Of a stretch of 64,000 nt of DNA, positions 1 to 64,000 are shown one piece after another. Origin of the DNA: Comamonas sp. lk (GTDB lineage Bacteria; Pseudomonadota; Gammaproteobacteria; Burkholderiales; Burkholderiaceae_C); NCBI GenBank assembly GCA_945925985.1, contig CAMELV010000007.1:62001-126000 (forward strand). The letters are read 5' to 3'. The position numbers and the translations under genes are program-made. A model generated the notes under the pieces. The model was not told where the DNA came from, made no database searches, and saw nothing but the letters and a program-made list of their open reading frames with translations. Each line of letters starts with the position of its first letter. Positions within the stretch are counted from its first letter, which is position 1.

Positions 1-1282
1 GGGTGGCCGTCATCATCAGCAGGTGGGGCTCCTGCGCCTCGGCGCTGAGCTTGGCGCGCAAGGCCAGTCGCTGGGCCACACCAAAGCGGTGCTGCTCGTC
101 GATGATGGCCAGCGCCAGTTGATGGAACAGCACCTTGTCTTGGATGACGGCATGCGTGCCGACCACCAACGCCGCCTCGCCGCTGGCAATCAGCGCCAGC
201 ATGGCACGGCGCTCTTTTGGTTTTTGGCTGCCGGTGAGCCAGGCCGTCTTGACCCCCAGAGGCTCGAGCCAGCCCACCAGCTTGGCGAAATGCTGCTCGG
301 CCAAGATCTCGGTCGGCGCCATCAGGGCGCACTGCCTGCCCGCGTCAATGCACAGCGCCGCCGCCAGCGCCGCCACCACGGTTTTACCCGCGCCCACATC
401 GCCCTGTAGCAAGCGGTGCATGGGCACCGGCCGGCCCAGATCGCCAGCAATCTCGGCTTGCACCCGTCGCTGCGCCCCGGTCAGGGCAAACGGCAAGGCT
501 GCCTGCAGCCGATCGGCGAGCCCCGCGCCCGGGCCCGGCTGGGGCGCCAGCACTGGCGCCAGCAAGCCGGCACGGGCACGGCGAGCTTGCAATTGCGACA
601 ACTGCTGCGCCAAAAGCTCCTCGGCCTTGAGCCTCTGCCAGGCCGGATGGCTGCGGTCTTCCAGCGTCGCCAGCGCCACATCGGGCGCCGGATGATGCAA
701 AAATGATAGCGAACTCTTCAACCCCCATAAGGGCTGAGGGCCGATTTTCTTTAAATCCTCTGTAGGAATGGTGTCGGCGAGTTCGGCACGAGCCAGCCCG
801 TTTTGCACCGCGCGCCGCAGGTAGGCCTGCGGCAAGCCGGCCGAGGTCGGGTAGACCGGCGTCAGCGCTTGCGGCAGTTCGCCGCCAGCGGCCTGAAACG
901 ATGGGTGCAACATCTGCCAACCCAAAAAACCGCCGCGCAGCTCGCCACGGGCACGGATGCGCTTGCCAGGCGCCAGGGCCTGCTGCTGGGAGGGGTAAAA
1001 GCTGAAAAACCGCAACGTGCAGGTGTCAGAGCCATCATCCACCGTCACCAGCAGTTGCCGGCGCGGCCGCAGGGTGACCTCGCTGGCGGTCACCATCACC
1101 TCGATTTGAACCACCTCGCCGTCCCGTGCCTCACTTAGGCGGGTGATGCGGGTCTCATCTTCGTAACGCAACGGGAGGTGCAAGGCGAGGTCGATGTCAC
1201 GCCGCAGGCCGAGCTTGAGCAGGGCTTTTTGTGGGCCAGTCAGCGGTCGGGCTGGGCTGGTAGTCGACGCGGCGGTGGTCAT
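1..1282 (-). CDS. recG: ATP-dependent DNA helicase RecG, N-terminal part (cut by window edge)
   Basis: RecG unwinds and reverses stalled replication forks and branched DNA in the cytoplasm. About 427 of the usual roughly 690 residues are visible; the C-terminal helicase lobe lies outside the window. The N-terminal half has the OB-fold 'wedge' region (reads LHLPLRYEDETR near residue 35). The Walker A motif GDVGAGKT is at residues 294-301, the DEQH box (IIDEQHRFG) at about 395-398, and the visible part ends in the motif III sequence LLMMTAT. The ATG at 1280-1282 is the first in-frame start and gives the family's usual N-terminus. The gene reads out of the left edge. The catabolic operon upstream is transcribed in the same direction, and no clear terminator is visible in 1283-1379. 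Confidence 0.93.
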   Translation of the reverse strand, partial: MTTAASTTSPARPLTGPQKALLKLGLRRDIDLALHLPLRYEDETRITRLSEARDGEVVQIEVMVTASEVTLRPRRQLLVTVDDGSDTCTLRFFSFYPSQQQALAPGKRIRARGELRGGFLGWQMLHPSFQAAGGELPQALTPVYPTSAGLPQAYLRRAVQNGLARAELADTIPTEDLKKIGPQPLWGLKSSLSFLHHPAPDVALATLEDRSHPAWQRLKAEELLAQQLSQLQARRARAGLLAPVLAPQPGPGAGLADRLQAALPFALTGAQRRVQAEIAGDLGRPVPMHRLLQGDVGAGKTVVAALAAALCIDAGRQCALMAPTEILAEQHFAKLVGWLEPLGVKTAWLTGSQKPKERRAMLALIASGEAALVVGTHAVIQDKVLFHQLALAIIDEQHRFGVAQRLALRAKLSAEAQEPHLLMMTAT

Positions 1283-1379
1283 CCTGGGATTGTGTCGCAC
1301 TGCCCGACTGACCCGCAACTCAACAGCGTCAGGGGTGCCAGCTCAAGACGTGGCCTGCGGGCAGCCGCTGACTCAGGGC

Positions 1380-1682
1380 CTAAACTTCAAAGTCGACGAC
1401 CCGGCGCTCCGACTGAGCCTCAGCGACAAATGGAACGATGGCCTGGTGCAGCGGGTGTACCTGGTAGCCCTGTAGCGCCTCCAAACTGATGAACTCTGAG
1501 TACAGAGTGATGTCACTGCTGCTGTCAGTCACCACCACGTTGATGCCGAGTTCGATATGCAGCAATCCGGGAATCTGACCGCGTAGCGCCTCAACCTTCG
1601 CCTTGATCAGGCGGGCATTGGTGGCTTTGTCGTTGCCGTGCGCTGAGTCCTTCAATCGCCAAAAAACAATGTGTTTGATCAT
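1380..1682 (-). CDS. Dabb-family (stress-responsive A/B barrel) protein
   Basis: A 100-residue protein beginning MIKHIVFWRLKD, the typical N-terminus of the Dabb dimeric alpha/beta-barrel fold. Further family features are the central KVEALRGQIPGL helix and a C-terminal VVDFEV strand. Members include small cyclases, decarboxylases and proteins of unknown role, so the reaction cannot be assigned. The ATG ending at 1682 is preceded by AAAGGACGG, a good ribosome-binding site, and was preferred to a longer in-frame start at 1802. It is the last gene of the minus-strand operon that starts near 7402, 16 bases after the SDR gene. A small accessory role in the same pathway is inferred from position. 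Confidence 0.85.
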   Translation of the reverse strand: MIKHIVFWRLKDSAHGNDKATNARLIKAKVEALRGQIPGLLHIELGINVVVTDSSSDITLYSEFISLEALQGYQVHPLHQAIVPFVAEAQSERRVVDFEV

Positions 1683-1698
1683 GGTTCGCCGTCCTTTG

Positions 1699-2505
1699 TT
1701 AAAAGCTGCCCGGATAGGCACCACCATCGGCCAGGATGTTCTGTCCGGTGATGTAACTCGCATGCTGACTGCAGATAAAAGCGCAAATTGCGCCAAACTC
1801 ATCTGCCGTCCCCAAGCGGCCGGCCGGAATGGATTGCCGACGCCGCTCCAGCACCAGGTCGATGGTCTGCCCAGGCTTTTGCGCGGCTGCTTCGACCGTC
1901 TTTCTCAGCCGGTCGGTGTCAAAGGCGCCTGGCAGCAGGTTGTTGATGGTGACGTTGGCCTGGGCCAATGGACTGCGGGCCAGCCCGGCCACGAACCCGG
2001 TCAATCCACTGCGGGCGCCACTGCTGAGCCCCAGGTTGTCGATCGGCGCCTTGACGGTGGTGGATGTGATGTTAATGATCCGGCCAAACCGGCGGGCCGC
2101 CATACCATCCACGGTGGCCTTGATCAATTCGATCGGCGTCAGCATGTTGGCGTCAACGGCGGCGATCCAGTCGTCGCGTTGCCAATCGCGAAAGTCACCC
2201 GGCGGCGGTCCACCCGCGTTGGTGATCACGATGTCGAAATTGGTGCCCGGCCCGCCCGGATGGGCAAAAACAGCAGCGCGCCCCGCGCCCGAGGTGATGT
2301 CGGCAGCCACACCGATGACCTGTTGCGCCAAGGCGTCCACCCGCAACCCCTGCAGTCGCTGCACGGCCAACTGCAAAGGTCCCTCGGTCCGTGCGACCAC
2401 CACCACGCTGACGCCCTCTCGCACGAGAGCCTCCGCGCAGCCGTAGCCCAAGCCCTTGCTGGCACCACACACCAGGGCCCAACGGCCCGTTAATCCTAAA
2501 TCCAT
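1699..2505 (-). CDS. SDR-family oxidoreductase lacking the usual YxxxK motif
   Basis: A 268-residue Rossmann-fold protein with the NAD(P)-binding motif GASKGLGYG near residue 13, NAGGPPPG near residue 90 and a strand ending NITS. Where classical SDRs carry the catalytic Tyr-x-x-x-Lys, it reads LGLSSGARSGL, with Ser and Arg in place of Tyr and Lys. A known SDR subgroup has a similar LSN..R sequence here, so this is probably a true subfamily trait and not a lesion. The C-terminus (ITGQNILADGG) is normal. The ATG at 2505 follows AAGGGGAGAAG and was chosen over an upstream start at 2559. It sits between the MarR gene and the Dabb gene. Its substrate is unknown. Confidence 0.85.
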   Translation of the reverse strand: MDLGLTGRWALVCGASKGLGYGCAEALVREGVSVVVVARTEGPLQLAVQRLQGLRVDALAQQVIGVAADITSGAGRAAVFAHPGGPGTNFDIVITNAGGPPPGDFRDWQRDDWIAAVDANMLTPIELIKATVDGMAARRFGRIINITSTTVKAPIDNLGLSSGARSGLTGFVAGLARSPLAQANVTINNLLPGAFDTDRLRKTVEAAAQKPGQTIDLVLERRRQSIPAGRLGTADEFGAICAFICSQHASYITGQNILADGGAYPGSF

Positions 2506-2574
2506 GGCTCTTCTCCCCTTCTGCTCAAAAAACGGCTTATCTTGCACTGGGCATAACACCCGCCGCTGCCAAAC

Positions 2575-3204
2575 CTAAGAATTCAATCGTTTCTTGGCGC
2601 GCGCGGGTTGCTCGTCGCTGGCAAGTTGCTGCAACTGCTCCGGGCCGTGAAACGGGTATAAATCCTGCGCCTCAAGCGCCAGGAGTCGGTCGTTTATTTT
2701 GCGTAAGAAGCCAAACGCCACCGCTCGCTCACGCGCCGGGATGTCGCTCAACATGGCGTCATGAACCCGCAAGCTCAATTCATTGCAGTCGCGGGCAAGT
2801 TCCAGGCCGGCTGGCGTCAGGGTCACCAACACCGTGCGGTTGTCCTGTCTGGAACGCCGCCGCCTGATCAGACGCTTTTTGTGCAGGCCCTGCAACTGGC
2901 TCGAGATGGTGGACTGCGGCAGAACCATCAGTTCACCCAACTCGCCCGTGCGCAATTCTTTTTTTTCCAACAGCAAGACCAAAATCCGTGCTGAAAAATG
3001 ATTCAGGTCATGTTCGCGAAAATGGCGGTTGCCAATGGTGGCGACCCGCGCGCTGGCCACGTGCACCAGAAAAGTCAGCCGATCAGCCAATGCCACCGCG
3101 GGCAGCGCCGCAGCGGATGACGCTGCAGCACCGCCCACACTCTCAGCCACAACCGTTCCCTCCGCTTGCAAAGGCTTTATCGGCGTTGGCGCCCGGGTGG
3201 CCAT
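2575..3204 (-). CDS. MarR-family transcriptional regulator
   Basis: A 209-residue protein with a winged helix-turn-helix: the recognition region LGELMVLPQSTISSQLQGL at about residues 85-105, followed by a basic wing (RRRRSRQDNR) and VLVTLTPAGLEL. MarR proteins are usually dimeric repressors released by aromatic or phenolic ligands. The approximately 40-residue Ala/Pro-rich N-terminal extension is unusual for the family. The start lies only a few bases after the stop of the Rieske oxygenase gene, so the two are probably translated together. The AT-rich palindrome at 7484-7503, in the divergent region heading this operon, is a candidate operator (inference). Confidence 0.9.
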   Translation of the reverse strand: MATRAPTPIKPLQAEGTVVAESVGGAAASSAAALPAVALADRLTFLVHVASARVATIGNRHFREHDLNHFSARILVLLLEKKELRTGELGELMVLPQSTISSQLQGLHKKRLIRRRRSRQDNRTVLVTLTPAGLELARDCNELSLRVHDAMLSDIPARERAVAFGFLRKINDRLLALEAQDLYPFHGPEQLQQLASDEQPARAKKRLNS

Positions 3205-3206
3205 GA

Positions 3207-4376
3207 TCAGGCCGGCTGGTCAGGGCCACCGGACGGTGCCATGAACGCGGCGACCATCTTGTGGAAATGCTGGACCGCTGGCTCGTTACGGCCAATCGTG
3301 AACGCGGTGTTGGCGCCCGACTTAAGCCCAGCTTGAACGCCAGCACCAATCACATAATCTTCATCGCGCACAGCCTGCAGCACGATCTGGCTGAAAGCCT
3401 CGGTAGCCTGCTTCTCTTGCTCGGTCACCGGTCGTTTAGCCGCCAATACGGATTGCCGGGTCACGGTGGTATCGGGCGTGGGTCCGGGGAAGACCTGGCT
3501 GACCAAACAGTGGTCGCCCAGCACGCCCGATATGGCCAAATTAGGAAACCCGAGGTGGATGCGGCGAATATGGGTTTCCGGCTCCCATTGGGCCTCTGGC
3601 GTGCTGGGCAAGTCGGCCAGGCTACGCCGCCCGAACACGATCCTCTGGTGCGGGCCATAGGTGTCGTGCAGTGTGAGGTTGCCAATGGTGAATTTGCCAA
3701 CCGTGTTCACGTGCACCGTGTTGTGGTGATACGACTCCAGGTAACCCTCCCAAGCGACCTTCCAGCTCGGTCCGGGGATGTCACGCTGGTCGTAGAGATA
3801 CCAGCGTTCCAGGTTCAGGGTATCCAGCTGCGTGGAGAAATCGCCCAGCCAGTCATCAATCTGGAAGGACTCCCCGGGCGTCAATTTCACCCAAATGAGT
3901 CCGGAGCGCTCAGCGCAAGCCAATTCGGTCAGCGAGTGGGTTTCGGCACTCACCTCGCCAAAGGTTGAGGCGCCGTAGAGTCCGGTTAGTTTGCCTTGAA
4001 TGTCGTATTGCCAGGCATGGTAAGGGCAGACAAAGCGCTCGGCTGTCCCGGTGCCGTGCTGGCACAGCTGGGCTCCGCGATGCCGGCAGGCATTCAAAAA
4101 AGCCCGCGCCACACCGTCGGCGCCGCGCACCAGAATCAGAGGCACCTCCATCACTGTCATGGCTCGGTAGCTTTTCGGCTCGGGCAACTCCAAGCTCAAG
4201 GCCAAGGCCAGCGGCAAGTGCTTGAACAGACGGTCGACTTCCCTTTTGTATTGAGCGGGATCGATATAGGACGCTAACGGTTGACTCAAGGTGTCTGCCG
4301 CTTGGTCAGTCCCTTTGGTCTTGAGGTGATTGAGCGCACGCTTGACCAGGGTCATCGATTCACTGTCAACTGCCAT
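3207..4376 (-). CDS. Rieske-type aromatic ring-hydroxylating oxygenase, large subunit
   Basis: A 389-residue non-haem iron oxygenase. The [2Fe-2S] Rieske domain has CRHRGAQLC (about residue 92) and CPYHAWQY (about residue 115). The catalytic domain has the ferrous-iron ligand stretch ESYHHNTVH near residue 214, and an acidic partner in DEDYVIGAG near residue 340. Such enzymes insert one or both atoms of O2 into aromatic or other C-H substrates and need an electron-transfer chain. No ferredoxin or reductase gene is nearby. The ATG at 4376 is preceded by AGGGGAA. The upstream neighbour (4435-5001) is an NTF2/SnoaL-fold protein, the same fold as ring-hydroxylase beta subunits, and could serve as one. 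Whether it is a mono- or dioxygenase is not resolved. Confidence 0.9.
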   Translation of the reverse strand: MAVDSESMTLVKRALNHLKTKGTDQAADTLSQPLASYIDPAQYKREVDRLFKHLPLALALSLELPEPKSYRAMTVMEVPLILVRGADGVARAFLNACRHRGAQLCQHGTGTAERFVCPYHAWQYDIQGKLTGLYGASTFGEVSAETHSLTELACAERSGLIWVKLTPGESFQIDDWLGDFSTQLDTLNLERWYLYDQRDIPGPSWKVAWEGYLESYHHNTVHVNTVGKFTIGNLTLHDTYGPHQRIVFGRRSLADLPSTPEAQWEPETHIRRIHLGFPNLAISGVLGDHCLVSQVFPGPTPDTTVTRQSVLAAKRPVTEQEKQATEAFSQIVLQAVRDEDYVIGAGVQAGLKSGANTAFTIGRNEPAVQHFHKMVAAFMAPSGGPDQPA

Positions 4377-4434
4377 GTTTATTCCCCTGATTTATCTTGC
4401 TCAATCCGTTGATCCAGCCGCTGATCAAGACGCT

Positions 4435-5001
4435 TCAAGCCCCACGGCCATGTTCGCGCTCAAACGCTTGCCAAGCTGGCAGCGACTCCGGAAAGTCTGC
4501 CGGCAGCTGGTTGCCGCCCATGGTCACCCGCGTGATGCTGTTGAACACATGGGTGTAATCCTTGGCCGGCACGTAGTAGAGAAACTTCAGAATCCGCTTT
4601 CGGAACACCCAGCGGCCTTCAAGCTTGCAGTACTCGTCCTCGTAGCGCATTGCAGAGAGACTGACCTCCTGGTTGGGACAGGTTTCGGCATGGCTCAGCA
4701 CCAGACCCGTCGCACGATCTGGGTTGGCGGCGTCGAAGTTCACGAAATGATCATGCGTCCAGTGGTAGCCCGGGCCACGGATCTTGAAAATGCGCACATA
4801 CATCGCCAAGATCTCGTCACGGCCGTTGGCCGCCAGCAATTTACTGGGAGAGTCAAGAACAGCATCTGGCGAAAAAAGCGTCTTCAGTCGCTCAATGTCG
4901 TGTTCGTCACAGGCGATGGCGTAGGCGCTAACCAATTCCGATATCTCAGCGCGCGCCTCCAACATTGAAACGCGTCGCAGCAGGTCCTCTAAGTTCACCA
5001 T
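4435..5001 (-). CDS. SnoaL/NTF2-like protein, possible oxygenase small subunit
   Basis: A 188-residue cone-fold (NTF2-like, SnoaL_4 type) protein. It starts with a helix (LLRRVSMLEARAEI) and then SAYAIACDEHDIERLKTLF, the typical opening of the fold, followed by GRDEILAMY and a beta-rich C-terminal half. Members act as small isomerases, hydratases or dehydratases, or as beta subunits of ring-hydroxylating oxygenases. It directly precedes the Rieske gene, which supports but does not prove the subunit role. It is longer than the usual 150-170 residues of beta subunits. The ATG at 5001 has a GGAG ribosome-binding site about 8 bases upstream. Confidence 0.8.
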   Translation of the reverse strand: MVNLEDLLRRVSMLEARAEISELVSAYAIACDEHDIERLKTLFSPDAVLDSPSKLLAANGRDEILAMYVRIFKIRGPGYHWTHDHFVNFDAANPDRATGLVLSHAETCPNQEVSLSAMRYEDEYCKLEGRWVFRKRILKFLYYVPAKDYTHVFNSITRVTMGGNQLPADFPESLPAWQAFEREHGRGA

Positions 5002-5019
5002 AGTAAATCTCCGTTGGGT

Positions 5020-6384
5020 TTAAAGTTCTTCTGGTTGTGCTGGCAGATTCTGACCGGTCCCGCCAAATGCAAATTCACGCGTGAGCTGCTGCCCCATCGA
5101 GGGCATGCGCCAGCCACCCAGCGCTTTACGCTCACGCGGCGGCGACAGATCGACGGTTTTGCCATCAAGGAATACTTGGCAGATCCGACCGGGCTCGCCC
5201 AAAATGGCCACGTTCTGCGAGGGGTCGCCATCAACCACCAATAGATCGGCCTTCATGCCGGGCGCCACGACCCCTGTTCGGCCAGCCATTTTCAGAGCGA
5301 AGGACCCGGCACCCGTCGCGCAATGGATGGCCTCCAGGCTGCTCATGCCGAAGTAGCGCATGAAGACTTCCATCTCCCGGTAATGCCAATGGCCATAGGG
5401 CACCATGGAAAAACCCGCCTCGCTGCCGGTCAAGAGCGGTACCCCAGCAGCGACCAACCGACGCATGCTTGCCGCCGAATCAGTGATCTCACGCTCAAAC
5501 AAGCTGATAAGTGCGGGATCGGTCCCCAGCCGATGGCCGTAGTCGACCATATTGGCCTGGAACGTAAACGCCGGACAGATCGGGATTTTTTTATCGATCA
5601 CCAGGTCCAGGGCTTGCTCATCCATGCCGGTGCCATGAAAGATCAGATCGACCCCTGCCTTGGCGGCACGGTAGGTCGACATGCTGCCCCGGCAATGGCC
5701 CATCACCGGCACGCCCAGATCGTGGGCCAGCTCACAGATCAGGTTCAACTCTTCCTGCGTCCAACTGCACTGCTCGCCCAGATGGGCGTAGCGCGGAACG
5801 ACGCCTGAGACATGCACCTTGATCCAGTCCGCCCCGACCTTGACCTGGCGCCGCACCTCGGCCACGATCTCGTCCTTGCCCTGCACCGACTTGTAGTAAC
5901 CGGTGATGCCAGTGTCATTGATCAGCCGTCCGGCAGTACCGCCTACTGCCGTGATCAGGGCATAACAGCCGCAGGAAATCCGGGGTGCCTCAATGACGCC
6001 CGCCTCCGCGGCATCCCGCACATCGACCATGTTTTCAAACACCGAGTCGGGGTCCAGAATACCGGTCACGCCAGCCCGCAGCAGCTTCTTCGCGTTGTAC
6101 GCGGCCACCAATGCCGACAAGGCATTGCGCCGTTGGTAAAAGATTTCGGGGTTGGAAGCAGCGTCGTCAAACGATAGGTGACAGTGCGCGTCAATCAGCC
6201 CAGGCATCACGGTCTTGCCGACAAGGTCGATCCGCCGGGCGTGCTGCAGATGAGCAACCCGGCGCAAGGCCTCCTCGCCCAGTGCAGCAATCTGGTCGCC
6301 CTCGATCAAGACCGCCGCAGAAAACGGCGCGCGCCCATTGCCATCAATGACCTGTGCGTTATCAAGAAGAACCGCCTGATTCAT
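5020..6384 (-). CDS. Amidohydrolase-superfamily protein, imidazolonepropionase-like
   Basis: A 454-residue metal-dependent hydrolase. The N-terminal beta-sandwich leads to the metal site motif LIDAHCHLSF (about residue 62). Further along are WIKVHVSG (a possible carboxylated lysine), VMGHCRG and IFHGTG, which supply the remaining histidine ligands. C-terminal GMKADLLVVDGDPS completes the composite domain. Where relatives usually have GTDAG with the catalytic Asp, this protein reads LTGSEAG, with Glu at that position. Such enzymes hydrolyse cyclic amides, lactams or related C-N and C-O bonds. It is the second gene of the minus operon, followed at close spacing by the SnoaL-like gene. Substrate unknown. 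Confidence 0.87.
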   Translation of the reverse strand: MNQAVLLDNAQVIDGNGRAPFSAAVLIEGDQIAALGEEALRRVAHLQHARRIDLVGKTVMPGLIDAHCHLSFDDAASNPEIFYQRRNALSALVAAYNAKKLLRAGVTGILDPDSVFENMVDVRDAAEAGVIEAPRISCGCYALITAVGGTAGRLINDTGITGYYKSVQGKDEIVAEVRRQVKVGADWIKVHVSGVVPRYAHLGEQCSWTQEELNLICELAHDLGVPVMGHCRGSMSTYRAAKAGVDLIFHGTGMDEQALDLVIDKKIPICPAFTFQANMVDYGHRLGTDPALISLFEREITDSAASMRRLVAAGVPLLTGSEAGFSMVPYGHWHYREMEVFMRYFGMSSLEAIHCATGAGSFALKMAGRTGVVAPGMKADLLVVDGDPSQNVAILGEPGRICQVFLDGKTVDLSPPRERKALGGWRMPSMGQQLTREFAFGGTGQNLPAQPEEL

Positions 6385-6388
6385 GGCC

Positions 6389-7402
6389 TCAAGCCCTTAA
6401 CAACCGGCGGGCATTGACAGCCAATTCAGGCGCAATCACATCCGCCCCAAGCGCCTTGTCAGCATCCGGTTCGTCCCACCCGGCAAAATTGGTGCCATAG
6501 ACGAGATGATCGCCACCAACCACCGCCGTGAGCAGCGGGATGATCTGGGGGTGATCCACATGGGTATCAAACCAAAGCCGTTTGAGCCGCTGCTCAAAAG
6601 CACCCTCCGGCCGCAGGGCTGCGGGCGCCCAGGGTCGTTTGCGAGCCCCCTTGGCCATCCGCCCCACCAGCAGCGCCGTACCACCACCCCCGTGACTCAG
6701 GCAAATGTCCAGCCCCGGGTGTCGATCCAGCACCCCGCCGTAAATCAGGGTGGCCACAGCCAAGGTTTCCTGCGCGGCGAAACCAGCAATGATGTCCAAC
6801 TCAAAGCGCTTCAATGCCGAATCACCGGTCGGACCATCGATCCCGGCGGGCCCGGGGTGAATAAACAGTGGCACGTTCAGTCGGACCGCCTCGGCATAAA
6901 GCACATCCATCGCCGCGTCATCGAGAGGCTGAGGCGCATCGGAACCGAAGGAGGCGCCCATCAAACCCAACTCGGTCACAGCGCGGCGCAATTCGTGCGC
7001 GGCCTCATCAGGCGACTGCAATGGCAGCGCAGCAAGCCCTGCCAATTTCTCAGGGTGTTGTTGCACGACGGCAGCCAAGGCGTCATTGTGGACCCGACAA
7101 AACTTCACAGCCTGCTCGACCGGAATGAAGTGCAGGTAAGTCAAGGGGTTAGGCGATACCACCTGAAAATCAATGCCTCGCTCTGCCATGCGACGCAGAC
7201 GGACGTCGACATCCATGAAGGGGCTGCCAACGTACTTGACACCATTGAGTCGGTAGTTTTTCCCGACCTGAAAGAACGGCGATCCGTCAGGGTTAGTCCC
7301 CATGAAGGGGCCATAGTCACCCGCCGCGCCAATCGTCTTCACAAGAACGATGTGCGCATGCAGATCCACCACCTTGGCATCAGACAGTCCAGGCTTCTTC
7401 AT
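6389..7402 (-). CDS. Amidohydrolase_2-family hydrolase/decarboxylase (ACMSD-like)
   Basis: A 337-residue TIM-barrel metalloenzyme. It opens with VVDLHAHIV (metal ligands H-x-H) and contains LFIHPGP and DICLSHGGGG as later histidine ligands. Relatives include aminocarboxymuconate-semialdehyde decarboxylase and aromatic-acid decarboxylases that act on ring acids without an organic cofactor. The ATG at 7402 is preceded by CAAGGGAATG, a better start than the upstream ATG codons at 7420 and 7450. It is the first gene of the minus operon and lies opposite the plus operon across the regulatory region 7403-7628. Decarboxylation or hydrolysis of a ring acid is a reasonable guess, not proven. Confidence 0.87.
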   Translation of the reverse strand: MKKPGLSDAKVVDLHAHIVLVKTIGAAGDYGPFMGTNPDGSPFFQVGKNYRLNGVKYVGSPFMDVDVRLRRMAERGIDFQVVSPNPLTYLHFIPVEQAVKFCRVHNDALAAVVQQHPEKLAGLAALPLQSPDEAAHELRRAVTELGLMGASFGSDAPQPLDDAAMDVLYAEAVRLNVPLFIHPGPAGIDGPTGDSALKRFELDIIAGFAAQETLAVATLIYGGVLDRHPGLDICLSHGGGGTALLVGRMAKGARKRPWAPAALRPEGAFEQRLKRLWFDTHVDHPQIIPLLTAVVGGDHLVYGTNFAGWDEPDADKALGADVIAPELAVNARRLLRA

Positions 7403-7452
7403 GTTTTCATTCCCTTGCATCGAAACTAGCGACAAATACCGGGCAACCACCC

Positions 7453-7481
7453 TTGTGCAGAAAATCCGGCAGTGATACGAT
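7453..7481 (+). promoter_or_regulatory. Candidate promoter for the plus operon at 7629
   Basis: TTGTGC (7453-7458) and TACGAT (7476-7481) are separated by 17 bases and resemble a weak sigma-70 promoter. The AT-rich palindrome at 7484-7503 follows directly, so a bound repressor would cover the transcription start. The boxes match consensus only partly. Confidence 0.3.
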
Positions 7482-7483
7482 TT

Positions 7484-7503
7484 AATTTATATCAAGATAA
7501 ATT
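7484..7503. promoter_or_regulatory. AT-rich palindrome, candidate MarR operator
   Basis: The sequence is AATTTAT, then ATCAAG, then ATAAATT: two perfect 7-base inverted arms around a 6-base centre. It lies between divergently transcribed genes. Size and symmetry match the operators bound by MarR dimers, and a MarR gene lies in the minus operon. Its right arm runs into TTGGATCG, which recurs near the GntR gene at 28816. Confidence 0.45.
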
Positions 7504-7539
7504 GGATCGGTTTCGTTGAATGTACCTGCGCTGATATCC

Positions 7540-7581
7540 CCAGTCAAGAGGCCTGGTCAATTGCCCAGGCCTCTTGACTGG
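7540..7581. repeat. Perfect 17-base inverted repeat in a divergent promoter region
   Basis: The left arm CCAGTCAAGAGGCCTGG (7540-7556) and right arm CCAGGCCTCTTGACTGG (7565-7581) are exact reverse complements with an 8-base spacer (TCAATTGC). As RNA this would fold into a very stable hairpin in the leader of the plus operon, ending 47 bases before the first start codon. No T-run follows, and there is no upstream gene to terminate on either strand. A regulatory hairpin or large operator is more likely than an ordinary terminator. Confidence 0.6.
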
Positions 7582-7628
7582 ACACCTCCTTGATGAAGCA
7601 ATTACCTCGAAAGTAACATGAAAGTAGC

Positions 7629-8396
7629 ATGATGAAGCACGCATTTGTGACCGGCGGCGGTGGAGACATAGGCGCGGCGATTGGCGCGCGGGCTATCGCG
7701 GCTGGCTACCAAGTGCTCCTAGTCGACCAAGACGGCGCCCGCGCGAAACAACAGGCCACTCAACTAAAGGGCGCCATCGGACTGGCCTGCGATGTCACCG
7801 ACGAGGCGTCCGTCGAATCTGCGCTAGACCTGGCCGCAACAAATTTCGGGGGCGCACCCGATCTCGTGGTCAACTGCGCGGGCATTGCCCGGTTCGCGCC
7901 CTTGATGGACCAGTCATTGGCCGACTTTCGCCGGGTCCTGGACGTTAATCTGGTCAGCGGCTTCATCGTCGGCCGAGCGGCTGCGCGCCGCATGGCCCAG
8001 CGGGGTTCAGGCTGCATCGTCAACATCACCTCTATCAATGGTGTCACGCCGGCACCCAACAGTGGGGCCTATCCTGCATCGAAGTCAGGGCTTGCCAAAC
8101 TAACCGAATTGATGGCTGTCGAATGGGGTCCCCTCGGATTGCGTGTCAACGCCGTCGCACCTGGTTTCATTGACGCAGGACTGTCGGCTCCATTTTTCGC
8201 AAATGAGACCGTGCGCAGCCTTCGAGAAAAAGCGGTGCCCACCCGGCGCCTGGGGCGATCCGAGGATATCGCGGACGCAGTGATTTTTCTGGCTTCGGAC
8301 GCTGCCAGCTATATCAACGGGCATGAATTGATTGTGGATGGCGGCGCCTCTCGCGCCTTGCTCGCCTTGCTGCCACGGGAGGCGCCCGGGTCATGA
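7629..8396 (+). CDS. SDR-family dehydrogenase/reductase
   Basis: A 255-residue classical SDR. The cofactor motif GGGGDIGAA lies near residue 9. An acidic residue after the second strand (LLVDQDG) suggests NAD(H) preference. NCAGIA, the Ser of NITSINGV and the YPASK catalytic motif (about residue 148) complete the active site. SDRs interconvert alcohols and ketones, so it probably oxidises a hydroxylated intermediate. Two adjacent ATG codons (7629, 7632) are possible. It is the first gene of the plus operon that continues into the LIV transporter 58 bases downstream. Confidence 0.9.
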   Translation: MMKHAFVTGGGGDIGAAIGARAIAAGYQVLLVDQDGARAKQQATQLKGAIGLACDVTDEASVESALDLAATNFGGAPDLVVNCAGIARFAPLMDQSLADFRRVLDVNLVSGFIVGRAAARRMAQRGSGCIVNITSINGVTPAPNSGAYPASKSGLAKLTELMAVEWGPLGLRVNAVAPGFIDAGLSAPFFANETVRSLREKAVPTRRLGRSEDIADAVIFLASDAASYINGHELIVDGGASRALLALLPREAPGS

Positions 8397-8454
8397 TGGT
8401 TACCAGCATCGGCGCGCAGATGGCCGCAATGCCCAGTCGGACCGGGAGAGCAGG

Positions 8455-9348
8455 ATGATCATCCAACAACTTCTGAATGGGCTGATCGTCGGTGGTGTAT
8501 ACGCCTTGTTCGCCATCGGCTTCACCCTGGTCTTTGGTATCCACCAGGTGTTAAACCTAGCCCATGGCGCTGTCTTTATGACCGGCGCATTTATTGCGCT
8601 GTATTCAGTGCTTGGAGGCTGGCCGCTGTGGGCCGGCTTTTTGCTGGCCATGTTGGGCAGCGGGCTGCTGTCCGTCCTGATCGAGTTTGGTGCGTTTCGC
8701 AAGCTGCGCAAAAGTGGGCCACTGGAGCTAGAGTTCGGCGCCATCATTACGTCTATCGGTGCCGGGTTGGCCATCATGGCCGTGGCGCAAAAGGTGTCAA
8801 ACACCCAGATCATGCGCTTCCCGTTCGAAACCATGCCCGTGGTAATTTTTGAATTCTTCGGTTTGCGTGTTTCGGCGCTGCAACTGGTCATGGCCGCTTG
8901 TGCAGCCATTCTGGTCGTAGGGTTGACGGCTTATCTGTACCGCACAGCGTTTGGGCGGCAGGTGAGAGCGGTGGCAGGTAATGAACGTGCGGCGACACTG
9001 GTCGGGGTCAACCCTAACTTTGTCTATTTTCAGACATTTTTCATGTCTGGCGCGTTGGCCGGCGCTGCTGGCGTGCTGGTAGGCCTGGCCTTCAACAGCA
9101 TTCACTTCGTGATGGGAGAGCCCTACCTTCTGCGCGGCTTTGTGGTGGTGATTCTCGGGGGCCTGGGCAGCATTCCGGGCGCCCTGTTGGCCGGCCTTTT
9201 GCTGGGCATGATGCAGACACTTACGGTGGCCTTCCTGCCTTCGGGCCTGACCGACACCATCATTTTTTCCTTGCTCTTTCTGATTCTGCTGTTCCGGCCG
9301 CACGGCCTGCTCGGCAAACCAGAAGCTGGCGCCATGCGGGGACGCTGA
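8455..9348 (+). CDS. livH: LIV-type ABC transporter permease (LivH type), system 1
   Basis: A 297-residue inner-membrane permease with about eight hydrophobic segments. The family N-terminus QQLLNGLIVGGVYALFAIG and the segment LNLAHGAVFMTGA are clear, and the late cytoplasmic loop reads GGLGSIPGALLAG. It forms the channel with the LivM protein of the next gene. The ATG at 8455 follows GGGAGAGCAGG and was chosen over an in-frame start at 8332 that overlaps the SDR gene. The family imports branched-chain amino acids, amides, urea or aromatic acids. The catabolic context favours an organic acid substrate. Confidence 0.93.
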   Translation: MIIQQLLNGLIVGGVYALFAIGFTLVFGIHQVLNLAHGAVFMTGAFIALYSVLGGWPLWAGFLLAMLGSGLLSVLIEFGAFRKLRKSGPLELEFGAIITSIGAGLAIMAVAQKVSNTQIMRFPFETMPVVIFEFFGLRVSALQLVMAACAAILVVGLTAYLYRTAFGRQVRAVAGNERAATLVGVNPNFVYFQTFFMSGALAGAAGVLVGLAFNSIHFVMGEPYLLRGFVVVILGGLGSIPGALLAGLLLGMMQTLTVAFLPSGLTDTIIFSLLFLILLFRPHGLLGKPEAGAMRGR

Positions 9349-10238
9349 TGCTGCAACTCTTTATTGCCTACCAGCCGCTGATTGACCTGTTCCTGCTGCA
9401 CTCGGGTTTGGCCCTGGCACAGTACCTCGTTTTGCGCGCTGGCGTGTTCTCGGTTGCCAATGCTGGACTGACAGCGATTGGCGCCTATTTGGCCGCTGGC
9501 CTGACGCTCAAGGCAGGCGTGCACCCTGCAGTCGCCATGGTGCTGGGTGCCATAGCCGGCATGCTGGTGTCGATGCTGCTCTCCCTGCCGCTGGCGCGCT
9601 TGCGGGGGGTCTACCAGGCGATCGCCACGCTCGCATTTGTTCAAGTGGTGTTGTCACTCAACGTCTACTCGGAGAGCCTCACCGGCGGAGCAATGGGCAT
9701 GAACGGCATCCCGAAAGTGGTGTCAACCTGGACGCTTCTGATTGCGCTGGCGTGCACGCTGTACATTGTCTGGGCGATCAACCAGACCCGCTTGGGGCGC
9801 GCCTTCGACGCGATCCGCCAGGACGAAACCGTTGCCGCTTCGTTGGGCACCTCGGTTCGCTACCATCAAACCGTGGCATTCGCCCTTTCGGGCGGCATCG
9901 CGGGCTTTTACGGCGGCTTGGAGGCTTTTCACTCGTATTCCATAGAACCCAGCCGGTTCGGCTTTGAGTTCGTTGTGGCCATCCTCTCGTACGTGGTTCT
10001 GGGCGGGCGCCGCTCGATCTGGGGGCCTGTGGTCGGCACTGCCGTTCTGCTGGCCCTGCCAGAGCTGGCACGGCCTTTGGCGGACTACCGAACCCTGGTC
10101 TATGGTCTGATCATGGTGTTGGTCATGGGCTATCTGCCACGCGGCGTCTACGACACCTTTGCGGAATTCCTTTACCGCCGACGCATTGCACGCATGGACC
10201 GCGCGGCCATGGCCAAATCACAAGGGGATGCGCCATGA
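9348..10238 (+). CDS. livM: LIV-type ABC transporter permease (LivM type), system 1
   Basis: A 296-residue inner-membrane permease, partner of LivH. Family features are the substrate-path segment ARLRGVYQAIATLAFVQV (about residue 83), RAFDAIRQDE in the ATPase-coupling loop and VLGGRRSIWGPVVG. Its start codon overlaps the livH stop (TGATG), which indicates translational coupling. The C-terminus is short and basic, with no fused ATPase domain. Confidence 0.93.
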   Translation: MLQLFIAYQPLIDLFLLHSGLALAQYLVLRAGVFSVANAGLTAIGAYLAAGLTLKAGVHPAVAMVLGAIAGMLVSMLLSLPLARLRGVYQAIATLAFVQVVLSLNVYSESLTGGAMGMNGIPKVVSTWTLLIALACTLYIVWAINQTRLGRAFDAIRQDETVAASLGTSVRYHQTVAFALSGGIAGFYGGLEAFHSYSIEPSRFGFEFVVAILSYVVLGGRRSIWGPVVGTAVLLALPELARPLADYRTLVYGLIMVLVMGYLPRGVYDTFAEFLYRRRIARMDRAAMAKSQGDAP

Positions 10239-10990
10239 GCACGCTGGTCCTGGACCAGGTGTCCAAGCATTTTGGCGGCGTGGTGGCAGCCGACAAGGTC
10301 TCCATGCAGATCCCGCCAGGACGCATTACCGGCCTCATCGGTCCCAACGGCGCAGGCAAGTCCACCATCGTCAACCTGATCACCGGCATGATGTCGCTCA
10401 CGGCCGGGACGATCCGCTTGGGCGACCGTGACCTGACGACTACCTCACCCCATGAGATCAGCCGAGCAGGGTTGGCACGGACTTTCCAGAATATTCGCCT
10501 GTTCAAGGAAGCGCCAGCCATTGACAACGTCATGGGTGGCTTCCACCGACACGAAGACAGCTCTTTACTGGCCAGCATCCTGGCCCTGCCCTCGGCCCGG
10601 GCCGAAACACGGCGCATTCGGGCGCGAGCCGCTGAATTACTGGAACGGTTCAACATGACGCGCTACGCCAGTTTTCCGGCGGGTGGCTTGGCTTATGGTC
10701 ACCAGCGGCGGGTCGAGTTCATGCGCGCCCTGGCCTCCCAACCGAACGTCTTGCTGCTCGACGAACCCGTGGCCGGCATGAATGACGTAGAGGCCAACGA
10801 GATGGGCGTGATCTTCAAGGAACTTGCCGCAGAGGGCATGGCAGTCTTGCTGATTGAGCACAACATGCGGTTTGTCACCCGACTGTGCGAACACGTCTAT
10901 GTCCTGGACGGCGGCCGTCTGATCTCTGAAGGCGAGCCCAAAAAAGTCATCGCCGACCCAGCCGTCATTGCTGCCTATCTGGGCGCCTGA
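10235..10990 (+). CDS. livG: LIV-type ABC transporter ATPase (LivG type), system 1
   Basis: A 251-residue ABC ATPase. Walker A is GPNGAGKST (about residue 36), the signature region is LAYGHQRR as in LivG proteins, and Walker B plus catalytic Glu is VLLLDEP; the H-loop lies in LLIEHNMRF. It powers import together with the LivF ATPase of the next gene. The start overlaps the livM stop by ATGA. Confidence 0.94.
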   Translation: MSTLVLDQVSKHFGGVVAADKVSMQIPPGRITGLIGPNGAGKSTIVNLITGMMSLTAGTIRLGDRDLTTTSPHEISRAGLARTFQNIRLFKEAPAIDNVMGGFHRHEDSSLLASILALPSARAETRRIRARAAELLERFNMTRYASFPAGGLAYGHQRRVEFMRALASQPNVLLLDEPVAGMNDVEANEMGVIFKELAAEGMAVLLIEHNMRFVTRLCEHVYVLDGGRLISEGEPKKVIADPAVIAAYLGA

Positions 10991-11003
10991 GCGAAGTAAC
11001 ACC

Positions 11004-11720
11004 ATGCTGGAAATCACGGATCTCAAAGCCAACTACAGTGGCATTCAGGCACTGCGCGGTGTCAGCCTGTCAGTCAAACAAGGGGAAATGGTTGCACTGA
11101 TCGGCCCCAATGGCGCAGGCAAGTCCACCCTGCTCAACTGCGTCAGCGCGCAAGTCCACCCCGCCGGCGGATCAATCAAGCTGGACGGCCGAGAGATGAT
11201 CGGCCAGAACGCCTGGACGGTGTCGCGATCCGGCCTGCTCCAAGTCCCAGAGGGTCGTCAAGTCTTTGCAGAAATGACCGTCCTGGAGAACCTTCAGCTG
11301 GGCGGTACCGCTTTACGTACGCGAGCAGCCGCCTACCCACTCAAGCGGGTGCTAGAACTGTTCCCCATTCTCGATGAACGCCGACAGCAGTTAGCTGGCT
11401 CACTGTCGGGCGGACAGCAACAAATGCTTGCGATTGGTCGTGCGTTGATGGGCGGCCCCCGACTGCTGCTGCTGGACGAACCCAGTCTGGGACTCGCGCC
11501 GCTGGTGGTCAAGCAAGTGTTTGCGACCTTGCGCGCGCTCAATGAGGGCGGCTTGACCATTTTGCTGATCGAACAAAACGCCAAGCAAGCGCTCGAGGTC
11601 ACCAGTCGGGCCTATGTGATCGAGCAGGGACGGATCGTCCACGCCGGTCCAAGCAGTGAACTGGCCAACGACCCGGAAATCGAAGCTCACTATTTGGGCC
11701 AGGGCGGCTCGACCGATTGA
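11004..11720 (+). CDS. livF: LIV-type ABC transporter ATPase (LivF type), system 1
   Basis: A 238-residue ABC ATPase with Walker A GPNGAGKST, the canonical signature LSGGQQQM, Walker B LLLLDEPS and the H-loop ILLIEQN. It pairs with LivG. The ATG at 11004, 14 bases after the livG stop, gives the standard LivF N-terminus (MLEITDLKANYSG) and was preferred to the upstream in-frame start at 10968. Confidence 0.94.
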   Translation: MLEITDLKANYSGIQALRGVSLSVKQGEMVALIGPNGAGKSTLLNCVSAQVHPAGGSIKLDGREMIGQNAWTVSRSGLLQVPEGRQVFAEMTVLENLQLGGTALRTRAAAYPLKRVLELFPILDERRQQLAGSLSGGQQQMLAIGRALMGGPRLLLLDEPSLGLAPLVVKQVFATLRALNEGGLTILLIEQNAKQALEVTSRAYVIEQGRIVHAGPSSELANDPEIEAHYLGQGGSTD

Positions 11721-11755
11721 TTTTCATTGACATTTTTTCAACAGGAGACTTTTTT

Positions 11756-12886
11756 ATGAAACCGATGATCTCTCTGCTGGCAGCGACCAGCGTTGCCATG
11801 CTAACCAGTGTCTCTTCAGCGCAAGCCCAGGAAGTCAAGTTGGGCGTGGTGATGTCCAACACCGGCACCTATGCTTTTGTGGGCACGCCCGTGATCAACG
11901 CCATCCGCATGGCTTTCGACGAGATGCAGGCCAGCAACTACTTCGGCACTACCAAGGTCAGCCTGATGATCGAGGACAACCGCTCGAATACGCAGGAAGC
12001 GCTGGCCCTTTTGACCCGGATGGCCACCCGCGATAACGCCGTCATGGTGATCGGTCCGGTCGCCACCGGCGAAGCCATGGCAGCCGCTCCAGTCGCCAAT
12101 GAATTAAAGATACCGATCTTCACTACTGCAACGTCGCCAGCCGTGCTGAAACCGGGTCCCTGGGTGTTTAAGGTAACTGAAACAGCCGACCAGTACATGA
12201 CTCTGCTGGGGGAACACATCGCTCAAAAACGAAAGCCCAAAAACTGCTTCAACATCACGATCAGAGATAACGAGGGGTACATCCTTCAAAACAACGTGTT
12301 CCGCGATACCATCAAAAAGGGTGGCGTGGCGATAGCTGCGGAGGAGTCAATCCTGTCGGCAGACACCGATTTCACCGCACTCGCCACCAAAATTGTCACC
12401 AGCAAGGCGGACTGCTTATTTCTTTCAACCCCGCCTGAGCAAGGTGCAAACATTATTTTGCAAGCCAGGCAGGCCGGTATGCCAGCGAACACGCTGTTGG
12501 TCGGTAATACTGGCATGGGCGCCAACTTTGTCAAGGCTGGCGGCTCGGCAGTTGATGGCACTGTGTTTTCTGCGGAATCCGTCCCAACCGGTGTTAACGA
12601 CCTTGCCAAGACTTTCATTGTGAACTACACCAAACGGTACAACGTGACGCCTGATTCCTGGGCCATGGTGGGCTACTCCATGGCTCTGATCGCGGCCAAT
12701 GCGATCAAAGCTGCGGGGCCCAACCCGACCCGTGACAAAGTGCGCGAAGCCATGCTGGCGACCAAAAATCTGCCCGTGGTCATCGGACGGGGCACGTGGT
12801 CCATTGCGGATCCTGTCACCCGCATACCGACCTTTGGCTACGCTGTGTTGAAGATTCAAGGCGGCAAATTTGTTGAAGACAAATAG
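11756..12886 (+). CDS. Periplasmic substrate-binding protein of LIV system 1
   Basis: A 376-residue type I periplasmic binding protein (ABC_sub_bind/Peripla_BP_6). A Sec signal peptide of about 24 residues ends at SSAQA and the mature protein starts QEVKLGVV. The fold shows GTYAFVGTP in the first lobe, VIGPVATGEAMA in the ligand cleft, then TDFTALATKI and the C-terminal TFGYAVLKI. It captures the solute for the LivHMGF complex encoded just upstream. The ATG at 11756 is preceded by ACAGGAGAC, whereas an in-frame start at 11717 would bury the signal peptide. Related proteins bind amino acids or aromatic acids, so the ligand is open. Confidence 0.92.
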   Translation: MKPMISLLAATSVAMLTSVSSAQAQEVKLGVVMSNTGTYAFVGTPVINAIRMAFDEMQASNYFGTTKVSLMIEDNRSNTQEALALLTRMATRDNAVMVIGPVATGEAMAAAPVANELKIPIFTTATSPAVLKPGPWVFKVTETADQYMTLLGEHIAQKRKPKNCFNITIRDNEGYILQNNVFRDTIKKGGVAIAAEESILSADTDFTALATKIVTSKADCLFLSTPPEQGANIILQARQAGMPANTLLVGNTGMGANFVKAGGSAVDGTVFSAESVPTGVNDLAKTFIVNYTKRYNVTPDSWAMVGYSMALIAANAIKAAGPNPTRDKVREAMLATKNLPVVIGRGTWSIADPVTRIPTFGYAVLKIQGGKFVEDK

Positions 12887-13002
12887 TCCGACTTTCGTTT
12901 CTGATTCAGGATGCGGGTCTTCCGGCGCGGCCGGCTCCGCTTCCATCTCAGATTGATCACTCTACTGGCAGCTCGCACAGACTTATTTGAGGAAACCAAC
13001 TC

Positions 13003-13764
13003 ATGCGTGAAGTGAAAGACATGTCGGTGCTGATCACGGGCGGCGGCTCTGGTATTGGCGAGGGAACGGCCCGTCTGTTTGCCGCGCGCGGCGCCAAAGT
13101 CACGATCAGCGGTAGGCGGCGGGACAAGATTGAGGCCGTCGCAGCCTCAATTGGCCCGGCCTGCAAGGCCGTGGTGGGCGATGTGACGGTACAGGCGGAT
13201 CGACTGGCTATGCTCGAGGCGGCGGTAGCACATGGTGGCAAGCTGGATGTGCTGGTGAATAATGCCGCCAATATGTACCGTCAAGCCATCGCTGAGTACA
13301 CCGAGCAGGTGCTGCAAGAAGCGTTCAATACCAATGTCATCTCTGGGATGATGCTGTCGAGTATGGCCGTTCCTCACCTCGAGAAAACACAGGGCGCCAT
13401 TATTTTCCTGGGCTCCATCCACAATCGACGGGCCTACCCTGGCGCCTCTCCCTACGCCACCACCAAGGCAGCCGTTGAGGGCCTGTCACGCGTGATGGCG
13501 GCTGAGCTTGGCAGGCGCCAAATTCGGGTGGCCTGCGTGCTGCCCGGCGCTGTCAGTACAGAGATCAACTTGCGCGCCGGCCTGTTTACAGCGGAGCAGG
13601 CTGACGCGCGCTATGCAGCCATCGCCCCAGACCATGCACTGGCCCGAATTGGCACGGTGGCTGAGGTTGCCGAGGCCATTGAATACCTAGCCCGTGCCGA
13701 GTGGGTGACAGGTGTCGCGCTTGAGGTTGACGGCGGCTTGGGACTTGGTGTGTCGAAGTTTTAA
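13003..13764 (+). CDS. SDR-family dehydrogenase/reductase
   Basis: A 253-residue classical SDR with the cofactor motif GGGSGIGEG (about residue 12), an Arg-rich patch after strand 2 (SGRRRDK) that suggests NADP(H), NNAANM, the catalytic Ser in FLGSIHNR and YATTK (about residue 153). The C-terminal GVALEVDGG is normal. The start is preceded by GAGGAAACC. It lies 116 bases after the binding-protein gene and immediately before the tandem P450s, so oxidation of a P450-made alcohol is plausible. Confidence 0.9.
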   Translation: MREVKDMSVLITGGGSGIGEGTARLFAARGAKVTISGRRRDKIEAVAASIGPACKAVVGDVTVQADRLAMLEAAVAHGGKLDVLVNNAANMYRQAIAEYTEQVLQEAFNTNVISGMMLSSMAVPHLEKTQGAIIFLGSIHNRRAYPGASPYATTKAAVEGLSRVMAAELGRRQIRVACVLPGAVSTEINLRAGLFTAEQADARYAAIAPDHALARIGTVAEVAEAIEYLARAEWVTGVALEVDGGLGLGVSKF

Positions 13765-13859
13765 GTGTTTTGTGTGGCGATGAACTGCGGACGATGAACG
13801 ACTGCGTCTCTGACACACCACGAGGCACGAGCTGAAGAATCAACCCACAAGGAGAAGGC

Positions 13860-15062
13860 GTGGCCTCCATCACCGTAAGCGACTATAAGCAGGCCAGTGA
13901 CACCCTGCGACTGACCGACCTTCGCCAGTCCTTGTATGACGAGGGCGCTATCTTGATGGACAAGGTCCTGGTCAACCTCCATGGCACAGAGCACCGCAAC
14001 CGCCGCAATGTCGAAGCCAAGGTGTTCCGCCGTGATTTTTTTCACTGGTATGAAAGGGAGATATTTCCCACCACACTCAGTGAGACGCTGCGCCCCTACC
14101 TGGACAACGGAAAGCTCGATTTGGTCGATTTCGGTTTTCGGGTCATGATGAACCTGACTGCCGACTTTGCTGGCGTCGATCGACCCAAGCGAACGGCTGA
14201 AGAGACGGCCCAACTGCTGCGAATCCTACGGACCTTCGGTAAGGCGGCTACCCTGGGACAGGCCTTGGGCAACCGCGATGAGATTCGTGCCGAGATTAGT
14301 CAGGCTCTGCGTGAATTTGACACCGATTTTTTTCAAGCCTCGCTGAAGCGACGTCAGGGCATCCTGGCTCAGTTTGAACGCGGCGAAGTCGCCGAGGACG
14401 ATTTGCCTCGCGACGTTCTGGTCGAGCTCTTGCGTAGCCGGGACGAGGTACCCATTGAGCCCGATGTATTGATGAAAGAGATCGGCTTCTTCCTGCTGGC
14501 CGGTGCCTTTACCTCCATCCACACGTTTACGCATGCCATGCACGAGATATTTTGCTGGCGCTCGGACCACCCAGAGGACGCGGCACGCTACCGGGAGGAC
14601 CCACTTTTTCTGCAAAAAGCCATTCATGAAAGCATGCGCCTGCACCCCTCCAGTCCGACGGCAGGACGACGCCCAGTTTGCCCGGTGCAATTGCCAACGG
14701 GCGACCAGGCGACGCCAGAAGACCAAGTCAATGTCGACCTGCTGTCTGCGAATCGCGATACAAAGGTATTTGGTGCTGACGCCGCCGACTACTGCCCCCA
14801 CCGGGAAATACCACGCGGCATTGGTCCCTACGGGTTGTCCTTCGGAACCGGCATGCATGCCTGCATCGGGCTGAATCTGGCCGCGGGGACGCTGCCAAGG
14901 GCAGACACCTTGGTGTCAGAGCACCAATTTGGAACCGTGACCTTGATCGCGCGGGAATTGATCTTGCACGGTGCCCGCCCTGACCCAGACGCAGCCGGCG
15001 TTGTGGACCGCTCGACAATCCGGAACAACTGGGCCAGCTATCCCATATTGCTAAATCTCTGA
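13860..15062 (+). CDS. Cytochrome P450, first of a tandem pair
   Basis: A 400-residue soluble bacterial P450. The ExxR motif is ESMR at 257-260. The haem loop is FGTGMHACIG, with the proximal Cys at 335. The I-helix reads AGAFTS at 214-219, where most P450s have AGxD/ET: the acidic residue of the proton-relay acid-alcohol pair is replaced by Phe. The protein aligns without gaps at these motifs to the next gene. GTG at 13860 follows AAGGAGAAGG. No ferredoxin or ferredoxin reductase gene accompanies it, so electrons must come from elsewhere. Predicted role: hydroxylation of the imported substrate. Confidence 0.88.
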   Translation: MASITVSDYKQASDTLRLTDLRQSLYDEGAILMDKVLVNLHGTEHRNRRNVEAKVFRRDFFHWYEREIFPTTLSETLRPYLDNGKLDLVDFGFRVMMNLTADFAGVDRPKRTAEETAQLLRILRTFGKAATLGQALGNRDEIRAEISQALREFDTDFFQASLKRRQGILAQFERGEVAEDDLPRDVLVELLRSRDEVPIEPDVLMKEIGFFLLAGAFTSIHTFTHAMHEIFCWRSDHPEDAARYREDPLFLQKAIHESMRLHPSSPTAGRRPVCPVQLPTGDQATPEDQVNVDLLSANRDTKVFGADAADYCPHREIPRGIGPYGLSFGTGMHACIGLNLAAGTLPRADTLVSEHQFGTVTLIARELILHGARPDPDAAGVVDRSTIRNNWASYPILLNL

Positions 15063-15074
15063 GGGGTAAAACTG

Positions 15075-16283
15075 TTGAAAACCATCACAGTCAGCGGCTA
15101 CGATGTGGCCTCCGACACGCTGCGGGATCAGCGCCTGGCGCAGTCGTTGTACGACGAAGGCGCGGTGATCATGGCGGATGTGCTTCTGGTACTGCACGGC
15201 GCCGAGCATCGGGCGCGACGACTGCTAGAGCTGCGAGTTTTCCGGAGAGATTTTTTTCGTTATTACGAGCACGTTGTCTTCCCCGCTACCTTGAAGCAAA
15301 CGGTCGCACCGTATGAAACCGCTGGCCGCGCTGACCTGATGGCATTGAGTTATCGGCTCACCATGAACCTTACGGCAGATTTTGCGGGCATTGACCGCCC
15401 GCTGCGCGATGCAGAAGAAACCGAACGCTTGCGGCGGCAAGTGATGGTGTTTAGTGAGGGCGCGACGCTGGTGCACTCCACTCGGGATAAAGAAACCGTT
15501 CGCAACGAAGTACGGGCTGCCCTGGCGGAATTCAAAACAACGTTTTATGAACCCTCTCTGGCCAGACGCGAACTGCTGCTCGCCGACTTTGCAGCCGGAA
15601 AGATCACGGAAGAAGATGTTCCGCGAGATGTATTGACCGTGCTTTTGAAAAACGATGAACGGGTGGAAATGGCGCCCGATCTGATGATGCGGGAAATTGC
15701 CTTTTATCTGCAGGCGGGTTCGCACAGTACCGCCAATGCCACGGCCCATGCCTTCCATGATGTCATCACCTGGTGCGCCAACCATCCCCACGATCAGCAA
15801 CGGGTCGACATGGACCCCCTGTTCCTTCAACGATGCGTCCATGAAAGCCTTCGACTTCACCCCGCCAGCCCAGTCGCTTGGCGCCGGTCAACTTGCCCCA
15901 TGACACTCCCAACAGGCGCCGATGCCGATGCCGATGACCGGGTGGTGATAGACCTGGCAACCGCTAATCGCGATCCGTCGATCTTTGGTGCCGATGCCGA
16001 TACCTTCAACCCCCATCGCACCTTGCGCGAAGGGACGCCGCCCTGGGGTTTGACCTTCGGCATCGGCGTGCATACCTGCCTGGGGCGTGACCTCGATGGA
16101 GGCGTACAGCCACGGGCTGACACCGACCCTTTGACCCATCAATATGGCATCGTCCCGCTATTGGTACAAGAGCTCCTCAAGCGCAAAGCGCGTCCCGACC
16201 CGACTGACCCAGCTCGTGCGGCCAGCCACACCGAGCGCGCGAACTGGGGTTACTACCCGATACTTTTAGATCCCGTGTGCTGA
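15075..16283 (+). CDS. Cytochrome P450, second of a tandem pair
   Basis: A 402-residue P450 paralogous to the preceding gene; both share SQ/GYxxASDTLR near the N-terminus and the QSLYDEGA stretch. ExxR is ESLR starting at 257, and the haem loop is FGIGVHTCLG with Cys335. The I-helix reads AGSHST at 214-219, again without the usual acid: His occupies its place and Ser the next. TTG at 15075 follows GAGGGG with normal spacing, 12 bases after the first P450's stop, so the two are probably co-translated. A pair acting in sequence or as a heterodimer is possible. Confidence 0.87.
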   Translation: MKTITVSGYDVASDTLRDQRLAQSLYDEGAVIMADVLLVLHGAEHRARRLLELRVFRRDFFRYYEHVVFPATLKQTVAPYETAGRADLMALSYRLTMNLTADFAGIDRPLRDAEETERLRRQVMVFSEGATLVHSTRDKETVRNEVRAALAEFKTTFYEPSLARRELLLADFAAGKITEEDVPRDVLTVLLKNDERVEMAPDLMMREIAFYLQAGSHSTANATAHAFHDVITWCANHPHDQQRVDMDPLFLQRCVHESLRLHPASPVAWRRSTCPMTLPTGADADADDRVVIDLATANRDPSIFGADADTFNPHRTLREGTPPWGLTFGIGVHTCLGRDLDGGVQPRADTDPLTHQYGIVPLLVQELLKRKARPDPTDPARAASHTERANWGYYPILLDPVC

Positions 16284-16297
16284 TGGGAAGTCCACTC

Positions 16298-16321
16298 ATG
16301 AACAAAGGCACCCAGAGATGA
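16298..16321 (+). CDS. Mini-ORF coupled to the downstream unknown gene
   Basis: ATG at 16298 follows GGGAAG at good spacing and encodes MNKGTQR. Its TGA (16319-16321) overlaps the ATG at 16318 of the next gene. The larger gene has only a weak ribosome-binding site of its own, so reinitiation from this mini-ORF could drive it. Seven codons may also arise by chance. Confidence 0.3.
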   Translation: MNKGTQR

Positions 16322-17160
16322 TTGACCTTCAAACCGTGCTCTTTGAATCGGTTCGCGGTGACATCGTGGCCTTGGACAGTGCAGCTGATGTTTTGCCACG
16401 CAACAGGGGACGAGACGTGTTGGTCACGGCATCCTATATCGGGGTACTACCTGCTCGTCTGGTTCACGATCAACTGCCTCGTGCTGTGATCGGCTTCGAT
16501 GGTGGTGTTGGTCCGCAGGGCGCGAACATCGCTGGCCTTTGGTATTACGAGGCCTTGAACATACCTGCGGCGGCAGTGGATGTGATGTCGATCATCCTGG
16601 GCGACGGCGTCGATGTCTATGACAACGGACGCGTCAGTTTCTTCAACCGCCCGGCTGCTGACTGCGGCGTGCTCATAGGAATGCCAGCCCGGGAGGCGGC
16701 ACACCTGATGCTCAAACACGAACCAGGCAAACCAACGGCCTATCAGGTTACCAACCGACAGGTCGTTCATCAAAGCACTGCCGGCCGTCAGGTCGTGGTC
16801 ACTGATTCCATCATATTCGGCACCGAAGCTGACAAGGCTAACGTGCTGGTTACCGCGGGGCACACCGGCCGAAGTGGCGCCAGACACATCATCAACGTTC
16901 ATCCGTTTGGGTTCATTTGTTCAGACGGAGGACGCGGCCGGAACGACTCTGGCATGGCCGGTCTGGCACTAACCAACGACGCCGGCATAGCAGGCGCGAC
17001 GGTCGATGCCAAGCTTGCACGAATGGGCGACGGCATGAGCACCTATGACGATGGCATCGTGAGTGCAGCCAACACCTTGGCACTTAGCTGTGGGGTGAAG
17101 GTCGGGATGACCGCCAAGGATGCCGCACTTTGCCTGGTCAACCGTTGTCAAGCGTTCTGA
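16318..17160 (+). CDS. Unrecognised protein made of two internal repeats (copy 1)
   Basis: A 280-residue protein of a family I do not recognise, without a signal peptide or membrane segment. Residues 18-131 and 158-273 are two divergent copies of one unit. Each has an Asp-Ser opening (LDSAAD; TDSIIF), a strand VLVTA followed by SYIG or GHTG, a cleft-like DGG (FDGGVGPQGA; SDGGRGRNDS), AGL, then A..VD.....GDG and a turn-rich YD.G..S..N segment. The best conserved residues between the halves, and with the paralogue at 38628, are Asp, Gly, Asn and Ser, which suggests a ligand or metal site repeated twice. It ends the operon SDR - transporter - SDR - P450 - P450. Its 3' end overlaps the convergent crotonase gene by 23 bases. 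An enzymatic role in the pathway is inferred only from context. Confidence 0.8.
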   Translation: MIDLQTVLFESVRGDIVALDSAADVLPRNRGRDVLVTASYIGVLPARLVHDQLPRAVIGFDGGVGPQGANIAGLWYYEALNIPAAAVDVMSIILGDGVDVYDNGRVSFFNRPAADCGVLIGMPAREAAHLMLKHEPGKPTAYQVTNRQVVHQSTAGRQVVVTDSIIFGTEADKANVLVTAGHTGRSGARHIINVHPFGFICSDGGRGRNDSGMAGLALTNDAGIAGATVDAKLARMGDGMSTYDDGIVSAANTLALSCGVKVGMTAKDAALCLVNRCQAF

Positions 17161-17944
17161 ATACAGGCGGACGTTTTTCCAGAAAGGCATTGACAGCCTC
17201 CCGATGGTCTTCAGTCTGGTGCGACAAAGCCTGGAACCCAGCAGCCATCTCAAGGTGTGTGTCCAAACGGGTGTACATGGCCTCGCGCTGTAGTCGCTTA
17301 GCCAAGCGAACCGCATGGCTCGGGTTCGCCGCAATTCGCTGCGCCAGGACACGTGCGGTGGCCATTAAATCCTCGGGCGCGACCACGCGCGAAACGAGGC
17401 CCCACTGTGCAGCGACTTCGGCTGAGATTGGGTCGCCGGTGTACATCATTTCCGCAGCCCTGGACAAGCCGATGATGCGGGGCAATAGCCAAGCACCGCC
17501 GTCACCGGGGATGATGCCCAGTTTGACGAAGCTTTCTGCAAATTTGGCCTTATCCGATGCAATGCGAATGTCGCACATACAAGCCAGGTCAAGCCCGGCA
17601 CCCATCGCTGCGCCATTGACTGCCGCAATCACAGGGACCTCCAGATTAAACAGCGCCAGTGGCAGCCTTTGGATGCCGGTACGGTATTCTTGTCTGATCT
17701 GCATACCACTGACTTCACCCGTGCTCTGCCGCAACATATTGCGGACATCACCACCCGAGGAAAAGGCAGTACCCGCTCCGGTCAGTATGACAGCCCTCAC
17801 GCTTGGATCCCCATGGATTCGGTCGATGGCGGCCAACAGTTCCGGCACGGCGGTGTTACCGGTCAAGGGGTTGCGTCGTTCAGGCTCATTCATCGTCAAT
17901 GTCACGATGTGCTGGTCCTGGTCGTAGTTCAGAAAGTCTGGCAT
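17138..17944 (-). CDS. Enoyl-CoA hydratase/isomerase family protein
   Basis: A 268-residue crotonase-fold protein. The oxyanion-hole segments are AFSSGGDV (about residue 68) and NGAAMGAGLDLACMCD. The second catalytic position carries Glu (FAESFVKLG), followed by IPGDGGAWLLPR. At the first catalytic position (GLDLA) it has Asp where hydratases have Glu, so isomerisation or a variant reaction is possible. The ATG at 17944 is preceded by CAGGATAACC and was preferred to the upstream start at 17980. It is transcribed divergently from the acyl-CoA dehydrogenase pair at 18062. Its last 23 bases overlap the preceding convergent gene. Confidence 0.88.
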   Translation of the reverse strand: MPDFLNYDQDQHIVTLTMNEPERRNPLTGNTAVPELLAAIDRIHGDPSVRAVILTGAGTAFSSGGDVRNMLRQSTGEVSGMQIRQEYRTGIQRLPLALFNLEVPVIAAVNGAAMGAGLDLACMCDIRIASDKAKFAESFVKLGIIPGDGGAWLLPRIIGLSRAAEMMYTGDPISAEVAAQWGLVSRVVAPEDLMATARVLAQRIAANPSHAVRLAKRLQREAMYTRLDTHLEMAAGFQALSHQTEDHREAVNAFLEKRPPVFRTLDNG

Positions 17945-18061
17945 GTGGTTATCCTGCGTGGGCCTTTGGAATAATGGCAAAACCGATATGCTATCGCGCT
18001 GCAGCGCTCATGGAACGCTAAAGTTCAGTTGTTTGTACAGCCGATCACACCGGAGAGATTT

Positions 18062-19219
18062 GTGAGCAGTTTATTGAGTCAATTAAGACTGGCATCCTTA
18101 CCAGCTGGCGCCCAGGCCTTGCGGGCTGAGGTCAAAACATTTCTGGCGGCCGCGCTTGGCGCCGCCAGCGCAGATGTCCGAGCTCGCTCATGGATGGGCT
18201 TTGATGCTGGCTTCAGTCGCGCGCTGGCAAGCCGTGGCTGGGTCGGTGTGACTCTGCCCGCTGAATACGGTGGTGCCAACCTGGACGCTTTTGACCGCTA
18301 TGTGTTGGTGGAAGAACTGCTGGCTGCCGGCGCTCCGGTGGCAGCCCACTGGATTGCAGACCGTCAAAGCGGACCCCTGATCCTCAAATTTGGCACCGCG
18401 GCGCAGAAAGCCTTTTTTCTACCCAAAATCTGCCGAGCCGAGGTGTTTTTTTGTATCGGCATGAGCGAACCCGGCGCCGGCTCAGACCTGGCCAGCGTCA
18501 GTACGCGCGCCACCCCCAAAGATGGCGGTTGGGTTCTCAACGGCCAAAAAATATGGACTACCAACGCGCACCATTGTCAGTACATGATTGCCTTGGTGCG
18601 CAGCTCGGGCGAGCGAGAAGATCGCCAAGCTGGCTTATCGCAATTCATCATTGATTTATCACTCCCAGGCGTGACGGTCAGGCCCATCCGTGACTTGAGT
18701 GGGGATGCGCATTTTTCCGAGGTCTTTTTTGACAATGTGCAGCTGGCAAATGATGCCCTAATCGGTGCCGAAGGCAGCGGCTGGGCTCAGGTGAACGCAG
18801 AGCTGGCCTTCGAGCGCAGCGGACCTGAGCGGGTTTACTCCAGCATCGTCCTGCTGGAACTTTGGATCCGCATGCTGCGTCAAAACCCAACGGGCCAACT
18901 GCAAGCCGCCAAAGTTGGACGTATGGCTGTGCACTTGGCTGCGCTGCGTAATATGTCAATCACTGTGACCGCCAAGCTCGCGCTGGGCGAGAGCCCGGTG
19001 GTGGAGGCAGCGCTGGTCAAGGACCTCGGCACTGAGTTCGAGCAAATGATTCCTCAATTGATCGAAGCCAGCGTAAGCGTCGACGCTCAAGGCGAGCTGG
19101 AGGCTGAGCTTCACCGCACGCTGGCCTATGTCAGTCAGATGTCGCCCAGTTACTCACTCCGGGGGGGCACACGTGAGATCCTCCGCGGCATGATCGCCCG
19201 CGGGCTTGGTCTGCGCTGA
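18062..19219 (+). CDS. Acyl-CoA dehydrogenase, first of a dissimilar pair
   Basis: A 385-residue flavoprotein. It has the family motif FFCIGMSEPGAGSDLAS (about residue 135), VLNGQKIWTTNAHHC, and a C-terminal domain with VKDLGTEFEQ. At the end, where most members have YEG.SEIQ with the catalytic Glu, it reads SLRGGTREILR. GTG at 18062 is preceded by CGGAGAG; an in-frame TTG at 18029 has no such site. The following gene encodes a second, shorter dehydrogenase. This pairing is known for heterotetrameric acyl-CoA dehydrogenases of steroid side-chain degradation, and it is inferred here from arrangement. Confidence 0.9.
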   Translation: MSSLLSQLRLASLPAGAQALRAEVKTFLAAALGAASADVRARSWMGFDAGFSRALASRGWVGVTLPAEYGGANLDAFDRYVLVEELLAAGAPVAAHWIADRQSGPLILKFGTAAQKAFFLPKICRAEVFFCIGMSEPGAGSDLASVSTRATPKDGGWVLNGQKIWTTNAHHCQYMIALVRSSGEREDRQAGLSQFIIDLSLPGVTVRPIRDLSGDAHFSEVFFDNVQLANDALIGAEGSGWAQVNAELAFERSGPERVYSSIVLLELWIRMLRQNPTGQLQAAKVGRMAVHLAALRNMSITVTAKLALGESPVVEAALVKDLGTEFEQMIPQLIEASVSVDAQGELEAELHRTLAYVSQMSPSYSLRGGTREILRGMIARGLGLR

Positions 19220-19296
19220 CCTTCGACGATCCCTAAGCTATGCGAATGAACACACCAATCATCTATGAACACTGACCGTTTAACGGAGACCTGCGC

Positions 19297-20274
19297 ATGA
19301 TCCTCGAAGCATTGGAACGGGTCCTAGACGACCACTGCAATAGTGCCGCAGTTCGGCGAATCGAAGCAGGTGATCGGGCAGGCCCATTGTGGGACACGAT
19401 CGAGCAAGGCGGTTTTTTAGATATCCTGCAGCCCGAGGAATTGGGCGGTGCCGCGCTGCCTTTACCAGACCTGTTTCCTATTTTGGAGTGCCTGGGTCGG
19501 CACTGCGTCGCCCTACCCATTGCCCAGTCGATCGTGGCGCGTGCCCTTGTGGGCGCGCAAGCCACTTTGCCGCCCGGACTGGTGACCATTGCCAACCGGT
19601 TGCAGCACACTGCAAATGGTGACCTGTCCTGCGTGCGCACGCCTTACGGGTTATTGGCCGACTATGTGCTGACCCATGATGGTGAGTCCATGCTGTTGAT
19701 GCCATGTGCAGGGGCAGAGCGCACCTGCGTTGGTGATCCCAGGAACGCGACGGCCACGCTCACATGGCGCGATGTGGCGCCAGTCATGCAGTTGGTCGGG
19801 GACGCACAAGCTCTATCAGCCTTTACGGCTGCCATGGCGGCGGCCATGCTGAGCGGCGCCATGCAGCAGACCTTCGACATGGCTTTGGCGTACTGCAACA
19901 CCCGAGTCCAATTTGGCAAGTCCATCGGCAAGTTCCAGGCGTTGCAGCAGCAGTTGAGCGTGATGGCCGAGCATGTCCTGGCTGGGGCGATTGCGGCTGA
20001 GTGTGCATTCCGCTCCAAAGGCTTGGCGCCCAGTGCGCTGGCGGGCGCCATGGCCAAATCGCGTACCAGCGAGGCGGCCAGCCTGGTCGCGGCGACAGCT
20101 CACGCGGTACACGGGGCGATCGGCATGACCGACGAATATGATCTGGGCCTTCTGACGCGCCGACTGCACGACTGGCGAATGAGTTATGGCGCAGAGGACT
20201 ATTGGAACCAAATCATTGGTCAACAGATCCTCAGCGGGAGCGGGACGCTGGTAGATCAGGTGCGCGATATCTAA
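19297..20274 (+). CDS. Short acyl-CoA dehydrogenase-like protein, second of the pair
   Basis: A 325-residue, relatively short acyl-CoA dehydrogenase homologue. The N-terminal FLDILQPEELGGAALPL and the C-terminal HGAIGMTDEYDLGLLTRR are clear. The middle beta-domain is reduced: the usual MSEPxAGSD and NGxKxW motifs are missing and only short strands remain. ARTRVQFG-type features appear as NTRVQFGKSIGKFQ. The final helix reads SYGAEDYW, which offers a Glu near the catalytic position. A complementary subunit of the dehydrogenase at 18062 is the best reading. ACGGAGACC precedes the ATG at 19297. It ends 33 bases before the convergent DUF35 gene. Confidence 0.85.
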   Translation: MILEALERVLDDHCNSAAVRRIEAGDRAGPLWDTIEQGGFLDILQPEELGGAALPLPDLFPILECLGRHCVALPIAQSIVARALVGAQATLPPGLVTIANRLQHTANGDLSCVRTPYGLLADYVLTHDGESMLLMPCAGAERTCVGDPRNATATLTWRDVAPVMQLVGDAQALSAFTAAMAAAMLSGAMQQTFDMALAYCNTRVQFGKSIGKFQALQQQLSVMAEHVLAGAIAAECAFRSKGLAPSALAGAMAKSRTSEAASLVAATAHAVHGAIGMTDEYDLGLLTRRLHDWRMSYGAEDYWNQIIGQQILSGSGTLVDQVRDI

Positions 20275-20307
20275 ACCAGCCCGCAGGCAAGGCCAGAGCG
20301 CTGACAA

Positions 20308-20742
20308 TCAGCCTGCCCAAGGGGCAAACCTGGGTACCGCTACACCCTCAGAGAAATCATCCCAGACCACCATCACCTTCATACCGACAGCAAGGTCAGC
20401 CAGCTCGACATCCACTACATTGCTGATCAGACGAACACTGCCACCGCCCTCTAGAGTGATCACGGCGGGCACATAGGGAAGGTGCTCAGTCATGCCAGGC
20501 AAAATGGCACGCTCTACGACGGTGTAAGAGTAAACCTCGCCCAACCCTGACAATGTCCGCCAGTCAATCTGTTGCGACTGGCATGTAGGACAAAATGGCG
20601 TCGGTGGCATGCGGCAGGCCCCGCAACCGGTGCACTGTGCCACCACCAGTGAGTGACGCGCTGCGGCATCCCAAAAAGGCTTGGTCCAGGCGTTAGTCGC
20701 CAGTTTGAACAGCTCCGGTGGAGGGCGCTTAGCGATCGCCAT
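20308..20742 (-). CDS. DUF35 OB-fold/zinc-ribbon protein
   Basis: A 144-residue two-domain protein. The N-terminal rubredoxin-like zinc ribbon has CTGCGAC and CPTC (about residues 37-55), and the C-terminal OB-fold contains VYSYTVVERA and VPAVITLEGGG. Such proteins are partners of thiolase-like enzymes. In actinobacterial steroid side-chain degradation a DUF35 domain completes the Ltp2 retro-aldolase, and elsewhere DUF35 proteins pair with acyl-CoA thiolases. The adjacent upstream gene is exactly such a thiolase homologue, and the two start/stop sites are two bases apart. It is the last gene of the eight-gene minus operon. Confidence 0.9.
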   Translation of the reverse strand: MAIAKRPPPELFKLATNAWTKPFWDAAARHSLVVAQCTGCGACRMPPTPFCPTCQSQQIDWRTLSGLGEVYSYTVVERAILPGMTEHLPYVPAVITLEGGGSVRLISNVVDVELADLAVGMKVMVVWDDFSEGVAVPRFAPWAG

Positions 20743-20743
20743 A

Positions 20744-21922
20744 TCAATTAGCCAAGATCAAACCGCTCACCGGGATGATGGATGGGCCGCCGGTCACCAG
20801 CGCCAGTCGGGCGCCCTCGACCTGGTTGACGGCCCTACCGCGCAACTGCTCAACCGCCTCGCGCACGTGGGTCATGCCCCAGACATAGCCACAAGACAGC
20901 TGGCCGCCGTCGGTGTTGACCGGCAGCCTGCCGCCTCGGAGACGGATTGCGCCACTTCGCACAAAAGGACCACCCTCGCCTTTCTCGCAAAATCCATAGT
21001 CCTCCAGCTGCATGATGACTTGCGAGGTGAAATGGTCATAGATTTGGGCCACATCAATGTCTTTAGGGTCCACCCCAGCTGCTGCGAACAAACGCTTGGC
21101 AACTGCGGCATGCCCTGAGGATGCAAAGCTTTCATCTGGCATATTCATCCAATAGATGGAGCGACCCCAATCCCGCGAACCTCCATGGCAGCCGGCGAGA
21201 ATGCGAACGGGCGCCTGGCGCAAGTCCCGGGCACGCTCCGCGGAGGTCACGATCACTGCCACGGCCCCGTCGTTTTCGAGGCAAAAATCGTACAGGCAAT
21301 GCGGGTCGGCGAGCATCGGTGCTTTGAAGTAGTCCTCACGAGACATTGGTTGACGCAACGTCGCGTTGGGGTTGGTCACCGCATTAGCGCGCGTTGACAT
21401 GGCGACCTCAGCGAAATCTTCCCGGGTCGTCCCGTAAAGGTGCATATGCCTGCGGGCCAACAAAGCGAACATGTGGCCCGGCCCAACCAATCCGGCAGCT
21501 GAAAAGAAAGCGTTTTCTTGCGTGGCTGGATAAGCAGCAGTAATCGATCCGAAGCGCTGCGCACCTTGCTGATTCGCACCAACGCAGACCACAACGTCGG
21601 CCTGTCCGCTGACGATGGCAGCGCTGGCAAGTCCAATGGCTCCGGCCGAGCCGCCGCCGGTGCCGGTTAGCGTCGCAGAGAATCGGACTTCAGGGATGCC
21701 CAATGTCTCAGCCAAGAGCGCCGTATCAAAGCCACCAGCAAAATAGGCAAATCCATCAATATTCTGTACCTTCAACCCGGCATCATGCACGGCCGCCAGA
21801 ATTGATTTACCAACCAGTTCCTCAAGCGTCTGAGGCGTGGACGTGCCACGCTTGTAGTAAGGCGTCGCACCAAGCCCAACGATCGCCGTCTTGTCTCTGA
21901 TCACGTCAGCCGCCTGAGGCAC
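20744..21922 (-). CDS. Thiolase-superfamily (SCP2/Ltp2-like) protein
   Basis: A 392-residue thiolase-fold protein of the lipid-transfer (SCP2-thiolase) type. It begins with KTAIVGLGATPYYKRG and has VVCVGANQQG, IYDHFTSQV and LPVNTDGGQLSCGY. The position of the nucleophilic Cys of true thiolases reads TGTGGGSAGA, with no Cys. This is also the case in Ltp2-type retro-aldolases, which cleave beta-hydroxyacyl-CoA side chains. With the neighbouring DUF35 gene it probably forms an aldolase complex (inference from family and context). GTG at 21922 is the first in-frame start and lacks a clear ribosome-binding site. Confidence 0.88.
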   Translation of the reverse strand: MPQAADVIRDKTAIVGLGATPYYKRGTSTPQTLEELVGKSILAAVHDAGLKVQNIDGFAYFAGGFDTALLAETLGIPEVRFSATLTGTGGGSAGAIGLASAAIVSGQADVVVCVGANQQGAQRFGSITAAYPATQENAFFSAAGLVGPGHMFALLARRHMHLYGTTREDFAEVAMSTRANAVTNPNATLRQPMSREDYFKAPMLADPHCLYDFCLENDGAVAVIVTSAERARDLRQAPVRILAGCHGGSRDWGRSIYWMNMPDESFASSGHAAVAKRLFAAAGVDPKDIDVAQIYDHFTSQVIMQLEDYGFCEKGEGGPFVRSGAIRLRGGRLPVNTDGGQLSCGYVWGMTHVREAVEQLRGRAVNQVEGARLALVTGGPSIIPVSGLILAN

Positions 21923-21972
21923 AACAAAAATGACATGAGCAGATTCTGTGAAGACTGATGCTCAAGGCCACA

Positions 21973-23136
21973 TCAACCAAGCTGCGCGTGGCTCTTGATC
22001 AGGTTGCGCGCGATGACCAGCTTTTGAATCTCTGAAGCGCCCTCGTAGATGCGCATCGGGCGAGCCTCACGGTAGAGCTGCTCAATGATGTGGCCGCGCG
22101 TCACGCCCTTACCGCCCAGCAATTGCACTGCCCGGTCTACGATTCGACCGGCCGCCTCGCTACCCGCCAGTTTTGCCATGCAGGCCTCGTAGGCACCGCG
22201 TTCCCCGCGGACGTCGTGCGCCCATGCCGCCCGATACACCAGCAGGGCGGCGCCCTCCAGATCAGTGGCCATGTCAGCCAACGCCATTTGCACGCCTTCA
22301 AGCCCATGCATGGGCTTACCAAACAAGCGACGTTGTTCTGTATGCGCCAGCGTCTCATGCAGTGCGCGACGCGCCAACCCAACACCAGCGGCCCCAACCG
22401 AAGGACGAAAAATATCGAAGGCGGCCATGGCAGCCTTGAAGCCCTGCCCCGCATCACCGATTCGGTTGGCCACAGGGACTTTGCAGTCTTCAAAGCGAAG
22501 GCTGGCGGCGGGGTGCGGCGCGATGAATTCAATAGGATCGCTGACGTGAAGACCGGGCGTATCGGCATCGACCAGAAACATCGTCAGTCCGCGCGCGCCC
22601 GGCGCTTCGCCAGTCCGCGCTACCACCAAGTAGTGATCGGCCATACCGGCGTTTGAGATCAGGGTTTTAGCGCCATTCAAAACGTAATGGGCCCCATCGA
22701 GCCTCGCCTCGGTGGTCATCGACGCCACGTCCGAACCGGTTTCCGGCTCGGTCAAGGCAAACGCCGCGATGCGCTGCCCGCGCCGGCACGGCTCCAAGTA
22801 CTGTTCGCGTTGCGCCTCGGTGCCAAACCGCCGAATCGCCATGGTCCCTATGCCTTGCATCGCAAACATCGCGTCAGCAAGCGCATGCTGATAGGTCAGT
22901 CCCTCCCGGATCAGGCAGACCGACCGGACGTCAAACGGGGCGTCACCACTGGGCACAGCGTAGTCAAGCAAGCCAGCGGCACCCAGGCTTCGCACCATCG
23001 CCTTGCATTCGTCATGCATGCTGGCGTACACCTTGCCATGGTTCTCGGCGTTCCAGGCATTTATCCGCTCTGCAAGCGCTTCGTGAGTTGAATCAAAAAA
23101 TGGCCAGGGCCACAGGCCCCATGAGTTAGTAGACAT
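21973..23136 (-). CDS. Acyl-CoA dehydrogenase
   Basis: A 387-residue FAD enzyme that introduces the alpha-beta double bond of an acyl-CoA. Motifs in order: AFALTEPETGSDVASM (about residue 120), VLNGAKTLISNAG, then KPMHGLEGVQMALADM and QLLGGKGV. The C-terminal MRIYEGASEIQK carries the expected catalytic Glu. Unlike the pair at 18062/19297 it has all the usual motifs and so is a complete homomeric type. It lies between the aldo/keto reductase and the thiolase-like gene in the minus operon. Confidence 0.93.
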   Translation of the reverse strand: MSTNSWGLWPWPFFDSTHEALAERINAWNAENHGKVYASMHDECKAMVRSLGAAGLLDYAVPSGDAPFDVRSVCLIREGLTYQHALADAMFAMQGIGTMAIRRFGTEAQREQYLEPCRRGQRIAAFALTEPETGSDVASMTTEARLDGAHYVLNGAKTLISNAGMADHYLVVARTGEAPGARGLTMFLVDADTPGLHVSDPIEFIAPHPAASLRFEDCKVPVANRIGDAGQGFKAAMAAFDIFRPSVGAAGVGLARRALHETLAHTEQRRLFGKPMHGLEGVQMALADMATDLEGAALLVYRAAWAHDVRGERGAYEACMAKLAGSEAAGRIVDRAVQLLGGKGVTRGHIIEQLYREARPMRIYEGASEIQKLVIARNLIKSHAQLG

Positions 23137-23144
23137 GCTGACTT

Positions 23145-24155
23145 TCAGGTCGTGGTTGGGCGCGGTGCGCCTTTGAAGTTGGCGTCATAGCGGGTACCGG
23201 CTGCGGCACCAATGGGCAGCAGATCCTCCAGTGCAATCCGCTCCCGGGGCGTCAACGCAATGGCCGCTGCACCCACGTTTTCTTCCAGGTATTTGATCCG
23301 CTTGGTGCCGGGGATCGGGATGATGCCCTGATCACGCCCCAGAATCCACGCCAGCGCAATCTGACCTGGTGTGCATTGCTTGCTGGCACACATCACCCGC
23401 AGTTGCTCAATCAGCGCCAGGTTCTTGTCGAAATTGTCGCCACGGAAACGGGGCGAGGACAGGCGAAAGTCATCTGATGCCAAGCTTTGCGAACTGGCAA
23501 TCGCGCCCGTCAGGAAACCTCGTCCCAAAGGGCTGTAGGCCACGAAGGTAATGCCGAGTTCACGGCACGTGGGCAACACATCCAACTCGGGCTCTCGCGT
23601 CCAGAGGGAATACTCCGACTGGATCGCCGCGACTGGATGGACCTTGTGCGCGCGTCGCAGCAGCTCAGCTGTGACCTCGGAAAGCCCGATCGCCCGAATT
23701 TTCCCCTCCCGGACTAGGTCGGACAATGCGCCCATGGTGTCCTCAATCGGAGTTTTCGGATCAGCCCGGTGCACGTAATAAAGGTCAATGGTTTCTATGC
23801 CCAGCCGCTTTAAAGAGTCTTCGCAACATTGGCGCATGTAGGGAGCCGAATTGTCGATATCCCGGTCATAGGTACTGCCCTGCGGACCCGTCGGGTCACG
23901 CACTACGCCAAATTTGCTCGCCAAGGTAACACGGTCGCGCTTGCCCTTGAGAAATTGCGCCAGCAACTGCTCGTTATGGCCCCGACCATACACATTGGAC
24001 GTGTCGTAATGCGTCACACCGAGCTCAAACGCCCGCTCCAGCGTCCGCATGGACTGCGCATCATCGCGCTCACCGTAAAACTCGGACATGCCCATGCAGC
24101 CTAAGCCAATCACGCTGCTGTTCAGCTCAGAATTGCCAATCTTGATAGCGTCCAT
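23145..24155 (-). CDS. Aldo/keto reductase
   Basis: A 336-residue (alpha/beta)8 NADPH-dependent oxidoreductase. The catalytic tetrad is visible: Asp and Tyr in THYDTSNVYGRG (about residue 50), Lys in TLASKFG and His in LYYVHRAD. The NADPH-binding end is IPIPGTKRIKYLEENV. Such enzymes reduce aldehydes or ketones to alcohols. The ATG at 24155 lies four bases after the thiolase stop and was preferred to a longer start inside that gene. It is the one gene of this operon outside the standard beta-oxidation cycle, so the substrate may carry an extra carbonyl. Confidence 0.9.
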   Translation of the reverse strand: MDAIKIGNSELNSSVIGLGCMGMSEFYGERDDAQSMRTLERAFELGVTHYDTSNVYGRGHNEQLLAQFLKGKRDRVTLASKFGVVRDPTGPQGSTYDRDIDNSAPYMRQCCEDSLKRLGIETIDLYYVHRADPKTPIEDTMGALSDLVREGKIRAIGLSEVTAELLRRAHKVHPVAAIQSEYSLWTREPELDVLPTCRELGITFVAYSPLGRGFLTGAIASSQSLASDDFRLSSPRFRGDNFDKNLALIEQLRVMCASKQCTPGQIALAWILGRDQGIIPIPGTKRIKYLEENVGAAAIALTPRERIALEDLLPIGAAAGTRYDANFKGAPRPTTT

Positions 24156-24159
24156 ATGA

Positions 24160-25338
24160 TCAACCCAATCGTTCAATGATGGTCGCCGTGCCGAGACCGC
24201 CGGCGCAGCAGATCGTCTGTAGGGCAAAGCGGCCCTTTCGGCGTTCCAGTTCATGAAGCATGGTCGTCATGATCCGGGCTCCGCTTGCACCCAGAGGATG
24301 GCCGAGAGCAATCGCACCACCGTTCACATTGACACGGTCGTGACCGATGCCGAATTCCTGCATCCATATCAGCGGGACCGGCGCAAACGCTTCATTGACT
24401 TCGAAAAAATCAATGTCATCCAAAGTGAGTCCCGCACGCTCCAGCACTTTGCGGGTGGCGGCGATGGGCCCGGTCAGCATCAACACGGGGTCCGAACCAA
24501 CCGCAGCCACTGCTCGAATTCGGGCTCTGGGCCGCAGCCCCAATACTTTCGCCCGCTCAGCGGCCATCAACAACAGACCTGCGGCGCCATCTGAGATCTG
24601 GGACGCATTGCCCGCAGTCACCCGACCGCCCTCCGGTCGAAAACTGGTCTTGAGCGTGGCCAGCCGATCACGACTCGTGTCGCGGCGAATGGTTTCATCG
24701 CTGCGCACAACCAGGTCAGTGACAGGGTCGTCGCCACGCTCACACCAGCGGCCGACGTCAATGGGGACGATCTCTTGGTCAAAGTGACCAGCATCGGCCG
24801 CACCGGCGGCGCGCCCGTGGCTCGCCATCGCGTAATCATCAAGCTGGTCGCGCGTTAGGCTCCAGAGGTCACAGAGGCGTTCGGCTGCTTCTCCCTGCGA
24901 AGTCAACGCGAAACGCTCGTTAAGCTGCCAGCCGAAGGGAATACCGTGAACATCACGATTGCCACCCATGGGCACTCGGGTCATGCTTTCAGCACCCCCA
25001 GCCACCATGCTGTCGCTGAGCCCCGAAGCGATGTTGGCGAACGCCACGTGAATCGCTGCCTCTGCGGAGCCGCACTTTCGATCAACCGTCATGCCCGGAA
25101 TAGACTCCGGCCAGCCCGCCGACAACAAGGCCGTACGGGCGATGTTGCCGCACTGCTCGCCGACTTGGGTGACGCACCCAAACACCACATCATCGACGTC
25201 GCTAGGCATGATGCCCGACCGTGCAACCAACTCGGCTAGAACCGCCGCACCCAGGTGGTCCGCACGCACCTGTTTCAGCCCACCGCGAAAGCGCCCAACC
25301 GGCGTACGCAGCGCCTCAACAATGATCACATCACGCAT
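24160..25338 (-). CDS. Acetyl-CoA C-acyltransferase (thiolase)
   Basis: A 392-residue classical thiolase that cleaves 3-oxoacyl-CoA with CoA. The nucleophilic Cys is in VDRKCGSAEAA (about residue 89). The second-site motifs are GGAIALGHPLGASGAR with the catalytic His and ICCAGGLGTA with the proton-shuttling Cys. Length is typical. Its ATG overlaps the stop of the 3-hydroxyacyl-CoA dehydrogenase gene (ATGA), so translation is coupled. It supplies the thiolytic step that the Cys-less thiolase homologue at 20744 cannot. Confidence 0.95.
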   Translation of the reverse strand: MRDVIIVEALRTPVGRFRGGLKQVRADHLGAAVLAELVARSGIMPSDVDDVVFGCVTQVGEQCGNIARTALLSAGWPESIPGMTVDRKCGSAEAAIHVAFANIASGLSDSMVAGGAESMTRVPMGGNRDVHGIPFGWQLNERFALTSQGEAAERLCDLWSLTRDQLDDYAMASHGRAAGAADAGHFDQEIVPIDVGRWCERGDDPVTDLVVRSDETIRRDTSRDRLATLKTSFRPEGGRVTAGNASQISDGAAGLLLMAAERAKVLGLRPRARIRAVAAVGSDPVLMLTGPIAATRKVLERAGLTLDDIDFFEVNEAFAPVPLIWMQEFGIGHDRVNVNGGAIALGHPLGASGARIMTTMLHELERRKGRFALQTICCAGGLGTATIIERLG

Positions 25339-26234
25339 CAGAAAGGCCTCACGCCAGAGTTCGGTATCTTCGCGCCTTTGTCATCGTATTCATAGATGCC
25401 GCGCCCCGTCTTGCGGCCATGGCGACCGGCCTTGACGAGTTTGATGATCAGCGGACAGGGTCTGAATTTTTCACCCAGCGTCTGGTGCAGGTATTGGAGC
25501 ACCGCCAGTCGGGTATCCCATCCTGTCAGGTCCCCAAGCTCCAAGGGTCCCATTGGGTGATTGAACGCCATACGCAAGGAGGTATCGATGTCCTCTGCAC
25601 TTGCAACGCCCTCAGACAGCATGTACATGGCCTCATTGCCAAGCAATGCAGAGATCCGACTGGTGGTAAAGCCCGGCGCCTCATTAACTTCAATGGACGT
25701 CTTGCCAATGGCCGAAGCCCAGGCTCGAGCTCGTGCCACCGTTTCATCCGAAGTCTCGAGCCCGCGCACAATCTCGACCAATTTCATCTTGTGGACGGGA
25801 TTGAAAAAGTGCATACCAATCACGTGCGTGGGCGTTTTGGCCACCGAAGCGATCTCGGTGATGCTCAAGGCCGACGTGTTGGTGGCAATCACCGTGCCCG
25901 CCTTGAAACAGGCTTCAGCCTCCCGAACGATCGCCTGCTTGATCGACAGGTTTTCGGTCACCGTCTCCATGACAAGGGCCGTGTCGCCAGATGCACCCCG
26001 CAAGTGTTCGGCACCCGTCATTCGAGCCATGGCATCTGCCACATCAGCCTCGGTCGTCTTGCCAAGGCGCACGCCGTCGCTAAAAATCTTGGTGATCGAT
26101 TGCCGCGCTTGATCTAACGCGTTTCCATTGGTATCTACCAATGTGACGTGATGCCCGCTAGCCAAAAAAGCGTGGGTAATGCCGGTGCCCATCAGCCCGG
26201 CACCCACGACCACAATGTGCTTGTCTGTCATCAT
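25338..26234 (-). CDS. 3-hydroxyacyl-CoA dehydrogenase
   Basis: A 298-residue NAD-dependent enzyme. The Rossmann motif is VVGAGLMGTGI near residue 8 with Asp at the end of strand 2 (LVDTNG). The catalytic His lies in VIGMHFFNPVHKMKLVEIV, and the C-terminal domain contains FTTSRISALLGNEA and NHPMGPLELGDLTG. The chosen ATG at 26234 (or the next codon, 26231) follows GATTGGAAATT; the upstream in-frame TTG is less likely. It is a single-domain protein, so hydratase activity must come from the separate gene at 26244. Confidence 0.95.
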   Translation of the reverse strand: MMTDKHIVVVGAGLMGTGITHAFLASGHHVTLVDTNGNALDQARQSITKIFSDGVRLGKTTEADVADAMARMTGAEHLRGASGDTALVMETVTENLSIKQAIVREAEACFKAGTVIATNTSALSITEIASVAKTPTHVIGMHFFNPVHKMKLVEIVRGLETSDETVARARAWASAIGKTSIEVNEAPGFTTSRISALLGNEAMYMLSEGVASAEDIDTSLRMAFNHPMGPLELGDLTGWDTRLAVLQYLHQTLGEKFRPCPLIIKLVKAGRHGRKTGRGIYEYDDKGAKIPNSGVRPF

Positions 26235-26243
26235 AATTTCCAA

Positions 26244-27047
26244 TCAATTCCCAGTAAATCTTGGCTCACGCTTGTCCCGAAATGCTGCAGCTGCCTCGGC
26301 ACGGTCAGCGGTGCTCATCAACAATGAGAAAAGCGTTTTCTCTAGGTTTAGGCCGGCCTGCAAATCCATTTCCAATCCAGACTTGGCTGCTTCCTTGGCG
26401 TAAGCACTGGCGGTCGGCGGCCTTAAAGCAATACGTGCGGCGACTGCCAAAGCCTCGGCCACCAAGGTGTCTACACCGGAGGTCATCCGGGTCACTAGTC
26501 CGATGCGAAGGGCCTCGTCACTGTTGACTCGGTCACCCGTCAACATCATGTCAAGTGCTCGCCCCAGTCCAATGACGCGGGGTAAGCGTTGGGTGCCTCC
26601 ACCCCCTGGAATCAAACCCAAGCCAGTCTCTGGCAAGCCGAATACAGCGCCCGGCGCAGCTATCCGGACGTCACAGGCCAGCGCCAACTCTAGCCCGCCA
26701 CCCAGGCAGTAGCCATGAATCGCAGCAATCAATGGTTTGGAACGCCCGGCGATCCGATCAATCCAGGCATTGCCATTCATGCGCCGGCGCTCCTGCACCG
26801 AAGTGCCGATCGTGCGGCTCTCCTTGATATCTGCACCAACACAAAATCCGCGCTCCCCTGCCCCGGTGATCACAATCGCGGCATACGTGTCATCGCCATC
26901 AAGGGCCTCGATCAAACGGGGTAATTCAGTCCGGATGGCATCATTGAAAGCATTGCCGACCTGTGGACGATTCAAGGTCACCAGCGCGACCTTGGCGTGG
27001 GTTGTCAGCAAGATGCATTCGCTGTGGCTCGTAAGGGCGTTTGACAT
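26244..27047 (-). CDS. Enoyl-CoA hydratase
   Basis: A 267-residue crotonase. The oxyanion segments are GFCVGADIKE (about residue 68) and GYCLGGGLELALACD, with the first catalytic Glu in GLELA. The second Glu is in FGLPETGLGLIPGGGGTQRLPR-type sequence (PETGLG). Both hydratase glutamates are present, which distinguishes it from the crotonase homologues at 17138 and 46098. Its ATG overlaps the stop of the CoA ligase gene by ATGA. Confidence 0.94.
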   Translation of the reverse strand: MSNALTSHSECILLTTHAKVALVTLNRPQVGNAFNDAIRTELPRLIEALDGDDTYAAIVITGAGERGFCVGADIKESRTIGTSVQERRRMNGNAWIDRIAGRSKPLIAAIHGYCLGGGLELALACDVRIAAPGAVFGLPETGLGLIPGGGGTQRLPRVIGLGRALDMMLTGDRVNSDEALRIGLVTRMTSGVDTLVAEALAVAARIALRPPTASAYAKEAAKSGLEMDLQAGLNLEKTLFSLLMSTADRAEAAAAFRDKREPRFTGN

Positions 27048-28729
27048 CAGGCTGCCCTGGCTGGATCAGCACCGGTCTTGCCGGCGCCTGCAACGCCATG
27101 CCGAGTTCTATCCCAAGTCTGCGGTCCCAGACCACGCTCGCGCAGCTCCTTCTTTCGGACCTTCTCGGTGGGTGTTCGGGGCAACTCGCTCAAGGTGTCA
27201 AAATAACGCGGGATCATGAAAGCTGGCATGCGGGCATCGCACCAAGCCGCCAAATCACTGAAGTTAGGGATTGAGCCGACCCGCGGCACGATGTAGGCCA
27301 TGACCTCGTCCTCGCCGGCCTCCTGGTCGGCAGCAACCCCAATCACGGCGCAGTCTGAGACGTCAGGGTGGCTCCGCAAAACTGCCTCTACTTCAAATGA
27401 TGAAATGTTTTCACCACGTCTGCGCAGCGCGTCCTTAACCCGGTCAACGAAATAATACCAACCTTGTTCATCGCGCTTGAGCGCGTCGCCGGTGTGGAAC
27501 CACAAGTCCCTTCTCGACTCGATGGTCTTGTCGGGCATCCCCAAGTACTCGGTTGAAATAATTCCAGGGTGCTTGTGACGCACCAATAGCTCACCGGCCT
27601 GACCGGGAGCCACCTCATCGCCAGTTTCGGGATCAACCAACTTGATCTCAAACCACTGATCCACCAGTACGCCGCTTGCGCCCGGGGGACGCGCGGCGCC
27701 GGGAGGCGTCATGAACACATTGGAGATCTCGGTTTGCCCAAACCCATCCACAAATTCTCTTACCCCAAACCTTTCAGAAAACGGCCCGGCAAGGTCGGTC
27801 GCTAGGGGCGCGGCATAGATGCAGCGAATGCGGTGCGCTCGATCGTTATCAGATGGCTTTTGGGCGCAAATGAAGGCCAAGGTCGCGCCCAACAGGTTGG
27901 TCACGGTCGCGCCACTGCGGCGCGCCCGACCGGACCAGTCAGAGGCACTGAAACGAGGATAGACGACACAGTGTGCGCCTGCAATCAAGCAGGGGTAGAC
28001 CGTCAAAAACTGGGCATTGCCATGAAACAAAGGGAAACCGGTCATGTAGACATCGTCTTCCGTTAAGCGCATCAGTTGTACGTCCTCTTCGGCAAAGAAG
28101 TAGAACTGCGAGTGAGGCATCACAACGCCTTTAGAAGGGCCTGTTGTACCGGAGGTGAGCAGGACTGCCGCGGGATCCTGCGGGGTCAACACAGCAGGCG
28201 GGTTCGCCGTGTCTTCTGAGAAAATACCAGCGAACCGGTGCAAACTGATCCGGCGAAACGCGGGCACAGCAACGTTTGGATCACAACCCGGTTCGTCCAC
28301 CAAAATGATCCGTTCAGTGGGTATTTGGTCTTCAATGTCCACCAGGCGCTGTGCCAGCGTTCGCGTGGTGACCAATGTTTTAGACTGGGCCAATTGCAAG
28401 GGATGCGCGAGAAAGCTCCCTTTGTACGCATCGCTGATCGCAACCTCGACAGCCCCTAATTTATTGAGGGCGAACCAAGTGAAAATAAATTCAAGACAGT
28501 TAGGCAACAGGATGCAAATCCGCTCGCCGCGATGCACGCCAAAATTAGCCAAGCCATGTGCAAGCTGGTTGACAGTGGTATTCACTTGTGCGAAGGACAA
28601 GGCTGGTCCTTCATCGGTCCAGGACAGGAAAGGGCGCTGCGCTCTGTGCACTGCTTGGTGTTCGAGCACAAAAGGGAGCGTCCAATTCGCGCGGTCAAAG
28701 TGAGGCACGAAGTGCGGAAAAGTCAGCAT
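27047..28729 (-). CDS. AMP-dependent acyl-CoA synthetase/ligase
   Basis: A 560-residue ANL-superfamily ligase that activates a carboxylic acid to its CoA thioester using ATP. The P-loop motif is LLTSGTTGPSKGV (about residue 190), followed by FVDGFGQTE, the hinge WFHTGDALKRDEQGWYYF and RGENISSFEVE. The C-terminal lysine region is TPTEKVRKKEL. The overall pattern is closest to crotonobetaine/carnitine-CoA or related ligases, but substrate cannot be told. It is the first gene of the eight-gene minus operon and lies opposite the GntR gene across a 102-base region. Confidence 0.93.
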   Translation of the reverse strand: MLTFPHFVPHFDRANWTLPFVLEHQAVHRAQRPFLSWTDEGPALSFAQVNTTVNQLAHGLANFGVHRGERICILLPNCLEFIFTWFALNKLGAVEVAISDAYKGSFLAHPLQLAQSKTLVTTRTLAQRLVDIEDQIPTERIILVDEPGCDPNVAVPAFRRISLHRFAGIFSEDTANPPAVLTPQDPAAVLLTSGTTGPSKGVVMPHSQFYFFAEEDVQLMRLTEDDVYMTGFPLFHGNAQFLTVYPCLIAGAHCVVYPRFSASDWSGRARRSGATVTNLLGATLAFICAQKPSDNDRAHRIRCIYAAPLATDLAGPFSERFGVREFVDGFGQTEISNVFMTPPGAARPPGASGVLVDQWFEIKLVDPETGDEVAPGQAGELLVRHKHPGIISTEYLGMPDKTIESRRDLWFHTGDALKRDEQGWYYFVDRVKDALRRRGENISSFEVEAVLRSHPDVSDCAVIGVAADQEAGEDEVMAYIVPRVGSIPNFSDLAAWCDARMPAFMIPRYFDTLSELPRTPTEKVRKKELRERGLGPQTWDRTRHGVAGAGKTGADPARAA

Positions 28730-28757
28730 GCTGTACTTGCCTGATGAGGTCGGATGT

Positions 28758-28785
28758 TTGACAATGGCATTTTCATCATCATAGT
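28758..28785 (+). promoter_or_regulatory. Candidate promoter of the GntR gene
   Basis: A consensus TTGACA (28758-28763) and CATAGT (28780-28785) are spaced by 16 bases, in the divergent region between the CoA ligase and GntR genes. The minus strand of the same region has TATAAT at about 28792-28797, without a clear -35 box. Confidence 0.4.
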
Positions 28786-28815
28786 GAAAAATTATATAAA
28801 ATCAAGTAGTCACCG

Positions 28816-28828
28816 ATATATTGGATAG
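28816..28828 (+). promoter_or_regulatory. Candidate regulator site shared with 7497-7509
   Basis: ATATATTGGATAG matches ATAAATTGGATCG at 7497-7509 in 11 of 13 positions, and ATATATGGATAG at 29622-29633 is a close variant. All three lie in regulatory gaps of the island, next to or near regulator-controlled genes. This may be a common operator. The sites are short and AT-rich, so chance is possible. Confidence 0.35.
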
Positions 28829-28831
28829 CCG

Positions 28832-29599
28832 ATGATGGATCAAGCCCCCCCCCGTTTTTCAGCACGCACGGGCGCAGAAGGCGCTAAATTGGGGCGATCG
28901 CGCGGCCGCGTGAAAGCTCCGGACGAGAAAAAACTGACCCAATGCGAAATTGTGCGCAGTGCCCTGGAAAAAGAGATTTTTGCCGGCTTGCTGGCACCGG
29001 CAGCGCCCCTGGATGAAGATGCAATTGCTCGCCGGTTCTCGGTTTCCAGAACCCCGGTGCGTGAAGCATTGCTGCAATTGATCGAAGCCGGTCTGGTCGA
29101 GAAACCGTCGCGGCAGAGGGCGGTTGTAGCACCACTCGATGTGCGCCGGCTGATCCAGATGTTCGAGACACTCTCCGAACTTGAAGCGGTCTGCGCACGC
29201 TTTGCTGCTCGCCGCATCACGCCCCAAGAAACCGAAGCTTTGGTGGCGATTCAAGCAGCCTCTGACGCCGCATTGCTGGCGGGTGATGAGGACGAGTTCG
29301 GGCACCAGGGCATCCGTTTTCACGTGGCGGTCTGGCGCGCCACCCATAACGACGTTTTGTTCGAAACCACGCGCAACCTCGCCGTTCGCCTCAACCCGTA
29401 TCGCATGTTTCAGTTGCGCGCCAAAGGCAGACCAGAAGCCAACAATGACGACCACAAAGGCCTGCTGACCCTGATTGCGGCCGGGAAAGCCGACGAAGCC
29501 TACACCCTGATGCGCGGTCACGTCACGGTGCAAGGCGACGTTCTGGCCGAATACATTTCGTGCACCCCCCGCCCGGTGCTCCAGTCGGAATATACGTAA
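28832..29599 (+). CDS. GntR-family transcriptional regulator (FCD type)
   Basis: A 255-residue regulator. The winged helix-turn-helix spans about residues 30-100, with the diagnostic DEDAIARRFSVSRTPVREAL and LVEKPSRQRAVV. The C-terminal all-helical FCD ligand domain (about 110-235) has the metal-ligand pattern FHVAVWRATHN, then a later His in LMRGHVTVQ. FCD regulators usually respond to organic acids and repress catabolic genes. It lies between the divergent beta-oxidation operon and the second transporter operon, so control of both is likely (inference). Two adjacent ATG codons, 28832 and 28835, are possible starts. Confidence 0.92.
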   Translation: MMDQAPPRFSARTGAEGAKLGRSRGRVKAPDEKKLTQCEIVRSALEKEIFAGLLAPAAPLDEDAIARRFSVSRTPVREALLQLIEAGLVEKPSRQRAVVAPLDVRRLIQMFETLSELEAVCARFAARRITPQETEALVAIQAASDAALLAGDEDEFGHQGIRFHVAVWRATHNDVLFETTRNLAVRLNPYRMFQLRAKGRPEANNDDHKGLLTLIAAGKADEAYTLMRGHVTVQGDVLAEYISCTPRPVLQSEYT

Positions 29600-29605
29600 A
29601 TAGAC

Positions 29606-29634
29606 TTGACAGGCCGACGAAATATATGGATAGT
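29606..29634 (+). promoter_or_regulatory. Candidate promoter of LIV system 2
   Basis: TTGACA (29606-29611) and GATAGT (29629-29634) are separated by 17 bases, 61 bases before the binding-protein ATG. The -10 side overlaps ATATATGGATAG (29622-29633), the variant of the motif upstream of the GntR gene. This would place repressor and polymerase in competition. Confidence 0.5.
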
Positions 29635-29694
29635 ACTCAAAAAATATAATCAGCTAGACCGAATTCACAACCCAACAACACAGGAGACACAAAC

Positions 29695-30828
29695 ATGAGC
29701 TCAAAGAAAAAAGTTTTCAAGGCACTCGCCTTGGCTGCGGCGCTGTCGCTGGCATCGCATGCTGCTTTGGCAGCCGATCGCAAGATCGTGATTTTGCAGG
29801 CCCTCACCGGCGGCGCAGCCTTCGTGGGCGTTCCGGCGTCCGACGGCATGAAGTTTGCCGCCGACGAGCTGAACGCCAAAAACTTCCTCGGTGCTGACAA
29901 AATCACGTACGAAGTGGTCGACAGCGCGACCGCCCGGGCCCAGGCCATGGCCGCCATCACGCGGTACGCGGCAGATCCCAATGTTCTGTTCATCCTCGGC
30001 CCGACGACCGCCCCCGAGGCCATACCATCCGCTGGCGTAGCCAATGACGCCAAGATCGGGATGAAGGCCATGACCAATGCCGTTGCGCTGCTCAGCGCGG
30101 GCCCGTGGGGCTTCATTTCTGCACAGCCACCGGTCATCACTATGCCGCAACTTGGCGACTACGCTATTGACGTTGCCAAGGTGAAATCCTGCGCCACGAT
30201 TCGCTTTAGTGACAACGAAGCCTATGTGGACTTGGAACGAATTTTCGTCGAGCACACACAAAAACGCGGCATGACCATCGTGGACCGATCGGGCATCAAG
30301 TCGGCCGATTCCGACTTTTCTGCAGTGGCCACCCGTATCGTTGCCGCCAAGCCTGACTGCGTCATGTTGTTTACCCTCGGCCCGAGCGCGGCCAATCTCG
30401 CCATACAGCTCAAGCAGGCTGGATTGCCGCCCAGTGTCAAGCTGATTGGCCAAACCGGGCTGTCCTCACCTCAGTTGGTGCAGATTGGTGGCGCAGCAGT
30501 TGAAGGCCTTGTCTTTAACTCTGATTGGACGCCAGGCGGTAATTCACCGGAAGGTCGTACTTTCGCCGCCAACTACAAGGCCAAGACTGGCAAGGACGCT
30601 GACAACTGGGCTGCGCTGGGCTACAGCTATATGACAGTTGTGGCCACTGCCATCAAGGCGGCCGGTCCCAACCCGACGCGCGAGTCCATCCGTGATGCCC
30701 TGACTAAAACAAAGGACGTACCGGTTGTTATCGGCACCGGTAAATACAGCTATGTGAACCGGATTCCGACCTACGGCTCGGTGTTCCTGATGGTGAAAGA
30801 CGGCAAGTTCGTCCCCGCGCCTCAATAA
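29695..30828 (+). CDS. Periplasmic substrate-binding protein of LIV system 2
   Basis: A 377-residue type I periplasmic binding protein. The signal peptide has a Lys-rich start (MSSKKKVFK), a hydrophobic core and cleavage after HAALA at about residue 26. The mature lobe 1 begins KIVILQALTGGAAFVG, with ILGPTTAPEAIPS near the ligand cleft and ADSDFSAVATRI in lobe 2. It is clearly homologous to the proteins at 11756 and 39472. The ATG follows CACAGGAGACAC. Its own promoter is proposed at 29606-29634, and a stable hairpin follows its stop codon. Confidence 0.93.
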   Translation: MSSKKKVFKALALAAALSLASHAALAADRKIVILQALTGGAAFVGVPASDGMKFAADELNAKNFLGADKITYEVVDSATARAQAMAAITRYAADPNVLFILGPTTAPEAIPSAGVANDAKIGMKAMTNAVALLSAGPWGFISAQPPVITMPQLGDYAIDVAKVKSCATIRFSDNEAYVDLERIFVEHTQKRGMTIVDRSGIKSADSDFSAVATRIVAAKPDCVMLFTLGPSAANLAIQLKQAGLPPSVKLIGQTGLSSPQLVQIGGAAVEGLVFNSDWTPGGNSPEGRTFAANYKAKTGKDADNWAALGYSYMTVVATAIKAAGPNPTRESIRDALTKTKDVPVVIGTGKYSYVNRIPTYGSVFLMVKDGKFVPAPQ

Positions 30829-30840
30829 GCGTGGCGTCCC

Positions 30841-30876
30841 GGGAGCCGCTTGCGCCTAGCAAGGCCAGCGGCTCCC
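30841..30876 (+). other. Intercistronic hairpin between binding protein and permease
   Basis: GGGAGCCGCT (30841-30850) and AGCGGCTCCC (30867-30876) are perfect inverted 10-base arms with a 16-base loop. No T-run follows. It starts 12 bases after the binding-protein stop codon. Hairpins placed here commonly protect the upstream message, so that more binding protein than permease is made (inference). Confidence 0.6.
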
Positions 30877-30897
30877 TGTAATCACAACCCACCCCCT

Positions 30898-31794
30898 ATG
30901 ATTGCTCAACAAGTATTGAACGGCCTGGTTCTGGGCGGCGTCTATGCGCTTTTTGCGCTGGGCTTTACCCTGATTTTTGGCATTCATCGCATCATGAACA
31001 TGGCGCACGGTGCGGTGTTCATGTCCGGCGCCTTCATTGGCTTGTACACGGTGCGCCTTGGCCTGCCACTCTGGGCGGCCTTGCCGGTTGCCATGGTTGG
31101 CGCTGGCTTTGTTTCTATTCTGATTGAGGTGGTCGCCTTCAAGCCATTGCGCAAGCTAGCGCTGGCAGATGCGGAACTTGCGTCGATCATCTCCAGCATT
31201 GGCGCCGGCCTGATCATTTTGAGCATAGGGCAATACGTATCGAAGACCGAAACAATGCGTTTTCCGTTTGGCACAGTGCCGATCGACGCAGTCGTAGTTT
31301 TCGGTCTGCGCGTCACAGCGCTACAGTTGCTGATGCTGGGCGTTGCTGTAGCCAGTGTGGCGGTTTTAGCGCTCTACCTCTACCGCACACCGCAGGGTCG
31401 ACAGGTGAGAGCCGTGGCCGGCAACTACCGTGCCGCGCAGTTGCTGGGCGTCAACCCAAACGCAATTTTCTACCAAACTTTCTTTGTCTCCGGCGCGCTC
31501 GCCGGTGCGGCCGGTGTCATGGTCGGCCTGGCGTTCAATGCCATCCAGTTCCTGATGGGAGAGCCCTTTCTGCTCAAGGCCTTCGTGGCCATCATCCTGG
31601 GCGGACTCGGCAGCGTTCCGGGTGCGCTGGTAGGTGGCCTGGTTCTCGGCCTGCTGCAGTCCTTGTCGGTTGCCTATCTCCCGGCGCTGCTGGTGGATGC
31701 AGTCATATTCCTCCTGTTGTTCGCGATTCTGATGGTGCGTCCAGATGGCCTCTTTGCGCAGAGCACGATGGAATCACCGACCAAACGCGTTTAG
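30898..31794 (+). CDS. livH: LIV-type ABC transporter permease (LivH type), system 2
   Basis: A 298-residue inner-membrane permease with the family N-terminus QQVLNGLVLGGVYALFALG, MNMAHGAVFMSGA, GVNPNAIFYQTFF and GGLGSVPGALVGG. It differs from the LivH proteins of systems 1 and 3, which resemble each other more closely. The ATG at 30898 gives the standard N-terminus; an in-frame start at 30850 would lie in the hairpin. No clear ribosome-binding site is visible before it. Confidence 0.93.
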   Translation: MIAQQVLNGLVLGGVYALFALGFTLIFGIHRIMNMAHGAVFMSGAFIGLYTVRLGLPLWAALPVAMVGAGFVSILIEVVAFKPLRKLALADAELASIISSIGAGLIILSIGQYVSKTETMRFPFGTVPIDAVVVFGLRVTALQLLMLGVAVASVAVLALYLYRTPQGRQVRAVAGNYRAAQLLGVNPNAIFYQTFFVSGALAGAAGVMVGLAFNAIQFLMGEPFLLKAFVAIILGGLGSVPGALVGGLVLGLLQSLSVAYLPALLVDAVIFLLLFAILMVRPDGLFAQSTMESPTKRV

Positions 31795-31813
31795 GCTCCG
31801 AGGCACCTTGACC

Positions 31814-32695
31814 ATGATGAATTTTTTCGCGCCGCATTTGCCGCTTCTCGACCTGATCTTCGTCGGCACCGGTTATGCGCTCAGCCAAGCGATCGTGTTT
31901 CGCGCCGGCACCTTTTCCGTGGCCACCTCGGGATTTGCCGCAGTGGGCGCTTACGCGGCTGCCATTCTGACCGTCAAGCACGGCTTTCACCCCGCCGCCG
32001 GGGTTGCAGTGGGCACTCTGCTTGGTCTGCTGTGCGGGCTACTCCTGTCGGTGCCGCTGGCGCGTTTGCGCGGCGTCTATCAAGCCATTGCATCCTTGGC
32101 CTTTGTTGAAATCGTAGTCGCTTTCATTCTCTTTTTCGAGGAATTGACTGGCGGACCTCTGGGGTTTCACAACATACCGCGGGCGGCCACAACCTGGACC
32201 CTGTTTCTTGCCATGCTGGCCACCATGGCACTGCTGATCTTGCTCGGGAAGGGAGGCATCGGGCGCGCCTTCGATGCCATCCGCCAAGATCCGCCGGTTG
32301 CAGCCTCCCTGGGCGTCAACCCAACCAAGTACCACGTCTTGTCCTTTGCACTTTCGGGCGCTATTGCTGGTCTTTTCGGCGGGCTGGACGCCATGCGCAA
32401 TTTCAGTCTGACGGCGGAACAGTTCGGCTTCGCTATCCTGATTGGTACGCTGTCTGCGGTAGTACTGGGTGGCCGCCGTTCGGTTATGGGGCCACTGGTC
32501 GGAACGACCATTCTGGTATTGCTACCGGAGATTTTCAGACCGTTGGCGGACTACCGGCAGGCGATTTACGGTCTGCTACTTGTCGTGGTCATGGCCTTCC
32601 TTCCGTTCGGCGTCTACGACACGATCATCATGAAACTTCACAATCGACGGCTTGCGCGCGCAGGCATGTTGTTGCCACCCAAGGCCGCATCATGA
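31814..32695 (+). CDS. livM: LIV-type ABC transporter permease (LivM type), system 2
   Basis: A 293-residue inner-membrane permease. Family segments are GYALSQAIVFRAGTFSVA near the N-terminus, ARLRGVYQAIASLAFVEI, RAFDAIRQDPPVAASLG and VLGGRRSVMGPLVG. ATG codons at 31814 and 31817 are both possible; a longer frame from 31745 would overlap livH. Its TGA overlaps the ATG of a 22-codon mini-ORF leading into livG. Confidence 0.92.
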   Translation: MMNFFAPHLPLLDLIFVGTGYALSQAIVFRAGTFSVATSGFAAVGAYAAAILTVKHGFHPAAGVAVGTLLGLLCGLLLSVPLARLRGVYQAIASLAFVEIVVAFILFFEELTGGPLGFHNIPRAATTWTLFLAMLATMALLILLGKGGIGRAFDAIRQDPPVAASLGVNPTKYHVLSFALSGAIAGLFGGLDAMRNFSLTAEQFGFAILIGTLSAVVLGGRRSVMGPLVGTTILVLLPEIFRPLADYRQAIYGLLLVVVMAFLPFGVYDTIIMKLHNRRLARAGMLLPPKAAS

Positions 32696-32760
32696 ACGCC
32701 GCGCCGAATCAGTTCAGACCTGCTTGCGCCATCATGGTTAAGACGGCGGTGGTCCCGTGA
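32692..32760 (+). CDS. 22-residue mini-ORF linking livM and livG of system 2
   Basis: Its ATG (32692-32694) overlaps the livM stop as ATGA, and its TGA (32758-32760) overlaps the GTG start of livG (32757-32759). The peptide, MNAAPNQFRPACAIMVKTAV followed by VP, has no recognised motif. Such a chain would carry ribosomes across the 61-base gap to a livG start that lacks a strong ribosome-binding site. It could be a coupling device or an accident of sequence. Confidence 0.4.
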   Translation: MNAAPNQFRPACAIMVKTAVVP

Positions 32761-33530
32761 GTTCGCTAGTCCTTACCGGGGTTGGCAAGCGCTTCGGCGG
32801 CCTTCAGGCCGTGTCACCTTTCGACATGGAGATCGCCCGCGGCAAGATCACCGGACTGATCGGACCCAATGGTGCTGGTAAGACGACAGTGGTCAACCTC
32901 ATTACTGGCGTCTACAAACTCAGCCAGGGCAGCATCCGATTTGGCGACATCGACCTAACCGAGGCGACGCGGCATGAAGTAGCACGCGCTGGTCTGGCTC
33001 GCACCTACCAGACCATCCGCTTGCTTCCCGATGCCACGGTCGTCGCCAACGTCATGATCGGGATGTACCGACACCAGAGGGCTCCCCTGTTGTCGCAGCT
33101 TTTTGCATTGCCTTCATCAAGGGCGGAAACGGCGCGTTTTCGTGACGAGGTGTTTCATTTGCTTGAGCGCTTTGGCATGACTCGCTACGCAGAGTACCCA
33201 GCAGGTGCTCTGTCTTACGGCGACCAGCGCCGCGTAGAAATGATGCGTGCACTCGCCCTCAAACCAGAGGTGCTGCTGCTCGACGAGCCCGTGGCCGGCA
33301 TCAACGAGGTCGAAGCTGCTAAATTGGGCGATATCTTCCGCGCGCTGGCCACTGAAGGCAAAGGTATGGCCGTGCTGCTGATAGAACACAACATGCGCTT
33401 CGTGACCAAGCTCTGCGACTATGTGTACGTGCTCGACAGCGGCACACTGATTTCTCAAGGCAGCGCCGAACAGGTCGTCAACGATCCCGTGGTCGTCAAG
33501 GCCTATCTTGGAGACGATGAAGATGCTTGA
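32757..33530 (+). CDS. livG: LIV-type ABC transporter ATPase (LivG type), system 2
   Basis: A 257-residue ABC ATPase: Walker A GPNGAGKTT, signature region LSYGDQRR, Walker B VLLLDEP, H-loop LLIEHNMRF. The GTG start at 32757 yields the normal LivG N-terminus. It overlaps the stop of the 22-codon mini-ORF, and only a weak ribosome-binding site is present. Confidence 0.92.
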   Translation: MSSLVLTGVGKRFGGLQAVSPFDMEIARGKITGLIGPNGAGKTTVVNLITGVYKLSQGSIRFGDIDLTEATRHEVARAGLARTYQTIRLLPDATVVANVMIGMYRHQRAPLLSQLFALPSSRAETARFRDEVFHLLERFGMTRYAEYPAGALSYGDQRRVEMMRALALKPEVLLLDEPVAGINEVEAAKLGDIFRALATEGKGMAVLLIEHNMRFVTKLCDYVYVLDSGTLISQGSAEQVVNDPVVVKAYLGDDEDA

Positions 33531-34257
33531 GATCAGCAATCTGCACGCGGGCTACAGCGGTAACGCGGTACTCCACGGCGTTTCCATTAACGTCGCCCGG
33601 GGAGATATGGTGACGATCATCGGCCCCAATGGCGCCGGCAAGTCCACACTCCTCAATTGCATCAGTGGGCTCCTCGGCATTACAGGCGGCACCATCAAGC
33701 TCGAAGGCCGTGACATCGCCGGCGAGGACGCCTACCGCATTTCACGCGCCGGACTGCTTCAGGTACCCGAGGGGCGCCAAATCCTGGGCGAGCTTTCGGT
33801 GCTTGAGAACCTGCAGCTTGGCGTAACTGCCCTGCATGGCCGCAAGCCCACCCACGACCTGCGCCGGATCTACGCCTTGTTTCCGATCCTTGAGGAGCGT
33901 GGACGGCAGCGAGCCGGGTCGCTTTCTGGCGGCCAGCAGCAGATGCTGGCCATCGGACGCGCACTGATGGGCGGGCCGCGCCTGCTGCTGCTCGACGAGC
34001 CCAGCCTGGGCTTGTCACCGTTGCTGGCGAAAACGGTGTTGGCTGCGCTGGGAGAGCTCAACCGGGAAGGTCTCACCATCTTGTTGGTCGAGCAGAACGC
34101 ACGTGCGGCCTTGCGCGCCACCAACCATGGTTTCGTGCTTGAGCAGGGGCGGATTGTGCACCAGGGCCCCAGCGCCGATCTGGCACGAGACCCGGATGTG
34201 ATTGCACATTACCTCGGTCAGGCCGGTGCATCCGCTAAAGCAGTTGCGCCAACCTAG
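33523..34257 (+). CDS. livF: LIV-type ABC transporter ATPase (LivF type), system 2
   Basis: A 244-residue ABC ATPase with Walker A GPNGAGKST, signature LSGGQQQM, Walker B LLLLDEPS and H-loop ILLVEQN. The ATG at 33523 has GGAG nine bases upstream and overlaps the livG stop. In-frame starts at 33508 and 33517 are also possible. It ends the second transporter and is followed 34 bases later by the aldolase-like gene. Confidence 0.93.
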   Translation: MLEISNLHAGYSGNAVLHGVSINVARGDMVTIIGPNGAGKSTLLNCISGLLGITGGTIKLEGRDIAGEDAYRISRAGLLQVPEGRQILGELSVLENLQLGVTALHGRKPTHDLRRIYALFPILEERGRQRAGSLSGGQQQMLAIGRALMGGPRLLLLDEPSLGLSPLLAKTVLAALGELNREGLTILLVEQNARAALRATNHGFVLEQGRIVHQGPSADLARDPDVIAHYLGQAGASAKAVAPT

Positions 34258-34291
34258 GCCCCGCCGGCATTCTGAACCAAAGAGGTGAACA

Positions 34292-34990
34292 ATGGTTGAA
34301 CTTTCCCAACGTGAACAAGTTCTGCAGGCCATTCGTGGCTTGGCCGCCTATGGGCTTGGTCCCAATATCGGCGGGCATGTCTCGGTTCGAGTACCGGGAA
34401 AACCCGAGTTTTATATCAATGCGTTCGACAAGACCTTCGAGGAAATGCAGTTGCGAGACATCGCGCTGCTCGATTTCGATGGAAAAGTGATTGAATGCGA
34501 GACGCATGTCAGCCCCGGGCTGACATTCCATCACGGTATCTACAAGCAACGTCCGGATGTCCATGCCATCGTGCACACGCACGGCTTTTGGCTGACGGCC
34601 CAATCAGCATTTGGACGGCCGGTTCGCACTCTTCACAACCTGACCACCTACTTTCATGGCCGCACGTGCATCAGCCCAAGCGATGATTTCACGGCCATTG
34701 GCCCGGCACTTGCCGCAGACGACGTCGCGATCATCATTCCCTGGCACGGCGCCATCACGATCGGCAAAAATATTGGCGATGCGGCTGCACTGCATGTGAC
34801 GCTGGACTATGCAGCTCGGCTGGACGTCACCATGCCAGCCACTGCGCCAGAGATGCCGGACGCCCTGCGTGAAGAATTGGCCAGTGTGCTGCGCCGCGCC
34901 AACTACCTGGACTTAACCTGGAACCTGATCAGACGAAAAGGTGTGGATGCCTACGACGGCAAACGCGTGATTCCCGGTTTGGCCAATTAG
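34292..34990 (+). CDS. Class II aldolase/adducin-family protein
   Basis: A 232-residue protein of the fuculose-phosphate-aldolase/adducin fold. The zinc-binding pair is in VHAIVHTHGFW (about residue 95), with a third His in IIIPWHGAITIG (about residue 152). GGHVSVRV near residue 28 is the usual phosphate/carboxylate-binding segment. An N-terminal catalytic Glu of true aldolases may lie in the ETHVSPGLTFHHG region. Family members perform retro-aldol cleavage, epimerisation or decarboxylation of aromatic acids. It is followed by two dioxygenases and may cleave or decarboxylate a hydroxylated product (inference). GAGGTGAACA precedes the ATG. Confidence 0.88.
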   Translation: MVELSQREQVLQAIRGLAAYGLGPNIGGHVSVRVPGKPEFYINAFDKTFEEMQLRDIALLDFDGKVIECETHVSPGLTFHHGIYKQRPDVHAIVHTHGFWLTAQSAFGRPVRTLHNLTTYFHGRTCISPSDDFTAIGPALAADDVAIIIPWHGAITIGKNIGDAAALHVTLDYAARLDVTMPATAPEMPDALREELASVLRRANYLDLTWNLIRRKGVDAYDGKRVIPGLAN

Positions 34991-35033
34991 CAGGCAGACA
35001 GCCATCCAGTCCAACCCAACAAGGAGATACTCA

Positions 35034-35939
35034 ATGAACACAATCCAAGAGACCACAACTTCAAATGCCGCCCCTGGCGCATCACAGTTTGAGAGCCGCC
35101 CCATCGCGTGGCGCATCGGCAGCGAAATTATGGGTATCGACCTGAAACGCAGCGATGACATTTCGGACGAGAGCATTCGGGACATGTGGCAGTTGCTGGG
35201 CCAGCGTGGCATTCTGCTGTTCCGCAAACAAGGTCTGAACCACGACCAGCACCTCGCGTTCACGCGTCGCTTTGGCGCGCTGGCAGTAACAGGGCTCACC
35301 AGCCGTTACGCGCCACCCGGCTACCCGGATATCTTTACCGTCACCAACATCAAGACTGATGGCGCGCGCTCTGAAACCGAGAATGCGGCGCAGCAGTGGC
35401 ATTCGGATCAGACATTTCTGCGGGTCCCGGCGCGCGCTTCCATGCTCCGTTGCGAGTTGGCGCCTCAGCATGGTGGCGACACCATGTTCGCCAATATGTA
35501 CGCGGTTTATGAAGATTTGTCAGAGGGACTCAAGGCAACACTCGAACCCCTGAAAGCCTTTCACAGCCTGTTCAGCACCCGCTCAAAGGTCATGAAAGGC
35601 CGCAAGCCGCTGGGCGACGAAGAACTGATGCGGGTCGAGGGGGCTGTGCAGCCTGTCGTGCTTACACATCCAGATACCGGCAGAAAATCCTTGTACATCA
35701 ACGAGCAATGCGTCGACCATTTTGAAGGCTGGACCATCGAAGAGAGCAAGCCTCTGCTCGAGTATCTGTACAACCTGACGTCACATCCTGCCTATACCTA
35801 TCGGCACCGCTGGCAGCAAGGCGATATCCTGTTCTGGGACAACCGCTGCACGCAGCACTACGCGCCCTTGGACTACAACTTCGCCGAGTTGGATGCCCCC
35901 GAAAACCGCCGCCTGATGTTCCGCTCTACGCTGGCCTAA
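35034..35939 (+). CDS. TauD/TfdA-family 2-oxoglutarate/Fe(II) dioxygenase, first of a pair
   Basis: A 301-residue non-haem dioxygenase that hydroxylates a substrate while converting 2-oxoglutarate and O2 to succinate and CO2. The iron facial triad is His123 and Asp125 in QQWHSDQ and His275 in CTQHYA. The 2-oxoglutarate-binding Arg lies in the C-terminal NRRLMFRSTLA. GGDTMFANMYAVYEDL is also typical. The family includes TauD (taurine) and TfdA (2,4-D). The paralogue at 36035 follows 95 bases later. AAGGAGATA precedes the ATG. Confidence 0.93.
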   Translation: MNTIQETTTSNAAPGASQFESRPIAWRIGSEIMGIDLKRSDDISDESIRDMWQLLGQRGILLFRKQGLNHDQHLAFTRRFGALAVTGLTSRYAPPGYPDIFTVTNIKTDGARSETENAAQQWHSDQTFLRVPARASMLRCELAPQHGGDTMFANMYAVYEDLSEGLKATLEPLKAFHSLFSTRSKVMKGRKPLGDEELMRVEGAVQPVVLTHPDTGRKSLYINEQCVDHFEGWTIEESKPLLEYLYNLTSHPAYTYRHRWQQGDILFWDNRCTQHYAPLDYNFAELDAPENRRLMFRSTLA

Positions 35940-36034
35940 GATTTCGCTGGAGGCAGTCCAAAGGCGAACGCTGCTGCTGATCAACTGCTTTTGCGGATAC
36001 GGCAAGCCACATCGGCTTAACGAAAGAGACGCTT

Positions 36035-36946
36035 ATGCTACCCAATTCAGCCAGTGCTGAATCATTGACAGACCCAGTGTTGGCGTACCAGGTGCGCCCA
36101 CTGTCATGGCGAACAGGCTCGGAAATCTTGGGACTAGACTTACGGTACAGCGACAGACTTGCGGACTCCACCATAGCGTCCCTTTGGCAATTGCTGGGCG
36201 AACGGGGCATCCTGCTCTTCCGGGGTCAGTCCATGGACCATGACCAGCATCTTGCTTTTACCCGTCGCTTTGGGCCACTCGCCAAAACGGGGTTGTTGGG
36301 TCGCCACGCCCCTCCGGGCTACCCGGATATCTTCACGGTGACCAACATCAAGAAGGACGGCCAACGCTCGGAAACCGAAAACGCTGCACAGCAGTGGCAT
36401 TCAGACCAATCTTTCTTGCCTGTTCCGGCCCGCGCCTCTCTGCTGCGCTGCGTACATACGCCACAATTTGGCGGCGACACCATGTTCGCAAACATGTACC
36501 AGGCGTATGAGGCCATGTCAGATGGTCTGAAGGCGACCCTAGAGCCGCTGCACGCATTGCATACGCTCTTCAGTACCCGCTCTCAACGCTTGAGCGGGCG
36601 CAAAGCCTTCAGTTCAGTATCGCCTGAGGAATTGGAGCGCATGAAGGGCTTCGCGCATCCGGTCATCCGTACCCATTCAGACACGGGAAGGAAGACGCTC
36701 TATGTGAGTGAGCAGATGGTGGACCACTTCGACGGTTGGAGCGTTGAAGACAGCGCACCACTGCTCGAATACCTGTTCGCTTTGTCAGTGCGCCCTGCTC
36801 ATACTTACCGCCACCGTTGGCAACCGGGTGACATCATTTTCTGGGATAACCGTTGCACCATGCATTACGCGCCCATTGATTACGATTTTGACGGTATGGA
36901 TAGCCCAAGCAACCACCGGCTGATGTACCGCAGCACGCTCGCTTGA
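36035..36946 (+). CDS. TauD/TfdA-family 2-oxoglutarate/Fe(II) dioxygenase, second of a pair
   Basis: A 303-residue close paralogue of the preceding gene; the whole iron site is retained (QQWHSDQ, GGDTMFANMY, CTMHYA, NHRLMYRSTLA). Differences cluster at the N-terminus and in the lid after FSTRSQ, where substrate specificity of this family lies. The two may act on different enantiomers, positions or successive intermediates. GAAAGAGACG precedes the ATG. The next gene starts 19 bases after its stop. Confidence 0.93.
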   Translation: MLPNSASAESLTDPVLAYQVRPLSWRTGSEILGLDLRYSDRLADSTIASLWQLLGERGILLFRGQSMDHDQHLAFTRRFGPLAKTGLLGRHAPPGYPDIFTVTNIKKDGQRSETENAAQQWHSDQSFLPVPARASLLRCVHTPQFGGDTMFANMYQAYEAMSDGLKATLEPLHALHTLFSTRSQRLSGRKAFSSVSPEELERMKGFAHPVIRTHSDTGRKTLYVSEQMVDHFDGWSVEDSAPLLEYLFALSVRPAHTYRHRWQPGDIIFWDNRCTMHYAPIDYDFDGMDSPSNHRLMYRSTLA

Positions 36947-36965
36947 GCAGAAACACCAGGGAGCC

Positions 36966-37850
36966 ATGATGTTCGAAGGTTTTCAGCGTAGAAAAATTGA
37001 GGTTGACGGCGCCACCATCAACTGCGTTTATGGGGGACAGGGTGACCCGGTCTTGCTGCTGCATGGTTATCCACAGACTCTAAGCGAATGGGCAAAATTA
37101 GCCCCCCTGTTGGCTGAACAGCATACCGTTGTTTGTGCCGACCTGAGAGGCTATGGCGACTCTTCCAAGCCCGTCGGTGCGGCAGACCACAGCAACTACA
37201 GCTTTCGCGCCATGGCCGCGGACCAGGTATCGCTGATGCGGACACTGGGACACGAGCGCTTTCATGTGGTCGGGCATGACCGTGGTGGGCGCGTCTCACA
37301 CCGGATGGCATTGGACTGGCCGGATCAAGTACGCTCGCTCTCGGTTCTTGATCTCGTGCCTACCCACGCGCTTTACAACCAGACCAATCGCAAGTTGGCG
37401 GCCACCTATTGGCAATGGTATTTCCTACCCCTGCCGACGCCGTTTCCGGAACGGCTGATCGGTGCAGACCCAGACTACTATTTTGAAAACTGCCTGGTCA
37501 GTGTCGGCGGCAAAGGCCTGGACAGCTTTGACGCCGACATGTTGGCGGAATACCGCCGTTGCTGGCGTGATCCGGCCATGATCCACGCGTCCTGCTGCGA
37601 CTACCGCGCGGGAGCCAGCGTCGATCTAGCCCATGATGAGGCCGATCTGCACGTCAAACTTGATTGTCCAGTTTTCGCTTTGTGGGGGGCCGATGGACTC
37701 ATGTGCAAACTGATGGACATTGAGGCTGCTTGGAGGGCGAGATGCGCCAACCTTCGGGTAGACCAGGTCCCGGGAGGGCACTGGTTTCCCGAGCATGCTG
37801 CGGCGCAGACGGCCGCCAAGCTCATTGAATTTTTCCGGTCAAACGGATAG
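36966..37850 (+). CDS. Alpha/beta hydrolase, haloacetate-dehalogenase-like
   Basis: A 294-residue alpha/beta-hydrolase with a cap domain. HGYPQTLSEW carries the oxyanion loop, and the nucleophile is Asp105 in GHDRGGR, followed by Arg106 and Arg109, the carboxylate-binding pair of fluoroacetate dehalogenases. The catalytic His is at about 272 (GGHWFPEH), and DYRAGASVDLAHDEAD is also family-typical. At the position where fluoroacetate dehalogenases have His in YWHW, this protein has Gln150 (YWQW), which would weaken the halide pocket. Hydrolysis of an ester, epoxide or lactone of a carboxylated substrate is therefore an alternative. AGGGAG precedes the ATG. Confidence 0.87.
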   Translation: MMFEGFQRRKIEVDGATINCVYGGQGDPVLLLHGYPQTLSEWAKLAPLLAEQHTVVCADLRGYGDSSKPVGAADHSNYSFRAMAADQVSLMRTLGHERFHVVGHDRGGRVSHRMALDWPDQVRSLSVLDLVPTHALYNQTNRKLAATYWQWYFLPLPTPFPERLIGADPDYYFENCLVSVGGKGLDSFDADMLAEYRRCWRDPAMIHASCCDYRAGASVDLAHDEADLHVKLDCPVFALWGADGLMCKLMDIEAAWRARCANLRVDQVPGGHWFPEHAAAQTAAKLIEFFRSNG

Positions 37851-37866
37851 CTGCAAGGAAACAACC

Positions 37867-38625
37867 ATGGCGATGAGATTTGACGGGAAAGTACTGCTGA
37901 CGACCGGTGGCGGCTCGGGTTTAGCCGCGGCAGTGGCACGGCGGTTCGCCAGCGAAGGTGGGCGGGTTGCCGTGTTGGACCTGGATGGTGCACGCGCTAC
38001 TGCCGTCGCCGCCGAATTGAAGGGCTCGCTCGGCTTGGCGGTGGATGTTGCCAGTGAAGATGGCGTGCGGGACGCCGTGGCCACGGTGCATCGGGAGATG
38101 GGGCGTATCGATTGCGTCTTCAATGCGGCAGGCCACGCCGACTTCGGCCCCATCGAAACGTGGACGCTTGAACGTTGGAACCGCATGATGGGTGTTCACG
38201 TTGGCGGCACTTTTCTGGTCTGCAAATATGTCTTGCCGATCATGCGCTCGCAAGGGGGAGGCTCGATTGTCAATGTGGCGTCCATAGCCGCCATGGTGGC
38301 GCAGCCCAACAATTCGCCCTACGGCGCGGCCAAAGGCGCTATCGTTGGGTTTTCCCGCCAACTGGCCTTAGAAGCAGCGCCCTTGGTACGGGTCAATGTC
38401 GTAGCGCCGGGCCGCATACGAACCGGCATGACCGTCCCCTTGTGGCAACAGCGCGGCGGCGGCAATCTGGAAGCGGGTGTATCGCAGGCGGCCGTCCTCA
38501 ATATGCTCAAACGTGTCGGTGAACCCGATGACATCGCCGGGCCGGTTTGTTTCCTGTTTTCGGATGACGCGGCTTTCATGACCGGAACCACATTGGTTCC
38601 AGACGGCGGTGAGACTGCGGTCTGA
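37867..38625 (+). CDS. SDR-family dehydrogenase/reductase
   Basis: A 252-residue classical SDR. Its cofactor motif is GGGSGLAAA (about residue 13), where the last Gly of the usual GxxxGxG is Ala. The Asp after strand 2 (AVLDLDG) suggests NAD(H). NAAGHADF, the Ser of NVASIAAM and the YGAAK motif (about residue 153) are present. AAGGAAACAACC precedes the ATG. Its stop is two bases before the start of the duplicated unknown gene, so the pair is tightly coupled. Confidence 0.9.
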   Translation: MAMRFDGKVLLTTGGGSGLAAAVARRFASEGGRVAVLDLDGARATAVAAELKGSLGLAVDVASEDGVRDAVATVHREMGRIDCVFNAAGHADFGPIETWTLERWNRMMGVHVGGTFLVCKYVLPIMRSQGGGSIVNVASIAAMVAQPNNSPYGAAKGAIVGFSRQLALEAAPLVRVNVVAPGRIRTGMTVPLWQQRGGGNLEAGVSQAAVLNMLKRVGEPDDIAGPVCFLFSDDAAFMTGTTLVPDGGETAV

Positions 38626-38627
38626 CG

Positions 38628-39458
38628 ATGGGCGCGCAAACCGAGTTGTTCATGGGCCCGCGTGGCGGGATCGTGGCGATGGACTCCGCCTACGACGTCT
38701 GCAACGACAACTGTGATCGCGATGTGGTGATCAACGCCTCTTACTGCGGCGTTTTGCCCGCGCGTTTCATCGCGGCGCAGCGTCCGCGTGGAGCAATAGG
38801 TGTCGACTGCGGCGTGGGCCCTGCAGGGGCCTCTGTAGCCGGGCTGTGGTACTTGGAAGCCTTGAACATTCCAGCCGCTGCGGCGGACGTGAGCACCGTG
38901 CGTTTGGGTGACGGAGTTGACTTGTACGCCCAGGGCAAAATCAGTTTTGCCAACCGCCCGGCCATGGACTGTGGCGTTGTGCCGGGTATGCGGGTGCAGG
39001 ACGCAGCACGTGCCATGCTGGATGGCACGCCCAGGTCGCCTTTAGCCTCTGACGTGACCAACCGCACGGTGATGCAAACCCATGCAGATGGTCGCCAAGT
39101 CATTTGCACCGATTCAATCGCCTTCGGTCTGCCTGAGGATATCCGCAATGTGCTGGTGACCGCTGGTCATACGGGGCGTAGTGCCGTGCCCTACCTGCTT
39201 CGGGTTCGGCCGCACGGTTTTATCTGTTCTGACGGCGGCAAAGGCCGAGAGGACGCTGGCGTCGCCGGCTTGTTCATGGTCGAGCGGGAAGGCCTTGCAG
39301 GGGCGACTGTCGACGCACGCATCGCGCGCATGGGAGATGGCTTGAGCAGCTACAACGATGGCATCATCAGCGCGGCCAATGCACTGGCCAAAGCCGTCGG
39401 CGTTGAAGTCGGCATGACGGCGGCCGAAGCCGCCGCCAGGTTACTGCAGCGGCCCTGA
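38628..39458 (+). CDS. Unrecognised protein made of two internal repeats (copy 2)
   Basis: A 276-residue paralogue of the protein at 16318 and nearly collinear with it. The shared blocks are IVAxDSAxDV, ASYxGVLPAR, GVGPxGA, AGLWYxEALNIPAAA, LGDGVD, NRPAxDCGV, then TDSIxFG, NVLVTAGHTGRS, GFICSDGG, AGATVDA, ARMGDG and SAAN. Residues 17-130 and 157-272 are two copies of one unit, as in copy 1. No known family came to mind. The first repeat is the better conserved between the paralogues in its AGLWY block, the second in HTGRS and SDGG. It ends the operon aldolase - dioxygenase - dioxygenase - hydrolase - SDR and starts two bases after the SDR stop. Confidence 0.8.
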   Translation: MGAQTELFMGPRGGIVAMDSAYDVCNDNCDRDVVINASYCGVLPARFIAAQRPRGAIGVDCGVGPAGASVAGLWYLEALNIPAAAADVSTVRLGDGVDLYAQGKISFANRPAMDCGVVPGMRVQDAARAMLDGTPRSPLASDVTNRTVMQTHADGRQVICTDSIAFGLPEDIRNVLVTAGHTGRSAVPYLLRVRPHGFICSDGGKGREDAGVAGLFMVEREGLAGATVDARIARMGDGLSSYNDGIISAANALAKAVGVEVGMTAAEAAARLLQRP

Positions 39459-39471
39459 GGCCGCATGAAGG

Positions 39472-40599
39472 TCAGGGCGCTTGCGTAAACTTACCGTCCT
39501 TGATCGTGATCAAGATCGGCTCATAGGTGGGTTCACGCTCGGCCGCAAAGCTGAAGTTTCCTTTGCCGCTGCCCAGTACAACCGGAAAGTTTTTCGTCGC
39601 CACAATGGCATCCAGCAAGCTCTGCCGCGTCAATGGACCCTTGGCGGTGCTGATCGCGTGACCGTACAGGCGCCCGATGGTATAGCCCACCGCGTTCCAC
39701 TGGTCTGGCGTAGCGTTGTATTTTTTCTGGAAGTTGGCTACGAACGATTTCGCCAGGCTGTCGGTTCGAATCTCGGGGAAGGCGTCGGTCCCGACCAACA
39801 CGCCTTCGACGGCTTTGCCGCCAATTCTCAAGAAACTTGCCGAAGCTGCCGCATTGTTGGCGACGAATTTCAGGTTGCTGGCGGCTCCAGCCTGTTTGGC
39901 CTGAAGAACGATATTGGCGGCTGCGGCGTCATTCATCGTGATCATCACGACATCGGGCTTGAGGCTGGCAATTTTGGTCGACAAAGCAGAAAAATCTGTT
40001 TCCGCCATCAGCGCCGACTCTTCCGGCATCAAGGTCACCTTGCCCTGCATCACGGTGCGTGCAACCTTGCTCTGCGCGGCTGCACCATCGTTATCGCGGC
40101 TCGCCACGGTCATGACCGTCTTGGGCTTGATGGTCTCCAGGGTGTAGTTGGACAGCACTGTCATCAAGGTGGTCGGCGAGTTCAATACACGATTCGACCA
40201 AGGGCCTGCTTTGTTGACCGCCGGTGTCACAGCAATGCCAAGCATAGGGATCTGAAGCTGATTAACCACCGGCGAGACCGCCAGCACCGTCGGGGACGCG
40301 CTGGGTCCTGCGATAGCCAACACCTTGTCCACTGTGGCCAGGCGATTGACCAGCGTAATGGCCTGGTTGGTGTTGCTGCCATCGTCGACCACAATCAACT
40401 TAATCGTCCGCCCGCCGCCGAGTTCATTGCCCGCATTGATTTCATCGACTGCGTGCTGCAGCCCCTTGACCGCAGCAGTGCCCACGAAGGCGTAGACACC
40501 CGTCAAGGAAACCGGCACGCCAATGGTAATTTCCTGGGCGTGAAGGGATGATGCGCCAGTCGCGATCGCCACGGCGGTCATCAAGAATCGTATTTTCAT
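39472..40599 (-). CDS. Periplasmic substrate-binding protein, probably of LIV system 3
   Basis: A 375-residue type I periplasmic binding protein with a signal peptide ending SSLHA (about residue 21) and mature start QEITIGVPVSLTGVYAFVG. IAGPSASPTVLAVSP and AETDFSALSTKI mark the two lobes. The ATG at 40599 follows TTGGAGATACC. It is convergent with the preceding unknown gene and divergent from the flavoprotein at 40793. The third permease/ATPase set (42632-45883) has no other binding-protein gene, so the two probably belong together. Confidence 0.92.
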   Translation of the reverse strand: MKIRFLMTAVAIATGASSLHAQEITIGVPVSLTGVYAFVGTAAVKGLQHAVDEINAGNELGGGRTIKLIVVDDGSNTNQAITLVNRLATVDKVLAIAGPSASPTVLAVSPVVNQLQIPMLGIAVTPAVNKAGPWSNRVLNSPTTLMTVLSNYTLETIKPKTVMTVASRDNDGAAAQSKVARTVMQGKVTLMPEESALMAETDFSALSTKIASLKPDVVMITMNDAAAANIVLQAKQAGAASNLKFVANNAAASASFLRIGGKAVEGVLVGTDAFPEIRTDSLAKSFVANFQKKYNATPDQWNAVGYTIGRLYGHAISTAKGPLTRQSLLDAIVATKNFPVVLGSGKGNFSFAAEREPTYEPILITIKDGKFTQAP

Positions 40600-40792
40600 A
40601 AGGGGTATCTCCAACGTTTAAAGTGGGCTAGGCCGTAGGTATTTTCCTGCAAAGAAGTGAGGTGTATCTAGGGGTTTCCCCAAGTAAGCGCCTCTGATTT
40701 AAAGGTGCTCCGAGCGGTCGGTGGCGCCAGTTTTCTGCTGCACATTTAAATGGCAATGCTGCAGAAATTTACACTTGTTACGGGACTCGAGC
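40600..40792. promoter_or_regulatory. Divergent intergenic region with TTTAAA-centred motifs
   Basis: This 193-base gap separates the divergent binding-protein and flavoprotein genes and must hold both promoters. TTTAAA occurs three times (40617, 40698, 40745), the last inside the perfect palindrome CATTTAAATG (40743-40752). GGGGTTTCCCC is a second small palindrome. No convincing -35/-10 pair could be picked by eye. Confidence 0.35.
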
Positions 40793-42430
40793 ATGGCAGA
40801 AAAGGCCGTCATCATCGTTGGCGCAGGTATTGGCGGCATGACCGCCGCGATCATGGCCGCCCAATGCGGCTTGAAAGTTACCCTGATTGAAAAAGGCGAG
40901 AAGGTCGGTGGCGCTGCCGCCTACTCCGGCGGACAAGTGTGGGTGGGAGCCAACCACGTGGCTCAGCGTCATGGCCTGCTGGACTCGATTGAGGACACAC
41001 TCACGTATGTGAAGGCGGCCGCTGGCCGCGATGCCACCAGCGTCGATGCGGCGTTGTGCAAGCGCTGGCTCAGGGGTGCTGGCGATGCAGCACAGTGGCT
41101 TGAGCAAATGGGCGTCATTCGGTGGGAGCTGATACCCGACTACCCGGATTACTACTATCCCACGCTGCCAGGATCGCGGGCCGCTGGCCGGTACCTCACC
41201 GGCGCGCCCTTTGACGGCCAAATGCTTGGCAAAGCGCTGGCCAGCTTGCATGTCAGTCCGCACTTCCCGATCGGCATCACCTACAGCGAAATGTTCGAAT
41301 GGGGCGGTATGTCAAGCAAGTCCCGCTGGGATTGGGACCTGGTGGCTCGTCGCCGATCACAGGATATTCTCACGTTCGGGACCGGCATTGCCGCTGCGCT
41401 GTTCAAGGGTGTGCTGGATCGGCCTGTCGACCTGCGCTTGCAACATGCAGCAGTGGCCTTGCTGTCTGACAATGGTCGAGTCGCCGGGGTGCGCTGCAGC
41501 AGCCCACACGGTGTGGTGGAGCTTGAGGGCGCCGTCATACTGGCCACAGGTGCTCATGATTGGTCACCTGAGTATTCCAGGCGATTTACTGGCATTCCGC
41601 CCGAAGACGGTGGTAGCGTGACGCCCAGCACTATCTCGGGTGACGCAATGACTCTTGCGGCCCCCCTAGGCGCTGCCATGACTGCCCTGCCGGCTTGGGC
41701 AGCCCCCGTGCTGCCAGGCTACCGCTTGGCGGATCCTGCCTTTGAGGGCGACACGGGATACCGCGCCTGCTTTGAGCATTGCCTGCCGCATTGTGTCTTG
41801 GTCAATCGGCGAGGGCACCGTTTTTGCGACGACTCCTTCCATTCAGCCATCGTCGCCGAAGCCCTAAAGCACGATGTGGATGGCATGCCGGAGAACCTGC
41901 CAATTTTCATGATCTGGGACAGCAATCACCACGCCAAGTATGGGCTTGGACGAACCATGCCCGGCGGCGCATACCCACCCGGACTGGTCAGCAGCGCCTC
42001 AACGCTGGAGGGGCTGGCAGTTGCCCTGGGCATCAACGCAGTGGGACTGGAAGCCAGCGTGGCACGCTTCAACGCAATGGCCAAAGACGGTGTGGACACC
42101 GATTTCGACCGTGGGTCTAACCTCTCGGTACGGCGTTTTCGCGGCGACTGGCACATGCCCCTCAACCCGAACATGGGGCCAGTGGACAAGGCGCCGTTCC
42201 ATGGCATGCGCTTGCGGCTGCTCAACACCGGCATTGCGGCCGGCGGCGTCTGTGCGGACTCCAATGGTCAAGCACGACGAGCCGACGGTGGCGTGATCGA
42301 AGGGCTGTATGTCGTGGGTGAAAGCTCGGCGCGAGCCGCCGCCGGCGTGGGTTACAACAGTGGCTACAGCCTGAGCCGGGCCATGGCGTTTGGTTGGCTA
42401 GCCGCGCGGCACGTAGGCGGCCTGGTCTAG
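40793..42430 (+). CDS. FAD-dependent oxidoreductase, 3-ketosteroid-dehydrogenase-like
   Basis: A 545-residue flavoprotein of the fumarate-reductase/KstD family (FAD_binding_2). The dinucleotide motif is VGAGIGGMTAA (about residue 8), followed by LIEKGEKVGGAAAYSGG and VWVGANH, which resembles the SGGxxWxP segment of KstD enzymes. ILATGAHDWSPEYSRRF marks the flavin-domain re-entry, and the C-terminus GVGYNSGYSLSRAMAFGWLAARH supplies Tyr and Gly at the expected KstD positions. KstD enzymes desaturate ring ketones. A related dehydrogenation of an alicyclic ketone is likely but not shown. It lies upstream of the third transporter, separated by a 201-base gap. Confidence 0.88.
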   Translation: MAEKAVIIVGAGIGGMTAAIMAAQCGLKVTLIEKGEKVGGAAAYSGGQVWVGANHVAQRHGLLDSIEDTLTYVKAAAGRDATSVDAALCKRWLRGAGDAAQWLEQMGVIRWELIPDYPDYYYPTLPGSRAAGRYLTGAPFDGQMLGKALASLHVSPHFPIGITYSEMFEWGGMSSKSRWDWDLVARRRSQDILTFGTGIAAALFKGVLDRPVDLRLQHAAVALLSDNGRVAGVRCSSPHGVVELEGAVILATGAHDWSPEYSRRFTGIPPEDGGSVTPSTISGDAMTLAAPLGAAMTALPAWAAPVLPGYRLADPAFEGDTGYRACFEHCLPHCVLVNRRGHRFCDDSFHSAIVAEALKHDVDGMPENLPIFMIWDSNHHAKYGLGRTMPGGAYPPGLVSSASTLEGLAVALGINAVGLEASVARFNAMAKDGVDTDFDRGSNLSVRRFRGDWHMPLNPNMGPVDKAPFHGMRLRLLNTGIAAGGVCADSNGQARRADGGVIEGLYVVGESSARAAAGVGYNSGYSLSRAMAFGWLAARHVGGLV

Positions 42431-42631
42431 GGATATCCCTTATGAATACCCAACATAAAAACTTGCCCATTCGGCTACAGTTGCGCCTGTGGCACCCGCA
42501 GGCCTCCTGTCTGCACAGGGGCAGCGAACCACCAAGCTCTAAACGATTGATTTCCCCAGCCCACCCCACACCCTCGACCGTCGTGCCCAACTTGCGCGCA
42601 GGATGGTTGGCCTCAAGCAGGTCTGACTGAA
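42431..42631 (+). other. Leader region of LIV system 3 with small hairpins
   Basis: No gene is evident in these 201 bases. Two adjacent short inverted repeats occur: GCCTG (42485-42489) with CAGGC (42499-42503), and CCTGT (42506-42510) with ACAGG (42515-42519). They could stabilise or attenuate the transporter message. No clear promoter was found. Confidence 0.3.
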
Positions 42632-43522
42632 ATGCTGGCCCAGCAATTGCTCAATGGTCTGGTTGTCGGCGGCGTGTATGCGCTGTTCGCTCTCGGCTTT
42701 ACCTTGGTGTTTGGTATTCATCACCTGATGAATTTGGCCCATGGTGCTGTGTTCATGACGGGGGCCTTCGTCGCCTTGTACGCTGTACTCGCCGGGCTGC
42801 CGCTGTGGCTGGGTTTTTTGCTCGCAGTGATCGTTTGCGGACTGTTGTCGGTGCTGATTGAGATCACCGCATTTCGACCCTTGCGTAAGTCAGGAGAAGC
42901 CGAATTCGGAGCCATTGTCTCCACGCTCGGGGCTGACCTGATCATCATGACGTTTGCGCAAAAGCTTTCGGCCAGCGATGTGCTGCGGTTCCCCTTCGAA
43001 ACCTTTCCCGTGCGCATCTTCGAAATTGCCGGGCTTCGCGTGTCGCTGTTGCAGATGTTCATGTCAGTCAGCGCCTTCTTGCTCATGCTGGTGCTCACCT
43101 ACTACCTCTATCGCACACCTCTCGGAACCAGGGTTCGATCAGTCTCCGGCAATGAGCGCGCAGCGGTGTTGTCCGGCGTCAATCCCAATGTGGTTTATTT
43201 CCAGACCTTTTTCCTGTCGGGCGCGCTGGCCGGGGCCTCGGGCGTCTTGATTGGCCTGGCGTTCAATTCAATCCAGTACACCATGGGGGAGCCCTTCCTG
43301 CTGCGTGGCTTCGTGGTCATTGTGCTGGGCGGCATGGGCAGCATTCCTGGCGCCATGATTGCCGGGCTGCTATTTGGCATGATCCAGACCCTGACATCGG
43401 CTTACCTGCCCGCCGGCTTGACCGATGCCATCATCTTCTCCATGCTGTTCCTTATCCTGCTGGTGCGCCCCTATGGCCTGTTTGGCAAAGAGACCGCGGG
43501 CGCCATGCGGGCAGAACGATGA
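42632..43522 (+). CDS. livH: LIV-type ABC transporter permease (LivH type), system 3
   Basis: A 296-residue inner-membrane permease. QQLLNGLVVGGVYALFALG, MNLAHGAVFMTGA and GGMGSIPGAMIAG are family landmarks. It is strikingly similar to the LivH of system 1 over its whole length, including GVNPNxVYFQTFF and the C-terminal GLTDAIIFS. This indicates a duplication within this lineage or island. Confidence 0.94.
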   Translation: MLAQQLLNGLVVGGVYALFALGFTLVFGIHHLMNLAHGAVFMTGAFVALYAVLAGLPLWLGFLLAVIVCGLLSVLIEITAFRPLRKSGEAEFGAIVSTLGADLIIMTFAQKLSASDVLRFPFETFPVRIFEIAGLRVSLLQMFMSVSAFLLMLVLTYYLYRTPLGTRVRSVSGNERAAVLSGVNPNVVYFQTFFLSGALAGASGVLIGLAFNSIQYTMGEPFLLRGFVVIVLGGMGSIPGAMIAGLLFGMIQTLTSAYLPAGLTDAIIFSMLFLILLVRPYGLFGKETAGAMRAER

Positions 43523-44391
43523 CCGATTTTTTCACCACCTACCATCATCTGTTCAACGTCTTCCTGATCGGCTCAGGTTACGCGCTGAGCCAATGGGTGG
43601 TGATGCGCGCCGGTGTTTTCTCAGTCGCAACCGCTGGACTTGCCTCAATTGGCGCCTACGGGGCGGCCATACTCACCACCAGCTATGGGTGGCCTTACCC
43701 GCTGGCGCTGCTCGCGGGCACGCTGCTGGGCACGGGCGCAGGGTTGCTGTTGTCCTGGCCCTTGGCACGATTGCGCGGGGTGTTTCAGGCCATTGCCACT
43801 CTCGCCTTTGTCCAGGTGGTCGTGGCGCTGGCGCTTTATTCAGACAGTTTGACCGGTGGCGCCATGGGTCTGAACGCGATACCGACCTTGGTCGGCACGG
43901 GGGAGACACTGATTGCACTGGTGCTTGTGGTGTATCTGATGTTGGCGATCAGTGCGACGCGCGTGGGCCGGGCGTTTGAGGCGATTCGACAAAATGAAGC
44001 CGTCGCAAGCTCTTTGGGCGTTTCGGTCAACTTCCACCAGTCACTTGCCTTTGCCCTGAGTGGCGCCATTGCCGGTCTCTTTGGCGGCCTGGAAGCTCTG
44101 CAGAGCTTCGCCCTGTTCCCAAATACTTTTGGCTTCCCGCTGGTGATTGCCGCCTTGTCTTATGTGGTCCTGGGTGGTCGGCGCTCGGTGGCAGGGCCTA
44201 TCGTCGGCGCTGCGATCCTGCTCGTCCTCCCCGAGCTATCGCGTCCGCTAGCCGATTACAGGATGGCGCTCTATGGTGCCATCCTGATGCTGGTCATCGC
44301 ATTCATGCCACGTGGCATCGTGGACACTGCCATGCTCCACCTGCGCCGGCGTAGTCTGGCCAAGTCAGGGCAACCGGAGGCCCGCGAGTGA
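43519..44391 (+). CDS. livM: LIV-type ABC transporter permease (LivM type), system 3
   Basis: A 290-residue inner-membrane permease: GYALSQWVVMRAGVFSVA, ARLRGVFQAIATLAFVQV, RAFEAIRQNEAVASSLG and VLGGRRSVAGPIVG. Its start overlaps the livH stop (ATGA). It resembles LivM of system 1 more than that of system 2, as with the other components. Confidence 0.94.
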   Translation: MTDFFTTYHHLFNVFLIGSGYALSQWVVMRAGVFSVATAGLASIGAYGAAILTTSYGWPYPLALLAGTLLGTGAGLLLSWPLARLRGVFQAIATLAFVQVVVALALYSDSLTGGAMGLNAIPTLVGTGETLIALVLVVYLMLAISATRVGRAFEAIRQNEAVASSLGVSVNFHQSLAFALSGAIAGLFGGLEALQSFALFPNTFGFPLVIAALSYVVLGGRRSVAGPIVGAAILLVLPELSRPLADYRMALYGAILMLVIAFMPRGIVDTAMLHLRRRSLAKSGQPEARE

Positions 44392-45143
44392 CAACGCTCT
44401 CCATTCAAAACCTTTGCAAGAATTTTGGTGGCGTGGCTGCGGTTTCAGACGTCAGCATGGAGATCCCAGCGGGCAAAATCACCGGCTTGATCGGCCCCAA
44501 TGGCGCGGGCAAAACCACCTTGATCAACCTGATCACTGGCATTCTCAGCGTCTCCAGCGGCAACATCCGGTTCGGCGACCAAGATCTGACGCATTCGCCT
44601 GCGCACATGGTGGCGCGCTCCGGCATTACCCGAACCTTTCAAAACATCAGGCTGCTGACCGAAGCCAGCGTCATTGACAACGTGATGATCGGCTTTTACA
44701 GGGCAGAGACAACCACAACCGCTGCCAGCCTGTTGGGGCTGCCCTCCGCCCGTCGCGAGTCCGCCACGATCCGGGAACGCGCTGCCGCCTTGCTTGACCG
44801 TTTCGGGATGCTGCCGCTTGCCGCACATGAAGCTGGCGGCCTGGCTTATGGACACCAGCGGCGTGTTGAAATGATGCGGGCACTGGCCTCAGAGCCGACG
44901 CTGATCTTGCTTGACGAACCCGTTGCCGGCATGAATGATGTCGAAGCGGGTGAGCTGGGCGATATATTTTCACAGCTCGCACGCGATGGCATGGGTGTGC
45001 TGTTGATCGAACACAACGTTCGATTCGTGACCAAACGCTGTGACCATGTCTATGTGCTGGACAGTGGCCGCATGATCGCATCCGGAACACCGACAGAAGT
45101 GATCAACAACCCTGCGGTAATTACCGCCTACCTTGGGGCATGA
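44388..45143 (+). CDS. livG: LIV-type ABC transporter ATPase (LivG type), system 3
   Basis: A 251-residue ABC ATPase: Walker A GPNGAGKTT, signature region LAYGHQRR, Walker B LILLDEP, H-loop LLIEHNVRF. GTG start at 44388 overlaps the livM stop (GTGA). The length and the signature are the same as in LivG of system 1. Confidence 0.94.
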   Translation: MTTLSIQNLCKNFGGVAAVSDVSMEIPAGKITGLIGPNGAGKTTLINLITGILSVSSGNIRFGDQDLTHSPAHMVARSGITRTFQNIRLLTEASVIDNVMIGFYRAETTTTAASLLGLPSARRESATIRERAAALLDRFGMLPLAAHEAGGLAYGHQRRVEMMRALASEPTLILLDEPVAGMNDVEAGELGDIFSQLARDGMGVLLIEHNVRFVTKRCDHVYVLDSGRMIASGTPTEVINNPAVITAYLGA

Positions 45144-45883
45144 GTCCACAGATGAACCCAGAGGCGAATTCACTACGGCAAACCATATTGCAAGTGACGG
45201 GCCTGACAGCCGGCTACAGTGGCATCAAGGCCCTGCGCGGCGCTGCCCTGTCGGTGTCTGAAGGCGAATTCGTTGCCTTGATCGGACCCAATGGTGCAGG
45301 TAAATCTACGCTGCTCAATTGCCTGAGCGGTGTGGTGCGCCCGACGGGCGGTTCAATTCGCTTTCAGGGCCAGGAGCTGCTAGGCGTCGCGCCGTGGCAC
45401 ATCGCCCGTCGTGGTTTGCTACAGGTCCCAGAGGGTCGGCAAGTATTGCCGAATCTGACTGTCCGCGAAAATCTGACGTTGGGCGCGACCGCCCTATCAG
45501 GACGTACCCCCACGTACACGCTGGAACGCATCAACGCCCTGTTTCCCATCTTGGCGGAACGCAGGGAACAGCGAGCGGGCTCGCTCAGTGGCGGCCAGCA
45601 GCAGATGTTGGCCATAGGTCGTGCACTGATGGGGGCACCAAGGCTGCTTCTGCTTGATGAGCCCAGCTTGGGCTTGGCTCCGGTGATCGTTACCCAGGTG
45701 TTTGCGGCACTGCGTGCGCTCAATTCAGAGGGACTGACGATTTTGCTGGTTGAGCAAAACGCGCGTCAAGCCTTGCTCGCGACTGATCGCGCCTATGTCA
45801 TTGAGCGGGGTTGCGTTGTGCACGAAGGCCGGAGCGCGGATCTCGCCGCAGACCCGGCCATCGTGTCTCATTACCTCGGGTAA
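45140..45883 (+). CDS. livF: LIV-type ABC transporter ATPase (LivF type), system 3
   Basis: A 247-residue ABC ATPase with Walker A GPNGAGKST, signature LSGGQQQM, Walker B LLLLDEPS and H-loop ILLVEQN. The start overlaps the livG stop (ATGA). A short N-terminal extension (MSPQMNPEANSLRQ) precedes the family start and could be avoided by using the second Met at 45152. Confidence 0.93.
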   Translation: MSPQMNPEANSLRQTILQVTGLTAGYSGIKALRGAALSVSEGEFVALIGPNGAGKSTLLNCLSGVVRPTGGSIRFQGQELLGVAPWHIARRGLLQVPEGRQVLPNLTVRENLTLGATALSGRTPTYTLERINALFPILAERREQRAGSLSGGQQQMLAIGRALMGAPRLLLLDEPSLGLAPVIVTQVFAALRALNSEGLTILLVEQNARQALLATDRAYVIERGCVVHEGRSADLAADPAIVSHYLG

Positions 45884-46097
45884 GGTCCGCACCGCCCCCA
45901 TGCAAGTCTGCTGGGCTCTACCTTTCCCCTGACTTATGCATGGCGACTGACCATAAAAACGACACTTGTATCACCACGCTACCGCTGATGTTCGGTGGTG
46001 AAATGGTGATCCCAGATGATGAATGCAGCGCACTTCGCGCCTCCTACTTGCCGATCGCCCACCTAAAAACATCAACAACCACAACGAGGTAATTTCA
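45884..46097 (+). other. Gap between LIV system 3 and the crotonase gene
   Basis: No assured gene. An in-frame stretch from ATG at 45940 to TAA at 46092 would encode 50 residues (MATDHKNDTCITTLPLMFGG at the start) but has a poor ribosome-binding site and no recognised motif. GGTAATTTC before the next gene belongs to its ribosome-binding site. Confidence 0.3.
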
Positions 46098-46904
46098 ATG
46101 GACTACGTCTACCCCGCCTATCAATCGCTCAAGCTCGACCGCCCCGCCGATCAGGTACTGCGGATCACCATGTCGCGCGGAAAAATCAATGCGATGGATT
46201 TTGAGTTCCACCATTCGATGACCACGATCTGGCAGCATATCGAAGACGACCCTTCGGTCAGCGCCGTGATCCTGACTGGTGAGGGACGCGCTTTTTCTGC
46301 AGGCGGCGACTTTGAGCTAGAACAAAAACTGGTCACCGATTTCGAGTGGCGAGCGCGCATGTGGAAGGATGGGCGCAACCTGGTCAAGAACATGATCCAT
46401 TTTTCTAAGCCCTTGGTGTCAGCCATCAACGGCGCAGCTGCCGGCGGCGGGCTGGCGGCGGCTATGCTGTCGGACATCAGCATTGGCGGCCGTTCAGCCA
46501 AGATTGTGGATGGTCATGTGCGACTGGGCGTGGCCGCTGGCGACCATGCCGCCATCATCTGGCCCTTGCTGTGCGGTATGGCTAAAGCCAAGTACTACCT
46601 GATGACCGGCGAACCTCTGTACGCCGAAGAGGCTGAACGCATCGGCCTGATTTCCATGTGCGTTGATGATGACAAGCTGCAGGAAACTGCGCTGAAGGTC
46701 GCCGTCAATTTGACCAAGGCGGCGCCGTCGGCCATACGCTGGACCAAACTGTCGATGAACAATTGGCTGCAAATGGCATGGCCAATTTTTGAGAACTCTC
46801 TGGCCCTTGAGATCCTCGGCTTTTCTGGCCCCGAAGTGGTTGAAGGACTAAAGGCCTACGAGGAAAAGAGAGCGCCCCAGTTCAATCCAGTTTCGCCAGT
46901 CTGA
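46098..46904 (+). CDS. Crotonase-fold protein without the hydratase glutamates
   Basis: A 268-residue enoyl-CoA hydratase/isomerase homologue. The oxyanion segments AFSAGGDFE (about residue 66) and NGAAAGGGLAAAMLSD are clear. The first catalytic Glu position is Ala (GLAAA) and the second site reads IVDGHVRLGVAAGDHA, with no Glu. It is therefore unlikely to be a standard hydratase. Crotonase-fold hydrolases, C-C lyases and decarboxylases use other residues. ACGAGGTAA precedes the ATG at 46098. The next SDR gene starts two bases after its stop. Confidence 0.87.
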   Translation: MDYVYPAYQSLKLDRPADQVLRITMSRGKINAMDFEFHHSMTTIWQHIEDDPSVSAVILTGEGRAFSAGGDFELEQKLVTDFEWRARMWKDGRNLVKNMIHFSKPLVSAINGAAAGGGLAAAMLSDISIGGRSAKIVDGHVRLGVAAGDHAAIIWPLLCGMAKAKYYLMTGEPLYAEEAERIGLISMCVDDDKLQETALKVAVNLTKAAPSAIRWTKLSMNNWLQMAWPIFENSLALEILGFSGPEVVEGLKAYEEKRAPQFNPVSPV

Positions 46905-46905
46905 C

Positions 46906-47655
46906 ATGGACCAGGCCATGATCCCCAACCTGCTGGACTTTTCCGGCAAGACAGTGCTGGTGGTGGGCGGCTCCAGCGGCATCGGTAACGGTATCGCGCA
47001 GGCCTTTCGCAGACACGGTGCACAGGTGCAGGTGTGGGGTACCCGTGCCACCGCCGATGATTACCAGAGCCAGGACGGCTCTGATCTGCGGGGCCTGACG
47101 TACGCCCAGGTTGATGTCAGTGACTTTGACGCAGTACGAAATGCAGCTCAGCCTGAAGCACTTGACGTGCTGGTACTTTGCCAGGGTACGGTCGCCTATG
47201 GCCGAGAAGAGTTCCGGATCGACACCTTCCGCCGCATCATCGACGTCAACCTCAACAGCCTGATGGCCTGTGCCGAGAAGTTTCGGGATGCGCTGGCCGC
47301 ACGCCGGGGCTCGCTCATCACGATATCGTCGGTGGGTGGTCTTCGGGCTACCCGCGGTAACCCAGCCTATGCTGCCTCGAAGGCCGGGGCCATCCATTTG
47401 ACCCACACGTTGGCGCAGGCCTGGGCGCACAAAGGCATCCGGGTCAATGGCGTGGCACCAGGATTGGTCGACACCAAACTGACCAAGGTCACCATTGACG
47501 ATGCTGCGCGCTTGCGCGAGCGCCTTGAGGGTATTCCGGCTGGGCGTCTGGGCACACCAGATGACATGGCAGGCGCCTGCCTCTACCTGGCGTCCAGCCT
47601 CGCGTCCTATGTCATGGGTCAAACCATCGTGGTTGATGGCGGCCGCATGCTATGA
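46906..47655 (+). CDS. SDR-family dehydrogenase/reductase
   Basis: A 249-residue classical SDR with GGSSGIGNG (about residue 20), an Arg after strand 2 (VWGTRAT) that suggests NADP(H), LCQGTVAYG in place of the usual NAG motif, the catalytic Ser in TISSVGG and YAASK (about residue 153). The C-terminal GQTIVVDGG is normal. A second in-frame ATG at 46918 is also a possible start. It is coupled to the crotonase gene before it and overlaps the amidohydrolase gene after it. Confidence 0.9.
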   Translation: MDQAMIPNLLDFSGKTVLVVGGSSGIGNGIAQAFRRHGAQVQVWGTRATADDYQSQDGSDLRGLTYAQVDVSDFDAVRNAAQPEALDVLVLCQGTVAYGREEFRIDTFRRIIDVNLNSLMACAEKFRDALAARRGSLITISSVGGLRATRGNPAYAASKAGAIHLTHTLAQAWAHKGIRVNGVAPGLVDTKLTKVTIDDAARLRERLEGIPAGRLGTPDDMAGACLYLASSLASYVMGQTIVVDGGRML

Positions 47656-48674
47656 CCCAGACGGGGTCTGATGCGGCTGAGCGGCAACAGCGCTGGGACG
47701 ACTGGCTAAACCTGAGCAAGGAGGCGCCGCTCGACCCGGACACGCCAATTATTGACCCTCACCACCACCTTTGGGACCGTGGCGGCCACACCTATTTGCC
47801 GGACCAATTCAATGCTGACACTAAAGGCCACGCATTACTGGCGACCGTGTACGTAGAGTGCCGCTCTCGTTATTGGGCGCAAGGCCCTGAACATTTGAGG
47901 CCCGTTGGCGAGACGCAGTACGTGGCTGAACTGGTGGCTGACAGAACCGGACCTAATAGTACAGCCTTGTGTGCCGGCATACTGGGGTTTGCCGACCTGT
48001 CCCTCGGAGACGACGTCGAGGCTGTACTGCAAGCCCATGAAGAGGCTGGCCAAGGACGATTCAAGGGTATCCGCTATGCCACAGCTTGGGATGCTGATCC
48101 GGCGATTCACGCCGCCTACCCCAGCCATGCTGGCATGCTGCGTGAGACCAAGGTCCAAGCCGGTGCACGACGTCTGACACAGCGAGGGTTATCACTCGAC
48201 ACCTGGGTCTACTTCCGTCAACTCGACGATGTGCTGTCACTGGCCCGGGCCTGTCCCAACCTGGTCATTGTGGTGGATCACTGCGGTGGCCCCTTGGGCA
48301 TTGGCCCTTACGCCGAGCGGCGGCAAGAGGTCTTCGCAGAGTGGCGGAGCGCCATGGGGGCATTCAAACCCTTCAACAATGTGTTCATGAAGTTTGGCGG
48401 CCTAGCCATGCCGATTGCAGGTTTTGCCTGGCGCAAGCGACCAGAGCCCCCTACGTCGCAAACGCTGGCCGAAGCGTGGCGCCCTTACTTCGAGGTCTGC
48501 CTCGATGCATTTGGGCCAGCACGCTGCATGTTCGAAAGCAACTTCCCTGTAGACCGAACCGGCTGCAGCTTTACCAGCTTGTGGAATGCCTTCAAGATGC
48601 TGGCGCAAAACCTGTCGACCGACGAACGCCAGTCGCTGCTTCGCGGCACAGCCCAACGCGTCTACCGACTGTGA
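47652..48674 (+). CDS. Amidohydrolase_2-family hydrolase (PDC-hydrolase/lactonase-like)
   Basis: A 340-residue TIM-barrel hydrolase. The metal site begins IIDPHHHLWD (about residue 33). YVECRSRY, GFADLSLGDDVEAVL, IVVDHCGGP and MFESNFPVDR are the standard landmarks of the group that includes 2-pyrone-4,6-dicarboxylate hydrolase and L-fuconolactonase. Hydrolysis of a lactone is likely. Its ATG overlaps the SDR stop (ATGA). This is the last gene of the catabolic island; the next gene is convergent. Confidence 0.9.
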   Translation: MTQTGSDAAERQQRWDDWLNLSKEAPLDPDTPIIDPHHHLWDRGGHTYLPDQFNADTKGHALLATVYVECRSRYWAQGPEHLRPVGETQYVAELVADRTGPNSTALCAGILGFADLSLGDDVEAVLQAHEEAGQGRFKGIRYATAWDADPAIHAAYPSHAGMLRETKVQAGARRLTQRGLSLDTWVYFRQLDDVLSLARACPNLVIVVDHCGGPLGIGPYAERRQEVFAEWRSAMGAFKPFNNVFMKFGGLAMPIAGFAWRKRPEPPTSQTLAEAWRPYFEVCLDAFGPARCMFESNFPVDRTGCSFTSLWNAFKMLAQNLSTDERQSLLRGTAQRVYRL

Positions 48675-48737
48675 AGAGCGCCTGTTTGCGGCAATTGGTA
48701 GGGCAGACCAACTCATTTTTGCCCGTATCGCCGTTCA

Positions 48738-49610
48738 TTACCTGCGTGCCATGTACAGCCCATACAGTGCACCGCTCAGCCCGCGCAGCGCTTTGCGGTG
48801 CTCAATCATTTCGCTCTGGCGGCCCTGGCGCTCCAGCCCGAGCAACACCAGCAGCAGACGCATGGCCTGCTCTGGTGGTCGGTGCTGCGAAGCCTGGGCC
48901 TGAGTCAGCGCGGGTGCCAGGGCGGGCTTTTCTATCAGCACCCAGGCGGGGAACCACGCCAGGTCGCTGGTATCCCCCTCCACCTCAAACTCCTGTTCAA
49001 ACTTGAGTCGCAGCGCTTGCAGCAACGGGTCTGCCACGGCTGTCGCCACGGCGTCCAGGCGCTCTGGCGCGAGCCAGGCCAGCTCGGCCAGCAAAGACCA
49101 ACTGGCCTGCAAACCCAGCAAGTGCAGCCGGGCCCGCAGCATCCAGGCCAGCGGCGATGGGATCCGCCGCCACGAGGCAATACCCGCCACCGCATCCTCA
49201 GCGGCCTGCCACTGGCCCGCGCACAAGCAAAGCGGCGCGGCATGGTCCTCGGGCCGTTCCGGCTGGTAAGACAGCGGGGCGGCACGCTGCGCCAACTCCT
49301 GCCAGCGCGCGCGCAACCACGCGGCCGCATCCACGGCGCCCACGGTGCGTTGCGCCGCCGGGGCAAGGGTCTGGTGCAGCGCATGCCGCTCTCTAGCCAG
49401 CGCCTCGTGGCTGGCCAGCGGCACTGAAGTGCGGTTGGCAAGGGCCGTCACCAAAACCCCCAGCGACGCCAAACTGTCATCCTGCGGGTTGGTGTGACGC
49501 AGGGCCTCCCAGGCCAAGCGGGCGGCAACGGCGTCTCCCTGCAGCACGGCATGAATCACATCATTACGCAGGGCCACGCCCTGGCTGTCATTAAAAAGGT
49601 CAAATTGCAT
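48738..49610 (-). CDS. Unknown Ala/Leu-rich helical protein
   Basis: A 290-residue protein I do not recognise. It appears entirely alpha-helical, rich in Ala, Leu, Gln and Trp, without signal peptide or membrane segments. Helical pairs such as RNDVIHAVLQGDAVAARLAW recall TPR-like repeats, but no clear repeat period was found. The ATG at 49610 has GGGA in its leader and was chosen over a start at 49712 that would overlap queA. It is divergent from queA and convergent with the last island gene. GC-rich codon use is like that of queA and tgt, so it probably belongs to the core chromosome. Confidence 0.7.
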   Translation of the reverse strand: MQFDLFNDSQGVALRNDVIHAVLQGDAVAARLAWEALRHTNPQDDSLASLGVLVTALANRTSVPLASHEALARERHALHQTLAPAAQRTVGAVDAAAWLRARWQELAQRAAPLSYQPERPEDHAAPLCLCAGQWQAAEDAVAGIASWRRIPSPLAWMLRARLHLLGLQASWSLLAELAWLAPERLDAVATAVADPLLQALRLKFEQEFEVEGDTSDLAWFPAWVLIEKPALAPALTQAQASQHRPPEQAMRLLLVLLGLERQGRQSEMIEHRKALRGLSGALYGLYMARR

Positions 49611-49704
49611 GGTGGGTCCCTGGGGGCAGATTTCAGCATAAATCGCCTGCGACAATTCGACCCTTCCTCCACTTGGCACGGGGCCTGTCCGCCCCTCAAG
49701 CACC

Positions 49705-50820
49705 ATGTCCATTACCCCGCCCGTGACCCAGTCTCAACCGCCATCAGGACCTGTCTTCACCCTGGCTGATTTCGATTTCGAACTACCTGCAGAACTGATC
49801 GCCCAGCACCCCGCCGCCGAGCGCACGGCGGCGCGCCTGTTGGACGGCACGCACACCAGCCCGGTGGACCGCATTTTTCGCGAGCTGCCGGGGCTGTTGC
49901 AGCCGGGCGACCTGCTGGTGTTCAATGACACCCGGGTGATCAAGGCGCGGTTGTTTGGCGAAAAACCGACTGGCGGCAAGGTGGAGTTGCTGATTGAGCG
50001 GGTGCTCGGCGGCAACCAGGTGGCCGCACACATGCGGGTCAGCAAGAAACCCGAAGTGGGGGCCACGATCAGGCTCAGCGGCGAGGCTGGCCTGTGCGCC
50101 ACCTTGCTCGGGCGCTGGCCCGATGCCGATGGCCCGCTGTTCCGCTTTGTGTTGTCGAACGACCACGGCGACGACCCCTACACCCTGATGGAGCGCCATG
50201 GCCATGTGCCACTGCCCCCCTACATCACCCACGCTGACGCCGCTGAGGACGCCGAGCGCTACCAAACGGTCTTTGCCAAGCACCCCGGCGCGGTTGCAGC
50301 GCCCACGGCCGCGCTGCATTTTGACCAAGCTCTGCTGGACCAGCTCGCTGCCATGGGGGTACAGCAGGCCCATGTGACCCTGCATGTGGGCGCCGGCACC
50401 TTTCAGCCGGTGAAAACCGAGAACCTGTCCGAGCACCGCATGCACAGCGAATGGTATGACGTGCCAGCGTTGACCCAGCAGGCTATTGCAGACTGCCGCG
50501 CGCGCGGCGGGCGGGTCGTGGCGGTGGGCACCACCACCGTGCGCACCCTGGAGTCCTGGGCACAGAGCGGGCAAGCTTGTGGTGAGACGCAGATCTTCAT
50601 CACGCCCGGCTTTACCTTCCAAATGGTGGACCTGCTAATCACCAATTTCCACCTGCCCAAAAGCACGTTGATGATGTTGGTCAGCGCCTTTTCGGGTTAC
50701 GCGCCCGTCATGTCGCTGTACCGCCACGCCATCGCCCAGGGCTACCGCTTCTTCAGCTATGGTGACGCCATGCTGCTGGCGCTGCAAGCCGAGAACGACA
50801 CGGTCAGATCGGGTAAATGA
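49705..50820 (+). CDS. queA: S-adenosylmethionine:tRNA ribosyltransferase-isomerase
   Basis: A 371-residue enzyme of queuosine synthesis. It transfers and isomerises the ribosyl group of S-adenosylmethionine onto preQ1 in tRNA to give epoxyqueuosine. Landmarks: [40 protein letters not shown], the [20 protein letters not shown] segment, [11 protein letters not shown] and [21 protein letters not shown]. Length is typical. Its partner gene tgt lies downstream, separated by two Rieske-oxygenase genes on the other strand. The last 17 bases overlap the convergent gene at 50804. Confidence 0.96.
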
Positions 50821-51277
50821 GGGCGTTAGGGATCATCTCGCTGTCAAACACACACAGGCGCTCGGCAAACTTCAAACCCTCTGGCGTGCGCAAAATCTGG
50901 TCGATGTAACGGCCCACGTTGAACACGGTGCTCGGCCCGTCGAGCTTGGTGCGAAACACCGCGTAATTGGCTTCGCTGTAAATCCGCCCGGCCTCGACCC
51001 GGCGCACCACCGGCGCCCCCACCACGTGGCGCTGGTAATAGGGGTCGTGAAACAGGGTTTCTTTGATGCCGTACACCCGGTCGCGCAGCATGCCCTTGCT
51101 GCTGAACGCCAGTGTGCACAGCGGGAACCCGCGATCATAGTTTTCGCGCGGCTGTAGGCGGTAGCTGCAGTCATCGGCAAAGAAGTCGGGCCACAGGTCC
51201 CACTGGCCGCTGTCGACCGCCAGTGCGTAGTCGGCATACAGTCGGGTCAGAGCCAGATGGGTGTCGAGGTCGATCAT
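50804..51277 (-). CDS. Aromatic-ring-hydroxylating dioxygenase, small (beta) subunit
   Basis: A 157-residue NTF2-fold subunit with the typical [24 protein letters not shown] opening region (written here as a motif spanning residues 16-39), then [14 protein letters not shown] and [18 protein letters not shown]. It would form an alpha3beta3 oxygenase with the adjacent large subunit. It is closest in pattern to small subunits of salicylate 5-hydroxylase (NagH type). GGGGGAGTG precedes the ATG at 51277, which lies at the stop of the large-subunit gene. Its 3' end overlaps queA. Confidence 0.87.
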
Positions 51278-51279
51278 GC

Positions 51280-53812
<2,533 letters not shown>

Positions 53813-53834
53813 GCCGCCGCGCTGCGGACCGTGG

Positions 53835-55115
53835 CTAGCTTTGGCGGGTAAACACCGTCAGCACGCCGGTGTAGGCGTACAGGTGGTCATGGGCGATTTC
53901 GCCAGCCGCAAAAAACCCGACCAAAGGCACGTCGCCCAAGGCCCGCCGGATGATCTGCAGCTCGGCGCTGGCGCCACCAAAGTGCGGGCCACCGCGCCCG
54001 GTGCAGCTGACATAAATAGCCCCCGCAATACCGCGTGCCGGGTGCGGTGCGGCTTCTGCCTCAGAGGCATGCAAGGCGGTGGCGGCCTCCACCGCCATCT
54101 CCTCCGGCTCGAGCTCTTCGCGGATCTCGGCACAAACGCGCATCAGGTCGGCCCGGGCCGCCTGCACATTGCGTTGGCAAAACGCCAGCTGCATGCCCTC
54201 CTCCAATCGGTCTGACACGGCCACGCCGCGGCGCCCCGGGTCCAGCCCAATCAGGTGGCGCACCAGCACGTCTTTGCCAAAGTTGCCAGTCCGGCCCACC
54301 GCAGCGCTGTCGCCATGCGCACCGCCAGCAAGCGGTGCTGGCACCAGGCCAACCAGCGTGGCCCGTACGGCCTTCAGTGCGGTTTCCGGCTGCGCCAGCG
54401 ACACCTTGAGCTCGCGCAACATCACATCGAGTGCCGGCTCGTTGTCAAGCGTCAGGGCCACATTGTCTTGCGCACTGGTAACCTGATGCGCCCGCGCCAG
54501 GGGCAGGCAGCCTTGGGTCACCCGAGAGATCAGGTTCACCCCTTCAGCAAAGGCCACGCCACTCAGCCCCCCCTGAAACACGCCACTGGCCGCACCGTGG
54601 CCACGAATATTGCCATTGCCGCCCACCGCAAACTGCACGGTCCCCAAGCGGCTCGACGACAGGCCGCCAAACAGATAACCCGAGGCAGTGCGCCCCGCCA
54701 TTTCATGAATGAGTTCGGCCAGCTCAGGGCCGGCAGGGTCGGCGTGCACCAGGGCGGTGTGGGCTTCAAAGCCCAGGCCCAGCGGCGCAACACCAGAAAA
54801 CACCCGGTACTGGTCGGGCGGCAACTCGCACAGCATCAGCGCCAGCGCCGGCTCATCAAAATACTCCACATTGTTGGAGGCGATGCCCACACCCACGGTG
54901 CCCGACCAGTCGGTGATCTCAGGCAACTCGCCACTCAGGTGGTCCAGGATCTCCTGGGCCTGTGGCGCGTAATGGTCGGTGATGTAGAGCAAGGCCAGCG
55001 TCGGCGCGTTGGCGTAGCCGTGCAGCGCCATCTGCGCACGCAGCTGGGCCAATACCAGGCCAGCCGCCATGCGCCACTGCGGGTGAGTGGCGTGGCCGTA
55101 GGGAAAAAGTTTCAT
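53835..55115 (-). CDS. FIST-domain protein
   Basis: A 426-residue cytosolic protein with FIST_N (about residues 25-230: LALLYITDHYAPQAQEILDHL, VGVGIASNNVEYFDE) and FIST_C (about 235-400: VSCTGRGGPHFGGASAEL-type end with GFFAAGEIAH) domains. FIST proteins are proposed ligand-binding sensors, often of amino acids, linked to signalling. Here it is a stand-alone protein, with no kinase or GGDEF domain. It lies 22 bases after the phaM-like gene on the same strand. ATG at 55115 was preferred to 55127. Confidence 0.88.
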   Translation of the reverse strand: MKLFPYGHATHPQWRMAAGLVLAQLRAQMALHGYANAPTLALLYITDHYAPQAQEILDHLSGELPEITDWSGTVGVGIASNNVEYFDEPALALMLCELPPDQYRVFSGVAPLGLGFEAHTALVHADPAGPELAELIHEMAGRTASGYLFGGLSSSRLGTVQFAVGGNGNIRGHGAASGVFQGGLSGVAFAEGVNLISRVTQGCLPLARAHQVTSAQDNVALTLDNEPALDVMLRELKVSLAQPETALKAVRATLVGLVPAPLAGGAHGDSAAVGRTGNFGKDVLVRHLIGLDPGRRGVAVSDRLEEGMQLAFCQRNVQAARADLMRVCAEIREELEPEEMAVEAATALHASEAEAAPHPARGIAGAIYVSCTGRGGPHFGGASAELQIIRRALGDVPLVGFFAAGEIAHDHLYAYTGVLTVFTRQS

Positions 55116-55137
55116 GCCTTGTTGCAACCCCAGACTG

Positions 55138-55830
55138 TCAACGACTTCTGGTCGCCGGTTTCTTTATGACTTTTTTGGCTGTAGCCCTTGTCGCAGCTGC
55201 ATTGTTTGCTACTTTTTTTGTAGCTTTCGGTGCTGGCTTGGCGGCACCTGCTGCCGGGTTGCTGACGGCATCGGCGGCGGTGTGCTTGGCCACATCTTTC
55301 ATGGCTGTGGCCGCAATTTGCTGAAACTGCTGCGTCAGCGCGCCCCACAACTGCATGGGGTCCACCAGACCCGCCGAGGCATTAGCAGCAGGCTTGCCAG
55401 ACCGACGCTCTTTTTTGGCGGCAAGCTCTGCCGCTGTTGCCGCTTCTGCCCCGCTGCGCGCAGCGGCTGCCGCTTTTTCGCGCTCGTGCTTCGCCCCCAT
55501 ATCGACCGGCTCGGCGGCCTTCGGCTTGAACGAGTTAGCGAGGTCACCCATGTTGACATTCATGCCCTTGAGCGCGGCCAGGGTCATTTTTTGCACCTCC
55601 AGCGCCTGCACCGTGGCGCCAAGTGCCTTGGAGTTTTGATCCAGCCAGAAATGCACCGCCTTGAGCTCGCTGATGCGCTTGTCGAGCTCTTCCACATCCA
55701 GGGTCGGCGCAATCCAGCTGGCCATGTTGGGCATCTGCGGAATGACCTGGGAGGCGCCCTTCGTCAAATTTTGCAAAAAGTCAAAGCCCGGCACAAATTT
55801 GCCAAATCCCTCGCTCGGTGAATCGCTCAT
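55138..55830 (-). CDS. phaM: Polyhydroxybutyrate granule-associated protein PhaM
   Basis: A 230-residue protein that in Ralstonia links PHB granules and PHB synthase to the nucleoid. The N-terminal phasin-like helix region contains KFVPGFDFLQNLTKGA and the motif LDVEELDKRISELKAVHFWL (about residue 45). The C-terminal third is Ala/Lys-rich with a basic tail (KKVIKKPATRSR) of the kind that binds DNA. GGAGCACC precedes the ATG. Its presence indicates that the organism stores PHB. The FIST gene follows on the same strand. Confidence 0.9.
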   Translation of the reverse strand: MSDSPSEGFGKFVPGFDFLQNLTKGASQVIPQMPNMASWIAPTLDVEELDKRISELKAVHFWLDQNSKALGATVQALEVQKMTLAALKGMNVNMGDLANSFKPKAAEPVDMGAKHEREKAAAAARSGAEAATAAELAAKKERRSGKPAANASAGLVDPMQLWGALTQQFQQIAATAMKDVAKHTAADAVSNPAAGAAKPAPKATKKVANNAAATRATAKKVIKKPATRSR

Positions 55831-55977
55831 GGTGCTCCTATCAGCCTGCCCACATCGGGCTGCCTACAGCTTAACCCAAGACACGGTGGGCGCCAGCCAG
55901 TCACTATCAAGCCAAGTGGTAGGCGGCTGAACCCACCCTACACTGCTCAACTCAGCAGAATTCCCAGGTGATGCGCC

Positions 55978-56847
55978 ATGCTCCAGCACTTTGCCCAACT
56001 CGCCCAGGCCTACCGCGCCTTGCTGGAAGACGCGATAAAACAGCCACCTGTGCTGCCCGGCGCAACGCCCCCAGCCCAGCCAGACCCGCCCCAACCAGAT
56101 GCACCGGTGTGTCTGGTCTTTTCACCGCACCCGGACGACGAGGCGCTGGTCGGCGGCCTGCCACTGCGGCTGCGGGCCGCGGGCTGGCGGGTGGTCAATG
56201 TGGCGGTCACGCTGGGCAGTCGGCTGGATCGGCGTGCAGCGCGTTGGCAGGAACTGCAGGCGAGTTGCCGGGTACTTGGGTTTGAATTGGTAGCGGCATC
56301 CGGCGCGCCCGGCACGGGCCTGGAGGGCATTCGCACGGCGGAGCATGCCGCACAACACCCTAACTGGCGAGCCGCCGTTAAACGCATCATCGACCTGATG
56401 TCGCTATACCAGCCCAGGGTGGTGGTCTGCCCCCATGAGCTGGACGGGCATGATGTCCACATGGCCACTTCGCTGCTGGTGCTGCAGGCCTTGGCTGATC
56501 TACCGGCGCTCTCGCCGCACCTGCTGCTCAGCGAATACTGGAACACCCAGCTACAGCCCCAGTTGATGGTGGGTCTGACAGACCAGCAAGTCGGACAACT
56601 GATGCTGGCCACCGCCATGCACGTGGGCGAGGTCAGTCGCCAGCCCTACCACCTGACGCTACCCGCCTGGCTGATGGACAGCGCGCGGCGCGGTGCAGAG
56701 CGGGTAGGCGGGCCGGGCGCCGCCACCAGCGGCATGACCTACGCCGCCCTGTATGGCTGGCGCCGCCGGGTAAGGTCTGAGTGGGTGACGATGGCGCCGC
56801 GCATGGTATTGGCTGCTGAGGATGTGGGCGCGTTGTTTGGTGCCTGA
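55978..56847 (+). CDS. PIG-L family deacetylase
   Basis: A 289-residue LmbE-type zinc deacetylase. The metal motif is FSPHPDDEALVGG (about residue 46), and the second histidine pair is in CPHELDGHDVH (about residue 153). Members remove N-acetyl groups from sugars in lipid or thiol synthesis; the substrate here is unknown. The chosen ATG gives an N-terminus of the usual length, plus a proline-rich linker of about 15 residues. It is convergent with the next gene, 16 bases apart. Confidence 0.88.
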   Translation: MLQHFAQLAQAYRALLEDAIKQPPVLPGATPPAQPDPPQPDAPVCLVFSPHPDDEALVGGLPLRLRAAGWRVVNVAVTLGSRLDRRAARWQELQASCRVLGFELVAASGAPGTGLEGIRTAEHAAQHPNWRAAVKRIIDLMSLYQPRVVVCPHELDGHDVHMATSLLVLQALADLPALSPHLLLSEYWNTQLQPQLMVGLTDQQVGQLMLATAMHVGEVSRQPYHLTLPAWLMDSARRGAERVGGPGAATSGMTYAALYGWRRRVRSEWVTMAPRMVLAAEDVGALFGA

Positions 56848-56863
56848 GCCACAGGCAAACAAC

Positions 56864-57838
56864 CTATCTCAACGGGCGCGGACTACGATCAGCAAAGTAA
56901 AACCACTCGTTGCCAGGTGATGCTTTGGCGTTGGGGAACACGATGTAGCCATCGCGCGGCGCCAGCACCGCCTCGCCGTCGTGGCGCACTGCCACCAGCT
57001 CGCCTTCGCGCAGCGGGTCAAAGCTGGACCAGACCTTGGCAAACTCGTCGCCGGCGTGGTGGCGGTCTACAACCTCGGCCAGCCGCAAAAACTCAGGCTC
57101 CGCGCAGGGCTCTGGCGCGGGCTTGGCCACCAGCCCCAGTTGGGCCAGTGTGCTGCGGATCGCCTGGTAGGCCAACTCTGGCCCAGCTGGGTCGTCGTGC
57201 TGGCCGCACTCCAGGGTGATGGCGCAACCGCCGTGGCGGCGCATGTACTCGGTGGTGCCCACGCCGTATTCGGGGTCGGTGCTGAGCAGGCCGGCCCGGT
57301 CGCTGGGCGGTGTGCGCGCCAGCCGGGCCGCCACACCCACCGCATAGGTGTCCAACCAGCCCTCGACAATGCGGCGCACCCCCAGCCGCAGTGCCAAAGC
57401 CTGCTCTTGTTCGGCCAGGGCAAAGGGTTCCAGCGTACCGCTGTTATTGGCCGGGCCGATCATGGCAAAGGCCTGGCCCACCGACTGAAAAGAATGCAAA
57501 TCCAGCAGCACATCATGGCTGGCCAGCAAGGGGCACAGCACGTTGGCAATGTGGTCCTCAAAGTCCAGCGGCTCGGCCGTGGGTCGTAAATTGCGGTTCA
57601 GATTGCGGTCGCCATTGCGCTGCTGCTTCAGGTAGGCCAGCGGGTTGGTGATAGGCACCAGCGTCAGGGTGCCGCAGGCCAGCGTCAGCGTGCCGGCATC
57701 AAGCTCAGCCAGCAAACGGTTTGTGCCTTGGGTGCCGCAAGTCTCGTTGCCGTGCACGGCGCCCAGCACCAGCAGGCGTGGCCCAGGCGCCAGACCGGCA
57801 AATTGGTGAATACGCAGGGTGGTGGGGGCGGGCGTCAT
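56864..57838 (-). CDS. Succinylglutamate desuccinylase/aspartoacylase-family hydrolase
   Basis: A 324-residue zinc carboxypeptidase-fold amidohydrolase. Zinc ligands are in VHGNETCG (about residue 29), with LLDLHSFQS as the third. GDRNLNRN and the catalytic Glu in ITLECGQH are present. AstE-like enzymes cleave N-acyl amino acids. The substrate is uncertain because this is a divergent subfamily. ATG at 57838 was preferred to 57889. It is divergent from the exonuclease gene. Confidence 0.88.
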   Translation of the reverse strand: MTPAPTTLRIHQFAGLAPGPRLLVLGAVHGNETCGTQGTNRLLAELDAGTLTLACGTLTLVPITNPLAYLKQQRNGDRNLNRNLRPTAEPLDFEDHIANVLCPLLASHDVLLDLHSFQSVGQAFAMIGPANNSGTLEPFALAEQEQALALRLGVRRIVEGWLDTYAVGVAARLARTPPSDRAGLLSTDPEYGVGTTEYMRRHGGCAITLECGQHDDPAGPELAYQAIRSTLAQLGLVAKPAPEPCAEPEFLRLAEVVDRHHAGDEFAKVWSSFDPLREGELVAVRHDGEAVLAPRDGYIVFPNAKASPGNEWFYFADRSPRPLR

Positions 57839-57874
57839 GGGCGATAGGCTCAAAAACGGCGATGATACGTGCTT

Positions 57875-58477
57875 ATGCAACACCGGCACGACACCCCTGA
57901 CAGCGACGCCATCGCCCTGCTGCCGCTGTTTGAGCGACTGGGGCTGGACCGCATCACCCTGGTGAACACTGGCGCCCAGGCCCGCACGGCCAGGGACGAA
58001 CTGGCCAAGCTGCCGGCCTGGGGCTTTGACACCGAGTCCAAGCCGACCTTTCGGGTTGGCGAAGTGTCAGACGGGCCGCACGTGCTTCAACTGTCTACAC
58101 CACAGCGGGCCTGGGTGTTTCAATTGATCGATCCAGAATGCCTTGCCGTGGCGGCCGAGCTGCTGAACCTGGGCGGCGTCACCAAGGCCGGCTTTGGTCT
58201 GGGGGAGGACCGCCGCCACATCATGCGCAAGCTGGGGGTAGAGCCGGTCGGCCTGCTGGAACTGAACCAATTATTCAGAGAGCGCGGCTACCGCAAAGAC
58301 ATGGGCGTTAAAGGTGCGGTAGCGGTGCTGTTTCAGCAGCGCTTCATCAAATCCAAAAAAGCCTCCACCAGCAACTGGGCCCAGCCCCGTTTGTCTGAGG
58401 CGCAGCTGGTGTATGCCGCCAACGACGCTTATGCCGCCATCCGTGTGTTCAACGCCCTGGAAGGACCCCCCGAATGA
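57875..58477 (+). CDS. DEDD-type 3'-5' exonuclease (RNase D-like)
   Basis: A 200-residue, exonuclease-only protein. The DEDD motifs are visible: Asp and Glu in GFDTESKPTF (about residue 48), the central region LIDPECLAVA, and the C-terminal VYAANDAYAAIRVF with Tyr and Asp. It lacks the HRDC domains of RNase D, so RNA or DNA trimming cannot be decided. ATG at 57875 lies just after a possible GTG at 57869. Its stop overlaps the start of the next gene. Confidence 0.85.
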   Translation: MQHRHDTPDSDAIALLPLFERLGLDRITLVNTGAQARTARDELAKLPAWGFDTESKPTFRVGEVSDGPHVLQLSTPQRAWVFQLIDPECLAVAAELLNLGGVTKAGFGLGEDRRHIMRKLGVEPVGLLELNQLFRERGYRKDMGVKGAVAVLFQQRFIKSKKASTSNWAQPRLSEAQLVYAANDAYAAIRVFNALEGPPE

Positions 58478-59493
58478 GCGACCGTTTTGGCATCGCCCTG
58501 GTGTGCATTGGCCCTGGCGCCGTGCCGCACCTGCAAAGCCTGTTTGACCTGCGCGACACGGTTGAACTGCGCCACGCCGTCGCGCGCCGGCCGGCGCTGG
58601 CCAACCTAGGGCCGTTTCAGGGCCTGCTGACGCCCGGGGCCGATCTGCAGGCCGCGCTGGCTGACCCACTGGTTCAGGCGGTGATAGTGGCCACCCCGCC
58701 AGCCAGCCACCTGGAACTGGCGACCCGGGTGTTTGCCGCCGGCAAGCACCTGCTGTTGGAGAAGCCGCTGGACATCTCGCTGCCGCGCGCCCAAGCCATC
58801 GTTGACCTGGCCCGAACGTCCGACCGGCGCTTGGGCGTGGTGCTTCAGCACCGCTTTCGTCCCGGCGCCTTGGCGCTGCAAGATGCGCTTGCCAGCGGGC
58901 GCCTCGGCACGGTACAAGCCGCGTCGGTGCGGGTACCTTGGTGGCGGCCGCAGAGTTATTACGACCAGGCCGGGCGCGGCACCCTGGCGCGCGACGGCGG
59001 CGGCGTGCTGCTGACGCAGGCCATTCACAGCCTGGACCTGTTCCGCGCCCTGGTGGGCGTGCGCTCGGTGCTGGCGGCCCAGGTCATCACCACCGGGCTG
59101 CACCGCATGGAAACCGAAGACTACGCCAGCGCCCTGCTCACCCTGGCCAACGGTGCACCGGGGCAGCTGCTGGCCACCACCGCCATGCGGCCGGGCCGGC
59201 CCGAATGCATCGAGGTCATCGGCAGCCTGGGCAGCGCCGTGCTGGAAGGCGGCAGCCTGCAGATCGATTTTGTTGACGGCCAGACGCTGCAGCTCAAAGC
59301 CCAGGGCGGCACCGGCAGCGGCGCCAACATCATGGATTTCCCCAACGACGACCACCGCGCCCTGCTGCAAGACTTTGTCGACGCCGTCACCCAGAACCGC
59401 ACACCCCGGGTCACCGGGCTGGACGCACTGCAGACGCAGCAGCTGATTGGGCAGGTCTTGGCGCGTGCAGCAGCGAACCAGCCCAGGCCTTGA
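58474..59493 (+). CDS. Gfo/Idh/MocA-family oxidoreductase
   Basis: A 339-residue NAD(P)-dependent oxidoreductase. The cofactor-binding start is CIGPGAVPHLQSL, a divergent form of GxGxxG. The catalytic Lys is in LLLEKPLDI (about residue 95), with VPWWRPQSYYDQ in the substrate domain. Sugar or inositol derivatives are usual substrates. It is coupled by ATGA to the exonuclease gene and convergent with a second family member at 59505. Confidence 0.87.
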   Translation: MSDRFGIALVCIGPGAVPHLQSLFDLRDTVELRHAVARRPALANLGPFQGLLTPGADLQAALADPLVQAVIVATPPASHLELATRVFAAGKHLLLEKPLDISLPRAQAIVDLARTSDRRLGVVLQHRFRPGALALQDALASGRLGTVQAASVRVPWWRPQSYYDQAGRGTLARDGGGVLLTQAIHSLDLFRALVGVRSVLAAQVITTGLHRMETEDYASALLTLANGAPGQLLATTAMRPGRPECIEVIGSLGSAVLEGGSLQIDFVDGQTLQLKAQGGTGSGANIMDFPNDDHRALLQDFVDAVTQNRTPRVTGLDALQTQQLIGQVLARAAANQPRP

Positions 59494-59504
59494 ACTGACC
59501 CGGC

Positions 59505-60551
59505 CTAAAACGCCCGGGGCACGCACCGCGCCTGCGTCTGACTGGATTCGGCCACCGCCAGAGTAGCCGCCAGGGTGCGGGCGCCGTCCAGCACCGAGAC
59601 CACGGGCGGCTCGTCCAGCCGCACCAGTCGCTGGAAGTGGCTGAGCTGCACCTGGTAGGGGTCTTGCACTTTTGGCAGCAGCGGGTCGCCCACAATCGGT
59701 TTGTCCCATGCCGCCTCGCCGGTGACGCGGGGGCTCCAGGCGCGTAACACCGGCAGCTCCAGGCTGCCCTCAGTGCCGATCAGGCGGTAGGCACTTTGCC
59801 CGGTGTAGCCAAAAGCCGGGTTCTCGCCACTGCCCTGCTCGATGGTCCAGGGTGACAGGCCGGCGTCGGTGCAGGCCAGCGTGCCCAAGCAACCGTTGTC
59901 AAACTCAAAGACGGCTGCCGCCGTGTCTTCCACCGCAAAGCCCCGGTTGGCATGGCTTTTGACACCACTCACCGCATGGATGTCGCCGCACAGATGGCGC
60001 AGCATATCGATCTCATGGATGGCGTTGATCAGCAGCGGCCCGCCACCGGGCTGGGTGCGCCAGGCCGCCTGATAGTAGGCGTCGGGTTTGCGCGTGGCCC
60101 ACACCACCGAGGCCACCACCAGCCGACCCAGCCGACCGTCGGCCAGCCATTGCTTGGCCTGCTGCACCACGCCCAGGTAACGGCGGTGGTGCCCGACCAG
60201 CGTCTTGACGCCACTCTGACGCACCGCCTGCACCAGGGCAGCCGCTTCGTCTAGGGTCACGGTCACCGGTTTTTCCATCAAAAAGTGAATGCCTCGCTCA
60301 CAGCACCACTGGCCCTGCTGCAGGTGCAAGGCGTTGGGGGTGGCGATGATCACCGCTTCGGGTTTGACGCGGTCCAGCATCTCCTGCGCATCGGCAAACC
60401 AGGCCGCTGCGCCAACATCAAGCCCAGCCGGGTCAACCACCGGGTCGGCCACGGCCACCAGCTCGGCCGCCTCCGGCATGGCAAGAATGGTCTGGATGTG
60501 GCGGCGGCCAATCAGGCCGGCGCCCAAAACGGCGATGCGCAGTGGAGTCAT
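59505..60551 (-). CDS. Gfo/Idh/MocA-family oxidoreductase
   Basis: A 348-residue member with a canonical VLGAGLIGRRHI start (about residue 7), FLMEKPVTV (catalytic Lys about residue 95) and a His/Asp site in AIHEIDMLRHLCGD. It is preceded on the same strand by a TIM-barrel protein of the sugar-isomerase type, a pairing found in sugar and cyclitol pathways. ATG at 60551 was chosen over the in-frame start at 60638 inside that gene. Confidence 0.9.
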   Translation of the reverse strand: MTPLRIAVLGAGLIGRRHIQTILAMPEAAELVAVADPVVDPAGLDVGAAAWFADAQEMLDRVKPEAVIIATPNALHLQQGQWCCERGIHFLMEKPVTVTLDEAAALVQAVRQSGVKTLVGHHRRYLGVVQQAKQWLADGRLGRLVVASVVWATRKPDAYYQAAWRTQPGGGPLLINAIHEIDMLRHLCGDIHAVSGVKSHANRGFAVEDTAAAVFEFDNGCLGTLACTDAGLSPWTIEQGSGENPAFGYTGQSAYRLIGTEGSLELPVLRAWSPRVTGEAAWDKPIVGDPLLPKVQDPYQVQLSHFQRLVRLDEPPVVSVLDGARTLAATLAVAESSQTQARCVPRAF

Positions 60552-60562
60552 GGTGTCGTCTT

Positions 60563-61597
60563 TCACGATAGGGGTGACACGCTGCCGCCGGCTGCCGTCA
60601 GCGCCTGGCGCCATTCGTCGCGCAGCCAGCGCGCGCAAGCCACATTGTTGTCAAAAATTGAATAGGTGTGCCCTGCGCCATAGTCCACGGCCGGGATGAA
60701 CTCGCAAGAGATGTGGCGCATCGGGCTGAGCGGGTGCCTGGCGTGGTGGGCCAGCAGATCCAGCACAACCTGCTTCCAGGGCGTCAGCAATGATTCGTCC
60801 CATTCCGCCAGATACTCGCCGGGTTCGGGCTTGGTGAAAGGGTACTGAATACCACGCCCAAAACTGCCGTCCGGGTGCCGGGCCCAGACATTGACCGGGT
60901 TGGCCGGTACCGCCGCCCGGGCGTGGGCATGGTGCACCAGGTTGGCGTCAATCCACCGCTTGGCGACATTGCCTGGCTGGGCCGGGTCGAGGATCAGACG
61001 GCCGGCATCAATGTCAGCCTTCATGCCCTGAACCTGCTGCTCCGCCGGGTTGTCCATCTTGAAAATCACATGGCTGTGGTCCAGCGTCATGTGAAAAGGC
61101 ACGCCATGCTGCGCCACCAGCGCTGCCACCTGTTCCACCCGCCCAAGATGCTCGGACCACATGTTGACGTGGACCTCGAAGCAGGGCACCACGCCCTGAC
61201 TCATGCCGATATCAAAGGCCCGCAGGTAAAAGTCCGCCACCTCGCCATTGGTCAACAAGTGGCCGTCGGCATGGTGCGTTAGAACCTGGACGTTGTGCAC
61301 CCTGCTGCCCAGCAGCCGCCCCTTGTTGATGTTCTGCTCAAACAGTGCCTCGTCGCGCCCCAGTGTGTAAAACCAGCCGCCAGCCAGCACCGGCAGGTCC
61401 AATCGCTCGGACGCTTTAAGCAGGGGTGCAAACTCGTCGTCGGTGGGCGTGCGGTCGATGTAGTCAAACACCCCGGCGTCCTTGACCATGTGCACCTTGG
61501 TCGTGATGTCGGGGATGTTCGTGTCCTGGTGGGTGGCACCGCCGGCGGTGCAGCCGAACTTGAGCTCATCCCACTGCCTAACGCTGCTTGTGCTCAT
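60563..61597 (-). CDS. TIM-barrel protein of xylose-isomerase-like type
   Basis: A 344-residue barrel protein. Metal-site histidines and acids appear in VPCFEVHVNMWSE, MTLDHSHVIFK, DANLVHHAHAR and ISCEFIPAVDYGAG. The sugar phosphate isomerase/epimerase-like fold is inferred from these and from the neighbouring Gfo/Idh/MocA gene. The N-terminus is uncertain: ATG at 61597 gives MSTSSVRQWDEL, while an in-frame ATG at 61633 has a slightly better leader (AGGTCAAG). The reading frame stays open much further upstream, but that part lies opposite the molybdopterin gene. Confidence 0.8.
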   Translation of the reverse strand: MSTSSVRQWDELKFGCTAGGATHQDTNIPDITTKVHMVKDAGVFDYIDRTPTDDEFAPLLKASERLDLPVLAGGWFYTLGRDEALFEQNINKGRLLGSRVHNVQVLTHHADGHLLTNGEVADFYLRAFDIGMSQGVVPCFEVHVNMWSEHLGRVEQVAALVAQHGVPFHMTLDHSHVIFKMDNPAEQQVQGMKADIDAGRLILDPAQPGNVAKRWIDANLVHHAHARAAVPANPVNVWARHPDGSFGRGIQYPFTKPEPGEYLAEWDESLLTPWKQVVLDLLAHHARHPLSPMRHISCEFIPAVDYGAGHTYSIFDNNVACARWLRDEWRQALTAAGGSVSPLS

Positions 61598-61693
61598 TGC
61601 TGCCGCGGCGGACCGCGCTCCGTGTTGAATCATCTTGACCTGGCCACAGCTTACACTGAGTCGACCCTGCAAAACCCAGCACCCCGAGGCCCC

Positions 61694-63925
61694 ATGACCG
61701 ACACCACCCACCGCCGTATCTGCCCCCTGTGTGAAGCCTGCTGTGGGCTGGAAATCACCACCCGCCAAGGCCGCGTCATCAGCATCCGGGGCGACACGCA
61801 AGACGTGTTCAGCGCCGGGTACGTCTGCCCCAAGGGCGTGGCGCTGAAAGACCTGCACGAAGACCCAGACCGGCTGCGCACACCACTGATCAAACGCGAC
61901 GGCGTGCATGTGCCAGCCACCTGGGACGAGGCCTTTGCCGAGATTGAGCGCCGGCTGCCGGCCGTGATCGCGCTGAATGGACGCGACGCCACCGCCTCCG
62001 TGGTGGGTAACCCGGCGGCACACAAGATCGGCCTGGTGGGTTACTTTGGCAAGCTGGCGCGGGCGCTGGGCAGCAAAAACGTGTTCTCGGCCTCCACCCT
62101 GGACCAGATGCCCAAGCAGCTCGCCAGCGGGCTGATGTTCGGCCACTGGCTGTCGGTGGCCCTGCCCGACATCGTGCGGACCGACCTGCTGCTGGTGATC
62201 GGCGCCAACCCGCTGGCCAGCAACGGCAGCATGTGGACGGTGCCTGACTTCAAGGGCAAGGCCCGGGCCATGCAAGCGCGCGGCGGCCGGCTGGTCGTGA
62301 TCGATCCGCGCCGCACCGAAACCGCGGCCATGGCCGACGCCCACCATTTCATCCGCCCCGGTGCCGATGTGTTTTTGTTGGCCGCCCTGGTGCACACCCT
62401 GTTTGCCGAGCAGCTGGTGCGCTTGGGGCCGGTGGCCGATTGGGTGACCGGCGTGGCCGAGGTCGGGCAGGCGGTGGCGCCGTTCACGCCCGAGGCAGTG
62501 GCGGCGCGTTGCGGCATCAGCGCCGACACCATCCGGGCGCTGGCCCGCACCCTGGCAGAGACGCCTCGCGCTGCCGTTTACGCCCGCATCGGCACCTGCA
62601 CCCAGGAATACGGCACGCTGGCGAGCTGGCTGGTGGATGTGCTCAATGTACTCACTGGGCACCTGGACACCCCGGGCGGCGCCATGTTTGCCAAGCCGGC
62701 CGCCTTCGGCTCCAACACCATGGGCCGGCCCGGCAGCGGCAAGGGCATTGCCACTGGTCGTCACCACGCCCGGGTCAGCGGCGCGCCCGAGGTGATGGGG
62801 GAGTTGCCCATCACCTGCCTGGCCGAAGAGATCGAGACCGCCGGCCCCGGCCAGGTCCGGGCGCTGATCACCATCGCCACCAACCCGGTGCTCTCCAGCC
62901 CGAATGGACCGCGCCTGGCACGGGCGCTGGCGTCGCTGGATTTCATGGTCAGCTTGGACATTTACCTGAACGAGACCACGCGCCACGCCGATGTGATCCT
63001 GCCCGGCCCGTCGCCGCTGGAAGACATGCACTATGACCTGGCGTTTCCGCAGCTGTCCTGGCGCAACCATGCGCGCTACAGCCCACCGGTGTTTGACCCG
63101 GCGCCAGGCCAGCCCCAAGAATCGGAAACCCTGCTGCGGCTGGCCGCCATCGCCCGCGGCCAGGGCAGCGGCCTGGATGCCGGCGCGCTGGACGACGCCC
63201 AATTTGCCGACGAGGCTCAGCGGCTGTACGGCGCCCACGCCGAAGCGGTGGTGCAGGCCACCCAGGGTCTGCGCGGGCCGCAACGCATGCTGGATGCCGC
63301 CCTGCGCAACGGCCCCTATGGTGAAGGCTTTGGCACCCGGCCCGACGGCCTAACGCTGGCCAAGGTGATGGCAGCCAACGCCAGCGGCGGCATCGACCTG
63401 GGCGAGTTGCAACCGCGAATCCCGGAAATGCTGCGCACCCCCAGCGGCAAAATTGAACTGGCCCCGCCCAGCCTGCTGGCTGACATGCTGCGCGCCGTGG
63501 CCGACCTGGCGCGGCCCGCACCCGAGCTGGTCATCATTGGCAGGCGCGACGTGCGCAGCAACAACAGCTGGATGCACAACCTGCCAGTGCTGGCCAAGGG
63601 CCCGATGCGTTGTACCGCGCTGGTTCACCCTGGCGACGCCGCACGGTTGGGCCTGCAGGACGGCAGCCTGGCCGAGATCAGCAGTCAAGCCACCCAGGGG
63701 CCGCGCAGTGTGCAAGCACAGGTGCAGATCAGCGCCGAAATGATGCCCGGCGTGGTCAGCCTGCCGCACGGCTGGGGCCATGACCAACCCGGCACCCGGC
63801 TGCAACTGGCCGCCCAACGCCCCGGCGCTAACCTCAACGCCCTGCTGGACGACCAGTGGCGCGACCCGCTGTCGGGCAACGCGGTGCTGGGCGGCATGGC
63901 CATCACTCTGCGGGCGCTGGTCTGA
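61694..63925 (+). CDS. Molybdopterin-dependent oxidoreductase, large subunit
   Basis: A 743-residue member of the DMSO-reductase superfamily. The N-terminal [4Fe-4S] site is CPLCEACCG, followed by CPKG (about residue 52). LLVIGANPLASNGSMWT and LVVIDPRRTETA bind the cofactor, and the C-terminal domain has ELVIIGRRDVRSNNSWMHN and VSLPHGWGHD. The molybdenum ligand region reads SASTLDQMPKQ, so Cys and Sec are not obvious there. It resembles formate-dehydrogenase-like orphan enzymes; the substrate is unknown. No small subunits are visible in the window. It is divergent from the TIM-barrel gene. Confidence 0.9.
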   Translation: MTDTTHRRICPLCEACCGLEITTRQGRVISIRGDTQDVFSAGYVCPKGVALKDLHEDPDRLRTPLIKRDGVHVPATWDEAFAEIERRLPAVIALNGRDATASVVGNPAAHKIGLVGYFGKLARALGSKNVFSASTLDQMPKQLASGLMFGHWLSVALPDIVRTDLLLVIGANPLASNGSMWTVPDFKGKARAMQARGGRLVVIDPRRTETAAMADAHHFIRPGADVFLLAALVHTLFAEQLVRLGPVADWVTGVAEVGQAVAPFTPEAVAARCGISADTIRALARTLAETPRAAVYARIGTCTQEYGTLASWLVDVLNVLTGHLDTPGGAMFAKPAAFGSNTMGRPGSGKGIATGRHHARVSGAPEVMGELPITCLAEEIETAGPGQVRALITIATNPVLSSPNGPRLARALASLDFMVSLDIYLNETTRHADVILPGPSPLEDMHYDLAFPQLSWRNHARYSPPVFDPAPGQPQESETLLRLAAIARGQGSGLDAGALDDAQFADEAQRLYGAHAEAVVQATQGLRGPQRMLDAALRNGPYGEGFGTRPDGLTLAKVMAANASGGIDLGELQPRIPEMLRTPSGKIELAPPSLLADMLRAVADLARPAPELVIIGRRDVRSNNSWMHNLPVLAKGPMRCTALVHPGDAARLGLQDGSLAEISSQATQGPRSVQAQVQISAEMMPGVVSLPHGWGHDQPGTRLQLAAQRPGANLNALLDDQWRDPLSGNAVLGGMAITLRALV

Positions 63926-63933
63926 GGGAGATG

Positions 63934-64000
63934 TCAGGCCGGCACACTCGGCCGCCGCGGCACCAGCACTGGAGTTCCATCGCGACAGGTCAGCGCTTCG
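63934..64000 (-). CDS. Possible 3' end of a gene cut by the window
   Basis: The minus strand reads EALTCRDGTPVLVPRRPSV and ends PA, then TGA at 63934-63936. The stretch is open to the window edge with protein-like composition, convergent with the molybdopterin gene. It is too short to identify. Confidence 0.3.
   Translation of the reverse strand, partial: EALTCRDGTPVLVPRRPSVPA

Follow-up and report, generated by a model that had tools for sequence, protein, structure and literature searches.

A two-repeat gene beside a P450-like pair

The window (the whole 64-kb stretch of DNA analysed) carries on its forward strand an open reading frame at 16318–17160 that encodes a protein of 280 residues, P0001, as the original prediction had described. 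Comparison of the gene with relatives at loci L001 (dN 0.03, dS 0.38) and L002 (dN 0.08, dS 1.28) points to purifying selection, so P0001 appears to be a genuine gene. It is preceded on the same strand by Liv-type transporter genes (assigned by eye), then a short-chain dehydrogenase (SDR; 13003–13764), which is probably in the same operon, and then two cytochrome P450-like genes (13860–15062 and 15075–16283), the second of which ends 34 bases before the P0001 gene. The SDR and the P450-like proteins were identified with Pfam. The best Pfam stretch in each gene of the P450-like pair spans only about residues 250–341, and with this partial coverage the two resemble a divergent P450 pair in tandem; P450-like neighbours that fall in the same cluster were seen at 5 loci, the window included.

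A profile search of the organism's own genome found two copies of the gene in all, the sole other one being at 38628–39458 on the forward strand (276 residues, about 60% identical to P0001). An alpha/beta hydrolase (36966–37850, forward strand) is encoded upstream of this second copy, and a further SDR (37795–38625, forward strand) ends 2 bases before it. The two window copies represent two subtypes. Both subtypes also occur close together at L008 (adjacent), L011 and L014, and L013 has two copies; given this co-location they may act in one pathway. Elsewhere in the window, the best NCBIfam matches of an FAD-dependent protein (40721–42430) are 3-ketosteroid dehydrogenases, below cut-off, a sequence likeness that would fit a cyclic substrate. 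Three Liv-type ABC transporter gene sets, recognised by eye at 8332–12886, 29695–34257 and 42632–45883, are interleaved with acyl-CoA, SDR and amidohydrolase genes.

A tandem alpha/beta domain

P0001 was predicted to consist of two tandem repeats, and this was borne out by alignment of the halves and by comparison of half-profiles with shuffled controls, each repeat being about 120 residues long. The N-terminal repeat covers residues 12–137 (16351–16728, forward strand) and the C-terminal repeat residues 155–277 (16780–17148, forward strand). Residues 2–137 and 143–277 align over 96 residues without gaps at 41% identity (E 2e-18), and their Smith-Waterman score was 155; when the second half was shuffled 1000 times, scores averaged 28.9 and never exceeded 52. 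When the half-profiles of alignment A1 (20 sequences, P0001 among them) were compared with hhalign, the probability was 99.7 (E 1.3e-26), while the best column-shuffled control reached 3.6 (n=40).

The predicted order of secondary-structure elements is alike in both halves, except for an extra short helix at residues 170–174 in the second. Predicted alone, the stretch 16744–17148 gave a pLDDT of 91.7 and a pTM of 0.89. The model of full-length P0001 had a pTM of 0.60 and is uncertain as to the relative orientation of the halves; its pLDDT fell to 62 and 65 in the blocks with glycine-rich loops (residues 61–70 and 201–210). In the model, successive strands end, on their C-terminal side, at D163-S164, H182 and D203. 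The family domain is an alpha/beta domain of about 120 residues, present either once or in two tandem copies.

A family unnamed in the searched libraries

The original prediction could not place P0001 in a family, and our searches agree: it has no Pfam or NCBIfam name, and no relative was found among PDB sequences. The NCBIfam scan of P0001 gave no match, and Pfam gave sub-threshold matches to DUF1805 and IMS only. A phmmer search of PDB sequences with P0001 returned chance rows only (best E 0.27), and phmmer and profile searches together returned nothing better than E 0.12, all rows being Y-family polymerases or chance matches. A single weak match of P0001 in PHROGs (E 0.005, residues 240–277) was to a family of unknown function. 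Foldseek found nothing at E < 0.001 against the PDB, nor against viral models with a single repeat as query. A solved structure, ligand or reaction for any family member was likewise not found in the databases and literature searched. P0001 nevertheless carries a recurrent set of motifs, namely SHGG/GHTG, (N/S)D(A/G)G, GD, G.(I/V)S..N and GV..GM. We define the family by these motifs in at least one repeat together with an invariant His, and by this definition P0001 belongs to a wide protein family that has no name in the libraries searched.

The IMS match concerns Y-family DNA polymerases (PF00817). P0001 scores 22.9 bits over residues 244–271 only, short of the 23.2-bit cut-off, through a strand-helix stretch of the form G.iS..N..A...GV..GM...EA. 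The cut-off was exceeded by 2 of the 5 members scanned, again through short stretches only; the best stretches cover between 28 and 39 residues, against the 148 positions of the model. We read this likeness as local mimicry. Since such stretches carry the score, the hits above cut-off, L013:10973-11833 (31.1 bits) and L019:1234-2286 (24.2), are probably false annotations.

A second likeness is to DUF1805 (PF08827). COG3377/DUF1805 includes YunC and TA1206 (PDB 1QW2), and the passage in which COG3377 is equated with DUF1805 and 1QW2 and linked to the tRNA methylase Trm11 names no function for it (PMC9425974). In the predicted structure, the family domain shows the TA1206 fold and most resembles TA1206/DUF1805, the best structural match being 1QW2, itself a DUF1805 protein. 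This match and the sub-threshold PF08827 scores would favour P0001 being an ordinary DUF1805 protein, a reading that was weakened at several points. None of the five members scanned reached the Pfam gathering cut-off of 29.5 bits: P0001 scored 20.8, the second window copy 26.6 and two others 21.7 and 16.5, and one gave no hit. The hhalign comparison of DUF1805 with the family gave a probability of 47 (best of 40 shuffles 1.6) and was limited to 28 columns, the DUF1805 model having 64 positions, and the SHGG and NDAG motifs are absent from both DUF1805 sequences compared. The DUF1805 model found no match in the organism's own genome, and of 299 genomes from the phylum only 2 had a match above its cut-off. 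Ordinary DUF1805 membership is, in our judgement, improbable.

Distribution and domain architecture

Genome contigs yielded relatives at 15 loci, and 13 of 72,556 plasmid records also had a match (three from Rhodococcus, two from Aminobacter, one each from Rhizobium, Ponticoccus and Methylovirgula, and five from haloarchaea). The plasmid genes under the matches are annotated as hypothetical protein, except that in H2 the match also touches an adjacent OB-fold gene and H3 is unannotated. Among sampled whole genomes, query genomes included, matches occurred in 3 of 369 of the class (single-sequence query), 6 of 398 of the phylum (two-repeat profile) and 72 of 399 of the organism's own family (one-repeat profile). 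The one-repeat profile also matched 16 of 199 genomes, query genomes included, in the order of G545, a genome itself picked for having a match; this tally and that for the own family include a few partial or weak near-threshold matches. Two Aminobacter members (L021:9890-10843 and L026:9866-10819) have N-termini that by eye resemble signal peptides, so an exported version of the family may exist.

Across all open reading frames of the fetched loci we counted 97 non-identical proteins, of which 57 have two repeats and 40 a single domain; only exact copies were merged, so near-identical pairs count twice, and the members may include some truncated at contig ends (one type I row, in L014, is cut off). 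The gene caller reported no family gene in 13 of 60 loci of one fetched set, nor in L030 and L039; these loci are absent from the neighbour counts and the tree, and the residue counts were redone on all open reading frames. Apparent fusions at L088 (631 residues), L089 and L050 were not taken as such, since by eye they looked like the result of start codons called too early in GC-rich sequence.

A midpoint-rooted tree of 137 repeats divides 54 two-repeat proteins into type I (30 proteins, both window copies among them) and type II (24 proteins); 13 gene models from loci that were short or duplicated are absent from the tree and from these type counts. Within type I, N- and C-repeats cluster together with a support of 67 (94 when one stray type II N-repeat is added), and type II C-repeats cluster with single-domain members (support 85). 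From these sequence groupings, the tree suggests, with moderate support, two separate doublings in the history of the family.

One conserved histidine

The C-terminal repeat of P0001 contains D163, S164, H182, D203, R235, S249 and N252. At the position of H182 (codon 16861–16863, forward strand), every C-repeat (57 of 57) and every single-domain member (40 of 40) has His, compared with only 24 of 57 N-repeats. Asp stands at the position of D203 (codon 16924–16926, forward strand) in 57/57 C-repeats, 39/40 single-domain members and 50/57 N-repeats, and Asn at that of N252 in 52/57, 40/40 and 57/57, respectively. The N-repeats differ by type. At the His position type II has His in 21 of 24, whereas type I has Tyr in 27 and Phe in 2 of 30, one being cut off, so that P0001 has the conserved His in its C-repeat only. 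Arg at the R235 position follows a similar division: in type I it is present in 25 of 30 C-repeats versus 2 of 30 N-repeats, and in type II in 21 of 24 C-repeats and 23 of 24 N-repeats; single-domain members have Arg (27/40), Cys (12/40) or Lys (1/40).

These counts bear on two earlier claims. The pairing of SYIG in the first half with GHTG in the second stands as sequence likeness but fails as residue equivalence, because Tyr40 replaces the conserved family His in the first half; the halves of P0001 are therefore alike in sequence without being equivalent in residues. The suggestion of two equivalent sites in P0001 finds no support in the type I N-repeats. Over the 137 repeats, conservation above 55% is reached by a single His column and by none for Cys, which leaves a His-rich metal site without support.

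Gene neighbours across the family

The link to catabolism proposed for the P0001 gene was supported, as the family recurs in catabolic clusters of distant taxa: sugar-acid, aromatic and other carboxylic-acid breakdown clusters in several bacterial groups and in salt-loving archaea. Neighbour scans with Pfam covered 80 of 97 listed neighbours for type I, 85 of 89 for type II and 105 of 106 for single-domain members, after one very long and one short open reading frame, near-duplicate loci, repeated rows and the family genes themselves had been dropped; several loci are related, so the counts are not independent events. Within two genes, type I members have SDR (PF13561; 13), TctC (9) and P450 (9), and type II members have SDR (PF13561; 9), TctC (6), IclR (5), DctM (4) and thiamine-diphosphate (ThDP) enzymes (4), with 3 further transketolase-type ThDP enzymes among type II neighbours. 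Single-domain members have TctC (13), DUF1840 (9), AMP-binding (6) and SDR (2). As background, each of 18 sampled genomes (2.8 to 6.2 Mb) gave 7 to at least 79 TctC matches (three of them at least 79), and the organism's own 4.29-Mb genome gave 63 SDR matches, by our estimate about 1 to 2% of genes at one gene per kilobase; the P450 and ThDP tallies are raw counts.

Several associations were more specific. Of 78 loci with a called family gene, 13 had ThDP-enzyme homologues (8 of these loci being type II and 5 single-domain), and none of the 25 type I loci did, so that the ThDP argument is not directly about P0001 and is carried over by family likeness. A salicylyl-CoA 5-hydroxylase-type protein lies within four genes of single-domain members in 7 loci; that of L053, the sole one tested, exceeded the NCBIfam cut-off. 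OiaX-like RuBisCO-like proteins lie near the family gene in L022, L028, L029, L041 and L046, the best NCBIfam names of the L041 and L022 proteins being OiaK and OiaX, below curated cut-offs. On haloarchaeal plasmids and in L041, members adjoin RuBisCO-like and four-carbon acid sugar kinase genes, as in the D-apionate gene set (OiaK, OiaX), but most family members found sit in other settings. To our knowledge, the family is not among the enzymes of the D-apionate pathway.

Three further arrangements were observed. An SDR subtype with a GWGNGKA motif lies within three genes of type II members in 6 of 6 called genes (L071, L072, L074, L081, L082, L088). At L044:4691-7865 the gene of a single-domain member overlaps two others, one ketoacyl synthase III-like and one for a ThDP enzyme, in what looks like a small biosynthetic operon. 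Nine loci (L042, L047, L050, L052, L053, L056, L065, L096 and L102) have a DUF1840 gene no more than two genes away from a single-domain member.

Proposed function

We consider it plausible that P0001 is an enzyme. Our leading interpretation, to which we give a probability of about 0.3, is a cofactor-independent acid-base enzyme of carboxylate catabolism, most likely catalysing proton transfer next to a carbonyl. It is favoured by the strict His, the near-strict Asp, the low-confidence loop nearby, the lack of a Cys or of any further His with wide conservation, and neighbours that make or use oxo- and hydroxy-acids. H182 and D203 would form the acid-base pair, the glycine-rich loop that follows D203 (GGRGRNDSG, of low confidence in the model) may cover the bound substrate, and a carboxylate or enolate could be held by R235, S249 and N252. 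A proton would be moved beside the carbonyl, as in an isomerase, tautomerase or epimerase, the substrates would be oxo- or hydroxy-acid intermediates made or used by the neighbouring dehydrogenases, and the N-repeat might serve as a scaffold or as the second half of the pocket. Enolisation is our preferred reaction among several roles that the residues would allow. Against it, SDRs are rare beside single-domain members (2/105), and in those members R235 is variable and Cys is frequent (62%) at position 227. The neighbours also indicate many pathways and not a single substrate, and many loci are related.

The same neighbours would also suit a hydrolase, for example a lactonase acting on cyclic esters from the adjacent SDR: SDRs are the commonest enzyme family beside two-repeat members, OiaX/OiaK-like genes adjoin members, and D-apiose breakdown includes a lactone step. 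Such jobs may already be filled, however, by the SMP-30/gluconolactonase-like gene adjoining a member in L041 (L041:7211-8125) and by the alpha/beta hydrolase upstream of the second window copy. The residues also speak against it, as no Ser is invariant (S164 is Ala in 3/57 C-repeats; the S249 position is non-Ser in 4/57 C-repeats, one of them a gap, and in 8/40 single-domain members) and no Cys column passes 55%. We regard a hydrolase as unlikely.

We hold equally doubtful a non-catalytic carboxylate binder with a regulatory or supporting role in uptake or flux. Single-domain members have TctC receptors as neighbours more often than anything else (13/105), TRAP DctM genes occur among the neighbours, and in L047, L052 and L056 the next gene on the same strand encodes a TctC-like receptor. 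A His that is present in all of the C-repeats and single-domain members (97 of 97) is, however, more typical of catalysis, and transport receptors act outside the membrane, whereas P0001 has no signal peptide by eye (the two Aminobacter members being signal-like). A PurE/LarB-like carboxylase or decarboxylase has, in our estimate, a small chance of being correct.

Extended from P0001 to its relatives, the acid-base reading leads to a broader scenario that we put forward tentatively: a new enzyme family with a fold of unknown function may have provided a general carbonyl-isomerising or enolising module for many carboxylate pathways of bacteria and haloarchaea, arising as a single domain, being doubled, perhaps twice independently, and later losing one site in type I. 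The family is common in the organism's own taxonomic family (72/399 sampled genomes) and yet unnamed in the libraries searched. Some members adjoin genes with a known or likely job, OiaK/OiaX-like or salicylyl-CoA 5-hydroxylase, and such neighbours provide a short list of candidate substrates. Assigning a reaction would annotate many catabolic clusters together and could offer a functional clue for the TA1206/DUF1805 fold.
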